Assembly (NCBI RefSeq): GCF_041260155.1
Contig: NC_091946.1
Location: 18,615,353 to 18,679,352 of the forward strand
Origin: Ptychodera flava
Taxonomy: Eukaryota > Hemichordata > Enteropneusta > Ptychoderidae
Direction: 5' to 3'
DNA length: 64,000 nucleotides
This document shows, one piece after another, positions 1 through 64,000 of this stretch. The notes under the pieces are model-generated. The model did not search any database. It saw nothing but the letters and a program-made list of their open reading frames with translations, and was not told where the DNA came from. Positions within the stretch are counted from its first letter, which is position 1; each line of letters begins with the position of its first letter. Both the position numbers and the translations under genes were made by a program.

Positions 1-415
1 TCATTTGTCGGAGAGAGATATTGTAGTTATCTACCAGCTTGCGATACCTGCCAAAAAAGCGTTTGAATGTAGAGACAAGTCTTGCTCTGGTGTAATAACC
101 TTGATTTAACAGTTTCTAAGAGAGATGGCCATGTCTCTCTACAAAATCACCATATGAACTGCATGCTCTTGCATATCGAATAAGCTGGGAAATGTATACC
201 CCATAAGCTGGTGAGAGTGGAACATTACCAATGAGCTGTGGAAAATTGATTATACTAAGTTGAAATCATCTGTCTTGTCATATAGCCTAGTAGAAAGGTG
301 ACCATTAGAGTCAAATTCTAGTAAAATGTCCAGATATGAAGCAGAAAAGGCCGTTTCTGTAGTTTCTTTAATCTCCAATTCTGGAGGATAAATCATAGCG
401 AGATAGTCAATGAAT
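1..415 (-). pseudogene. reverse transcriptase C-terminal fragment, decayed retroelement
   Basis: Read on the minus strand, this stretch encodes a recognisable C-terminal part of a retroelement reverse transcriptase ORF. It includes a segment like SASYLDILLEF, then TRLYDKTDDFN, then SPAYGVYISQLIRYAR, and ends with FKRFFGRYRKLVDNYNISL. This block is common in retroelement-derived proteins of invertebrates and fish. The frame is broken twice: a one-base frameshift near 250-260, and an in-frame TAG at 116-118. It is therefore not functional. The upstream part is cut off by the triplet repeat at 440, and the fragment continues off the left edge of the window. The exact retroelement class is not certain. 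Confidence 0.7.
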
Positions 416-439
416 TCAGAGTTATTCATTGAAAAGCTA

Positions 440-585
440 CATCGTCGTCGTCGTCATCATCATCATCATCATCATCATCATCTTCATCTTCATCATAACC
501 ATGATCACCACCACAACCACCACCATCCTCCTGCTCCTGCTCATGCTCCTCATGCTCCTCCTCCTCCTGCTCCTCCTCCTCGTCG

Positions 586-632
<47 letters not shown>

Positions 633-735
633 GTCGTCATCATCGTCGTCTTCTTTATCACCACCACCACCACCACCATCATCATGCTCCTCCTCCTCTT
701 CATCACCATCATTACTACCACCACTACCATAATCC
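440..735. repeat. degenerate CAT/CAC/CTC triplet repeat
   Basis: Nearly 300 bp of T-C-A-rich triplets (CAT, CAC, CTC, CGT) form an impure microsatellite. Open frames of poly-His, poly-Ile or poly-Met type arise only because the period is three. I see no start context, splice sites or non-repeat coding on either side. Confidence 0.9.
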
Positions 736-1267
736 TCATTAAAAGGGTGTATATTCGTTGATTTTGTTGCAGAATATTGCCTTCGGTGCCCATGATAAAC
801 AGACTACACACACTCGCAATATTATACGTACTGGTATCGTTCATAAAATATATGGTCAGGTATCCTCGTTCGATGTTGTTATTTTCCTGAATAACTTAAT
901 AACAACAACACCACCAAGTTATGCAATCTCCATACCTTGGCTGTTCCCTTGTTCGGAAAATTTACATAAATTTACATATTTACAGTCTAGAAAATTCCTT
1001 GGAGGGCACCGTGCCCCTTCCTCGAAACCAGCAGGCTACGGCCTTGGTAACTCTTAAAACGCTATAACAGCTGAGTTAATATCCATCTTTTCTGACAAGT
1101 TCAGTGGAATGTAAAGTAATCGCTGGAAAGAAATACAATGATGCCCTGGTCACCAAATGAGATGGAACGGTCATGATCTAGACAGTCTGATCCCAAAAAC
1201 TTTAAAATAGATATACTCTGTGATTTATCTCATAACTACATCTTGCAAACGTTTTTGACGATCGCAA
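736..1267. other. intergenic, nothing recognised
   Basis: Unique-looking sequence between the triplet repeat and the first G-run element. A short open frame on + (758-1057) has no recognisable domain and is read as chance. Confidence 0.5.
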
Positions 1268-1479
1268 TTGTAAGGGACTGGTCAGTTTTTTTCAGCCTAG
1301 GGGGCGGGCGGTGGATTCATGGGGGTCACCTTGTTTTTGACTTTGGTGATAGGGGGGTCACCATGTTTTTGAAATGCCCATAGGGGGGGGGGGTCAGTGT
1401 GTTTTTGAATTTTGACACAGGCTCATCATTGCCTAAAATGCTAGTGTCAGCCACAAATTTCGTAATTCAGTTGTATCTT

Positions 1480-1762
1480 TCAGCGCGCCCTTCGGGCGAG
1501 TAACTAACGTTAATAATTAGTCATATTTTTAGCCGCCCAACTTTAACATATCAAGCATACATACATCAGAGATATCTGTATGTTCAATATTTTTCAGCGT
1601 GCTCTTCAAGCTCATTACTTTAATATATCAGACATTTTTCAGCATGCCCTTCTGGTGCATGACTTTAATATACAAGGCATATATATCAGAGATATCAGGA
1701 TGTTTCATATTTTTCGGCGCGCCCTTCGGGCGCCATACTTTAATAAATCAGAGATATCTTGA
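1480..1762. repeat. tandem units with GCGCCC-TTC-GGGCGC hairpins
   Basis: Imperfect repeats contain a short GC hairpin (intact at 1716-1732, variants near 1483, 1598 and 1638). Each is followed by TACTTTAATATATCA and in some units ATCAGAGATATC. The hairpin resembles that in the array at 2330-2775, although the rest of the unit differs. Confidence 0.55.
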
Positions 1763-2329
1763 TGTTTGCTAAGTGAAAGTGAACCATTATGAAATCTGCA
1801 TTTCATATGAAAAGGATGACAAATTCCTGATACTGTTCTGTTCTCTCTATGAGAATTCAGTATGAGAAAGCAACATGCACAAATATTTCACAATATATAT
1901 TTGATACAGTGACTTATTTTAGAGATAGAAAAATGACAAGATATCTTTCCTTCTCATTGATGCAATTATGTTCCTTTGTTTCACAGGTTTTCTGTAGAAA
2001 GATGCTTTTTATGAACAAAATAACAGTTAAAAAGGCAGTTTTTGTCATTATTAGCTGTGCTTTTATGGTTTCAATGTTACAAGAAAAGGTCCTCTCAGAC
2101 ACTGTACACATCAGATTTGGCTAAAAAAGCTCTCTATGGCTCCTCAGGAGATTTAATTGGATGGTTGGCAAGTCTTAGGTACCGTTCAGTTTTTACGGCC
2201 GGGGGGGCCCGGCAAAATCCAGGGGGGGGGTCATCAAAATTTTGGAAATCCGCAAAGGGGGGGGTCATCGCTTTTTCACTGGTAGGAAAGGGGGGGGTCA
2301 CCACCATTTTCAAAAACATAATACCAACA

Positions 2330-2775
2330 ATAAAGTTCACTTTATGCCATTGCCATGATCGACCCTCTTTACCGGCGGGCCGCCTTCGGCGGCCCACTAC
2401 ACTAAATATACATTATGTATTACCCATGACCCTCTTAACGGGCAGACGCCTTTGGCGGCCCACTCCAATAAGGTTTACTTCATGCAATGGCCATGATCGA
2501 CCCTCTTTACCGGCGGGCCGCCTTGCGGCGGCCCACTCCAATAAATTGACTTTATGTAATACCCCACGGCAATCTTAATGGCCGTGCGCCTTCAGCGGCC
2601 CTGTCCAGTAAAGTCTACTTTATGCAATAGCCATGATCGACCCTCTTTACCGGCGGGCCACCTTTGGTGGCCCACTAGAATAAAGTTGACTTTACGTAAT
2701 GGCCGATGACCCTCTTAACCGGAGGGCTGCCTTTGGCGAACCACTCCAATAAAGTTCACTTTATACAATGTCCAT
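2330..2775. repeat. dimeric ~70-bp tandem repeat carrying GC hairpins
   Basis: There are six units with start-to-start spacings of 67, 71, 69, 71 and 69 bp, measured at the GACCCTCTT motif. Two unit types alternate: A reads CATGATCGACCCTCTTTACC, and B reads CATGACCCTCTTAAC. This gives a higher-order period of about 140 bp. Each unit carries a stem such as GGGCCGCCTTCGGCGGCCC (8-bp stem, 3-nt loop) flanked by CACTCCAATAAA and a CTTTATG-AAT box. Variant stems keep pairing in some units (GGGCCACC-TTT-GGTGGCCC), which looks compensatory. Confidence 0.8.
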
Positions 2776-2845
2776 GGACATGAGTTGTCTATGGAAATGA
2801 AGTTAAAAATTGCCTTACAGTCATCCTAATTAACAGACGTTTCAA

Positions 2846-2940
2846 TGGATGTGGCTGAGAAGTTTGTGCACTGGCATCTCTGCTACACGAATAAAGTGCG
2901 CCGCGTACCGGAGTTCAAATCCAAACCATGCGGGTAAATT
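2846..2940 (+). repeat. tRNA-like (SINE-type) segment
   Basis: An A-box-like TGGCTGAGAAGTTTG is followed about 70 bp later by a B-box-like GAGTTCAAATCC. That order and spacing suit a serine or leucine tRNA ancestor with a long variable arm. I cannot draw an acceptor stem, so this is a tRNA-derived repeat or pseudogene at best. Confidence 0.35.
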
Positions 2941-3361
2941 TGACATATGGGTTTTAGTTATTTTTAAGCGGGGGGGGGGGGGGGGGTCATCAATTTTTTT
3001 AGTCTGACAAAGGGGGGGGGTCATCTTTTTTTCACGAAAAATGCAGGGGGGTCTATATTTTTTTTGAAAACCGGCGACAAGATTTTGCCGGCCCCCCCAG
3101 CCGTAAAAACTGAACGGTCCCTTAACACCCATCAAAGTTTTTGATTCACTGCTTTTTCCTCTTTGATACTCAGGACATCTGGTTAAGCATAGAAAGTGTG
3201 AAATACATTCACAGCTCATTCAAAATACAGCTCATTCAAAATGTACTGTATTCAAACTTTAAGATTGACACTTTGAAATTCCTATCTTACAACTGACATG
3301 TCAACAATTTCATTAAAACATAGAATGACTATTTAAAATATGAATATATGTAAAATGTAAA

Positions 3362-3378
3362 ATATAATATATATATAC

Positions 3379-3443
<65 letters not shown>
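3362..3443. repeat. (AT)n microsatellite
   Basis: About 80 bp of alternating A and T with one CG interruption, inside the outer G-run element. Confidence 0.95.
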
Positions 3444-3448
<5 letters not shown>

Positions 3449-3680
3449 TTATGTCCACCTTTTGTTTTACCTATGTCGCGCCCCCTGGGGGGTCACCCTG
3501 TTTTCGAAATTTGGAATGGGGGGGGGGGAGGTCACCCTGTTTTCGAAATTAGGAATAGGGGGGAGGTCACCCTGTTTTCAAAATTTGGAATAGGGGGGGG
3601 GTCAGCCACTTTGGACGTCGGCAAAAAATAATCCACCGCCCCCCCCCCCAGGCCGAAGTAACTGACCAGTCCCTATGCGA

Positions 3681-5992
3681 TCCGACGGGGTAGGCTTTGA
3701 TATTTGTTCGTTTTGACTAAACAGGTGCGTGAGCTTTATAGTTATAAAAATGTCCAATAAAATGTTTTTTGACTTTGCACATTTGAAAGGGGAGACCTCC
3801 TGGCAGAGTCAGCAACGAAACATCCAAACATGTGATAATGGAAGACATACATAGTAAACATGAGCGTAACTATATCCCAGTTCCTTCATGTCCCTTAATT
3901 TGGGTCAGCTTAAGCAAAAAGTTTTCAGCTTTTACCTTCATTAATTCACTGACCGTTGAGAAAAGCCAGAATATGCTGACCTTCAACCTGTACTTTTGAC
4001 CCCAACAATGGAACACTGATGAATTCCATCGAGAGAATGATCGACACAACAACGAACTGCAGATCTTATTAAAATACCTAATATCAAAACAATCTGCATG
4101 TTTTGGCTTGACGGGTTTCTGCTTCTTCAACTTCCCAGGGGAAAGTCTTTTGTTTGTGTGATCTCAGTGATCTAGTATACGCAGGGAGTAATCGGGAGAC
4201 GTAGACCAAGATCCACGGCTGTTTTAAGACGCCTTTCACAAGTTTACATGGTCCATACACGTGATGTCATCAGCAAACATGTAAGAGCGCCCTCAGGACG
4301 TACTATAGGTTTGAGAGATCTGCCACCAACTCACGGCTCTTTCGAGTCTTTCGCACCAAGGTAATCGGCAAAATTGGACCAATCTGGGTCGTGTCCACAT
4401 CTCAGACAAAGCGTCAGCAGAAAAAAAAAAATCAACCGATCAAGTTACGGTTGACAGCGGACACTCCCTGAGTTCCAGATAAAGGTCCCCCATGTTTATT
4501 TTACAAAACTTAACGGGGTGAGCTTTCTCGGTTTCATCAATCAATGACAGCAGAGAAACTGGTCGAGATTTGCCGCAAAAGATCGACCTAAATCCTTTCA
4601 AAGTCTTCCAACAGTTCAATTCATCAAGGGTCAGACTGAGGTGGCTATCCAAGTAAAAATGTGGGAACCGAAAATTTTATGCGTAAAGCGCCCTTACTAG
4701 CCTTCTGCTTCAATGTAATGTCGAATTATTTGGGTCAATATATATACGTCTTAAACGAGCAACAGGATATTTGCCTTAAGGCAATATCAGAATTTCAATA
4801 TCGTGGGGGGGGGGGTTATCTTTAGGTGCTGTCAGTCTGAGCTTCTGCGTTTAATCTTTAATTTTGTTAGACAAGACACCAAAACATTCCCATGAGTTCG
4901 AAGCATTGCAATCGTACAACATGGTCAAGGTGGTCAAACATAATTACTCTTTATTAGACTGTTTTGAAGAAAAAATAAGAGCAGCAACTCTGTTATCGGA
5001 ACATCATTACATATCTGACCTTTTGACCAATTATGCATCCTTGAGAGGTCATAGGGCGGTTTAGTAATGACCGCAGGGAGAGGACAGGTCATTTAATACA
5101 TCATGTGAAATGCTTTATCTGAAATTCTCTTTACTTGATTTCAGCTCAGCATATATTTAAACTCTTCCACCAAGAAAGAAAAGATAAAAGCGGGAAGACC
5201 TGTTATCTGAAAATGTGCAAGAGTGACAATGCATAATGGCGGTTTCACCATTCTGTTATACACTGTGACCTACAAATAACTGTTTCTGCGGACACTGTGG
5301 AGTGAAAGGGCATGTTTTTTAATAAAAGATGTTTTTCTCGAAACCATAAGTTGTTGGAATAGATGGTTTCTCATCCAGGATCTGTCAACAGCCTCCTAGA
5401 CAAGTCCATCAAGACATATGGGTTTGTTTGTGTGCTCAAGCTCGATCTCAAAACACGGGTTATATTCTCCGGCGGTTCCTGGGTCAGGGGTCAGATTTGA
5501 CCGACAGCAGATGTCAGAGAAAAACCTTGCCAAGACAACATTAAATCAATTCTGACTGAAACCAAGTGGCGGTCAGCCACAACCGTTGCCAAAACGGACG
5601 AAATCCACACAACGTCGTTATCGCCCCAAGGTAAATAAATAAAATCCGAAATAAGTCAAATCTTTCATTGTCATGGACGTTGAATTGTACTTGCAAGGTT
5701 ACAATTGAATGTTTGGGCTAGGAACTACTTGAATGTGACAAGTGCCTTTGCAATTTCAAAGATTCTGGGCTACATATTAAAATATCCAATGCTCTCATAA
5801 GTTGAGGGTATGTGCTGGTGTGTAGTCAAGGTGTGCTCTGAGAGTAATTGCTCGCCATCTGTTGCATTAGATCATCAGCATAGACTGATGACAGTCCGTT
5901 GACTGGGATCATCGCTTTGATAAAATTTGTGAGCGAGCGCTTGTGTGTGCTTCATGAACTCTACAGCGTGTGTGTGTGCGGGGGGGGGGGGG
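3681..5992. other. intergenic, nothing recognised
   Basis: No open frame here has a recognisable domain or credible splice signals. Short poly-G and poly-A runs occur at 4806-4816 and 4420-4430. Confidence 0.5.
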
Positions 5993-6026
5993 AGAGTTGT
6001 TATTAAAATATTTTAATAACAACTCT
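5993..6026. repeat. perfect 34-bp palindrome
   Basis: AGAGTTGTTATTAAAAT is followed at once by its exact reverse complement, giving 17 + 17 bp with no spacer. It lies just after a GT/G run. Confidence 0.95.
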
Positions 6027-6049
6027 AATTCGGTTATTGGACCACTGTC

Positions 6050-6150
6050 TTTAAGGGTCGAGATATAGCCAAGTGGTTTTGACAGTGGTATCTTCGCTAG
6101 GTGACCGGGCGCTGTACGTTGTGAGTTCGAATCCAATCGAGAATTTACTG
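6050..6150 (+). repeat. tRNA-derived SINE-like segment
   Basis: An A-box match TAGCCAAGTGGTT (6066-6078) and a B-box match GAGTTCGAATCC (about 6122-6133) lie at tRNA-like spacing. The acceptor and T stems do not pair, so this is not a functional tRNA. A pol III-derived SINE head or a decayed tRNA is the best reading. Confidence 0.4.
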
Positions 6151-7597
6151 AATGGGTAAAATCATTCAGAATAGACAATGTAGTCAGACGGTAAACATAC
6201 TTGTAACTGACGAACGTGCCGAATGACAAGATATAAACCACTAGTATTTTTCCGACAAACCTCAGCAGGATGTTTACCTTGGTGTTGTCTAAATCCATTC
6301 ATGATGAAGCAAGACTACACGATGACGATTGTACGAATAAGCTTCTCAAGAGAAAGTGCGTGGTTTTTTTTTAAAATTCAGTATGTTTTCACCAAAAGTA
6401 AAAGTTAACGTCCACGGAAGCAATAAATGCCAACAGAAGGTTCTATCCACACCAAGGCGACAACTATGCATTCGCTAAGCGCACCGACTTGCTCCAGTTA
6501 GCCCGACCTCTTGTTCGCATGTCCTAATTGTGAGTCAGTCAACCAGAGCCATCGACCAGGGACTTTGCCCCAGAATGACCTGACCGGGTCATACTGTTTG
6601 AAAAAGTAAACCTACACTGCCCTGCGACCTACGTGAAACCCATTCGAATTATGTCTTTTTACAGGCGACGCTGTCATTATTTTTTGATGTTTACATTGTA
6701 CTTTGCCGGGCCCTACCTTCTCAGATTGGCCATGAACTCGAACAGCGGCGACCATACATTGCGTAGGGGTTAACTGAACCCTGGGGCTTTCTTAGAGCTG
6801 ACGTTTCTCATTAGCATACAATTCTGATGGATCTAAAGAAAGAGTCGTAGTTTCTTTTGTATCTGTTCTGTTTGTAAGCTGGTCTTAAAGTTATGTACTC
6901 TATTTGCCCATCTACAGCTATCACCATTTTCCAAGGTTCTCACAAGCTGGTCAAACGGTAATATATAAAAAGAACACCCTCAGGACGGCGAATTTGTTTC
7001 AATAGTCTAAGGCGCATTTATAAAAACGTCTCGCGATATGTCTGAGAATTTCCAGAAACCAGACACCTTTGTGCTTTTTATTCCTACCTACTGCGTCCCT
7101 TTAACTGGGTTCCTGTATAGATCAGTGACACTGACCCGAATATAATGTAATGGCGATAGTATTATGTCTGTACCGATGATGGCGATGGTATTATGTCTGT
7201 ACCGATGACGGCGATAGTATTGTGTCTGTACCGATGATTCTGATATGTTGAATCACGAAGAAGTACTGTGTCAGGATATTTCACGTTACCACAAGTAATT
7301 CATTACTGTGGTGAGTCGTGCAGAATGTATTTTTACATCGACGTCTTCAGAAACATGTTGAGTATCGTTTTGATTCGTGCGACTGAGTTCTAACTGTAGG
7401 GTTGTTTAACATAACTGAGAGGTTGAAGCTACCTGTTTTCAGTCGTTTGTTGGACTCTTGCCATACTGTAACCGCTAGGCCGTAGCCAGTATGTCATTGA
7501 AATGACATTGCGAACGGGGAAAACTTTTTATGTGCAAGTGACAGTAGTATAGCGGCAGGTACAGTCAACCCTTCGTTGTTGTACAGGTTGTTCGTTG
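6151..7597. other. intergenic, one minor tandem repeat
   Basis: No gene is recognised. The only structure seen is the three-copy repeat at 7148-7239. Confidence 0.5.
7148..7239 (+). repeat. three-copy ~31-bp tandem repeat
   Basis: The unit is a GGCGATAGTATTATG then TCTGTACCGATGA type sequence. Three near-identical copies lie head to tail. Confidence 0.85.
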
Positions 7598-7723
7598 TTG
7601 TGCATGCATGCATGCATGCATGTATGCATGCATACATACATACATACATACATACATACATACATACATACATACATACATACATACATACATACATACA
7701 TACATACATACATACATACATAC
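7598..7723. repeat. (CATG/CATA)n microsatellite
   Basis: CATG repeats pass into a long pure CATA run. The open frames here (Met-Tyr-Val-Cys or Thr-Tyr-Ile-His repeats) are artefacts of the tetranucleotide period. Confidence 0.95.
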
Positions 7724-9617
7724 TATATTATTTTTCCTTTCGACTTTCCCAATACATTTTGTTATAAAGAGTCACGCTTCAATGGTTACTCGACTTTATG
7801 ACTAAAAGCAATTTTATGATTAAACCGCTCTGCGCTTTAAATCAAACTTCTCGTTAAGACACCTGAAAGTTTGTACATGGGGTTACGCTGCGGGTGGTTG
7901 ACTTTGATAAATAGTTTGCTATATAACTTAAGACGTTACAAAAGCTACAAAAGATATTCCCCCGAAAATCTCGTGAGAAACCTTCCCGCTGTGCATCATG
8001 GGTGAGAGGCACCAGCTTTCAGTCTGCCAACATGATAAGACACCTTTAAACAATTTGGTGGGGGATGATCAATGTAAAAGTCACCAGTCAGACCAAACAA
8101 GCCATAAACATGTCGGAGATGAAGAATTCCCTAAACGAAGATGAATCTTCGACCTCTAACCACAAGATAACTGGTATAAATATACTGTTTTTCACACTCT
8201 CGGTGTTTTAGATTGGACATATACATTCACAGTACAACCGATTTCCTTTCTAGTTAGCCGTTAACATTTTCGATAAACGAATTAGAAAAAAAAGAGATTT
8301 GTTTGTATTCTGCACTTACCTCGGTGAAAAACAAAAAAGTGAAGACCTGATAAGGAGTTTATCTTAACGATGTAAAAAGATGACTTTTCGATGAAAATTA
8401 ATATCAAACGGGAAAATACCGGCGCATCTATCTAAACATTCAGATGATTATGTCAGACAATACTCTTTTTCAGCTATATAAGTCACAAAAGGCATGGAAA
8501 TATTTCTCCTGGATCCCAGACAAAACAAAATGCTTTTTATTATAATGTTTTCTTTACACCACTGCATGCAGGAAGCGTAAGGTGACACAGCTTGGTGTAT
8601 AGATGCATCTGGAGTGATTTCCCAAGGCCCCAGATAACCCCATGACATGTATACGAACTAGGCGAGCCAGTGTGTAGTTTATGATCCTATCGACGTTCAG
8701 CGGTAGGAGCGTTGAAAAGGGAATGGTCCATGTTAAACATGGACCATTCCCTTTCGTAAGGAAAAAATAAAAGCAGAAGTCAGTTTACAACGTTTTGGTC
8801 TGAAAACGTTACCAATACCTCTATAGGGAAAATAGATCATCGATTTTCACAAATACAAAAAGTGAAAGCTTTAATCATTCTACAGGCACCAAAATTAGCC
8901 CACACGACAGCAGACAAACAAAGAATAATAAAAAGTTGAGAGCCCGTGTTCCCTTTCGCTTAGGCGAATTCTACCTTCGGCCTCAATACCAAAATGGTGT
9001 TTCTAATTTCGGATGAACAATTGTTGACCCTTGGGCGATGTAGACCACACCTGAAGTCATTCTCGAGTGCTGAATTGCTTGAAGCGTACTAAGAGTGGTC
9101 GTAAAAAAGATTATTCACCCTGCTATTCGAATTATTTTGTGCTACTCGGCTAAATTCTTTGAACATCTGTACGCATTTTATTTCTGATTTAATGGCCCCC
9201 TTCTGTGAGGAGGCCAGAAATGGTCAGCATTTGGTCTGTTGCCCTTTGAACCAGGATATTTAAGTTCGAGGCCGATGCGCTTGTCCGAATCTGTTCTTGT
9301 TCCTGCAAACAGATTAAGCCAAGGTTTACAAAGTCCAGAGATATCTTTAAAGAAATTTAATGACACTATGAAAATACTGCAAATATTACATACAGGTGAT
9401 ACATGTGACTGTATAGAAACTAAACAACTCGTTAACGTTTCAGGCGTGCCTTACCTTCATTCTGTGTTTTATTTATAAAATTAATAAAATTAGGCTTTTT
9501 ATCCACTTGTATACACTGTGTTAATGAATATGAATAAGGAAAACGAATTCAAAACAATGCGCAAATGTTACGACAATTTCCTTTGAAATGGTATAACTTT
9601 TGCGATGGGTGAACGCA
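7724..9617. other. intergenic with one strong hairpin
   Basis: No gene is recognised. The notable structure is the 39-bp hairpin at 8716-8754. Confidence 0.5.
8716..8754. repeat. perfect 18-bp-stem hairpin
   Basis: AAAGGGAATGGTCCATGT, loop TAA, then the exact reverse complement. The 18-bp stem has no mismatch and a 3-nt loop. Confidence 0.95.
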
Positions 9618-9621
9618 TTAA

Positions 9622-9969
9622 GGTAGAACGCACCTTGGGGACAGATATTCGGACTCTCAAATTTCTACTTATTTTTCTGATCTACTACTTGTGGGGGCTC
9701 ATTTTAAAGCTCTTGCAGAGAGAAAATCTTTCATCGTCTTAGTTTTTCGAAAATACAATATTTAATTTTTACCCCATAGAGTTAACACAGGAATGGCGGC
9801 CATTTTGAATTTCAAGTATCGGTAAATCTTAATGTTATTTGTTTCTCTTGTTCAAAAAATTGCATGGTGACCCTTGATTTTTTTTCTTGATTTTGAAAGA
9901 GAATGGAAGATTCCTTGAGGAAAGTTTGAGCAAAAGTTTCAGTCTTTCACTTTCGAGGTGCATACTACC
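9622..9969. mobile_element. TTAA-flanked MITE, family 1 copy A
   Basis: TTAA (9618-9621) is followed by GGTAGAACGCACCT. The element ends AGGTGCATACTACC and is followed by TTAA (9970-9973), giving imperfect terminal inverted repeats (GGTAGWAYGCACCT) and a TTAA duplication. It is 348 bp with no ORF. Internal landmarks shared with the other copies are GGACAGATATTCGGACTCT near the start and GCGGCCATTTTGAATTTC in the middle. TTAA duplication is the signature of piggyBac-type transposases; assignment to that superfamily is inference. Confidence 0.75.
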
Positions 9970-9973
9970 TTAA

Positions 9974-10309
9974 GGTAGAATGCGCCTCGAGGACAGATAT
10001 TCGGACTCTCAAATGTTTCCAATACTTTTTATTGCCTCCCGCTCGTAGGGGCTGACTTTAAAACTTTTGGAGTAAAAAAAAAATCACCTCATTTTTTTTG
10101 AAAATAAAAAAAATTCTCTTCGTAGAGTTAATACAGGGATAGCGGCCATTTTGAATTTCAAAAACCGGTATGTCAGGTATTTTCTCCAGTACAGAACTTT
10201 GCTCAGCGACCCCTGTATTTTAATTCTTGTTTTTAAAGGTATGATTGACAGCTTTATTGGGGAAAGTTTGGCAAAGGGTTACGTCTTGCACCTTCGAGGC
10301 GCATACTAC
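9974..10309. mobile_element. TTAA-flanked MITE, family 1 copy B
   Basis: This is a second, diverged copy in the same orientation. It begins right after the TTAA that ends copy A, so one TTAA serves both. It starts GGTAGAATGCGCCT and ends GAGGCGCATACTAC. The right TTAA has decayed to ATAAT. Confidence 0.7.
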
Positions 10310-12553
10310 ATAATACTCTTTGTTCCTAGGCAGTGTGATCACAGCCAGTTTTTGACCGGCTGAATAACGCGGGCGCCGTTTTTCTTCAAATTTTGTCTTT
10401 TCTTTGAGCATAGACCCTTTTGAGAGTGGCTGCATGGGCTATTCTTCTTGTATTATTGGTACATGAAAACCTGGTCTATACCCAGGCCATACATGTGTCG
10501 TCATTCGGTGCACTCTCTTCACAGCGAGGCATTGTCTTCTAGTTGAAAATGTTATCTCAGGCCAGACAATGGCGTTACTAAACAACCCTAACAGCACTTT
10601 GATATTTCATTCTGACCCCCTTCGCCCACAGACACCCATTCAGACCCATCCGACTGGGCTGATTGTAAATTCGTGATAACATTTAAATTTATTAGAGTGG
10701 CTTGGGACAGGCGTTTGAACAAATAATTTAAGAGTCTAAAGAATCTGAACCGGTAGCCAAAGGCACTTGTATTTTAATCTGTCGAATTTCCGAAGAGAAC
10801 TACACTCACGTCCTTTCAACATATTCTCCATCTTAGCACATTAGGCGATACACCATGGACAATAATCAGAGTGTACATGTATACCATGGAACATATCAAA
10901 ATGACCACATTCCTAGTACACCGTTCATTCCTAATACACCGCTATCTGATCAACATTAAAACGCCTATATATCACATCCAGGGCACTTAATCCATTGAAG
11001 TATACGATACCATGCGTTCCGATGAAGATTACACGAAGGGTGTATCGTTTGCGTGTATTGTGTGCTGACTTCTAGCTACCGGCGACACAAGAAGACAGTT
11101 TCCGAAGTATTTATCTTTTGGAATTCACCATTGTCGACTGAATGTGGCTTTACCATTTGTAAAAGATGAACATATATGCACAGAATATGAGCTAATGTAG
11201 TTTACCTGAACGCACAGTGAATGTAAATAGTCGAATAAATAGTTAGCCCATATATTTCAATGCTGGACACTGGACACTCTTAGAAAATCGGAAACGGGAA
11301 TTCCTGCACAAATAACGATTCTTCGATCGCTACACTGAAGCTTGAAATGGCCATCTCTGCTCAGAGGGTGGACATTGAGCGTGTCATTATCTAACAAAAT
11401 CAAAATGTTTATGCGGAATAGAAGTAGGGGAGAGATATGTTTGTTTTGTAACATCACTCGGGATGGGATAAAACAAACAAAAGTTGTTAGCATGTGGCAG
11501 CGGCAGTTTAGGAAGACCACGCGCCCTAAAAGTAGTGTATTTGTGAGGTGTATGGTCTTATTAGGAAATCATGTGGGGTAAACAATGGAAAAATACCTTG
11601 ATAATCACGCCAGGTACAAGTACGACGTACGTAATTGTCAATTTACAATGGAAAAAAGTGTGTCAGCTATTGTGTCAAGAAGAGAGTGGGATAAACCAAT
11701 GCACATGACAATCAGCCTCACAACGAAGACCCTGATAAAAACAAAACCATTATGATTCGCATTCGGTTGAACGGAAACGAATTAATGGCAATTTGTGACG
11801 CCATACCCGGTTAAAGTGTAAGGTTTATGTCGCGTGCTGATTTCGAGAGAGGTCGCGACATCAAATGACAGATACAAAAATATTTCAGTGTTCACAACTT
11901 GCAAAACTTAGCAAACTTCCAACGAATTGGTAACAATAAACACCACCATTGTGTGTACACGTTCAAGGTTTCATAACATGATATGTATTACAGCACTCTC
12001 TACGTCGCGCGAGTTCGAATGATGTTTGCTTTCGCGCCATGGCAGAGGACAGGCTGGACTCTCAGAACGTCCCACTCGTGAACTGACGACAGTTTTAAAA
12101 AGGCCAGGTGATGAGTCCTCATTCAGAAAATTTACGAGCGTCCAGTAACCCGTTTCTGTGATGCCTCGGGGGACTGGAAAATAAGAAAATGTCACCAGGA
12201 CTTTTCGTGCACTTACCCCAACCGGACAGTGAACGTAGCTACCCTTATGCGACGTCGAAGCGGAACACAGTTGTGCAACGCTTTTTGGTGAACAGCGTAA
12301 GATGTGCGTTCCTAAAGTGGAGGAGCCCGAACCCTATATTTTCAACGCACGTCGGCGTGATTTCATACACAATACGTGATTGTATCTCGATGTGTATCAG
12401 AAGGAAAACATGTCGTCCGTATGTTTGTCAAAATATGAAAGTTTTGTCAGTCATATATAGTAGGGCAGAAGTTGTCTACAGTAATGTTATGTGCATAGCG
12501 AGATCGCAGAAAAAACCAGAACAAAATCGACTAAAACATTGACCCAAGGTCCA

Positions 12554-12556
<3 letters not shown>
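10310..12556. other. intergenic, nothing recognised
   Basis: Short open frames at 11257-11581 and 12189-12542 show no family motif or splice context that I can defend. Confidence 0.5.
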
Positions 12557-12624
<68 letters not shown>

Positions 12625-12629
12625 GAGCT
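12557..12629. repeat. (GA)n microsatellite
   Basis: About 73 bp of GA with a single interruption. Confidence 0.95.
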
Positions 12630-13203
12630 ATGTTACACGATTTCACATCTCTGCCAATCGTTAAGTATGCCAAGACCGATGCAAAAAGATAATACTAACA
12701 CACAAAGATACCTCAACACAAATCGATAGAAAATTGTCAGTTAGCGGAACAACATTATCTCATACAGTATACAACGGATGTTATGTAAAAATTTGCTAAC
12801 TGCCCGATAGCACACCGACTGGCACGACTGAGCTACAGGTTGATTAGCTGTAACCTGAGCACATGTTGATCCCGGAGACCTTGAAATCGTCCGACACAGC
12901 GATATGAACTGGCACACGGTATGCAATTACAGAAAGAATGTACGATCGTTACGCGCCAATCTCTTTATCGTGCTTTGGTTGAAAGAACGTGACTCGCAGG
13001 TTGAACTAAATCACGAAATATCGAAAATTATTTATCAAGACTAATAGCGACTGTAATAGGAAGATGTCAGCTTTGGTTCAATCCTCTGTCTTGTGTCTAC
13101 TTTCTCTATTGTGCTGAACATTTTCTATGTCTACGTCAGGATTTTGATGAAAACTCGGGCATCAGCATGACACTTTGGTCAACGTGTACAACATTGAATT
13201 TTA
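12630..13203. other. intergenic, nothing recognised
   Basis: No gene, RNA gene or transposon end recognised. Confidence 0.45.
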
Positions 13204-13389
13204 TAAGGGAGCCTACAGGGGGGTGGGCCGGGGGAATTTCGCGAACTCCTGTACCGTAAAATGTGACCCTCCCCCTTATCCTCCTGTCTAAAATGTGATT
13301 CTCCCCCTTGCCCGACATTCTAAAACTTGACCCTCCCCCCACCACTGCGGTATTCTCCCGGGAATAACTAAAACAGAATCAGCTAATTT

Positions 13390-13416
13390 ACATAACAATT
13401 GGTTCAATTGTTATGT
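13390..13416. repeat. perfect 12-bp-stem hairpin
   Basis: ACATAACAATTG, loop GTT, then the exact reverse complement, inside the third G/C-run element. Confidence 0.9.
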
Positions 13417-13714
13417 TTGGGACAAATTACAGAGGGGAGGGCTGGTGTTTTTGGAGGGACAGTCGCAATTTATCACGCAAGAATTTTTGAAGAGATATGG
13501 TATTTCATTCAGTTTAGGGAGGGTCACCATATTTTGTGCAACTATAAGAAGGCAAGATGTAGCTGATTTAGTGCTTCATCCAAAAATATCAAATCATAAT
13601 ACATGGAGTCTATCAGGCAAATTATTGACAATTTGCCCCCACAAAACATGCTATATCTGTATTTTATATATGTTTGATAATGTATTTAAATGTACTTTGC
13701 TTGAATAGGGAAGT

Positions 13715-14331
13715 AAAATGAACATTTGTGTACAAGAAATTGATTTCTGAATTTCATCTAAAAAGTTGGTTCACTATCCATGGTGTTTATGATGAAATTA
13801 TGAATAGTTTTTTTCCAATACAAAAATAGGTAAATCTTTGCATTTGTGTACTCTTGATTATTGATATTAATTTTCTTGATTAGACTAGAGTGGTTACAAG
13901 TCTATGGTTGTGCAAGAAATATGATTTCGGAATTTCACCAAAATGTCCATACACTATGCATTGGGGTCTGTGATGAAACTATGAATAATTTATTTTCAGT
14001 ACAAAATTAGATAAATCTGTGCATTTATGTATGCTTGATTATTCACATTATTGTTCTTGATAAGACTAGAGTGGTTGCAAGTCCATGGTTGTGCAAGAAA
14101 TTTGATTTTGAAATTTCACCAAAATGTCGATTCACTATGCATTGGGGTCTATGATGAAACAATGAGTAATTTTTTTTCAGTACAAAATTAGATAAATCTG
14201 TGCATTTATGTATGCTTGATTATTCACATTATTGTTCTTGATTAGACTAGAGTGGTTACAAGTCTATGGTTGTGTAAGAAATTTGATTTTGGAATTTCAC
14301 CAAATGTCAATTCACTATGCATGGCGGTTTA
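13715..14331 (+). repeat. 181-bp tandem repeat, about 3.4 copies
   Basis: The TAGACTAGAGTGGTT landmark recurs at 13881, 14062 and 14243, exactly 181 bp apart each time. Flanking text (GTGCAAGAAATTTGATT, TCACTATGCATTGGGGT) repeats with it. The first copy is the most diverged, and the last is cut at about 14331. Confidence 0.9.
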
Positions 14332-14588
14332 TAAGTGTGTGCGTATTTTGTTGGTGATTTCTTATTCAGGAAATATCACACGGACAATCAAAGTTTTGGC
14401 CGTAATATTAGCTTCTGTCTAAACTGACCCTCCCCCCAAGATAGGTTTATAAAAAGTGACCCTCCCCCTTGAACTGTTTTCTAAAAAGTGACCCTCCCCC
14501 CAATTCCCCCGGCCCACCCCAACCTGTAATTACTGAAAGCTCCCTAATACATTTAACAGGAAAAGCACACCCAGCAATGGGTGAAAGC

Positions 14589-14591
<3 letters not shown>

Positions 14592-14648
<57 letters not shown>

Positions 14649-14653
14649 TCTCT

Positions 14654-14744
<91 letters not shown>
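14592..14744. repeat. (CT)n microsatellite
   Basis: About 150 bp of CT with a few interruptions. The Leu/Ser-repeat and Arg/Glu-repeat frames here are artefacts. Confidence 0.95.
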
Positions 14745-14746
<2 letters not shown>

Positions 14747-16270
14747 AGACAAACAAAGACAGAGCTGGCAACCTGAAATCAAATGGAATATTTATGACAA
14801 ACACAGGATTTGAAATGCAACTGACGCTTTCTAAGTTTGATATAATGGCTTTTGATGAACATTTCTGTGAAAGACGTTGCCTTCAAATACACGTGATGAG
14901 CAAAATCTAAAACGTTTCGTTTCCATACTATAATACCTTAGGATAGAGTGAGAAATGTTGGAGATTCTCTATCGTTCTCGGACATGAACTTCGACTTCTT
15001 AGCATTTAAAATACCATTCTCAACAGCCAAACTGTTCCTCCACTCTACAAGTGTTGAAGACTTTAGCAGAAACACACACGGTATTGTATGCATGCATTAC
15101 AATATCTGACAATAAAACACACAAACTAAACGGTGTCCTGTCGATTACTTGCGTTGTAAAGTCTACATTTAAAAGGGTGCTAATGTGCCTAACCACAATT
15201 ACAAGTATAAGTGTCAGTTGGAAATCCTTGATGCCTGTGAAAGTTGAGTGAAAGCCCATCAACGCATTTTTTTAAAAAGACGGACTGTTTACAGAATAAG
15301 TTACAACACTCAAACTATCGTTGTTTGTAGCACTTGACTTGCAAAAGCGCTCGAGTTTGGTCACAGTAATGGTCTGCAGATCACGCAAAGTATCGTACAG
15401 GGAAGAATTGTGTACTCCAAGCACAGTAACTGAAGACTAATCAATATTTCAAGTATCTACCCAAAGGCCAAGGAAAGGCAAAACGATACTTTCACATATG
15501 GCAGACAGACAGACACTGATAGACAGACAGATAGACAGATAGACAGGCAATAAAATAGACATGTGGCGACAGAGGATGGCTGTACATGTATGTACGGAAG
15601 TGATTGTAATATACGTAGGCATAGACCAGACCATTGTTGTTTACAACACACCATGTACGACCTGACATTATAACAAGCACCATTTACAATCCAATGATCG
15701 ATGAAAAGTGTTTACTTTATCCCGGCCAGCAGAATGTCAAGGCTATTTGATAGCATGGGCCAGACAGCCGCACAATTACCCCAAAAAACTAATGGAAGAC
15801 AATTAGGTTGACTCGACAGAGACACATGATTCCATTGAAGGGGAATTCCAATTTCATTCTATTTACAATCAGAGTTTGTCGTCTTAGTGTGCTATGTCAA
15901 GATCAACTTGTCCACTGTAAACTAAATTTGAGTCTTTTTGACGTGTCTTTGTATACATTTTTTTCATCCCCTACATCGTTTTTGCTCCCTAGTGTTGTGA
16001 CGTCATCTTTGGAAATCGAGGTAACCCGCCTCTTTTATCTAGATGTGGACCAGAGACTACGTAAAAAAAATTGATGGGCCACTGACTGAGTCAAGGGTCT
16101 AAAAGTAGGGCAGTCTGGGGTTAACTTGATATGTTGATGCGTTTCAGCTGTTAAGAGCATTTCAATTGTGTTCAACTATAACAAACATCTCAGTGAGACG
16201 AAAACTTTTGGGGAGTAAGTGGCATTCAAACTTACTGTCGTTATCTGAGGTCACTACAAAGGTGTAAACC

Positions 16271-16272
<2 letters not shown>
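14745..16272. other. intergenic, minor (AGAC)n repeat
   Basis: No gene recognised. A short AGACAGACAGAT-type repeat lies at 15504-15546. Confidence 0.5.
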
Positions 16273-16353
<81 letters not shown>

Positions 16354-16354
16354 A

Positions 16355-16390
<36 letters not shown>

Positions 16391-16393
16391 ATA

Positions 16394-16478
<85 letters not shown>

Positions 16479-16480
16479 TA
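16273..16480. repeat. compound (CT)n-(AT)n-(GT)n-(CT)n microsatellite
   Basis: Two long CT runs flank a short AT and GT block (16355-16390). Confidence 0.95.
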
Positions 16481-19400
16481 TTTTTTTTTTAAAGCCGACT
16501 CTATATTTTAAGAACCCTGCACCATAGTTACTTGCAAAGTCGAGCTAACCGGGAACCCATAAACTATATAAAGGGAAACTAACGTGTGTATAGCGCATGC
16601 GTTAATACTTGTTAAAGGTGGACAATAAAAAGATCACAGACTAATACTAGTATAACAGTCGACTGCATCGCTATTGCGTGTCTCAGTGTTGCTACTTCTC
16701 TTGTCCTTTTTTTGCGTTCCACGGTGTTTATTTGTCAAGTCGTGAAACCACAGCTTTTAACTATCATCGCTGATTAAAGCTATTCAGGTGAGTTAAACGT
16801 GACTTTGAAATTTCCACGCCCTGCTGTTGACACGTCTCTTACTGAAATTAGAGACCCGCTGTAAATTTTACGAAAAATTGTTGACATTATTGACTATCAA
16901 GAGCAGAACATCTCAATTTCCACAAAATTGCATTGCATTTAACCAACTTTCGTTCGCCAAACAGCCATTTTCACCTTTAAAAATGCATACTTGACGACAA
17001 CATAATCGTTACAAGAGCATCTTAATTCTGTTTTTTCGCCTATCTCAATAATTTGAAAGCCAAGCATAGGAAGACGCTGTTAAGATTTATGTAGGTCAGT
17101 AGTAGGCGTTGTTGCTCGATCAAAGTCTGAGAGGCAAGAGGTTTTAATTGACCATAAGAGGTTCAAAATCTGTGCCTGTTCGTTACCTAGACACACATTT
17201 TGACATTCGATTTACTTTGCCCTAGAAAAAAGGACTGACGTGTCATTACGTGACTTCGTCCTCTCCACCACGTCATGATAATTATCATGGTCGGGAATCT
17301 AGGATCAGTCAGCGATTTTTTGCGAGCTATTTTCTTACAAGATTGTTTATACTTGTCAATAACCCCATTAAGTCGAAACGAAATGTTCATCATGAGTCAG
17401 GCACGCAATGCCATTACTGAGCTCGGTAATATTTAGAAATGGACTGAGTAGACGAAAATACCTGAAATTGTACCCTATCTCTCTCTGTATGGTCTTGAAA
17501 GGGATACAACATGTTTGTCTCAGCGCCCTCATTACAGATTATGAGGTCACGTTTCAAGTTTCCAACCACCAGTGAAATCGGAACCAGAACAAGTCAAAAG
17601 AAATCAAGTCCCTTCAAACGGGTCCATAGAAATGTGGCGTTTTATGACTGGTTCAATAATCGTTGTTTTCGGCATGTTGTTAGGTTTCATAACTCGAATG
17701 CACACCTTACAAGTGCAGTAATCGACTGTTTGACATTGAAAACCCGCAAACGCAAACCTATGCGGTCGAAAGGCACTTGAGGGGTAATTACGCGTGTTTT
17801 TGTATTCAGCCTGTCAAAATACATTACCACTAGTCTTCAATCACCTGACTCTGTCAAAGTGTCCAAAACAACCTAACCCTCTGAGCGCCAAAGTCAATTT
17901 TGGTCACTTTTATAAAATATACCCTAGTCAATTTTTTTTCTAGTTTTTGCCAAAATTTTGATTAAAAACTGTAGCCAAAGAAATGTGATGTTCATTAGGT
18001 CCAAAGTTATCAAAAAAAATTCACTAAAGTTCATAAAAATTAGCAAAATGTTGCATTTAAATTTTGGTGGGAAAATCACAGCACTCATGGGGTTAATTTC
18101 GTGCAAGAGGGGATAAGAAGACTTTCTTAGGTACTGAATTTGTAGATATGAATGGTCACATGATTTCGCACTACCTAACAGAAATGATCATACCAACAAA
18201 GTTTACCAAAACAGCCGTCCTATTGCCAAGATTCACCAACATACCAACCAGCATGATCGCCATTTAAGATCAATTCATCGATTGATTAATGACGCGAAAA
18301 TGCCTTTACATATGTGTGTACCCTCCGTTTGCTGAAAAAAGACGTATAGAGAACGGGACAGACACGACCGATGTCAACAGCTCGACTCAAAGTGCCTCGG
18401 TAAAATGCGTTAGGTTGTCGTAAGAGCGATAATTGTTGCATCACAGATAATCGGTGACTTCACAAACATTGCAACAGCCGTCATCGGCGTTAACCACCAG
18501 ACAAGTTGGTTATACTATTACTTTACGACAAATCGCCACTGTATGCATACATGGATATCATTCGCCACCACCATCATCATCATCAGCAGCAGCAGCAGCC
18601 TACAAAATTTTATTAAAACAAAGCCAGCGCATCGACTCTGTCGCAACTAACGGCCATTATTGCTACCATTGTCACTATCGGATACAGCAACCGCCACAAA
18701 TCACAACGCCGCATAACTACAGATTGTTAATTGTCTGATATACTACATTCTGAACTGTTCAGGACTTATTGTACTTAAGAAATTAGCTTTGTTAGCTTTG
18801 GAGACTAGGGCGGCGTGTTAGTCCCTTAGTGCCCTGCTTTTTTTTTAAACCCACGTGAATTCGGACCTTTTACGATGACTTGTGAATGGGACAGATTCAA
18901 TCCCCCGATGCCATTGCCAATGATCGATTTTTGGACCGTACCTCCTCGTACCTTGGTGGGAAGACTGATTATTTTGGTAACAATGCATCGCTTTCCGCCC
19001 AATTAATGCCTTGATTAATAGTACTATATCAATCATTGAAATCAGATCAATCATTCTGTACCAAGACTTGCCTGGCGTTCACACAAAATATCTCAAACGT
19101 CTGAACAGAAGCGATCACAATCAGAAGCGTTTTGACGACCAGGTGCATGTATAGATGTATATAATCCGTATTTTACAATGTCTCATAAAACGGAGCGACG
19201 TTGACTTGGATACTAGGCACCAGCCCTGATAACGGTCCTATTAACACGGCAACTTTAAAGGGCTATATTAACGAGGCCGAACACCAATATTGTGCGTAAA
19301 ATTTCGTACGCTTGAAATTTTAGAAAAGGTGGAGAATGCTATATGGAAAAAATTGCGTTTTTAACGCAAATCCTATGCCGTCAGACCGGCATGTGCTTAC

Positions 19401-20640
19401 CTGTTACACGTATTTGAACAAGGGCTGTAGATTGATTTAGAGCGCACGACATTTTAATAACCGACCAACATTGAGCTCCCGTTCTAACTTCTTAGGCAAA
19501 GAAAGAGTCAAGGAGATTACATGGGTCGCCAATTTGACATTGTTATCGGTCCAAGTGACACCTTCTATAAGTCACAAGATAAAAACAGAGGTATTTTTAG
19601 TAGTTTGACAGGAATAAGCTTGAGTGGCTATCGCTAATGCACTCTTCATGTGTCGTTAGAACCGCCATCTTTAATAGCAACATGATGCATCAAGTTTGTA
19701 AAGCAAATAATGTTTGTATAGGAAGTGTTAAAGGGATGACTGTAATGATTTGTGTAGGCACAAAATATTATATTTCAAAAAAATTCTTTGTATATTTTGG
19801 TCAGTATAGAAAAGGCGAAATTCCTAAGTGTAGACAGCCAAGTTCCGAAATTTGTTAAAGTTAACTTGTCGTCTACGTAGCAAATACAGACGGCAAGTAA
19901 AAGTGAAATTTCTGAACGCAACTTTCTAATTTGAATAGATATGGTCAGTGTATTCATTCCTTGTGTTTCATTCACAACAGTGGTAAACACTTTATTTCGG
20001 CATGCTTTGTCATCGGATATGCCTGCACCATTGCCTTCGGTTACCCACAGTACGTCCCAGAAAAAAGTACATTCTGTGTTTTTCTCTCGTGACGTCACAC
20101 AAGCTGATCATGGACTTCGTTGTCTGAAATCAGACATTTATTTTAACGTTGCGCGAATAGCGGAGACAACAGCATTACAGGTGTGCTATGAAAAAATATT
20201 TTGTTGCACCAAGTGGAGTTTTTGTTTAACACTCGTCGCGAAGTTCGAAATAGGCACAAATTCGTTTAAGGAGATAATAAGAGTTACCGTGTCAGAGAAA
20301 GAAAGACTTTATCTTTTTAATGGCGCTGCTCGACTACCCAACATGAAGTGCTCAAAAAATAAATTATCGTCCTACCTCATCATATTCATTTTTGGATGCA
20401 TTTAGTGTATTGACGAGTGACACTTTGCATTATCAGTAACGTTACAATTGCTCAGCTGTCGCGTTGCAGGTTTCCTCAAAAAACGGGCGTGAAAACTTCT
20501 AGCTAGTCAGTCAATGCTAATGAGGCACACTGGCCAACAGCCAGACAACATGCACTTTCTACTTGCCTCTTCTGAGATTAAACCAGCGAGACGATCAGCT
20601 GAATAGGCTTTCACAAAGCAAGCGAAAGTGGGTCATGGTA
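16481..20640. other. intergenic upstream of SULT-A, one MITE
   Basis: Apart from the MITE at 17877-18092 I see no gene. The open frame at 19941-20405 (154 codons) has no recognisable motif and weak context, so I leave it unassigned. Confidence 0.45.
17877..18092. mobile_element. TTAA MITE, family 2 copy 1
   Basis: It begins CCCTCTGAGCGCCAAAGTCAATTT and ends GCACTCATGGGG-TTAA, 216 bp. The left TTAA has decayed to CTAA. Copies 2 (33503-33713) and 3 (53262-53476) share the whole body, including CCAAAATTTTGAT-AAAAACTG and the inverted ends CCCTTTGAGYGC. No ORF. Confidence 0.75.
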
Positions 20641-20661
20641 CGGCACTCTATTCTTTGGCCA

Positions 20662-20667
20662 TATAAG
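20662..20667 (+). promoter_or_regulatory. candidate TATA box of SULT-A
   Basis: TATAAG within GGCCATATAAGAGAG, 116 bp before the SULT-A start codon. The minus-strand paralogues have clearer TATA boxes at comparable distances, which is the main support. Confidence 0.4.
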
Positions 20668-20777
20668 AGAGTGTTTTACAGGTAGCCTGCCCATTATATC
20701 GACTTACAACGCCGCTGCACTGACCTCTGAGCGCAGGCTACCCTGTTAATTTTTTAAACGACTTTCAGCTGACAAAG

Positions 20778-23700
20778 ATGGACAAACTGGACGAAGAAAC
20801 AATGGCTAGGGTGATGAAGAAGTGCTATTTCATGAGGCCTGACCTGGTGATGCCCGGAATCATGGAGAAGAACAACGTCCTGACGAACGTGAAGACTATG
20901 AAAGTTCGCGACGATGACGTGTATCTAGTCACGTATCCAAAGGCAGGTAAGTTAAGGGTTCTCTGTCAAAGTTACCGCAGAGGGTCATTGTGCACTTTGT
21001 AACACTGCATTCCTTCAGAATCTGGAAATGCGGGAAGTGGTTTCAGAGTGAGTCCTGAAAAATTTTACAGGTAGTATGTGTCTGATGTGACAAAGGTTCA
21101 TCAATCTCAAGCACCCTTCAAAACTTTCATGAGACATGCGTTTACTATACTTAAAACAATTTAATTAAAATTTACGGTCGCCACTTCTGAACAAATGACC
21201 AGCTCCCTGTCGTTAGGGTACTATCAGTAAGTTTATTCATTATTGTGACCGGCAAGTTTTTTCACTTGCACTGCCAAAACGATTTATAAGACACCACTTC
21301 TGATAACTTGAATAAACACAGCAGATGAAAAGCGCATTTCGCACTGACATTTTGAAAAGTCAGGCATGCCAGAGCCGCAGGGAATTTAGCTTAGGAAAGC
21401 CTTCTGTAGTTACGGTGAGGGTGGGGTTGGAAAGGCAGGGGGGAATGAAAGCGAGGGTCACATTTAAAAAAAACTCCAGGCGGAGAGTAAAGTTTTAGAA
21501 AACTGCCTTGGGGTCACAGTTTAAAGAAGCTAGTTTAATGGTTATAAACCTGTGAAAAATTACCGAGAAAATACAATTGAAAATAAAATTATATTCTTCA
21601 ATCCAGACTAAATGATTTACAAAATCCTGTAACACCCATGACTGACTAACTATATTATTTTTGTGATAATAATTTCTTTGATAAGTTTGACTGTTTGCGA
21701 AAGGCGAAGAATAGAAATCGATCATGCCAAAATGCTCATTCTAGTGTCAATAGCTGGTGTTGTGTACAGGCCTTTATGTTCTTCCATTGTACCGGTAACC
21801 ATAGTGTATGACTAGACGCAGATCATATGTCTGCCCCTCGCACCTAGCTGCCCGTCAAAATGGTTGCACTGAATTCACTTATTGTCAAATCCATTCCTTG
21901 CCTTAGGCTTGTGAGCACCTTTGACCTATGAAGGCAACTTTGACCTCAGCAGTCAAATTTGACCTTATAAGAATCACGCATACGGAGCCCGTGTAATGCT
22001 GGGTCACAGGGACTTACACGCAGAAATCGAAGCATAACTTTAGTTCTAGAATCTTGTGGCAGAGCATACAAAAAAACAAACAAACTTCTGTAATATAACA
22101 AATCGGTGCCTCTTTTCAATTTGATTGAATTCAGCAACAGATGACCGGCAGACGAGCCTTATCTTTATGGTCATCGCGCATGTACATAATTCCATGTTCT
22201 TTAGACATTACAAAATTAACGAGACATCAACGTATAAACAGGAACAGCAAGATCTCTTTAAATCCAAAACAACACTTTCGCTTAAAATATTAGTCATTCA
22301 AATTCTGCCTAATTTTGTCACCCAAAGCCACCAAACACTACTTAATCTCAGGTTTCTACCAATAAAATCTCCTACGCATAATCTGCATTGGGCAAATCAG
22401 TTTGGTTTGGTTACTATACAAACAAATTCGTCTTCAGACGCAAGCCGCACACTTGATACACGGAAAAACACAAGTGAGTCGAGTTGTCCTAAAAGACAGC
22501 ATTTGTACTTCTGGTGGACTTTGTTAAAAAATATCATCTGCCCAATCAAAATGGATCTTTTCAATTCTGTGAGAAATAAATTTAAATTGAATTACGTGTA
22601 TCCAGTGATACACAAACGCACAAGTGCAAGTATACCCCTTAAAACTCCCCAAGAGCAGTCATAAAAGTGTCAACAGTTTGGAAATGTGTCCAGCCAGACG
22701 ACAAGATAGTAAGTGTGGAAATCGTTCATTCGTCGCGTCGTGCCTCCCATGGCGGGTCTCCCGTGTATCGCCCTAGTATCTGTATTTAGTCAGAATGGTG
22801 CAGATTTCTTATGCAGTGTGATACCACTCAAATATTTTTGAAGTAACTAAATTACACGATCTGTTTTCCTTCTCGTCACAGTAAATTTCGGTCCGCTGCC
22901 GAAGTATAATGGTCTGACCCCAGAGTCATCGTAGCGCTGGCGCCCTTTTAAACCTCAGATGTGATTGCTGTCAGTTGTTTTCTTGTTGTGGTCAGCCCAA
23001 GAGAGTCAAACACTTTTCAGCTTTAAGTTATTTCGAACTCTACTGCTTGTTTTCTTTGTCTGTCACCAGTTTTGACGAAAGTGCTGATTGAAATTGAGCT
23101 TTAAAATTTGCGATCCACAAAAGGAAGTAAGAGCTGTTAAACATTAAAATGTTATTACAGACGTTTCGAAAGGGTTATTTCAGGGCATAAAACAGAATCT
23201 TGTACAAATACAATTGCTTGAACGTCGTCCGAGTTGGTAAAGCTCGGCTATATACGCACGTGCTCGGGAGGGTATAACTGACTTGGCCGAACGTCGATCA
23301 TAATCCGCGAACCATTTGACTTCTACCTTTCAAGATGTTTCGCATAATTAGCCTTTATGCTGTTTTAAACTTCGGCCATTGAAATAAAATTCTTTGTTTG
23401 CTGTCCTCGGATTTTTTGAAAAACCTACCAACCAGCAAGGGTAAAAACAAACACAGACAAAAGCACAAAGTGCATTAATATAAGTTCATTTTTTTTGGTT
23501 TCTTTTGAAAAAATAATATTTTTATTTGCAATAGTGTTAACATTGTGTTTGGTTTTTTTTCAAATTTTCTCTGAAACCTACCGGTACGCGGACGGCAAAC
23601 AAACAATTTTACTTAAAGCGCCTTAGACATTAAACCACATTGATGAAAAGGCAAGCCCGAGGCAATAAAACTGACCAGTACTTATATGCGAGTTGATAAC

Positions 23701-26700
23701 ATTTTACTTGATTCGGAAATGTCGGGTTTATGATTTTAGTTGTAACAGTTGTGTTCAAGTTTATACAGTAACTTCTGAATGCGCCTTTGGGGCAGATATT
23801 TGGACTCTTTAAAGGTATACAGTCACCAGTAATCTAAATATGCCCATATATGGTCAAAGGGGCGTTCCTTGGTATTCAAAATGCCCTGTGAGGGCGCTGT
23901 TTTTAAAAAGCGGCCACCCGATTAAATCTGTGATTGGTTAGATTTTCTCTTTCCATGGTAACCCTGGCAAAGTTATAACAGGTGACAGTATACCTTTAAC
24001 TTTTACATTGCCAATACTTATTTGGCCCAGAATTTGAATAGGGTCATTTTGAAGTTCCTGGAGTAAGTTTCACCTAGGGGATTTGTTTTTTGTAAAAAAA
24101 TGAATATTAATTTTTCTCCTGGTGTAACACAGGGTTGGCGGACATTTTGAATTTCAAATATCGATAAATATTGGGCAAGTTGCTTTTGTAGTGCCAAAGT
24201 TTGCATTTTGACTCTTTATTTTTATTCTTGATCTCGACAAGAAATGGTTTCAAGTTTCGTTTCGAAAAGTACAAGCAAAAGTTTATACATTAAGTCTTTC
24301 AATATCGAGGTACATACTACATATTAAAAAGTTGCATAAAGAGGTACATAAAGAAAAAGACCTAAAGTGGTGAGGGTGCGCCTTTGTGAATCGCCAGACC
24401 ACTTGCCAAAAGTGAAAACCCAATGGATGTTTTTCTCCACATTTCAGGTACAAACTGGGCATGTGAAATTCTGGATGCCATGCTGAACATCGACAACCTG
24501 GAAGTCCTGAAGACGAGGTCGCTGTTCGAGAAGATACCGATCCTGGAATTCGGCCCCTCCATCCATCCGGATCTGGTGGAGGATGGCATAGAGCATCTTC
24601 CTTCCAATGTGAAAGCCGTAATCGATCCAATGCCTTCTCCGAGAAGGATACCGACTCATCTGCTACCCGAGTACATGCCCGAGGAGTGGCATCAGAAGAA
24701 ACCAAAAGTAAGTTCTGTGATGTCGGGCACAAATATAACAGCGATATACATTGTAAGAACATGGCGGCAATATATGTAACCTTTGATAAGATTTTCAATA
24801 TCGTTGATGTAGTAAACAAACGCTCTGTCTTTGTCCTTTCCCTAAAATGTGTTGAAATACTAAGTATTTGCCATGTCAACACAATGCGTTGCGTATAGGA
24901 TGAAAAAGGTTTGTTGAAAAATGAGTTCATGCCTGGACTGAAATTCAGTTTTCAACAGCGAGACTGGACTTTGCGCAGGTTATTTGTACTACAGTTGTAC
25001 ACCAAGCGTTTCGACAGGTTTTTGGAGTGAGACAAGAAAGTATATTCAGAACAACAAAGATACTGAAGTATACATCAAAATTGCAGCAAATAGAACCTCA
25101 GACAGTTACTACTACCCGTGGTACAGTGATACTCTAACAATATAACAAAGTGTTCTGTGCTGTAACGACTGTACTAGGTTCGCAAGACAGTATGTTCGTG
25201 AACATTCTTACAAGTTTTTACACTGGTAGTCGGATGATAATTATTGATATACCCACTGTCTAATTGATTTGCTGACTGATAACTATAGATGGACGGTTGG
25301 TTGATTGATTGGTTGGTTGGACGAATGGTAGGGCGGATTGATCTATGGATTTATGTATTGGTATGTCGTGTCATACATCGGGTGTTCATCATGAGTTTAT
25401 AGGTATCTCTACTATGGGTACTCGGATAAACATATTCCATTTTTTTTCTCTTTTCTGTCACTTTCTCTTTTCTGCCTGTAATAATTGTCTTCTTTCACTC
25501 TTTCTGTCTCTCTGTCTGTCCATCTAAATTTTTTCCATCATCCGTCGTTTTGCCTGTGAAGACTATCGTCTGTGACAGGAACCCAAAGGACTGTCTAATT
25601 TCTCTGCTTGGATGGCATAGATCAACACGCTTCCTTTCTCCCTTGGAATGGAACGAACTCTTTGAGGCCTACATGCAAGGATTGAGTAAGTCTATCCATT
25701 TACCATTTACTAAGTTTCCTCATTTAGTTTTCTCATTGACAAGTTTTTATCATATGGACGTATCCAATATATACAGGAGTCGTGACGTCTCATCTTGTCC
25801 ACGTTAGTTGCCACATCATGTCTTTTAGGCTCAAATGATACCTACCTACCTACCTACCTACCTACCTACCTACCTACCTACCTACCTACCTACCTACATT
25901 TTGTACATGTTGACTTTCTCAACACGTTACAATATAAGATTCACGCTTCAATTGTCATACATTCGTATATGGATGGATTAATTTGAATGTATTGCACTTT
26001 TTGAGAATACATAATATTTATGTGTACATAACTGTACCATTTCATGTCATCTTAATCATTATTAGCTTGATATTTGTAACATGACTGTGGATTCAAATTC
26101 TGCTATTTTTTGTTTCTAAAATCCAGCGGTATACGGTCCATACCCTGATTTCACTAAAGCCTGGGCCAAGTACGAGAACGAACCATGGTTGATGTGGATA
26201 CGGTACGAGGACCTCAGACTGGTAAGATGAAAGTTTCATATCGATAAAAAAACAAACCAGCAGATGTAAATCATTTGAAAGAAAACTTATCTGTTATGAA
26301 TAGATCGACGATATTTTTCATGAGACGGCCGTCATATTGGTTAATAGTACAAGCCATCAAGACACAAATGCGAACAACTATTTATCATATCATATCATAT
26401 CATATCATATCATATCATATCATATCATATCATATCATATCTTATCATATCATATCATATCATATCATATCATATCATATCATATCATATCAAAGCATAT
26501 CTTATCACATCATATCATGTCATATCATACATGTCATATCATATCATATCATATCATATCATATCATATCATATCTTATCATATCATATCATATCAAAGC
26601 ATATCTTATCACATCATATCATGTCATATCATATCATGTCATATCATGTCATGTCATATCATATCATATCATATTGGTTTGTGTCATATCATTTCGTATC

Positions 26701-28262
26701 ATATGTCATATCATATCTCATGTCATATCCCATGATACTATGTCATATCAAGCCATACAATACCACTCTTTGCCATTCGTCAGACTGCATCACACTACAA
26801 CACACCACACCGCATCACATCACATCACATCACATCACATCACATCACATCACATCACACCACCCCACCCCACCCCAGACCACACCTAACCACACCACAT
26901 CTCATCACATCACATCACATCACATCACATCACATCACATCACATCACATCACATCACATCACATCACATCACATCACATCACATCACATCACATCACAT
27001 CACATCACATCACATCACATCACATCACATCACATAAAACACATCACAGCACAACATACCAAACCACATAACATCTCTTATCACATTACGTCATTTCACG
27101 TAATGTCACATCATTTCATCACACGTCATAGCATATTACATCATCCCATCGCATCAGGTCGACAAGGTCATATGTCGTTCTTTTGATTTCAACCTTCCTA
27201 AATCTCTGATAAGATAATTTATGATTGTCAACAACAAATATTTTTATTCATGTGAGTCAGTTTCCTTATCTCAGAAAGAGAAGAGATTATACTACATGTA
27301 AAAGGGCCTAGGTCCAGTTTCTGTCCTTAAAAATTACATGCATTAATTATACAGTCAATATGATAAGATTCAGATATATTCACGTCATGATCTGATAATT
27401 TGAAGTGCGCCGGCCATGTTCAAGTATACATATAGACTCATCTTGACTGACAATGACGACATATTTCTTTCCAATTGCAACTTTCCATAGAATCCAAAGG
27501 AGTCGTTTCGAAAGGTAGCGGAGTTTCTTGGTAAAGATCTGACCGCTGAGCAGATTGATCAAGTCATTCACGTTACAAGTTTTGACTACATGAAGAAAGC
27601 AATGGAGACTGTGAAAGACAGGGATATCTTCTTGAATAAAAAAGGAGTTTGGCAAAGAAAAGGTAAGGTTGCAGTCGAAAAATAACCAGTCTTCTAAAAG
27701 TTGAACTAGTCACTGTTGGGTGAAAATAATATTTCTACAGAACAGAGGGGCGAGACTGGTCATCTTGCATAATGTAGCTGGAAGGATTTTTTGATCAGGA
27801 GATGTCCGACCTAAAAATATACTGGTAACATGTTCTGTTTGATCAAAGCAGCGATTACCGATAAGTATTATGAAATGATAATTTTACTGAGATTTTGAGG
27901 CTTCATGTTCGTGGATGGAAAATACAGTCAGTTCTTCGACTTTAGATATCTTATATTATTTTGCCGTCCGTAGCTCATGAATTTTTCGTATGTATGTATG
28001 TATGTATGTATGTATGTATGTATGTATGTATGTATGTATGTATGTATGTATGTATGTATGTATGTATGTATGTATGTATGTATGTATGTATGTATGTATG
28101 TGTATGTATGTATGTATGTATGTATGTATGTATGTATGTATGTATGTATGTATGTATGTATGTATGTATGTATGTATGTATGTATGTATGTATGTATGTA
28201 TGTATGTATGTATGTATGTATGTATGTATGTATGTATGTATGTATGTATGTATGTATGTATG

Positions 28263-28293
<31 letters not shown>

Positions 28294-28318
28294 GTATGTA
28301 TGTATGTATGTATGTATG

Positions 28319-28350
<32 letters not shown>

Positions 28351-29044
28351 CTATGTATGTATGTATGTATGTATGTATGTATGTATGTATGTATGTATGT
28401 ATGTATGTATGTATGTATGTATGTATGTATGTATGTATGTATGTATGTATGTATGTATGTATGTATGTATGTATGTATGTATGTATGTATGTATGTATGT
28501 ATGTATGTATGTATGTATGTATGTATGTATGTATGTATGTATGTATGTATGTATGTATGTATGTATGTATGTATGTATGTATGTATGTATGTATGTATGT
28601 ATGTATGTATGTATGTATGTATGTATGTATGTATGTATGTATACGTTCTTCGATTATTTATTTGTTACTTTACATTCATTGCTGCAAATACCATCCTTAA
28701 ATGAACAGAACGTTTGCCACGTTAGGTGTGTTGAAACAGAACATGTCGACATGATTTGTGGATGAGAAAAAAGAGCTGTATTTTACAAACGGGTTAAAAA
28801 AAAACTGGAAAATTCATTAAAAGTTACATCGATTAGAATTTGAAGCGTCGGCTTGTGACGGTATATAAAGACTCATAAATGATTTTAAGAAATAATTTAA
28901 AATGACGTCATCTATTCCTCCTCTCTGTTGCTAGGTGTCGTTGGAAACTGGAAGGAAGCCTTCACCATCAGCCAAAACGAGACTTTCAACAAACATTACA
29001 AAGAAGGGATGAAGGGTTATGAACACCTTATGTACGACTGTTGA
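20778..29044 (+). CDS. cytosolic sulfotransferase SULT-A (six exons)
   Basis: Predicted PAPS-dependent cytosolic sulfotransferase, 309 aa; acceptor unknown. Exons: 20778-20946, 24448-24707, 25562-25685, 26127-26221, 27491-27662, 28935-29044. All introns are GT-AG with phases 1,0,1,0,1. The frame stays open across every junction to TGA at 29042-29044. The start has a good context (AAGATGG). Motifs in order: PAPS 5'-phosphosulfate loop TYPKAGTNW (52-60), [10 protein letters not shown] (121-130) with catalytic His127, 3'-phosphate site [10 protein letters not shown] (148-157, Arg149 and Ser157), and RKGVVGNWKEAFT (272-284). Length and order match the SULT1-type family. Pro125 stands where vertebrate SULTs have Lys (KTHLP). 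It is transcribed away from the other three genes and is the most diverged: exon 2 is 260 nt rather than 266, and exon 1 is 9 or more nt longer. Candidate poly(A) signal AATAAA at 29445-29450. Confidence 0.93.
21415..21510. repeat. decayed G-run element fragment
   Basis: GGTGAGGGTGGGG, GGCAGGGGGGAATG, GAGGGTCACATTT and TTTTAGAAAACTGCC resemble the subterminal arrays of the 13204-14549 element. No inverted end is visible. It lies in SULT-A intron 1. Confidence 0.35.
23771..24322. mobile_element. TTAA MITE, family 1 copy C, interrupted
   Basis: This carries the family 1 landmarks GAATGCGCC-TTTGGGGCAGATATTTGGACTCT, GGCGGACATTTTGAATTTC and, at the end, CGAGGTACATACTAC. It is split after GGACTCT by a different TTAA element (23813-23995). 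It lies in SULT-A intron 1, ending about 125 bp before exon 2. Confidence 0.65.
23813..23995. mobile_element. 183-bp TTAA MITE, family 3, nested in family 1
   Basis: TTAA (23809-23812), then AGGTATACAGTCACC; the right end GGTGACAGTATACCT, then TTAA (23996-23999). The terminal inverted repeats are 15 bp with one mismatch. The split halves of the host MITE rejoin when it is removed. A second copy of this left end (AAGGTATACAGTCACC) lies at about 36306-36321. Confidence 0.85.
25841..25897. repeat. (CCTA)n microsatellite in SULT-A intron 3
   Basis: About 57 bp of pure CCTA. Confidence 0.95.
26383..27036. repeat. pentanucleotide array (CATAT)n then (CATCA)n in SULT-A intron 4
   Basis: About 350 bp of CATAT-type pentamers with variants (CATGT, CTTAT) pass through a mixed zone at 26736-26810 into about 225 bp of CATCA pentamers. 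The long open frames rich in Ser-Tyr-His or Ser-His-His are artefacts of the period. Confidence 0.95.
27989..28642. repeat. ~650-bp (TATG)n microsatellite in SULT-A intron 5
   Basis: An almost pure tetranucleotide array has single interruptions near 28101, 28292 and 28348. The Met-Tyr-Val-Cys open frames are artefacts. It ends about 290 bp before the last exon of SULT-A. Confidence 0.97.
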
Positions 29045-30367
29045 ACTCTGACAAGCCTCGTCTACGCATATTTCTTTTATGCTACATTATCTTATTGTTC
29101 TAACAATATGTAATATTTCGGAGAAAACCATATTAGCTCTACAGAGATTGAGAATTCGCTGTCTATGGTCTAGTAGAATCAATCTGGCACACTAACTCAC
29201 ACTCTGACCAACTTTCGTCACGACGTATGCGAAAAATCTACTCTTTCCTAAGGAGGGGAAATGTAAATCTAATATGGCGTAATCACGCGTGTTCCAACAG
29301 GGTCGACAACATTATAGGCTTGCAGTGGTTCAAGTCGTATTTCTCATTGGGTTGAATAAGATGATAAATGCCCATAGTTGGAAAGGTATAACCGAACAAG
29401 CTTAGATTACATCATTAGCATAATTTTGGCGGCAAATCATAAGTAATAAATTTCAGCGTCTTGACTTGTACACAGTAATTGTAAGAAGAAATTGTGTGCC
29501 ATATTCCGTAATGGAAGATGCACCTGTATCGACCAATGAAAGATCGATAAGCGAACGAAACCTTAGGTTCGTGGAAAATTTGAAATTGTACAACCTACGA
29601 CAGCAAAAACTTGCAGATTGGTAACTTTTGGCTGGGAAACATGTCAGATTTTGTTTGCAAAAAATAGATTTTTCGACATCACCAACATAATCATGTACGC
29701 AATTTTTTGTAAATCACGTGACGCATGTCTTACCAAGGCTGCTTGACATAGCACTCTACTCTGGAATAATCTCATCTGTTTGTTTGTATTTAACCTAGAT
29801 AACTTCGATATATATTTTCTTGTGTGATAATAAATACAGACGGATCGAAATAAATATCAGCACTATCAGCCTCTACATCAGGTCCATGGAAATATGACTC
29901 ATCTCAATTAATTGAAAATAAGCCGGCTTAAATCTCATTTTTTCTGTGTCATTCAAAACAACATTACAATTCTGATACCGTGCAGTAGCGCTGATGGATT
30001 GACCAATATCTCAATGTATCGTCTGCCAACTTTTATCTCTTTTGTAATGAACGGAGTTACTATCATTATTTGTTTAAAATTCACTTCAATAAATTAATAA
30101 AATATAAAGAAACTAACGTGGCATGTCACTTGTCTTTTGTCCTACGTTTTTAATTTCTCCAGTTTTCGAGTCATTTTGGCCTCTTGTCTATGGTCTGTTC
30201 ACTATTTAGTCTTTCTATCGTCTCAGCCACGAGCACAAGTACTTACTCACATTTGATCAGCTATTTATGAATACCCTTGAAAGCCTATAGCTTGTGCTTT
30301 TCTCCATAAACCTATCAGGTTCATGCTGTTGATATCAATCCATGTTCTATTGAATTTGACATAACGG
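29045..30367. other. SULT-A 3' flank and intergenic DNA
   Basis: The first few hundred bases are presumably 3' UTR, with AATAAA at 29445-29450 and another candidate near 29828. No further gene recognised. Confidence 0.5.
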
Positions 30368-31316
30368 CAGGGCTCGAAATTAGCGGTAGTCCCGCGTCCA
30401 AAGACTACCAACTCTTCCTTGGGGCTACCAAAATCTGGGAAATGGTAGCCCAAACGGACTACCAAAGCCTGGGACATGAAATTACTTAGTAGGTGACATG
30501 ATGTTGAGCTCTGTGAGATGACCGACGCTCATACAGTCAACGCAGCAGGACACAGAAAGGACAGACTATGACCTTGTTATGCAAATTGAAAGGCGACAGT
30601 GCAGTCGAATTTTTTGCGACAAACTTTCAATAAAATATCATTATCTGAACTGATGTACTTGGATGACAGGCTCGGAAAATGATGGCCAATGTAAATTCAT
30701 TTTCATAGTAGGCTAATTTAATCACAATGTATCAATCACAATAAAACACAAAATTATTCAAACTGCAAGAAAAAGCTGTCGGGCAATCCACAAATTACGC
30801 TTTCCGAAGTGTACGAGATCATCCAATGATAGTGTACTATGGTGGAGAAATATAGCCAAAATGATACAGTCATGTTCCTATTACGAAAGTATAAGGAGCA
30901 TGACTGAATCATCCTGAAATTCATAGCCAATCTATTTTAGCTATGTTCTGTTTACGCTTGCTGAGTGGAAAGTCGTTGTCTAGCCGAACATCAAAATTTG
31001 CATATAAGCTCTGCGTAATGTGTGAATAGGTAGTCAAACTTTGAGGAGTTACCGTTGTCCACTACACATGCTACTAGAATACCCTTCTCCTAAGGCTATG
31101 ATCTGCGGGTATCGATGTCAAATGAGTAGAAAATTCATTTCCTGGATAGAATAATGAAAAATAAATCTTTCAATGTCTAGATATAAATAAAATATCCTTT
31201 ACAAAAAAATTCTTCATCCATGCATGGGGTACCAGACCTTGTCGTCGCTGGGCTACCAACTTCAGAAAATGGTAGTCCAATGGGACTACCAGGGAAAACA
31301 GTTAATTTCGACCCTG
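30368..31316. mobile_element. hAT-like non-autonomous element
   Basis: The left end CAGGGCTCGAAATTAGCGG is mirrored at the right end by CAGGGTCGAAATTAACTG on the other strand (949 bp). CAGGG-TCGAAATTA is typical of hAT-type ends. Just inside both ends are several GGTAGTCC and GGTAGCCC motifs in both orientations, as expected of subterminal transposase binding sites. No transposase ORF is seen. A clean 8-bp target duplication is not visible; TAACG occurs on both sides. Confidence 0.6.
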
Positions 31317-32734
31317 TAACGAATGCGTACAATACGCCACAGTAACAACCATGACATCTCTCCCTTTACTCCCTGTCTTCCCGTATCCACTCGAATTCAA
31401 AGTTCGTTAGCGAAATCCGAAAACTCTATGTATAAACTAAAACGATGGACAAATTTTACCTAGTAAAGATATTGTATTTGGACTCGAATATTGCAGAACC
31501 CCTACTGTCTACCGTGATTAACACTGTCTTTGAGGAACGGCTTGTTCATGTTCGGACATAATTTTGTTTTGATCTATTTCCCGCTCATGGCGAGACCTCG
31601 CAAGACTTCGGTATTCAATATACCAGCAGGTCGTGAACCAAATAAAGGACACACGTTTTGCGTGACATTTAGAAATCTGCATACTGTACATTATTGACTA
31701 TTTGCCCTGTTCTCACGAGCTTCCATGTTATGAAGCAGCGTAACCCAGTGTCGAAAGACGATGCCCTGTCACAAATCATCACAGGGTTTCGTAAAATCTC
31801 GCGCTGCATCAAACATGGTCGAAAATGCATAGATAGATTTCTGTCTGACGTGTTGACTCTTGATGCAGCGACATCAATTTATCAGAGTTGGTTCTCAAAA
31901 CACCACGCACTTCAAATTACTTTCAGCTTCGTTATAGGATGCTGTCACACTACTCTGAAATTTGCCGCATGACATTTTGCATGTCGGCCAATAGAGAATT
32001 TACATCACTTTGGTTTTTTTAACATTCTGCCTCTACACTTGTCAGTTTGAATCTCGATAACTGACCTTAGAAGTAGTTCAATACGATCATTCGTTTTCTT
32101 TATTCTACACTAATTAAAGTTATATTCACGCAAATCAAAGAACACAAATAATCGCTTTTGGAAGATTTGACTATCAATTTAAAAAAAAATAATCAGAGTC
32201 AGTGGTAGTATTACAGTTCATTTTTATTCAAAATAATTACAAAATTAAGTGCTATTTTCAAGTTTATCAGAGAAAGTTTAGTTTCATTTTTCTTAAAAAC
32301 TGTTTAAAACGAGTCCATCAACTCTTTTTACATACTTCCTTTTGTCAATGAAAAGACGCATGCGCAGTGATACAATAACACTCATATCCTGATATAGCGC
32401 TAACAGAATGGTCACTCCTTTACCTACAAAAAATGAAAGTTTTGTATATTAAGTTTGGTATATTCTTCAACAACGTCATAAATGCATTGAATATAAATTC
32501 CTTATATCTTTAATCTGTTACAAAATATTTCAGGGTGTAGAAAGTATCTTAGCCGATACAGATATTGCTTTGTATTGGCAATTCATCGACCTGGTCCCTA
32601 TTTGACATTTTGATATTACAGTTTCACACGGTGAAACAACATTTTTTCTAGACAAGCGGGAACGCTCGCTGGAGGAGTATATCTGAAGTCGCATTTTTCG
32701 ATATTTCATAATAATATTGTCGCTCTTTCTGGCT
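31317..32734. other. intergenic between SULT-A and SULT-B
   Basis: Both genes end toward this region (convergent). A minus-strand AATAAA (TTTATT at 32223-32228) could serve SULT-B about 510 bp after its stop. No other gene recognised. Confidence 0.45.
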
Positions 32735-35700
32735 TTAGAAGGAATATTTATGGCCCGGATAATCCTTCATCTCTTCATTGTAAATCTTGTCGAACGCCTC
32801 GCTCTGTGCCACAGTGAACGTGTTCTTCCAGCCACCGGATACACCTGAGGGGAAAACAATAGAAAAATGTGCCCCGGAGTTTATTAAGGGTAATCTCATA
32901 AATGAGATATAATGTATTGCTTTCTCGCGTATCGTAGGACAAAACTGAGAATTCTAGAAAACCTATTCCCATCGTATGCGTCGTCATTATCATAAAACTT
33001 TGCTCACAAGGTAGATTTGGATAAAGCAGTCAACGACCTCACGAAATTTCACCTTTCATATACACTACAGTCAATGTTTTCGCCAATACTAAAAACACCG
33101 TGAAAAAGTAACGTGGTGTTCCTTCATTTAACGTGCACGGTGATTCTCATGCTCCCCTGAGGATTTCGGTAACACTTCGAACAGAAATTTAGCATTATAC
33201 ATTGCGAGGAAACGACGTTTTTTGTCAACTTTACCACTCAGTCTGAGTGATAGTGTTAAAGATCTAGAGGTGAAAACCAAACTTCTATTTTCCTACAATG
33301 TGTCAAATCGATATATACCACGTTCACTAAGTTTATTGTCTTTGTTGAGAATGTAAAAAATCAGTCTTGATATGTTAGCGGGAAGGAGACAAATCGCATA
33401 AAATGGGTACAAATCCACAAGCAACAAGTCATGTAACTATTTCCAAACTTGTTTTATCATGTCATTTAGCACTTTATACTGCTATGTCATGTCTCACTTT
33501 AACCCTTTGAGCGCCAATGTCAATTTTGCCGCCTTTACAAATGTAAGCCGGGTAATTTTTTCAGACTTTTTTTCCAAAATTTTGATCAAAAACGGTAGCA
33601 AATGAAAATTGATGCCCAGTTGTTCCAAAGTGGCAAAAAGATCACAAAAATTATGAAAATGTTTAAAGTTTTGCACTAAGATTTGTGCGGGAACATTTCC
33701 AGCACTCAAAAGGTTAATTGACTCGGATAACATGTCAGAAATAGTTTATTTTCTATTTATTTGTTTATTTGTTTACTTGTTTGTTTCAATGATTTTGGTT
33801 ACAAGGACAAAGGCACAATGGCAAGGTCAACGTTAATCACCTTTCCTCTGCCATACTCCCTCTGGTCTGAGTATGAATTCACGACCTTTGATTGTCTCAT
33901 TGGCCTTCTTCATGTACAGGAAGTGCGTCACGCGGCATACTTCATCGAGTTGTGCGTCTGTCAATGACTTGCCCATGAACTCGGCGATTTTCTTGACAGA
34001 GCCTTTGTGGTCCTGAAACGAACAACGGGCAAAGACGACACTGAACTTCACTGTGTTTCGTTGTCTTTTTGCATAAATTAGCTCTCCTTTGTAAATGTAC
34101 TTTCTTTTCTATAAATTTCTCTCATTCGGATACGTTTTACTCATTTTCTTCTGGGCATCGAATCGTTTGAAAAGTGACTGGATACTAAATTGAGATGCAT
34201 TAATAACTTATAACACATTCTCTATAACCACCGTGACTGCAAGTTCAACGATAGAAAAATACGATGCCTAAGTTTGCAGATACATCGACAATCATCAGTC
34301 AAACACCTCTATCACATTATTAACGTGGTTTTCAGACTTCCGATCTTACCTTCTTCATGTCTTCGTATGTTATGTACAGCACCCAGGGCTCGTTTATGTA
34401 TTTGCCCCACGCTTTCATGAACTTGCAGTAGTCACCGTATATGGCTGTAGAGAGATTGCAGAAACGGGTAAACTCCTTTTTTTGTACACTTATACAGATT
34501 AATGTAATGAGTTATAGGTGTTTTTGATCTTGACTCATAAGAAAGTTGTGGTTTTGACAGCACACTGAGATCAATTTACTGAAATTTTACCACACTCTCC
34601 TTCATTATACACTATCCAGATGTTGTCTTTGATACCTGATGCCGAATTTGTGCTACCAAAACTTCTGAAATGATTGTTTTTTCATGTCCCCCTTTCCTAG
34701 CCCCAGCTTTCATAGTTTAGTACCAGAGACTGGTTTCATTGCAGGACCTGCGTATTTCAAACAGCGGCAGTTGCCACAGTAGCATGCTATCTCCAAAGAG
34801 TTACATATGCCTTCTTGTGGAAAATGGACAAGTTGGGGACAAAAGCAGAGCATTGTACAAGTGAAGTGGGTCTACAAAAGATTGACTACACTTACTGTGA
34901 CCCTTCAGGTAGGCTTCAAACATTTCGTCCCAGGTGCAGGGATCCAAGAAACGCACGGACTGATGCCAGTTGAACAGGGATATGAGACAATCCTTCGGGT
35001 TCCTGTCTACCATGACAGTCTACGGAGGGATGAGAATGAAAAACGTAAAGAATACCCATCAAAAGTAGGAGTGGCACATCAGACAAACAGTGCATCACAG
35101 TTCCTCTATCCACAGAGGGACTGTGAGTGTATACATCGAAAAAAAATCGCCGAGGCAATTCGTTCATTTTTAATTTGACCGCAAAGTTATATACCAAGCT
35201 CACCTTTGGCTTCTTTGTGAACAGCTGTGTTGGAGATATGTCTGGCAGCAGATGGGTCGGTATCCTTCTCGGGGTACCCTCAGGAACTGATCCTAAAACG
35301 GCTTTGCAAATCGGCGGGACGTCTTTGATACCTTCCTCGACCATTTCAGGGTGGGTGGATGGACCTAGTTCTATCAAGGGGACTTTTTCCATGAGAGACC
35401 TCTCCTTGAGTATGTCGATGTTGTCAATGTTTTGGATCGCGTCGATGATTTCCATCGTCCAGTTCGTTCCTGTGAAAACGAAAAAAGTAAGAGACACGGA
35501 TTTCCTTTAGGACGAAAAAATAACCACTGGAAATAGAAAAGGCGGAATGAAACATTGCCTACGAAATGTCGTAGCTTGTCCAAATATGATTCCACTTTAT
35601 TCGCTTTTTCTTGAACTTGATGTATATCCTATAATTTTTTTCAAATGTGAGTAATATAGTATATAAACCCTTCATTTTGACCTAAACTCTGATTTTCAGT

Positions 35701-38700
35701 ATGTGAGAAGTGGCCGTGTCAATGGTTGGGCAGACACCTACATGTAGGACATAGCAACAATAACCGGTGATCGCTAGGGGTCAGAGGTCAACAATGTGTA
35801 CACGAGAGTTTAGTTCATATACTTCGCAAGCTTTCGGTGTCGCGATAATATGCCAGATGAAGACCAAATATTCACGGTATATATGTTTCCGGTTTGATGT
35901 TTGCGAGGAGAATTCAATAGACGAAGTTTGATCAAGGTGTTTCCTCCTACCATACACCACTTCAAAAGCATAAATTGCTCGCGAGTGTATTTGGCTTGCC
36001 TTCTAGGTCGACTTCCCTCACGTATTGGCGATTGCAGACGATGTCCGGGCGTAGGTCATAGTTTACCTCTCGGGCAGAGGGGAGCTTATACGAGACCATT
36101 CCCGGGGTTTTACACTTGAACAAGAGAGTGGTTTTGTTCATGAAATGAGATACATGAACACTTGTGGTCGACACCCAATCACCGACTCACGTTCATGGTT
36201 TAAATCGTCTTCAATTGAATTTTTTGGCCTCTAACGTAACGCAATTCTGGATCATTCTTCACCAATCATGACACAGTGACAATTCATCGTCCTAGCCCTA
36301 TCACAAGGTATACAGTCACCTTTATGTATTAGCCTCTTTTACCACCTATTCAGGTTTGCATCTTATAAATTTAAACATTGACATGCACATTCTCTCGTTA
36401 TATCATCATAATACTCTCAAAACAAATAAATTTACACAAACAAGTTTGAATGCTAATCTTTACTATCTTTCAATCATGAAAATAAAGGCGTAATGCAACG
36501 ACACCCCCCCCCTTCATTCACTGAAAATTCCACCAAAATTCAATAGTTTCGTTGGTTGAATAAATAAGACTCGATATAAGTCAATGTCTTTACCCAGAAA
36601 CTGTCTCAATCTAACGTCTGAGAAGGAACGTCTGAGACCTTTGACACTCTTGACACACGGGTCAGGTAGCTGTAATTCTCGCTACGTTAAAGTGTATGTC
36701 TCGCATAAATTCAAAGTTAATTTTGCTTAAAATGAGCCATACTATATGATTTTGCCACCCCTACTTTATCAAATAAATGCATCACCCCAATGAAACGACG
36801 CGGTTAAATATTATTAAAATGCAATATGTTGTGCGACTTTGAAGTTAGCTGCCATTCGGGTCGTTTCGGAATTCGCGGACATTGCCACCGGAAATGACGT
36901 AACTAATAGAATGTACGAGTGATAGTGTTCACCTCCGCCATAGCGAATGCTTACCGCTGTGGCTTCAACATGGTGAGAAGTTACGCCTTTGGTGGCTGAA
37001 GTAACTGCAGCCATTGTCAGTTTATTGCATTGTAGGATGATGTATTAGCCGCATTTGACAAAATTACAAGAAAGGGTCGGAAAAGAGGCATTCAGACAAG
37101 CGTTTTCTGCGGTGCACATTTTCGAGTGCCGTGAATTAGAATACAAACGGTCCGGAAGCCAGATGTACGGTAAGATAGACTTTAATTCCTGGAGTTACTA
37201 CATCGATTATGTAATCGCAATGCCGTACCAGTACGACCATTGTCACCAGAAAGCTTCGCGTGTATCATCATCAACTGTGGACAAGAGCGAGAACAGCAGC
37301 AAGACTGCGACAGGTTGCCCAAAACATGTCAAGGATGCGGGGGCCGCGGAGAAGTATGGCCGTGTTTACATCCCCCAAGACTGATCGCTGATTCAGATGC
37401 TTTACGAAAGTGATTGTAAATAAATAAATGAATACAGGTACTAGATCTCATGCATGTGTGACTCTATAATTAGTAACGTTAGGAGATATCTAATTTTATA
37501 TTCCTAAAAAGTTTACCTAGTGATTGACTGACTCTTTGCGAGACTGAACGATAGGTTGTGTATAATATACAGCACGGCGCTGCCAGTAACAGTGACACAA
37601 CGTGTAGCATGCAAAGAAGTTTATACTGTTGACGAAGCAGTCGCGTTGTCGTCATCTGTTCCCTTCTGCTCGACTAAGTCTCCCCTAAAATATTAGCTTC
37701 TTTGAGAATTTCGCAGTCATGAAACAATGAACACTGTGCTTTATATCGCTGACACTTAATCAAGAAAAACTGCATAAGCGTAGCTGATCACCCCGTCACA
37801 GAAATGGCCGGCTGAGCCGCCCGGCCTCGGGTGCCAGTGTGCCCGATATTTACATCATGTCAATTTTAATTTATCTCTTCCCGAGAATTTGGCTAGACAT
37901 GTCTTTACGGTCACATAGTGCCCATGTTCATGTGAGGTTTTATAACGCCAAACTGAAGATTTTGCGGCGAGAATACTACCTTTGGTGTTTATGCTAACAT
38001 GACACTCAGCCTGTTCCACTTCCACTTGATAGGAAAGATGTGTGTTATGAACGGTGGACAATTTTCAACTTGATCTCTACTACATTTATCTACAAACGTC
38101 ATGGTGTAATTCAATTTTTTATATACAGATTTTGAACGAGGCAATTTGTGTTGAGAAGTAATAATAAGGTGGGATGGCAACTCCAGACTTTATTTTGTTA
38201 GCTTGCGGTTGTGTGTACGGTAGTGCACTGGTGTGTTTGACTGTGGTCACGGTGGGCTTGTCACTGACGCGACGGTCAACAAGAGTTCCGCTCTTGTTCT
38301 CGTTTAGGTTAAGGTTCCGACTGTTAAAATTTGCAGGCCTGTAAATTCTGAACAGCTTTGTCATATCTTCTGTGACGATGACATTCTCAGTTGCACTACT
38401 TTCACTCATGAAATTATCACTATCTCCATAGTCAATGCACGAAGTCACCATCACCCATTCTATTAGTGACGTCACAGCTACTTGCGCCAAAACGGGGCGA
38501 GCTCGGCAATTTCCGGAAAATGTCGCCATGATGGAAATCGAAAAGTGCAACTTTTCCCGTGTTTTCGTCGAAATAACATAATACAACCGTCTAAAAACCG
38601 CTCAAATAAGCTTCAGTTTGTGTGTAAATGTTTGTTTTATTAATACCAATTTCATTGACAACCAGAACTATAGTATATGCCCCAAGTCAAACGAAAAAGT

Positions 38701-40203
38701 CTCAAAATGTGGCAGGACTCACACTTTAAATACTTTTTGTCTCGTGCTTGGGGGCAAACTTCATGTATTGAAATGCATTGTTGGTAAAATGTGGACTTCT
38801 CACCACAGCAATAGTTTGAGATAGTGATCTCGTAAATACTTTGGACACAAACGTAATCACTGTCTAGGCAAGAAGTTCTGATTTTTCATGAAACTAGCGA
38901 AATTCATTCATCTTTTCGTCTTTTTAGGCATTTCTGGAGTTAAATTCCTGTACAACCTAAAACTTTACTTTTGCTTCTGTAGTATTATGTGTTTTACCTG
39001 AAAAAAGCAGCCATACTGAAGATATTGTTGACCGCATGAGACTTTTATACTCACTTTGGTGGCTAATCGTAATTGAGGTACCGAGAATTCAGGGGCCAGA
39101 GAGCAAGCTCCACCCCAAACCAATTTGTCTGCCTCTCAAATTCGTTTGCAGCGCTCTCATTGGCTCATTTTTTTTCTCGAGCAATCGCTTCTGCGAGCAA
39201 CAGGTTCACAGCACCCCTTGTAAAAAGTGAGACAACTGCATACAATACTAGAGTAAAAGAGGTCACCTACGAGCAAAAGGACCCCTGGGAAAGTCATCAA
39301 TCACGTGATTTATAGCGTGAACTTGCTGAGATCAGCGACGTTACGTCAGAATCATTTTAACGACACTAATGTAAACAGAACAGTTATGAAAAAATATATT
39401 CACGTCATTTATATGGAAAGGTAGAGAATGCCGTACAAGATACACTTGATCGTGTACGTCTTTAATCATCTTTGAACAAAGGGCTGTTAAAACATTTTGG
39501 CAATTGGTCAAAGTTCTTGAGGTTCCAGTTTTTCCTTTCTTTTGAGGCAGGCTTTCAGAGGAGGCGAGTTTCTTAAAACAATAATCATTTGCATATCGGA
39601 CATATGTCATGATTAAGAGCACGAAGTGTGCGTAAACTTGCACTTCAAAACTTCAAATCTGATCACGGTGACTGTTGGTGGTATCACAACATTTTTGAAA
39701 AAAAGCGTGCCCCGCAGCATTAGAATGGACCAAATGAAAAGGCAAAGAGTGGTTTATGTGTACGAACTTATGGAAAGTCTCAGTTGATATAGTGGTCAGC
39801 GTGTCGTCGTCGCCGCCCAGGGTGAAAAGTGTACAATGCTAAATGCACCATGCAAAACCATTTCCTGCCAGCTCGATAGTGGCCGTTGGTTATTTTATCC
39901 GAAACTTGTGAAAAAACGTAGTTTATGTAATCCATAATTTGTCTGTAAAGTGACAACATACGGAACACAAAGTCAGGGCCGCTAAGACTTGTACGGGTAT
40001 CCGGGCAGATTTTAAACACCCCAGGTCGAAAGCCGTGCATTAAACTTACCGGCTTTTGCGAAAGTCACCAAAAACACATCGTCGTCTCGCACTTCAAAGT
40101 TCTTCACGTTGGTCTCGATGTTGTTCTTCTCCATGATGACCGGCAAGACATATCCAGGGCGGAAGAAGTAAGTCTTCTTCAATGAAACTTGTTCCTCCGT
40201 CAT
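32735..40203 (-). CDS. cytosolic sulfotransferase SULT-B (six exons)
   Basis: Predicted cytosolic PAPS-dependent sulfotransferase, 306 aa. Exons in transcript order: 40050-40203, 35204-35469, 34896-35019, 34350-34444, 33841-34012, 32735-32844. All have GT-AG junctions and phases 1,0,1,0,1; stop TAA at 32735-32737. Motifs: PAPS loop TFAKAGTNW (47-55), [10 protein letters not shown] with His124, [10 protein letters not shown] (145-154), and [13 protein letters not shown] from 269. The PAPS loop is unusual: Tyr-Pro of the near-invariant TYPK is Phe-Ala, though the Lys (50) is kept. Pro122 replaces the usual Lys before Thr-His. Intron 1 is 4.6 kb, much longer than in SULT-C or D. A TATA box lies 83 bp upstream. 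The frame is intact throughout, so it is probably expressed, but PAPS binding may be altered. Confidence 0.92.
33503..33713. mobile_element. TTAA MITE, family 2 copy 2 (SULT-B intron 5)
   Basis: TTAA (33499-33502), CCCTTTGAGCGCCAATGTC at the left end, GCACTCAAAAGG at the right end, then TTAA (33714-33717); 211 bp. The terminal inverted repeats are CCCTTTGAGYGC. Confidence 0.8.
35470..40049. other. SULT-B intron 1 (4.6 kb)
   Basis: It contains a family 3 MITE left end near 36306 and several open frames I do not recognise: - 35962-36174, + 37055-37384 and - 38119-38586 (155 codons). The last starts in a CpG-containing stretch with a TGACGTCA site at about 38467-38474. None shows a known domain. 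A nested gene or old insertion cannot be excluded. Confidence 0.4.
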
Positions 40204-40285
40204 ATTGTTGGGCGGTGCGCGTGACTACAATACCTTAGTGACAAGTACCTGAACACGAACTACCTCAAACTGACCTGGGCGCGAG

Positions 40286-40294
40286 CTATTTATA
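40286..40294 (-). promoter_or_regulatory. TATA box of SULT-B
   Basis: TATAAATAG on the minus strand, 83 bp before the start codon. The same octamer stands upstream of SULT-C, and a variant upstream of SULT-D. Confidence 0.7.
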
Positions 40295-42669
40295 CCAGAG
40301 TTCCTGCGCCGTAACACAGGAACTAATTGCCCATCCGCGGTCGATATTTATGGAAATGGGCCAGGTACGAAAACAATTTAATTAAAGATATTTCAAGGTT
40401 TATTTGACACCTATTTGGGCAATAAAATCTTTATATTGCTCAGAAATGCAAAGTAATGGCACAAGATGTGCATTTGCTGTACTGGCCGATATATGACTCA
40501 TTGAAGTCAGCGTAAACAACGACCGGGTCAGACATGAATTACCTTAGGGCCTACACTAAACAGTAGACTAAAGCCTACAACAGCTGGATGGCGTCTTTGG
40601 TGATCTTCATATTTAGCATGAACAAAATTCAATGTATTTTTTTATATATATTCTATCGTTATTTGCAAACAAGTGTGTAAATTGCAGGGTGTACAGCTTG
40701 AAAAAATGACGAAGAACTACTTTATTGATACTGTATTAAACGTTCACAGCCACACTGACGTCCTTGCCAACTAATTTACATTGGACGAGATGATCTCTAC
40801 GAGGGAACGGTCAACAAGAGGCTGTCATCAGTCGCTGTAAGTCTGTTTTTACTGACATAGTTGTTCGATAAGTTGCAAAGTTTGCATGTATGTAGTGTAC
40901 AGTTCTTTCGCTCTCTGCCAGTGCTCAGTCACCACTTTTTACTGACTCTGACCATATTATCCACTCTAGATGAACCTAAATCGTTCATTACCTCAATAGG
41001 ACGGATTAAGAAGGGGGTCGTGTCGTTCTGAAGAACACCTATGCGTTTCAATAATGCGCTAATGACGACAAAATCACATAATATCCAGATTCGCATAACA
41101 TTTTCTTTCTGTGTATTTAGAAGTCATCGTACATCCCTTGCAAATTTGTTAATGTACTCAAAAAAACACCCGTCTCTTAAACTTTGCGTACGTCGATTGC
41201 ATACCTCAGGTCAACACAATACGTTGACATGTCTCTTTATCTGGGGCATTAGCCCAAGCAAACCAGGCCCCTGTACCTGTCCTTTTCGTGAGTCTGCGCC
41301 AAGCTGGCAATTCTTAATTTCGACCTTGCTCCACACTTTTCACCAGGTTACCGGGCAATTGAACACTTTCCATAACTATTAAAGCGGTTCGCCGACAGTT
41401 TTTGACGTAGCTGGCGCTAGACCGTTACGATGTATCAGACAGCGACAGTTCTCGCACAGGTCACGTCCTCGAGATGACGTTATCGTAATTTCGATAATTT
41501 GGCTTGTTGAAAAATTCGTCATGGTGAAAAAATTTTTTCTAATTCTTGTTCAGGAAATCTCAGTTATCGGTGGTCCAAAATTGTAAGAATGCAGTTTATT
41601 TGTTCCAAAAAATCAATCAATTCCTTAAAGTCGTCAAGTAACGTTTATTACAGAAAGTCATTTATTACCCCGTCGATATTCTATTTATCATTCAAAAGTC
41701 AACAACCAAGACCATCGGAATGTTTTTATATGTTTTGCTCTATTTGAATAGGAGTAAGAGCACTTCTTTCAAAAAAATTAATAAACAAATTATCGTCATT
41801 ATCATAATGACACATTCGGAACGTGACTCGTTCGAGATCACTTGTTGTCCGATCGTATCTGTTGAGCGCCAGCAACGTCAACAACTGTAGTACAATTTGC
41901 ATTGATGTTGAAAAATGTTCAATTACTTCACGTGAAAAGGGAGAGAATATAGCTGAGTTGAAACGGAGGCTTGTCCCCACGGCGAAAGACGTGCGAAAGG
42001 CGCATGGAAAGGCTACTGCCCCAGATAGAGAGACACGGCCACACATTTCTTGGACTTGTGATAGTCTGCACCGAGTAATTATTGGAACACAAAGCTATTG
42101 TTCGTTTCTAAAGATATTAACAAATGCATTTTGGATATACGGTGAATTCTTATAGATTACATAATTTTGCAAACAGGGAAAAAGGTTTTTTGAATCCTGT
42201 AACTACGCTTTTGATGATGTACATATTTGTTGACAGTCGACTCATACCAATAAATTTAGAATAACACCTACTAAACTTCATTTTTCTAAGAACTCATATT
42301 TATATTTTGTAGATTTTCGTTAAGAATTCACCGAAAAACCTTATTTACCGACGTTCCAACCGCATGTATGTAAACCGTATGGATGTGATGTTATACAACC
42401 GTTTTCTGAAGACAAGGATGTTGCTTCTCACATTGACACTTTTAAGGCCGGACATAGTACAAAAAATCCCTTCAAAACACATTTTATTAAATGCGGCTGC
42501 TTTTTGATCACTCAAAATCAAAAACCAATAAATTGACAATGTTTTCTCACCTCTAGGAAACACTTGCACTGGGTATCGTGTACGAGGCGCCAAATGTGAA
42601 AAAAATAATTTACACAATCGCGCTTATCATAGGGATAGAACAGATGGAAAATGTATATAAAGAGGATTA

Positions 42670-42733
<64 letters not shown>

Positions 42734-45674
42734 ATTAAATATTCCTCCCTATATACATTTCCCAGCTGTTCTATCTCTGAAATAAAGGTAATTGTGTAAA
42801 TAAATTTAGTGACATTTGGCGCCGCCTCGTAATTGTTGAAGATCATGACGACATCCAACGCTCACTCACTTGAAGAAATCGCGTAAGTAAATGAATACTA
42901 CCTATCCTATTTAAGTGCTCTAAAAGAAGAAGTACTTTCAAGAGTCCACGACTACTATTATGAGGACTCATCAATCGGCTATTTTGGATTCCTTTTGAAG
43001 TTTTGCTTGGCAAAGAAACTGTATCACGCATTTAAAGACCTACCTCTAGAGTTCAAGGATAAAATGCTCTTCGAAATTACTGACATAAAATGTTAATTTC
43101 AGGAAGTCAAACTCTTCAAAGTTTTTTAAATCCACTGTTGTTAGGGCAACGCTTCGCGCACAAGACACATGACCTTTCGACACAATACTAAACCTATGGG
43201 ACGGTGGATAATTGAAACACGCGCATCATGGCAAACGAAGTCCATCACGTTTAACTTCGAACTTTATGCCTTCTCCCTCTAACGAAAGTTTGGACATCTG
43301 AAAATCTGGCATCGAAATTATGATTTGAAATTCCCCGTTACAGGACAACATTGCTGAATTAGGTCGTTGAAAGCTTAAATAGTGACTGATTTAAAAAAAT
43401 AAAAATAAAAATTGAATCGCGATTTGGTATCATGCACACATACATTGTGCAGTTTCCATTCGTAACGTTGGCATATATTTTGTGCAAATTTGCCCGAGCA
43501 GAGTCCCCGAACAATTATTTTCGTTTTGTCATGCGCGGATCATCTCAGTATACCCACGGCACGTTCAAGCTTATAGAGACACATTTCGAGATTGAGATAT
43601 TTCAGACCAACGTCTACATTATCAATTATAAGGGACGCTATTTTGACCATAGTTTTCTAACGCAAAATCTGTCACATAGCCTATAAATCGCCATTGTGAT
43701 GTCAGTGGGTATACCAATGAAAGCACCGGCAATCCTATTTTATTAGTGAAATGTTTAAGGGTAATTGGTATAAATGACTGTGAATACAAATAAGCCTTTG
43801 AATTATTCCTACACCCTCTGCAATAGAAATACACTCCAAGCCGCTAAATTTTGCATTTCTGCATGAAAGAAATTTTTGCTCATTGTCGTATATATGTTTG
43901 CTCTGAAGGATATTGGTTGTGTTGTAGTATTACCGTATTAGTAAAACCAAAGTATAATTTTGTTCATCTTCAAACCGATCAGAAGTGTTTACTTTACTGC
44001 GTAAGTTTCCCTAAAAATATCCAGAACCCCAAAGCCCCAACAAAAATGATTTACAACTTGGGAAATAGGAAAGAGACTTCTAATTCATTGTAGCACATTG
44101 TGGTGGCATCATTAGTTAACGGTATACAAAATATATTTGTCCAAAATACATATGGTTGGTATGCATTCTATCATACGATATTCTTTCGAGAGACTATCTT
44201 TTTATTATTTGTCGGAAAAGTCTTTATTTGTTTACAAATGTTTGCATAGTGCGTCTAATTTGTTGGTATTGTCTATCCGTATTACGGTGATGGACACGTG
44301 TATAAACGCAAATACTCCATGTGTTATTTAAGGTGGCCATTGCTCATAACACAGCGTATTTTGATCAAAATCACTTTTCTGCAGGGATTTGTTTAATTTT
44401 AATTAATATGTCAACCCAAGATTAAAATATTCTATGGGTCCAACTTTCAACAGGAGAAGTAGTCGTAATTTGATGTATGCAAATCGTCCGATTTCCTTGC
44501 TTCTTTTTCGTCCTCTTTTCAATATTTCAAAAAATTTCAGAAATTTTCACATTATCTCTCCTTAAAATGACTATATAACAAAACGATAATTGTATTTGGC
44601 AATAAAGCTTCTACATTTGGAATAAGAGTCACGTCAATTTTGCTTATAATGATTTGAATCACCTTTTTAAAGTCGTTCAACCCCGTCCTATTTAAGAATG
44701 AGAATAGACAACGCAAAACAAAATTGTCGTTTTTTTAAATAAACTCTAGTTCCAAATATCAAAATTTTATAAATTAGTGTTCACTTATTGACGTAAATTA
44801 ATTTATATCATTAATACCAAAACTTAGATGTTCTACTCAAATATGTACCCTTTTCATCCTTCGAGTAAACCATTGCTAGTATACTAAGCTTTAGATTCTC
44901 TGCTTTTTAAAAAATCTATAAGGGCTTTTCATGTCACTTTGATGAGAAATATGGCTTTGAAAAAAGTGTTTGGTAAGTGCAACGCCACCTTAAAGTATTA
45001 CGAAACTCAAGGAATATTATGAGAATTGTCCGGTAGTACATAAATTACATCCAATCTGTTTATTAAACTTTCACAGTTCCAAAGTTTCACACTCACAAAT
45101 CACCCTCCAAATGAATGTCTTTTGGCTTTTAACCAGTCTAAATGCAGTGTCCGAAAGTATTTATAACAAAGGCAGCATTTCTACCAAAGTCAAAGAAGCA
45201 TTTCAAATCTCTGAATGGAGTAGGGGTACGGTCATATTTTGCGATTCGAAAAGGAAGAGTCACATTTTAGAAAGGGGACTGGGGTGTGTCATTTTCTATG
45301 ATTGACCTACTCCCATTTCCTGAGGGTCAATCGGACCCCTCACCATAACTGATAGCTCCATGAGTTCCATAGGTAAGACAACTAAGACGGACTTGCAGCT
45401 ATTCCGACCCATTGGATCGCTTCTTGAATCGAAGAGAAATAAATGTTTTCTTACTCGTGACAAGAAACTAAATCTAACCTTTCTAATCATCACCTCACAC
45501 GTATTTGAGTAAAGAGGAATTAAAATGTCATTGATCTATGCATGAAATTTGGTTTCAGTCTTCAAATATTGAAAGCTACCCTATCTTCAATAAGACAAAC
45601 ACATCAAAAAATATTTGAAGAAAACATGTTGTGTCACTCATTGCGCCTTTTTTGGAAATAACGGTAGGTACGCA
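40295..45674. other. intergenic between SULT-B promoter and SULT-C 3' end
   Basis: It holds the palindromic element at 42582-42830. From about 43850 to 45670 it is homologous to 52550-53690 downstream of SULT-D; for example, TGTAGCACATTGT and GATCCATTGA/GACCCATTGG landmarks occur in the same order. A G-run-like remnant lies at 45215-45310. No other gene recognised. Confidence 0.5.
42582..42830. mobile_element. palindromic element with ~110-bp arms
   Basis: The left arm starts CGAGGCGCCAAATG and the right arm ends CATTTGGCGCCGCCTCG. Between them the arms match inverted through AATTTACACAAT, GATAGAACAG and AAATGTATATA, meeting at an AT/GT core (42677-42733). Open frames on both strands encode nearly the same peptide, as a palindrome must. 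Possible TA target duplication. Confidence 0.8.
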
Positions 45675-46737
45675 TTAAAATTCATATTTCAAGTCTTCAT
45701 AACCCTTCATTTTTTCGTCATAATATTTGTCGAAAGCCTCGTTCTGGAACACGGTGAATGTGTTCTTCCAACCGCCGGACACACCTAGAGAAATGAATAT
45801 ACGAACAAACAAAAGGTAATATGAATATCGAGAGTTGCTTGAACAATTAGTTCTGAATCTCAGAGGGGTTATGAATTGATATGTATAAATAAAAAAACCT
45901 AACAGAAATATCCGTTTTGGCATCTATTTATTCACTCTATTCCAAGAACCTTGACACTGACGATTCCCTAGGTAATCAGTAATTAAACGCTAACTGTGCT
46001 CACTAATATCCATCCCTCCTAAACCTGATACTATTCCTCCATGTGTTTCTAAAATATTATATTGCCGTTAAAATATTTTTTTGAACGATGTGATATTGAA
46101 CATCAGTAAAATTGTTTTGGTTGTCGTGGCGTAAGTTAAAAGAATTTTCGAATTTTTAATTACCTTTCCTCTGCCATACTCCCTCCGGTCTGAGTATGAA
46201 GTCACGACCTTTGATGGTCTCGTTGGCCTTCTTCATGTATTGGAAGCCAGTGACCCGAACTACTTCATCGACTTGTGCGTCAGTCAGAGACTTGCCCATA
46301 AACTCGGCAATTCTCTTGACGGAGCCTTTGTGATCCTGACGAAGAAGGAAGGGAGAACAAAACGATCTAAATGCATATGTAACCTTTATCACATGCCTCA
46401 TGTATCGAACGTCATACGGCCCTTAGAATTTAATGGGTGAAACTGGCCTGGAGCTATTTCGAACTTGTGACGGGGAAATTCGAGAATTACCGATGACCGA
46501 ATTACTCAATGTTGCATGAAAGACAGTCATTGCACAACGTCACCGGTCATGACTGACATAGGAAATCCGGTGTTTGTAAAATTATATGGAAGACAGCCCA
46601 TAAACTGCATAACCTTGATTAAGATGTATTCATGGAAATCGATGATTGTAAGTTGCAAAACGGACCAAAATGTTTGGTACAACATTTAAAAATTGTGGGA
46701 GAGGCATTGATTAAAAAACTGATAGTCCTAGCGTAAT

Positions 46738-46797
<60 letters not shown>

Positions 46798-49120
46798 ATA
46801 TAATATTATCGCGTAATGGCAATTTTATTCTCTCTCTCTAAAAGCATTTGTTGTCGTGATACTGACATTAGCTGTGAACTTTAAATCGTTTTGATGATTT
46901 TGTTGACGAAAACAGGGACATGTGTCCTTAGAGTGTTAAAGCGAAATTTATTATTTACCAATATTTTATTATTGACCATTTATTTGTACAAATGCAGTTT
47001 TACTGTTGATAAATGATGCCACGATCTGATTAGAATTCAGGAGTAATCAGACGCCACACATAGAGTTTATGTGGCCAAGTTAAATACTAGGCGTTCTGAG
47101 ATGGAAATCTGTGTGCAACAACGAACTGCATTTTACAGAACAAAATAATGGACAATATATCCAGAGTTAAGTTAAAGGGTCCTTATAAATATGAACAGTA
47201 TTAGATATAGTAACCACATTTAGTAATTTTTCATATGTTTAAAGACTCTTTAAAGTTTACTTTGAACACGTGGAAAGACTAAAAGCTGCGAACATTAAAG
47301 ATCAAATGATGACGATTCATCACCCATGGTTAATATTCTTAAAATTGCGAATCGCGCACTGTACAATCTATAAACCAAATTAAATAATATATACAGCCCT
47401 AGACATTACAGGCGAGCTACGCTGTTCAAAAGCTTGCATCTGCGCAGGTGTTAAACGTCATGTTCAGGAGAAGTTGAAATTGTTATCAAGCGCATGTTAC
47501 CAGCCTACCTTCTTTATGTCTTCATAGCGTATCCAAAATATCCACGGTTCATTCTTGTATTTGGCCCATGCTTTAGTGAACTCACAATAGTCGCCATATA
47601 CTGCTGCAATGGAAATGGCCAAAATATTGACATATATTATAACATGAGGGCGTCCTCTTTGAGACTATTTCAAACGTACAGTTTCGGAGTGTAAGAGTGA
47701 ACTTGAACGTCTGACAAAACGAAGTCTCCTTGGTGTTTATGTACCAATCAAATTTATACGGTCTAATTCAACTGCGAACATTTCCAGCCTCTGTCTCGGA
47801 AAGTTCTGCCACATATCAATAAGGCTCATTCGTTATGTTATGATCCGAACGAACTAGCTTCGTGATAGTTTGTCTTCAAATTTCAATTAGCATATGTGTA
47901 TTTCAAATGTCATCAGCAGTCCTGCTAACTTACAGAGCCCTTCCATGTAAGTGTTGAACATTTCTTCCTACCCTAACCGCTAATATATGTTACATTTGTC
48001 ATTGAAAATTCTGCTACATGTAAAGACGTCTCATGATTTGATCCACAGTTTGTCTGCAGAACTTGATCAAACGGTGTGTGTCAAAGAATAAGCGGTTTAG
48101 CTTACTTACTGAGTCCTTTCATGTACGCGTCGAACATTTCTTCCCAGGTTAAGGGGTCCAGAAAACGCACGGATAGATGCCAGTTATAGAGAGAAATGAG
48201 GCAGTCCTTCGGGTTTCTGTCCACGACGATAGTCTACAGGAAGGATGGAGATACAACGCAAATAGGTAGGTAAACACAAAGATATCGACATGCGGTAGAG
48301 CAATCAAACCGACGAACTGAGAAAAAGTAGTTTGAGTGAAGAGGGAGAAAAGAATTTACGATTCCATTATACTACTAAGCGGGGATGTATTTCGGTATGG
48401 TCTTGGGAGGAGAACAAGAACTGTGCTTTACAACATAAAACAATTATACCACAATCAACACGATTGGAACTAATTTGGGATAATTGGATCTTTACATTTT
48501 TCAAAAATATTTTCTCAAAAGTGTTAGGTGCCCTATAGCTGAATGTTGCGATATTACAAATCACCCATTAAAACAAGTGTGTAACTTGAAAAGAAAAGCT
48601 GATGATGTTACATTTGCAGATTATATCGGGATCAATTCACCATCCAGTGATCCAAAATTAGTTCCAATCGTGTTAATCATAATAATAGTAGCAAAATGGA
48701 GCTTTACATGGAACTGTCAGGAGAGGAGTCGCAAGTCTCTGAAAATGTTATGCGACAGGATCACAAACCTTTTCCTTAATGTCTGCTCAGAGTATAGAAC
48801 CATCCCTGTGTCCACCATGACATTGCGAGTCATTGCTCAACTTACTTTTGGTTTCTTTTTGAACAGCTCGGCTGGAGCTTGCTCCGGAAACAGATGTGTC
48901 GGTATTCCTCTCGGGGAGCCCTTGGGGATTGTCTCTAACATGACTTTTGCCAGTGATGGTACATCTGTGATACCTTCCTCAACCAGGTCAGGGTGAGTAG
49001 ATGGACCAAGCTCTAATAAGGGAACTTTTTCATTAAGTGCTTTCTCTTTAAGTATGTCGATGTTATCAATATTTTGGATTGCGCTGATAATTTCCATCGT
49101 CCAGTTAGTTCCTGTGAAAT

Positions 49121-49218
<98 letters not shown>

Positions 49219-50464
49219 TATAAATAATTTTGATAGGTCTTCAAATCGGAGATTTCCAGGGGACGTATACGAATTGTTAACAACAGACGGTACTGAATGC
49301 AATTAACTTATGGACTTTGAACATTTGCTGACGTAGTAGAGGTAATATACGATAGAGGGCGCTCTAATTCGGTAAGTCGATATCCATCATGATGAAAACG
49401 GCTATGAACAACTGTGCTTCAAATGCCAGTTGCGCTGATTTTGATGGGAGATTCGGGCGAGTTTGACGGTCATCTGAACCACGTTGAGTCCATTTCCAAT
49501 AACTAACATTCTGAAAACCACGCCAAAACTAATTTCCGGAGACGCACCAAACACTTCATGCAACAGGTAGCTGTGAATATAGATGTGATGTGATATGATT
49601 TGGCAGTCAATAGTGAAGATACGTCTACGAATGATATAGCAGCCTGAAAAAATGCATTTATACTCCGCCATGACGGCAGACCATTGGTCCTGCTATGTAG
49701 CACAGAGTCACCTTCTCGTTGTACAACGAGAGGCATGGGCGGGACTACAAGATAAAAGGTTGCATGGTGTCTTAAAAAATGACAAATGCAGAACGCCGCA
49801 CCCTGATATAATCGGCATTAAACATTGGATCATGGCGGAAAAACAAACTTGAAATGGTTCTCATGAAACTGCTGCGCTTGGAGTCATTGCGCCGTGCAAC
49901 AATATACCAACGAAACGTGGCAAAATGTATTATTTGACATCCAAACACAAACTAACCTCCGAGCAAACTTGAGATGTCACCATAAAATTGTGGATCAACT
50001 CGATAATATTCAGACATTACGGTACCAAGAAACAGTAAAATTAATTCTTGTTTTGAACTAGGATGTTTAGATATTAATAATGACTGGGAGACCGCGTCAC
50101 TGGTTATGCTGCTTCAAGCAACATCGCATTAGGTTAATGCAAATTGTTTGCTATCATTTGTCATCTTTTGTATAATTCGTCTCCAACTGCCGACCAAACA
50201 CTAAATCCAAGTTTAATTCTGTTGACACTTACACATGCAAACACGGTCTGCCATCATCAGAGTGACTGGCAAACGATCTGTCTCATGATTGTGGAAAGAC
50301 TTACCGGCCTTTGGATAGGTCACCAGAAACACGTCCTCGTCTCGGACCTCAAAGTTCTTCACGGTCGTCTCGATGTTGTTCTTTTCCATGATGGCTGGCA
50401 AGACATATCCAGGGCTGAACAAGTAAGTCTTCTTGAAGAGCTTTGGTTCCTGCTTGGCTGTCAT
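45675..50464 (-). CDS. cytosolic sulfotransferase SULT-C (six exons)
   Basis: Predicted cytosolic PAPS-dependent sulfotransferase, 308 aa. Exons in transcript order: 50305-50464, 48846-49111, 48110-48233, 47509-47603, 46164-46335, 45675-45784; phases 1,0,1,0,1 and TAA at 45675-45677. I chose the Met at 50464 (MTAKQEPK) over one 21 codons upstream because it matches the SULT-D and SULT-B starts. Motifs: TYPKAGTNW (49-57), PRGIPTHLFP with His126, [10 protein letters not shown] (147-156), [13 protein letters not shown] from 271. Pro124 replaces the usual Lys. Intron 3 carries a broken exon 3 remnant (47934-47968). Exon 3 and the adjacent intron are nearly identical to SULT-D, unlike the rest of the gene. 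An (AT)n tract lies just upstream of the exon 2 acceptor. Confidence 0.93.
46743..46793. repeat. (AT)n microsatellite in SULT-C intron 4
   Basis: About 50 bp of pure AT. Confidence 0.95.
47934..47968 (-). pseudogene. 35-nt remnant of the original SULT-C exon 3
   Basis: On the minus strand this reads EEMFNTYMEGL and is followed by its own GTAAG donor (47929-47933). It aligns to the last 35 nt of real exon 3 (EEMFDAYMKGL). At 47968 the similarity stops abruptly and intron sequence shared with SULT-D begins. The preceding intron (47780-47930) is also a diverged duplicate of the intron next to exon 3. It is too short and lacks an acceptor, so it is not an exon. Confidence 0.75.
49125..49222. repeat. 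(AT)n beside SULT-C exon 2 acceptor
   Basis: About 98 bp of AT, ending 13 nt before the exon 2 boundary at 49111. The branch-point region is thus AT repeat. SULT-D has an (AT)n tract in the same place. Confidence 0.95.
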
Positions 50465-50563
50465 TTTTACCTTCGACGTTAAACAATGTATAGCGCGGGA
50501 GCAAAAGGGCTGTATCGGGCAACGCACCTGACTTTGGAGTACCCTAGAGAGACCAATATCTCC

Positions 50564-50608
50564 CTATTTATACCCGGCTCTATCAGTCATTGCGCCCATT
50601 GGCCAACT
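50564..50608 (-). promoter_or_regulatory. TATA and CCAAT elements of SULT-C
   Basis: TATAAATAG (50564-50572), 100 bp before the start codon, and AGTTGGCCAAT (50598-50608) upstream of it. The same AGTTGGCCAAT lies upstream of the SULT-D TATA box. Confidence 0.7.
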
Positions 50609-50905
50609 GGGTCGGGTACGAGCCTCTTGAACTCAAGGAAGTGCACGCAAGAGTTTTGGCGAGCTCGTGAATTTTCCAATCTTCCTATCTTGAGTCTCAG
50701 TGCAAGTAATATAAATGATAACAGTACATGAATTACAACTGCATTACTTCATATGATCACCAATTGACTAAAATTTTTATTCACACAAATGTTAACCAGT
50801 TACAACACGACGGCGATCCTACTCTTCATTTAACTGTGTTAATCTTTCAGTATCAGGCTTTTGTAAAATCTTCACTGTTGTGTATATGGAGGCCAGGCCT
50901 GTTAA

Positions 50906-51221
50906 AGGGCCAGTAGCTGTAAATTTGATGAATTTTAACGCTACTTTTGTTATGTATATCAATTGCAAGATCTTGTTCTACTCAAACAAGCATGCTGAAA
51001 CATCTAACATTTAGCTTGTCAAGTGTCGATACTTGCAAAAGAGTTATTGTTTACGTTTGAATTCTAGTCCGGATCAGAATTCACTTGTCAACAATAACAG
51101 TGCAGTCTAAATATGTACAAGCTGAGTTGACGAGATGAATAATGTGCATCTCAACAAACTTCGGGGAGTAGACTAAGAAATAACTAGTGAAAAAACATCA
51201 AATGTTCTAGGTACTGGCCCT
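50906..51221. mobile_element. 316-bp TTAA MITE, family 4
   Basis: TTAA (50902-50905), AGGGCCAGTAGCT at the left end; the right end reverse complemented reads AGGGCCAGTACCT, then TTAA (51222-51225). Pairing extends patchily to ATTTGATG. No ORF. It lies upstream of SULT-C. Confidence 0.8.
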
Positions 51222-51422
51222 TTAACGAGCAGTAATGGGCAGTGGAGGATGTAACATATTCACTAAACTGCAAGGATCAAAATCAGTCTTTGGTGATAAG
51301 CGTTTCCAATTTATTTCAACCATTGCATTGGGCACAGAGTTCACCTTGTGATTGGTTAACAGCTTCACCATCTTTTTTTCAAAAGCCGGCTGCTGTGCCA
51401 GAATAAAATGGTTAATCGCCAC
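51222..51422 (-). other. unrecognised protein-like open frame ended by a MITE insertion
   Basis: A minus-strand frame (RWVAINHFILAQQPAFEKKM and onward) has balanced, protein-like composition and is preceded by a good acceptor (TTTAATTTCAG, about 51429-51439). Its stop TAA is part of the TTAA target site of the family 4 MITE. I do not recognise the family. It could be a relic exon cut by the insertion, or chance. Confidence 0.25.
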
Positions 51423-53261
51423 CCAACGCTGAAATTAAAGGTAACTTTTGTTTATATACGCCGTCCAATGAAACAAATGAGATATCATTATATGATATCA
51501 TAATGTTTTCATATGCAGTATCCAAAGTGTCGGAGGATTGCCTCGGACACACATGTGGGCTTGCATCGCCAATTACTTGTGTTATATACACAGGACACCT
51601 TTTTATGGCATTGTCATGAAGCATCTCAAGATCATAGTTTTTTTTTCCAAAATCAGCAGTTTACAACAATAATTCTCAAAGCACATTAAAGAATAAGGTA
51701 GCCTTTTGAGGATCAGTTCTTAAGAGATAGAGGGAAGTGAAAATATTTTACGTTTGAAAACAACTATTTATGTGACTTAAGGCCATACAACCAGGCGATT
51801 TCTGTTCACTAAGATATGAATCCAGGCAGGTCTCATGTAAAATTCTTGAGTGATGCCTAGGAAATTTGCATGGGCAGAGAGTATCATGGTTATTAAGTTA
51901 TTAAAACAATATGGTCAATTTTAAAAATACTTGAGCGTGTGATGGTCTGTTGTTTGTTTAAACATGTTGAACATGATTCGTTCTGACTCATACAAACGAA
52001 TCACGTGATGACGTTCGTCGACAACTGTGTTAATACGCTTAACAAAGACACTATGTTGACATTCTGTAAAACGGTTTTCTGACGGCCTTTAACTCTGTCA
52101 ACTATATCAAAGACAAATAGAAACAGTTTCTTCTATTTGTCTGTGACTATATATAGAAAGAGGGATCGACATAAATGCACTAAACGGTCGTAGGGCCCCA
52201 TACGACAAATTCAAATGCTGTATCCAAGCTACGTTGGTGATATTGATGAGAGTTAAAACATGTTTGTCATAATGTACATCGTAAAATTTAAATGTTGCAG
52301 CAATGTTGACATGATGCATCTAGATATCATGCATGAAATACATGTATTTGTCGATAAGAAAGTCGCACAGGCGCATTTCCGACGATCTCCTTTTTATGGC
52401 CATTGCGTTGCAGCTTATTCTTGAATACGATGACGTCGCCATTGGAGTCAGGTATGCATGGACGTGTATCCTAAACTGTTACCTTTTTCCGCTTGAATTG
52501 TTGCATGATGACGTAATAAAAATGAAAACAAAAATCGGCTTGTGAAATAAACTGACTTTTGCATTGTGAGAGAGATCTTTCCTGTGTACAATTCTCGTAT
52601 ATATGTTGCTTCTGAGGAACGTCGGTTGTGTTGCAGAATTACCGTGTAAAACCGAAGCCTCGTATGTATAGTGACAATTTTCACTTGTCATGTAGTGTTG
52701 TGGTATGTACAATTATTGTTAATCTTCACATTTAATTAAAAAATTTTCCTTTTACTGCGGTATCTTCAATGAACATGTTCAGAAGACACTGTTTGAACAT
52801 TAACACGAGAGGGGTTTCTTGACAGATGTCTTCTGCTAACCAAAACGATAAATACATTTAAAACGAGATTTCCGTTTATTGTAGCACATTGTCGCTGTGG
52901 CATCATAAACAAAGAACAAATTATAATTGTCCAAATACAATGAATGCCATGTTTGGTATGTGCTATTATGATACAATACTCAGTCGAGAGACCGGTGTTT
53001 TGACCATTCTAATAAATGAAAGCACTAGTCTTTTATCTTTTATCAACGCACTTTTTATTCACAAAGTATTACAAACTGTGTCCGATCCATTGAGCATAGT
53101 TATCCCTTCCACGTAGCGATTCAAGTGTAGCATTACTAAAAGTTGATCTCAATTAGCTTGTTGAAGTCACACAGGTTTAGTCTATAAGTAAGAGGGATTT
53201 GTGTGCTATTCCTACCCATTGAATCACTTCTTCCATCGAAGAGAAATGCCTGCTTTGTTAA
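51423..53261. other. intergenic between SULT-C and SULT-D
   Basis: From about 52550 it is homologous to DNA downstream of SULT-B (43850 onward), consistent with segmental duplication. No gene recognised. Confidence 0.5.
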
Positions 53262-53476
53262 CCTTTTGAGCGCCAAAGTCAATTTTTGTCAGCCTTATAA
53301 AATATACCTAAGCCAATTTTTGTCTGATTTTTGCCAAAATTTTGATAAAAAACTGTGGCCAATGAAATGTTGTGTTCATTTTGTCCAAAATTATCAGAAA
53401 AATTACAGAAAAGTTCATAAAAATTGGTAAAATGTTGCTCTGAAATTGTGGTGGGAAAAATATAGCACTCAAAGGG
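53262..53476. mobile_element. TTAA MITE, family 2 copy 3, with paralogous empty site
   Basis: TTAA (53258-53261), CCTTTTGAGCGCC at the left end, GCACTCAAAGGG at the right end, then TTAA (53477-53480). The homologous DNA upstream of the SULT-C stop (about 45430-45480) runs from GAGAAATAAATG to AAATCTAACCTTTC without it. Confidence 0.85.
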
Positions 53477-53693
53477 TTAATGATGAAAGACACTAACCTT
53501 TCCAAGTATCACTTCGCACATATTCTACTGAATAGACATTATATTTCGTTGATCCATGAATGAAATTTGTTTTCGACCTTCAAATACTGAAAACTTAATC
53601 TTCCATAAGACAAGCGCTTAGAAAATATTTGGAGCGAGCATTTTGTACCAAACGATGCACTTTTTGGGAAATAGTGCTAGTGAAACGTCGACA

Positions 53694-56600
53694 TTAAAAA
53701 TCATATTTCAAGTCTTCGTAACCGTTCATTTTCTCATTGTAATCTTTATCAAAAATCTCGCTCTGGGCCACACTGAATGTGTTTTTCCAACCACCAGAAA
53801 CGCCTACAGAAATGAAAAGACGAACAAATTACGAATAAGTCAGGCGCCACCAAGCCATTCCTGTATCTCAGTAGGGTAATAGGTGATGTATGCTTATGAA
53901 AACTGGAGGTCGTGCTAAAATACTTGACACAAAAATCTTTGATACACACTTGAAGGTTTTCCACCGAGCGCCTCGTTATTTACTGTGTTCTAAAGGGCTC
54001 AACAGTTACGACTGCCTAGGTTACTAGTAATTGATGCGTGGTTGTGCCCACATACATCCACTCCTGCTAAAATCTGATAGTACTCTCCATCAATGCAATT
54101 CGAAAATATTATTGTTGTGTTATTGAAAATTTCTTTATTTATCAAGTTTCTTTGCAGTGGGAGACGCATTTAATTTCACTTGAGTTGATCAAGTTTGTCG
54201 CTACGAAAGGGAGTTTGTTGGCACTAATTACCTTTCCTCTGCCATGTGCCCCCTGGCCTGAGAACGAGTTCACGACCTTTGATTGTCTCACTGGCCTTCT
54301 TCATGTACTGAAAGTCAGTGACCCGAACCACTTCATCGAGTTGTGAGTCTGTCAGAGACTTGCCCATGAAATCAGCAATTCTCTTGACAGAACCTTTGTG
54401 ATCCTAAGAGAAAGGCAGTGAGAAGAAAACGACTTAAACAAGTTTATTTCGTCTGATCTGTTTGCTGTGTAACCTTTATACGCACCCGTTCACTCAACGG
54501 CCATCCATTGGTTAACGTTCAAGAGGTAATTTGATTGCTGTGACTTTGTATATTTATTTTCATTGTATTTGTTCAAAGAAAGAGTACTTCTTCCTTCTGT
54601 GTGTTGAAATAAACTTGTATAATAAACTTCGAAACATAATGTGTACAAAATGTAATGCTAATAGGGTTGAAAATGAATTCTAGCGGGGACTAGCTTTTGC
54701 GTGTAAAGAATAAGCTTATTATCAGACACTACACACAAATGTACGGGTACATACTCAGGTGATAATTATATGAACATATTTGCGACTCGGTGTAAAATAT
54801 AAAAATTACAAAATATATTTTGTGTAGGGCAATTACTGGAAACATGCAACGTTACAACTGCCATGATCCACGAAGACATAGCATGCTGGACACGTTTTGA
54901 GACGTTTTAAGCACATCCTCAATTAATGTCAAGTGATATTATATAAGTATACAGATCGGACGCAAGCGATTCGTCATTCATGGCTAATATTCATGGACGG
55001 CGCATTGGTATTGTACCGTCTGTGAACCAAATTAGATAATGTGCACACGGTGCAACACATTTTAAGGCAGGCTGGTGCTGTTCACAAAATTGCCGAATGG
55101 ACAAGCGTTAAACTTCATTTGCACTGGAAGTTGCGATCATGCATTGTTATATCGAATACTTGTATTACTAGCCTCACCTTCTTGATGTCTTCATAGCGTA
55201 TCCAAAACATCCAAGGTTCGTTCTTGTACTCCGCCCATGATTTAATGAACTCACAATAGTCGCCAAATATTGCTGCAACGGAATGAATCAAAATTGAAAT
55301 ATTCACAGACAGTAAACTGTGAGGGCGTCCTAAGTGGGATCACTTCTGTCCATGCATACTTCCACAGACAGTATCGGTGCGCATGTGTACTAACATTTAC
55401 CCAATATGTATACTACCTCGACCATTGAATTTGCGTTTCCTGACAAGTCGAAGCTTTCAAATGATTTACCTTTTTGCACGAACCCATGCTATGCCATTTC
55501 TCGCTCTACATCCAAGCGTTGGCAAATGTTACTCACAGACTACCCTAACCGCTAATATATGTTACATTTGTCATTGAAAATTCTGCTACATGTAAAGACG
55601 CCTCCTGATTTGATCCACAGTTTGTCTGCAGAACTTGATCAAACGGTGTGTGTCAAAGAATAAGCGGTTTAGCTTACTTACTGAGTCCTTTCATGTACGC
55701 GTCGAACATTTCTTCCCAGGTTAAGGGGTCCAGAAAGCCCACGGTCAGATGCCAGTTATAGAGAGAAGTGAGGCAGTCCTTTGGGTTTCTGTCCACCACG
55801 ATCGTCTACAGAATGGAATAGCATACAGAAACGACGCAGGTAAACACACAGATATCGAGATGATCGCGTGCGGTAGACGACGCAAAAGCAAAGAACTGCG
55901 GAAAAGCCAAACAGGAAAGGCAAACTAAAAAAGTCTTGCAAAAATAAATGGAAAAGCACTGACGCATGTGTAAGTGTAAGGCAAAAGAAGGGCAAGAACA
56001 CTGAATTTCAGAAAGTAATCAAGTAATCTTTTATTGTATGAATTTTTGACAAAGTAAGCTGCCATTAAAATACGACTGATGGATAGATGGCACTCCTGTG
56101 AGTGAAAATTATGTCTGTCTGTCCTCGGTCTTTTCCGCCATGAAAGTATAAATAATACCGTGGGGTGAAACCTCGAGGCAGAATTGGAGATGCTCTCATG
56201 TTTCAGTATATGTTGCAGTTGTATCTAGATTGACAATTTTCTTTGATGTTATTGCAATGAGTTTGCAAGGTGCTTATAAAAATTGACATTGGTCCTCGCA
56301 TCCTTTAACAAATCATGAAGCAAACTTTCGACCGTAACTAATAGCTTCAAATATTCAATAGCTATATCCTTTATTATAAAAAAAAAACCAAATTTGTGTT
56401 TTCATTCGTCTCCCTAATATGCTGAAAGTTAAGGTGTTATTTCCCCTTTTGAACACAACACAACACTGTTTATATCCGGTGTTCTTGTTCACACATGAAT
56501 TCTGGTCCGGACCAATATTGATTAGTCAAGATAATATTGGATATTATATCATACCAGTATATTGATGGTGCAAATACAGCGATCTGATTGGTCGGGACGC

Positions 56601-57749
56601 GAAAAGAACCGTGGTATATTGGCGATATACCACGGCTGGCATACGCGCGAGCTCTCAGCCTGAGCAAATATCTATTTATGACGTTCCACGCCAGAATTTC
56701 AATATACTGTTATGATATAATAGCAATAAATCACACCCAACGACGGTATACCACTAGATTTTGACCAGCTCACTTCATATATGCCCTCGCTATTGCTCTT
56801 GCATATATGTCGTGAACTGGTCAAAATATCGTGGTATACCATCGCTGGGTGTGCTTTATTGCTTAATTAAGTACACTTGTTTAGACCGTGGTATTGAGTT
56901 TAATGGTGCACGGTATTGGTATTTCGACACAGTTTCGAGAGTAGAACGAGTTTCGAGAGTAGAACGAGAATGTGATTTACAGACACAACAAAAATATTTG
57001 AATCATAATAACGACCAGGTGTCACCTAAACACGCTCCCGTGCTTCAGTATATGTTACAGACGTCGAAACTTTTCTTTGATATTCTTGTTATGAGTTTAC
57101 AACTTTATTAAAATTGTTATGATCAACATCTCGAGCAATATCCATCGTATAATGCTTCAATCCAAAATACAGAAATTAGTATCTACCTGAAATGATAATG
57201 CTAAATTTCTTTCATGGCCGTTAGATCATCGTATAACAACTTTATGAAGCAAATTTTAAAAAAGGACTTTCGTCAATGTTATATCTTAGTATCTTCAGTG
57301 TACATGACAAGTTTCATAAACTTTGGTCCAGTCGATCTGGACGTATATCCAGCATTAGAAACGTTCGTTAAATACTCAAATCAGAAATAACTGATGTAAT
57401 GTGGCTAATTGACTTGCATTAAAACATGTTTCATCAAATTTGGTTCAATCAATGTATCCCTAATTAGGAAAGTTCAATAAATATGCGAATGAGCAGTGTC
57501 ATTATCGTAAAACCTCTACATTAGCTTTAAATCTGCTTACGTTTTTTTATTAACATCTGCAACAAGATTCGTCTGATATGATGATGAATTTCTGAGAACG
57601 TCTGATTTCTGAACAAATACTAATACAAATCATTATTAATTACGCAAACCTTCCCCGGCAAAAAGTGATCAGTTCTTGCCATTCAAAGTCCAAAACAGAA
57701 CATATGTACCAAATTTGATTTAAATCTGGTTTCTCGAAATATAGCGCTC

Positions 57750-57787
<38 letters not shown>

Positions 57788-58265
57788 TGAAGTACGAAAA
57801 AAACTCACACATGATGAACATGTGAGCTTACAATGGAACCTTAAGGCATGTAAAGGGTGCTGTCAGGAAAGCTCCAATCATACAAACTGTCTCTTGACAA
57901 AGTGCTCAGCTTTTCAGTACGACCGCAAAACACGCAGTATCAATTTTTTATCGCAACTTTGTGAATCGCAGTTGAACTTACTTTCGGTTTCTTTTCAAAC
58001 AGCTGTACTGGAGCTATGTCAGGACGAAGGTGCGTGGCTATTCTTCTCGGTGAGCCCTTGGGCATTGTCTCTAGTATGACTTTTGCAAATGACGGTACTT
58101 GCGTGATACCATCTTCCACCAAATCGGGATGAGTAGATGGGCCGAGCTCTAACAGGGGAACTTTTTCCATGAGAGATCTTTCCTTGAGTATATCGATGTT
58201 GTCAATGTTTTGGATTGCATCGATGATTTCCGCTGTCCAATTTGTACCTGAGGATTTATTGACAC

Positions 58266-58359
<94 letters not shown>

Positions 58360-60082
58360 ATTATTATAAAGTTGGCCATTCATCAAAATTCCGTACTCCA
58401 AAGACAGCTCAGAAGTATGTTGGTCACACTTATTATGTCCATTTATGCTGAAAGTTTGATGAGCGTCACATATTAGTAATTTGCTCATTCGCATATATAA
58501 TAAATATCTTTTTAACTCTATATCAATACTGAATGCATTGGTTTTGACCGAACCACTAGATTCATTAATTATGCTTAAGTTACCTAATTTGCATATTTAG
58601 CTACCTAATTTTCATATTTAATATATCAATACTAGATATAATTATTTTGAGTGGGCCTCTTGCATATATTGATGGCAATGATGTGCAGTTATGCCGCAAT
58701 TCTGAAGATCGTCACATTGTTTGCTCATGTTTGCATATTTACTGAACCTTTTTGATATTACTTCATACACCAAACTGAATATATTGATTTTGACCCTTCA
58801 CATTCCTCCGACCCCTAAGTAATGACGGCTCCCTAATTTAACATGTGCATATTTGGCCGTTATCATGAAAATGCCCAGGAGTGGTACACAGGGCCCGGTA
58901 GCTTCAAATAACGTTACATTCATTTTAATGGACGCGTCTGATAACCCGCAGCGATGGAAAAATAGTAATTACAATTTCGAGAATGCTTTAAACAGCTCTT
59001 GCAAGTAAGTTGTGAACAAATATATGATGTGATATTATGTGGTCGTCCGAAATGAATATTAATGAATGAATGAGTGAATGATTGATTGATTTATGGTCCC
59101 TTGGGGCGGGAAACCATTGGTCCTGCTATGTTGGGCATGCAGATAAACCTGCTGAGTCACCGTGCAAGTTCCAGTGGCTGGGTTAGGTACGACAGGGGCA
59201 CGCGAGACTGCAGACAGGGGTGCATGAAAGTACAGACAAGATTAATTAAACAGCACAAGACTACAAACAGAGGTGCACGAGACTACAGGGATACCTCGTG
59301 TCAATAGAGATGTCTTATATTTGACGGTCAAATTTGATAAACCCATGACAATGTTGGACATAGTGCAGAATGGATGCAGTTACTGTCATAAAAGTACATT
59401 GAACCGATGCCAATGAAAGATTGTACAATGAATGTAATAGGTGACATTAGACTCAAACTAAGCCAGCGACCAAACTTGGAGATGGTACTGTGAAACTGTA
59501 GAACTATCAAATAGTACTCAAAGAAGATGAAGGAACCAAACATGGTAAAACAAAGGGGGGGTCCTTATTCTTTTTTTGTGTTCAGTAGTAATTCATTATT
59601 GATTATGTCTATAGCCCGCGTCACCTGTGACACTGTTGCAACAAACAACGTTGGCTTAACCTGATGCGATGACTAAGCAAAACCTCTGAGCAATGATGTC
59701 GAGGTTTTATCATCGAAATGGAGATAGTGTCGAAGCTTGTCCGCTTCTGTTATTTAACGGTATTTTTTTATGTTTATTTCGTCACTACCTAATGACTGAA
59801 AGGAACCCAAGTTCAATTCTGCTGAAGCGTTCACAGGCAAACATACTCTGCCTGCAGCGGGTTACCCAAAAATATACGAAATGAATTCAAAGCTCTGCCC
59901 TGGTGATGCATGGGAGACTTACCGGCCTTTGGATAGGTCACCAAAAACACGTCCTCGTCTCTGACTTCAAAGTTCTTCACGACCGTCTCGATGTTGTTCT
60001 TTTCCATGATGACCGGCAGGACATATCCAGGGCGGAAGAAGTAAGTCTTCCTGAAGAGCTTTTGCTCCTGTGAGGATGCCAT
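53694..60082 (-). CDS. cytosolic sulfotransferase SULT-D (six exons)
   Basis: Predicted cytosolic PAPS-dependent sulfotransferase, 308 aa. Exons in transcript order: 59923-60082, 57982-58247, 55682-55805, 55178-55272, 54232-54403, 53694-53803; phases 1,0,1,0,1 and TAA at 53694-53696. The start is MASSQEQK. An upstream in-frame Met at 60154 overlaps the TATA box, so it should not be transcribed. Motifs: TYPKAGTNW (49-57), PRRIATHLRP with His126, [10 protein letters not shown] (147-156; exon 3 otherwise as in SULT-C), [13 protein letters not shown] from 271. Ala124 stands where vertebrate SULTs have Lys. Exon 5 differs from its paralogues near its end (LRPGGTW for LRPEGVW). It is a close duplicate of SULT-C, with homologous flanks on both sides. 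Confidence 0.92.
56609..56635. repeat. 11-bp-stem hairpin in SULT-D intron 2
   Basis: CCGTGGTATAT, loop TGGCG, ATATACCACGG. The GTGGTATACC core recurs in the foldback at 56722-56863. Confidence 0.9.
56722..56863. mobile_element. 142-bp foldback element in SULT-D intron 2
   Basis: The arms of about 63 bp begin AGCAATAAATCACACCCA and end TGGGTGTGCTTTATTGCT. They pair through GGTATACCAC, TTTTGACCAG and CATATATGC around a 16-nt loop. Mismatches are scattered and few. It is AT-flanked. Confidence 0.8.
57751..57787. repeat. (CAGA)n microsatellite
   Basis: Nine uninterrupted units in SULT-D intron 2. Confidence 0.95.
58272..58356. repeat. (AT)n beside SULT-D exon 2 acceptor
   Basis: About 85 bp of AT, ending 24 nt before the exon 2 boundary at 58247. 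Same location as in SULT-C. Confidence 0.95.
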
Positions 60083-60152
60083 TATGTAGCGCGACAGTAA
60101 GCTGTCTCGGGCAAGGTATCTGAATATGGAGTAAGTGTGACCCGCATCTTCC

Positions 60153-60205
60153 AATTTATACCCAGCACTACCGAAAAAGATATCCTAATCGCCTATTGGC
60201 CAACT
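60153..60205 (-). promoter_or_regulatory. TATA and CCAAT elements of SULT-D
   Basis: TATAAATT (60153-60160), 71 bp before the start codon, and AGTTGGCCAAT (60195-60205). Confidence 0.7.
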
Positions 60206-61776
60206 GTCCCGATATGGGTGTCATAAACTTACGGTCGTACTTGCAAAACTTTTTCACGTGCTCCTGAATTTTGCACGTGCTCCCGAATTTGCTAATTTTT
60301 TCAACCGCTCCGATATTATGGCCATACTGATAGCTTGGACCAAGTGCAAGTTATGCAGATTATGATATTTACTCAGAAGATTATTTCATAATTCATATAG
60401 CCACAATCAGACTTTGAATTTTCCGCAAATGTTAATCATTTGCCACACGACGTTGATTCCATTCTACATGGAACTGATGGAGTGTACTAACCCTTTGGAT
60501 ACTGTATCAAGCTTCGGTCGAGTCCCCACTGTTTTCTGAGGTGAACAATCAAACTTCGAATATTAGGATTGAATGTATACAGTAAACTACATGACTCGAC
60601 AGTCAGTGTTTACATGTGCTTGTCCTTTAAAATACAAACATTGCTTTGTAAAGAGAGGAAGGTTTGTGACTGTCTTATTTACCAACTGTGTCTGCCTTAG
60701 AAAGGGACCCATATAGTCCCAAATTGGGTGCAGTGGGTACAATAGGTAGGGTATAACTGGACTGTTCAAACTTCATAGCACAAACTCTACAATATTCCGT
60801 AAAGTGGAGGGTGCTGACAGTTGACACTATTGAACAAATATTTACATCAAACTTTAATTTTTCTTCAAATGGTAGGTTAAGAATGCTTATTTGGGGTCAA
60901 AAGAAATGCTAGAATCAAAGCCAGGGGTCAAAAGTCAACACTTTATCATGCGGCGAAAACGGGGCTCGAAACGTAAAGCGCGGTACATATGTGTATAACT
61001 TTCCTATTGCAGTGCCCCCTGGGTATGTGCCCCCTGGGTATATGCCCCCTGGGTATGTTCGCCAGAGTCAAGATGCAGAATCCGCTTCGGTGATTAAGTA
61101 AAAGGCTTAGTCAGCAGCCCCCCCGCTGCAAATAAAGGGATTTTAAACAGTGTTCCTTGAAACGAATGAGAAAAATACCATACTCATTTCATATTCAGTC
61201 TGTGTTTTGCTTTCAGCATTCGAAGTACCCTAGGCCTAAGACTACCAAGAATACTTACGCAAGCATGAATTCTCCGAAAAGCTTACTCATCACGCCTTCG
61301 ATGACATATTTTAACTTACTGCAGAGCAGAAAGTCTCAGTTTGGTGTATAAACGTGCTAATGTTGTTTCAAAGAACAATAAAATACGAGATCTACCGGTC
61401 TGTTTCACTGTATACATATATAGTGGGTTTTCCTTACTCATATCAGCTGTTGTCGATGATTTCGAGACCGCGATACCGGTGACACGGTTTCAACAATCAA
61501 CACTGCGTGTAGCCATTGGTGCGATGACTAAGCAAAACGTGTAAGCGATGATGGCGAGATTTTATGTCTTGCGCGTTTTATGAGGACACTGTCAAAGTTT
61601 GTCTGTTATTGTTAGTTATTTATTTATGTTTATTTCGTCACTATCTACCAACTAAAAGGTAACCCAAGTTCAACTCTTTTGAAGCGTTAACAGGCAAGGC
61701 ATACTCTGCCGCCAGCTCGGTACCGTTTTACTGACTGAATTCAAAGCCATGTTCTTATGGTGCACGGGGGACTTAC
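60206..61776. other. SULT-D upstream DNA and duplicated intron fragment
   Basis: 60340-60480 is homologous to DNA upstream of SULT-C (50690-50840). A 16-bp repeat of TGCCCCCTGGGTATG type lies at 61012-61058. 61519-61776 is homologous to SULT-D intron 1 (59663-59922), with landmarks GCGATGACTAAGCAAAAC and TTTATGTTTATTTCGTCACTA. Confidence 0.55.
61012..61058 (+). repeat. 16-bp tandem repeat, three copies
   Basis: The GTGCCCCCTGGGTAT unit repeats three times with one base change. Confidence 0.85.
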
Positions 61777-61885
61777 CGACTTTTGGATAGGTCACCAATA
61801 ACACGCCCTCGTCTCGGACTTCAAAGTACTGTTCTTCACGATCGTCTAAATGTTGTTCTTTTCCATGATGACCGGCAGGACTACG
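61777..61885 (-). pseudogene. broken first exon of a fifth sulfotransferase (SULT-E remnant)
   Basis: On the minus strand it matches the 3' two thirds of SULT-D exon 1: [10 protein letters not shown], then FEVRDEGVLLVTYPKVG, then an intact GTAAG donor (61772-61776). It has an in-frame TAG where SULT-D has a Glu codon, and a 5-nt insertion after the codons for Val-Lys-Asn shifts the frame. The 5' part of the exon, with the start codon, is missing beyond about 61885. Its downstream intron fragment is kept, but no further exons lie in the expected place. This is a decayed partial duplicate. Confidence 0.88.
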
Positions 61886-62339
61886 GCGCGCCAAATGTTT
61901 CAAAAATATTTATCGTCATAGAGTAAAAATAAACTGTCAAATTTTCTTTCTAAAAAAAAGTCTTAAACGTGTATGGATAATAAAGAAAAAAATTCTTTCG
62001 TCTATATCATTGCATGTTATTAATGTACCTTTTCATAAAAATATCATTCATTTGAAAATACGTGTCATTAAATATTTGAATGTGTCTGTACAGATAAAGA
62101 TGACGTGCAACCGTCTTTCTCGATTGAAATAAAAATTCGATGGAATTACGGAAGAAAATAAACGAGAAAAGTATTATTGCAAAAAAGGGCAGAATGTTGT
62201 GTAATGCTTAATTGTAAAATATTCTTTAAACCGCAATGAGAAGATAAACTGTTTGCAAAAATTTAGAAATACCACACTCCCATACTTATTGACGTACACA
62301 TACACGTGTATTTGATATAAAGGTGCAATGAATGCTGAT
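61886..62339. other. AT-rich intergenic DNA
   Basis: No gene or repeat recognised. Confidence 0.5.
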
Positions 62340-62725
62340 TATAAGGGAAAAAAGAAAAAAAAATCAAGCACACACACAAAAAAATATTGAAATGATTAAA
62401 AACAAAACCACAAATAGTACTTGCACTACTACCAAAAAACAAAATGATTCACCATCAGGTCTGACTAAAAAAAGAAAGAGAATCACAACTGAAAAGTCGA
62501 CCGAGATCGCGCCGGCGTTGAGGCTGAAAAGAAACCAAAACGAGGTTACAAAAAAAAAAAAAAAAAAAAAACAATCCCCCTCAAAAAACCAACAAACGAG
62601 GTTACAAAAACAAAAACCAAACGAGGGTCTCCTCAAATCAAATCAACAAAAAAACTGTAGGAAAAAAAGAGGCCCGTTCGAGAAAAGAAAACAGAGAGGG
62701 ACACCCCGCAGAAAAAGCCCAACAT
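62340..62725 (+). other. A-rich, T-poor strand-asymmetric tract
   Basis: Nearly 400 bp are dominated by A with few T on the + strand, including a run of about 20 A at 62551-62570. AACGAGGTTACAAAAA occurs at 62537-62552 and CGAGGTTACAAAAA again at 62595. The open frame of Lys/Gln/Asn/Thr-rich codons (62332-62727) follows from the composition, and I do not call it a gene. Confidence 0.45.
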
Positions 62726-62930
62726 GAAATTTTCAACGTCATGATTGTTACAGTTTAATGCCAGAGGGTTTTGGATCATCACACTCGGATGTTGGACAAG
62801 ATATTTTGGGTATTTCAGCGATAACTCTCAGCTTCTAGTCTTCAATATCATCTCATGGACGTCCAAGTTACCGACACGTTCCATTCTATATTAAACAGTT
62901 ACAGGTGGACAAAACACTCGTGGTGGTTAG

Positions 62931-63050
62931 TCGGCTGCCAGCGGTCCCCTCATGGCGTGCCTCAATATACACTCGAGGTGGTAAGCCAGCGGCCGGCGGT
63001 CCCGTCGCTAGTACAGTAGGCCTACACGCCGGCAGCCAGCGATCCCCTCA
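62931..63050 (+). repeat. degenerate direct repeats
   Basis: GGCTGCCAGCGGTCCCCTCA, a GCCGGCGGTCCCGTC version and GGCAGCCAGCGATCCCCTCA occur at about 62932, 62990 and 63032, with GTACAGTAGG-type text between them. Confidence 0.6.
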
Positions 63051-63142
63051 CTGTACAGTGTAGGACCGCCTCTTCCAAACCATAGACATTCTAGGCCCAA
63101 ACCATGGAGTCCTACCCCAACAAAACGATGGCTAGCCACTAG

Positions 63143-63252
63143 CCCACGGTTACGTGTGGTTCCGATACATAGTGGCCTCCGTGTTTGGTATGCTTAGTAA
63201 AATTGCATACCACGCAGCGGCCGCTATGCATCGAAACACACGTAACCGTGGG
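63143..63252. repeat. 110-bp foldback, ~48-bp imperfect stem
   Basis: CCCACGGTTACGTGTG at the left pairs with CACACGTAACCGTGGG at the right. Pairing continues through CGAT, CATAG, GGCC and GGTATGC to a loop of about 11 nt. There are a few mismatches and small bulges. Confidence 0.85.
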
Positions 63253-63378
63253 TTTAGCCTCTGAACGGAGTGTGACAAAGGCAAAAATACTCAGGCTAAA
63301 ACACTCTGTCTAGATTCTAGGCAACGTTTTCACTAGTGCATGTAGAACGCGAACGCGCCCAACTTGACAAACACTGAT

Positions 63379-63406
63379 CATGGAGGTAGTCTCTACTACC
63401 TCCATG
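63379..63406. repeat. 12-bp-stem hairpin
   Basis: CATGGAGGTAGT, loop CTCT, ACTACCTCCATG. Direct copies of ACTGATCA flank it (63373-63380 and 63408-63415). Confidence 0.9.
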
Positions 63407-63432
63407 CACTGATCAAGCAGCCGCTACTTCTC

Positions 63433-63650
63433 TGTATACTGTAGCTCCGGGTGGCAGGGCTGTGAGTTACAGGAGTTATACGGCCAGGCAGTATAACGCC
63501 GTTAGCGCACAGCCTAGTCCTGCGTAAATGTCTGTGTGTTCCCTGCGTTATACGGCCTCCACTACTGTGGTGGAGGCCGTATATAATGCCGGGAACACAC
63601 AAACCTGTACGCAGGGCTACTCACAGCCCTGCCACCCAGAGCTATGTATA
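63433..63650. repeat. ~215-bp foldback with an unpaired insertion in one arm
   Basis: AGCTCCGGGTGGCAGGGCTG on the left matches, inverted, CAGCCCTGCCACCCAGAGCT on the right. The arms meet at TATACGGCCTCCAC (63549-63562) and its complement (63570-63583). The left arm has about 45 extra bases (about 63468-63512, with its own TTATACGGCC-like text) that the right arm lacks. Confidence 0.8.
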
Positions 63651-63745
63651 TAGGCTACTGCAGAAATATCGTAGCTCCATATATTGGACTGTGTGAATAT
63701 AAAGTTTTCAGCAATGGGGATCGACATGTCTTGTATGTGCCGGTC

Positions 63746-63815
63746 GAGCCCTGCGAGTATAGTGAGAGTGTCTGGCGTTGCGAAGGCCGGACACTCTCGC
63801 CATACTCGTAAGGCT
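63746..63815. ncRNA. microRNA-precursor-like hairpin (candidate)
   Basis: A 70-nt stem-loop: GAGCCCTGCGAGTATAGTGA at the left base, loop about GTTGCGAA, AATAC-complementary arm ending CGTAAGGCT. By hand the stem pairs for about 30 bp with two or three mismatches and a few G-U pairs on the + strand. Size and near-continuous pairing fit an animal pre-miRNA. It could equally be one of the local foldback repeats. I recognise no known seed. Confidence 0.35.
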
Positions 63816-64000
63816 TGTGCCGATCCTGAGGGATCGCGGTTGCATTGCGTCGCTCGTCATGTCGCGACCATGGAAAACGATGGACATTCTCTCTACACGC
63901 GGCAGATTTCTTCAAAACTATTTATCATGATTTAGGTGATCTTTGAGGATAGACGAGGAATTATACCAAACAACGAAGTGGTTTATTATAATGGTATTTG

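Follow-up and report, generated by a model that had tools for sequence, protein, structure and literature searches.

How SULT-C, a sulfotransferase gene of the hemichordate Ptychodera flava, came to carry within its exon 3 and the adjoining intron a stretch almost identical to that of its neighbour SULT-D, and what became of its own exon in the process, is the question raised by this locus. The first-pass annotation had read it as a native exon severed and then replaced by one from the neighbour. We examined the sequence of both genes and arrived at a somewhat different history.

A cluster of sulfotransferase genes

The window (the whole stretch of DNA that was analysed, 64,000 nucleotides in length) contains a cluster of cytosolic-type sulfotransferase genes, with gene A on the plus strand and SULT-B, SULT-C and SULT-D on the minus strand. 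The models of the latter three have six exons apiece, GT/AG introns and an open reading frame.

20808 to 29038, plus strand: gene A of the cluster, with blastn and tblastn matches to the B, C and D exons between these positions
32735-40203, minus strand: SULT-B gene model, six exons, GT/AG introns, open frame of 306 aa
45675..50464, minus strand: SULT-C gene model, six exons, 308 aa, GT/AG at all introns
50305-50464, 48846-49111, 48110-48233, 47509-47603, 46164-46335 and 45675-45784, minus strand: the exons of the SULT-C gene model
53694..60082, minus strand: SULT-D gene model, the likely donor, six exons, 308 aa

The Pfam domain Sulfotransfer_1 (PF00685) covers residues 42-301 of both SULT-C (E 5.9e-58) and SULT-D (E 2.7e-57), that is, most of either protein, as is the case for cytosolic sulfotransferases, and the best PDB match of SULT-C is SULT1C2 (3bfx, E 5.8e-46). 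Despite the scar described below, SULT-C is still predicted to code for an intact sulfotransferase of 308 aa. When eight stop-to-stop frames of the window were scanned with Pfam, no match was found at E 0.1, and no Rfam family reached its gathering score over the window.

Several repeats were also recorded in the window. One of about 220 nt occurs in three copies (17874-18098, 33500-33719 and 53259-53481) that are 72-83% alike and is perhaps a short interspersed element; the open stretch located there (53188-53427) has no Pfam match. A GTAT array of 655 nt (27988-28642, 98% matches) lies between two exon-like matches of gene A, and two other tandem arrays are made of 181-nt units (13729-14322) and 140-nt units (2328-2776).

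Exon 3 of SULT-C is split, not replaced

The region of SULT-C around exon 3, together with the corresponding part of SULT-D, is organized as follows.

47766..47933, minus strand: native C intron 3 adjoining the old exon end, with a colinear counterpart at D 55540-55681 (97/134 aligned sites identical)
47934..47968, minus strand: 35-nt orphan end of native C exon 3, encoding EEMFNTYMEGL and followed by an intact GTAAGT donor
47968..47969, no strand assigned: non-homologous junction, where the native C exon meets the D intron at position 55541, with 1 nt (C) common to both sides
47969..48144, minus strand: inserted D-type copy of 176 nt, made of 141 nt of intron 3 (139/141 identical to D) and a 35-nt exon end with its donor (35/35 identical to D)
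48145..48164, minus strand: homologous junction zone, 0-20 nt converted in place (change-point support interval 48144-48164)
48165..48233, minus strand: native remainder of C exon 3, 8/69 sites differing from D
55541..55716, minus strand: donor segment in SULT-D, from the alignment to the C insert

The orphan exon end and its donor, both reported in the first-pass annotation, are real, and 6 of the orphan's 35 positions carry a different base in the D exon end. The accompanying claim that the exon had been severed and replaced stands in part: the exon was cut, but it was split rather than removed, since its 35-nt end with the flanking intron and at least 69 nt of its remainder persist on either side of the insert. 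The native intron (47749-47933) runs straight into the orphan with no break, and its local alignment with D 55523-55681 reached a score of 52, a value that none of 500 dinucleotide shuffles attained (mean 24, maximum 41). Because this native intron is present beside the orphan, we dropped wholesale replacement of the exon in favour of splitting with insertion. No loss of native SULT-C sequence was seen around exon 3; the gene holds the native and the D-type versions of the same intron/exon segment side by side, and the insert, which amounts to a net gain of 176 nt, duplicates sequence that C still has. The present exon 3 is a chimera in which, in coding order, the first 69 nt are native and the last 55 nt are D-type, 0-20 nt of the latter having overwritten native sequence in place.

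That the insert is D-type sequence follows from its 139/141 identity with D (55541-55681), compared with 97/134 between the native C intron and D and 98/133 between the native C intron and the insert. The native copy has diverged as would be expected between two old paralogs. Beyond C and D, the inserted segment has no match in the window at E 1e-5, and a mobile element was dropped as its source, given that within the window the 142 nt match C and D alone at that threshold and no Rfam family scores.

Identity as such carries no direction, and an exon-bearing C copy might instead have converted D. However, the colinearity of D with the native C intron (55523-55681 to 47749-47933) continues past 55540, where the copy starts, which marks C as the rearranged gene. 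Moreover, the native C intron is as far from the insert as it is from D, and transfer from C to D would need a duplication about as old as the C-D split; we therefore regard it as very improbable. In line with the original annotation, a D-to-C transfer in which native exon 3 was cut at an exact point is well supported.

The same final sequence is also predicted by two successive steps, in which C first underwent an internal tandem duplication of 176 nt and D then converted the exon-bearing copy up to the duplication junction, where homology to D ends and where conversion would naturally halt. In helq-1 worms, tandem duplications between about 100 bp and 10 kb in size have been observed, and the excerpted text of PMC8654963 ascribes them to polymerase-theta joining of abandoned HR intermediates. 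Against this, two events are required, and native-C-type duplicated sequence was looked for beside the junction and none was seen, which makes such a history improbable in our view.

We searched the whole window for further stranded fragments of exons from B, C and D (blastn E 0.01, tblastn E 0.1). Leaving aside the known exons and gene A, the search returned the present scar, a broken copy of exon 1 (61767-61881) and a 23-nt match at 866-887 (E 0.009). The exon 1 copy is frame-shifted, ends mid-exon and has no start codon. Alignment of 61465-61881 with D 59613-60022 covers this copy and part of its intron, with 77% identity overall and 88% in the exon part. It is a second, older-looking exon piece, the layout of which is similar to that of the SULT-C scar.

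Extent of the high-identity tract

The gap-free alignment of SULT-C with SULT-D over 266 nt contains 10 differences, at positions 48029, 48033, 48165, 48167, 48173, 48174, 48196, 48210, 48225 and 48231. Two of them fall in the 197 nt of 47968-48164 and eight in the 69 nt of 48165-48233 (Fisher p 0.0004), exactly as had been counted by hand in the first-pass annotation. Since exon 3 corresponds to 48110-48233, the tract consists of 142 nt of intron and 55 nt of exon. A two-rate split-point scan placed the change after 48164 (permutation p 0.005). The 8/69 differences found past that point are within the range of the other exons, all five of which together differ between C and D at 137/803 sites; over the same 69 nt, B differs from C at 14 sites and from D at 18.

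The sliding-window alignment and the GENECONV-style test that had been suggested for this gene pair were both carried out, and the divergence between C and D is not uniform. The test covered five of the six exons (2-6) of B, C and D, exon 1 being omitted because that of B has a different length. The longest run of variable sites at which C equals D, 14 sites, sits in the exon 3 tract (permutation p 0.00125), and so does the longest run of the entire CDS over which C and D are identical, 57 nt (p 0.007); both runs extend 2 nt into exon 4, and both p values concern the single pair C-D, uncorrected for the number of pairs. Away from the exons, C-D intron identity in the whole-gene MAFFT alignment is 40-72% in most of the printed 100-column windows (those with fewer than 40 aligned columns were left out), one exception being an AT-repeat at 49136 that is 94% identical. 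This alignment places D 55540-55681 once only, so that the homology of the native C intron is hidden there. The excess of paralog identity over a bounded tract by which interlocus gene conversion is recognized is found here.

The exon tests are moderate evidence for the tract, and the intron identity is the strong part of the evidence for transfer. The exon part alone is weak evidence, because C-D synonymous divergence differs among exons anyway, from 0.20 (exon 1) to 1.45 (exon 6), with a heterogeneity p of 0.0018. Synonymous divergence is also uneven in the comparisons with B (B-C p 0.019, B-D p 0.00013), where exons 1 and 5 have lower values than exons 2, 4 and 6. Earlier exon-by-exon conversion within the array may account for the unevenness, as may constraint.

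A near-identical tract of only 197 nt could also arise in assembly, had a D-derived read or an allelic contig bridged exon 3 of SULT-C, in which case the junction would be absent in the animal. That the tract differs from D at two sites weighs weakly against this, as these could be allelic. Yet the reading frame and splice sites of SULT-C are kept exactly, both ends coincide on the native exon to within 20 nt and the window is without any N, all of which make an assembly artefact unlikely.

A putative repair origin for the scar

The best explanation, to which we assign a probability of roughly 0.7 with template switching counted in, is a break in exon 3 of SULT-C followed by one-sided copying from D and end joining. 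The break, or a fork stall, would have fallen between what are now bases 47968 and 48145. The end on the exon side would then have paired with the matching exon of the neighbouring SULT-D and been extended over about 176-196 nt, with synthesis presumably running from the D exon end through the donor site and into 141 nt of D intron, after which the extended strand would have come off D and joined the other C end without homology. As copying begun by homology within an exon would bring along a complete exon end and its donor, the frame and splice sites would be rebuilt and the old end and donor stranded in the intron.

The two junctions bear on this scheme. The left one at 47968 (homologous to 48144) and the right switch at 48144-48164 agree within 20 nt, and a homologous and a non-homologous boundary meeting at one native point would be the product expected of a single break. 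Classical conversion, with both boundaries homologous and no net insertion, does not describe the tract, whose left junction joins exon to D intron. Gene conversion with non-canonical termination, which leaves one homologous and one low-homology junction, is the best fit, the switch zone being homologous and the other junction sharing 1 nt. With a single nucleotide shared at 47968/47969, no joining pathway is singled out.

Replication template switching of the FoSTeS/MMBIR type between C and D would involve the same donor, direction and product. Little homology was available for pairing: the exon contributes 89 nt (48145-48233), the last 69 of which hold 8 differences, and the longest perfect C-D run past 48164 is 21 nt. 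With such short homology beside the break, template switching fits equally, and the 1-nt overlap at the other junction is also in its favour. However, two junctions within 20 nt are not required by switching, whereas they are expected from one break, and switching is a possible but less probable route within the reading that we prefer.

For break repair with one-sided copying, the excerpted text of PMC5104497 reports, in mouse ES cells, homologous copying that terminates in end joining and shows microhomology or added nucleotides at the joint, and that of PMC3962482 mentions aborted SDSA with end-joining in the repair of gaps in Drosophila. Unless it is an assembly error, the scar would be a naturally occurring case of a familiar type of sloppy DNA repair, and an event of an ordinary kind.

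Consequences for protein and splicing

The rebuilt exon end encodes EEMFDAYMKGL, compared with EEMFNTYMEGL in the orphan. Assuming that the orphan is unaltered since the event, four residues were changed: N became D, T became A, E became K, and S in the split codon became T. The scar would illustrate how conversion can bring residue changes into an enzyme with the reading frame unharmed. The idea that the E-to-K change is a substrate-specificity switch was dropped: the specificity residue that it might have matched is residue 146 of human SULT1A3, and the changed residue is near 165 by hand count along the SULT1C2 alignment.

The old donor (CTCT/GTAAGT) and the new one (CTCA/GTAAGT) are equal at positions +1 to +6, the old one lying 176 nt further into the transcript. 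The new donor is presumably the one in use. Splicing at the second GTAAGT left in the intron would retain intron sequence and, as predicted from the frame (KGLSK-stop), lead to an early stop at intron bases 6-8.

It is tempting, if rather speculative, to extend this to tandem multi-exon paralogs in general, in which one-sided copying begun within an exon might heal itself whatever the length of intron copied. Since the copied exon end and donor would always be included, exon-splitting insertions would survive, stranding exon ends with live donors in introns. If this is true, such scars would form a countable natural record of germline homologous copying ended by end joining, and would also offer introns a way to grow and supply competing 5′ splice sites.

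Comparison with known systems

No recognizable description of this SULT-C locus was found among the titles and abstract openings listed by searches of the open-access literature. As in other clusters of cytosolic sulfotransferase genes, tandem six-exon genes with Sulfotransfer_1 are present here, and the scar in SULT-C is the sole unusual feature. With interlocus (ectopic) gene conversion between tandem paralogs, the scar shares a short high-identity tract between diverged neighbours and one boundary in a homologous exon; it differs in that the other boundary is non-homologous, native sequence is kept and there is a net insertion.

Non-canonical termination of homologous recombination and aborted SDSA (PMC5104497, PMC3962482) share with it a homologous start and a non-homologous join to the second break end. 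According to their excerpted texts, those systems concern induced breaks, either in reporters or in transposon gaps, and the tracts in PMC5104497 are long, whereas in SULT-C we infer a clean natural product of 176 nt, formed between diverged paralogs and inside an exon. Such a product, with both native flanks preserved, could be dated and sought genome-wide. The duplications of helq-1 Caenorhabditis elegans are likewise partial and attributed to end joining of an HR intermediate; in the excerpted text of PMC8654963 the repeats copy the same locus, whereas the template in SULT-C would have been a diverged neighbour.
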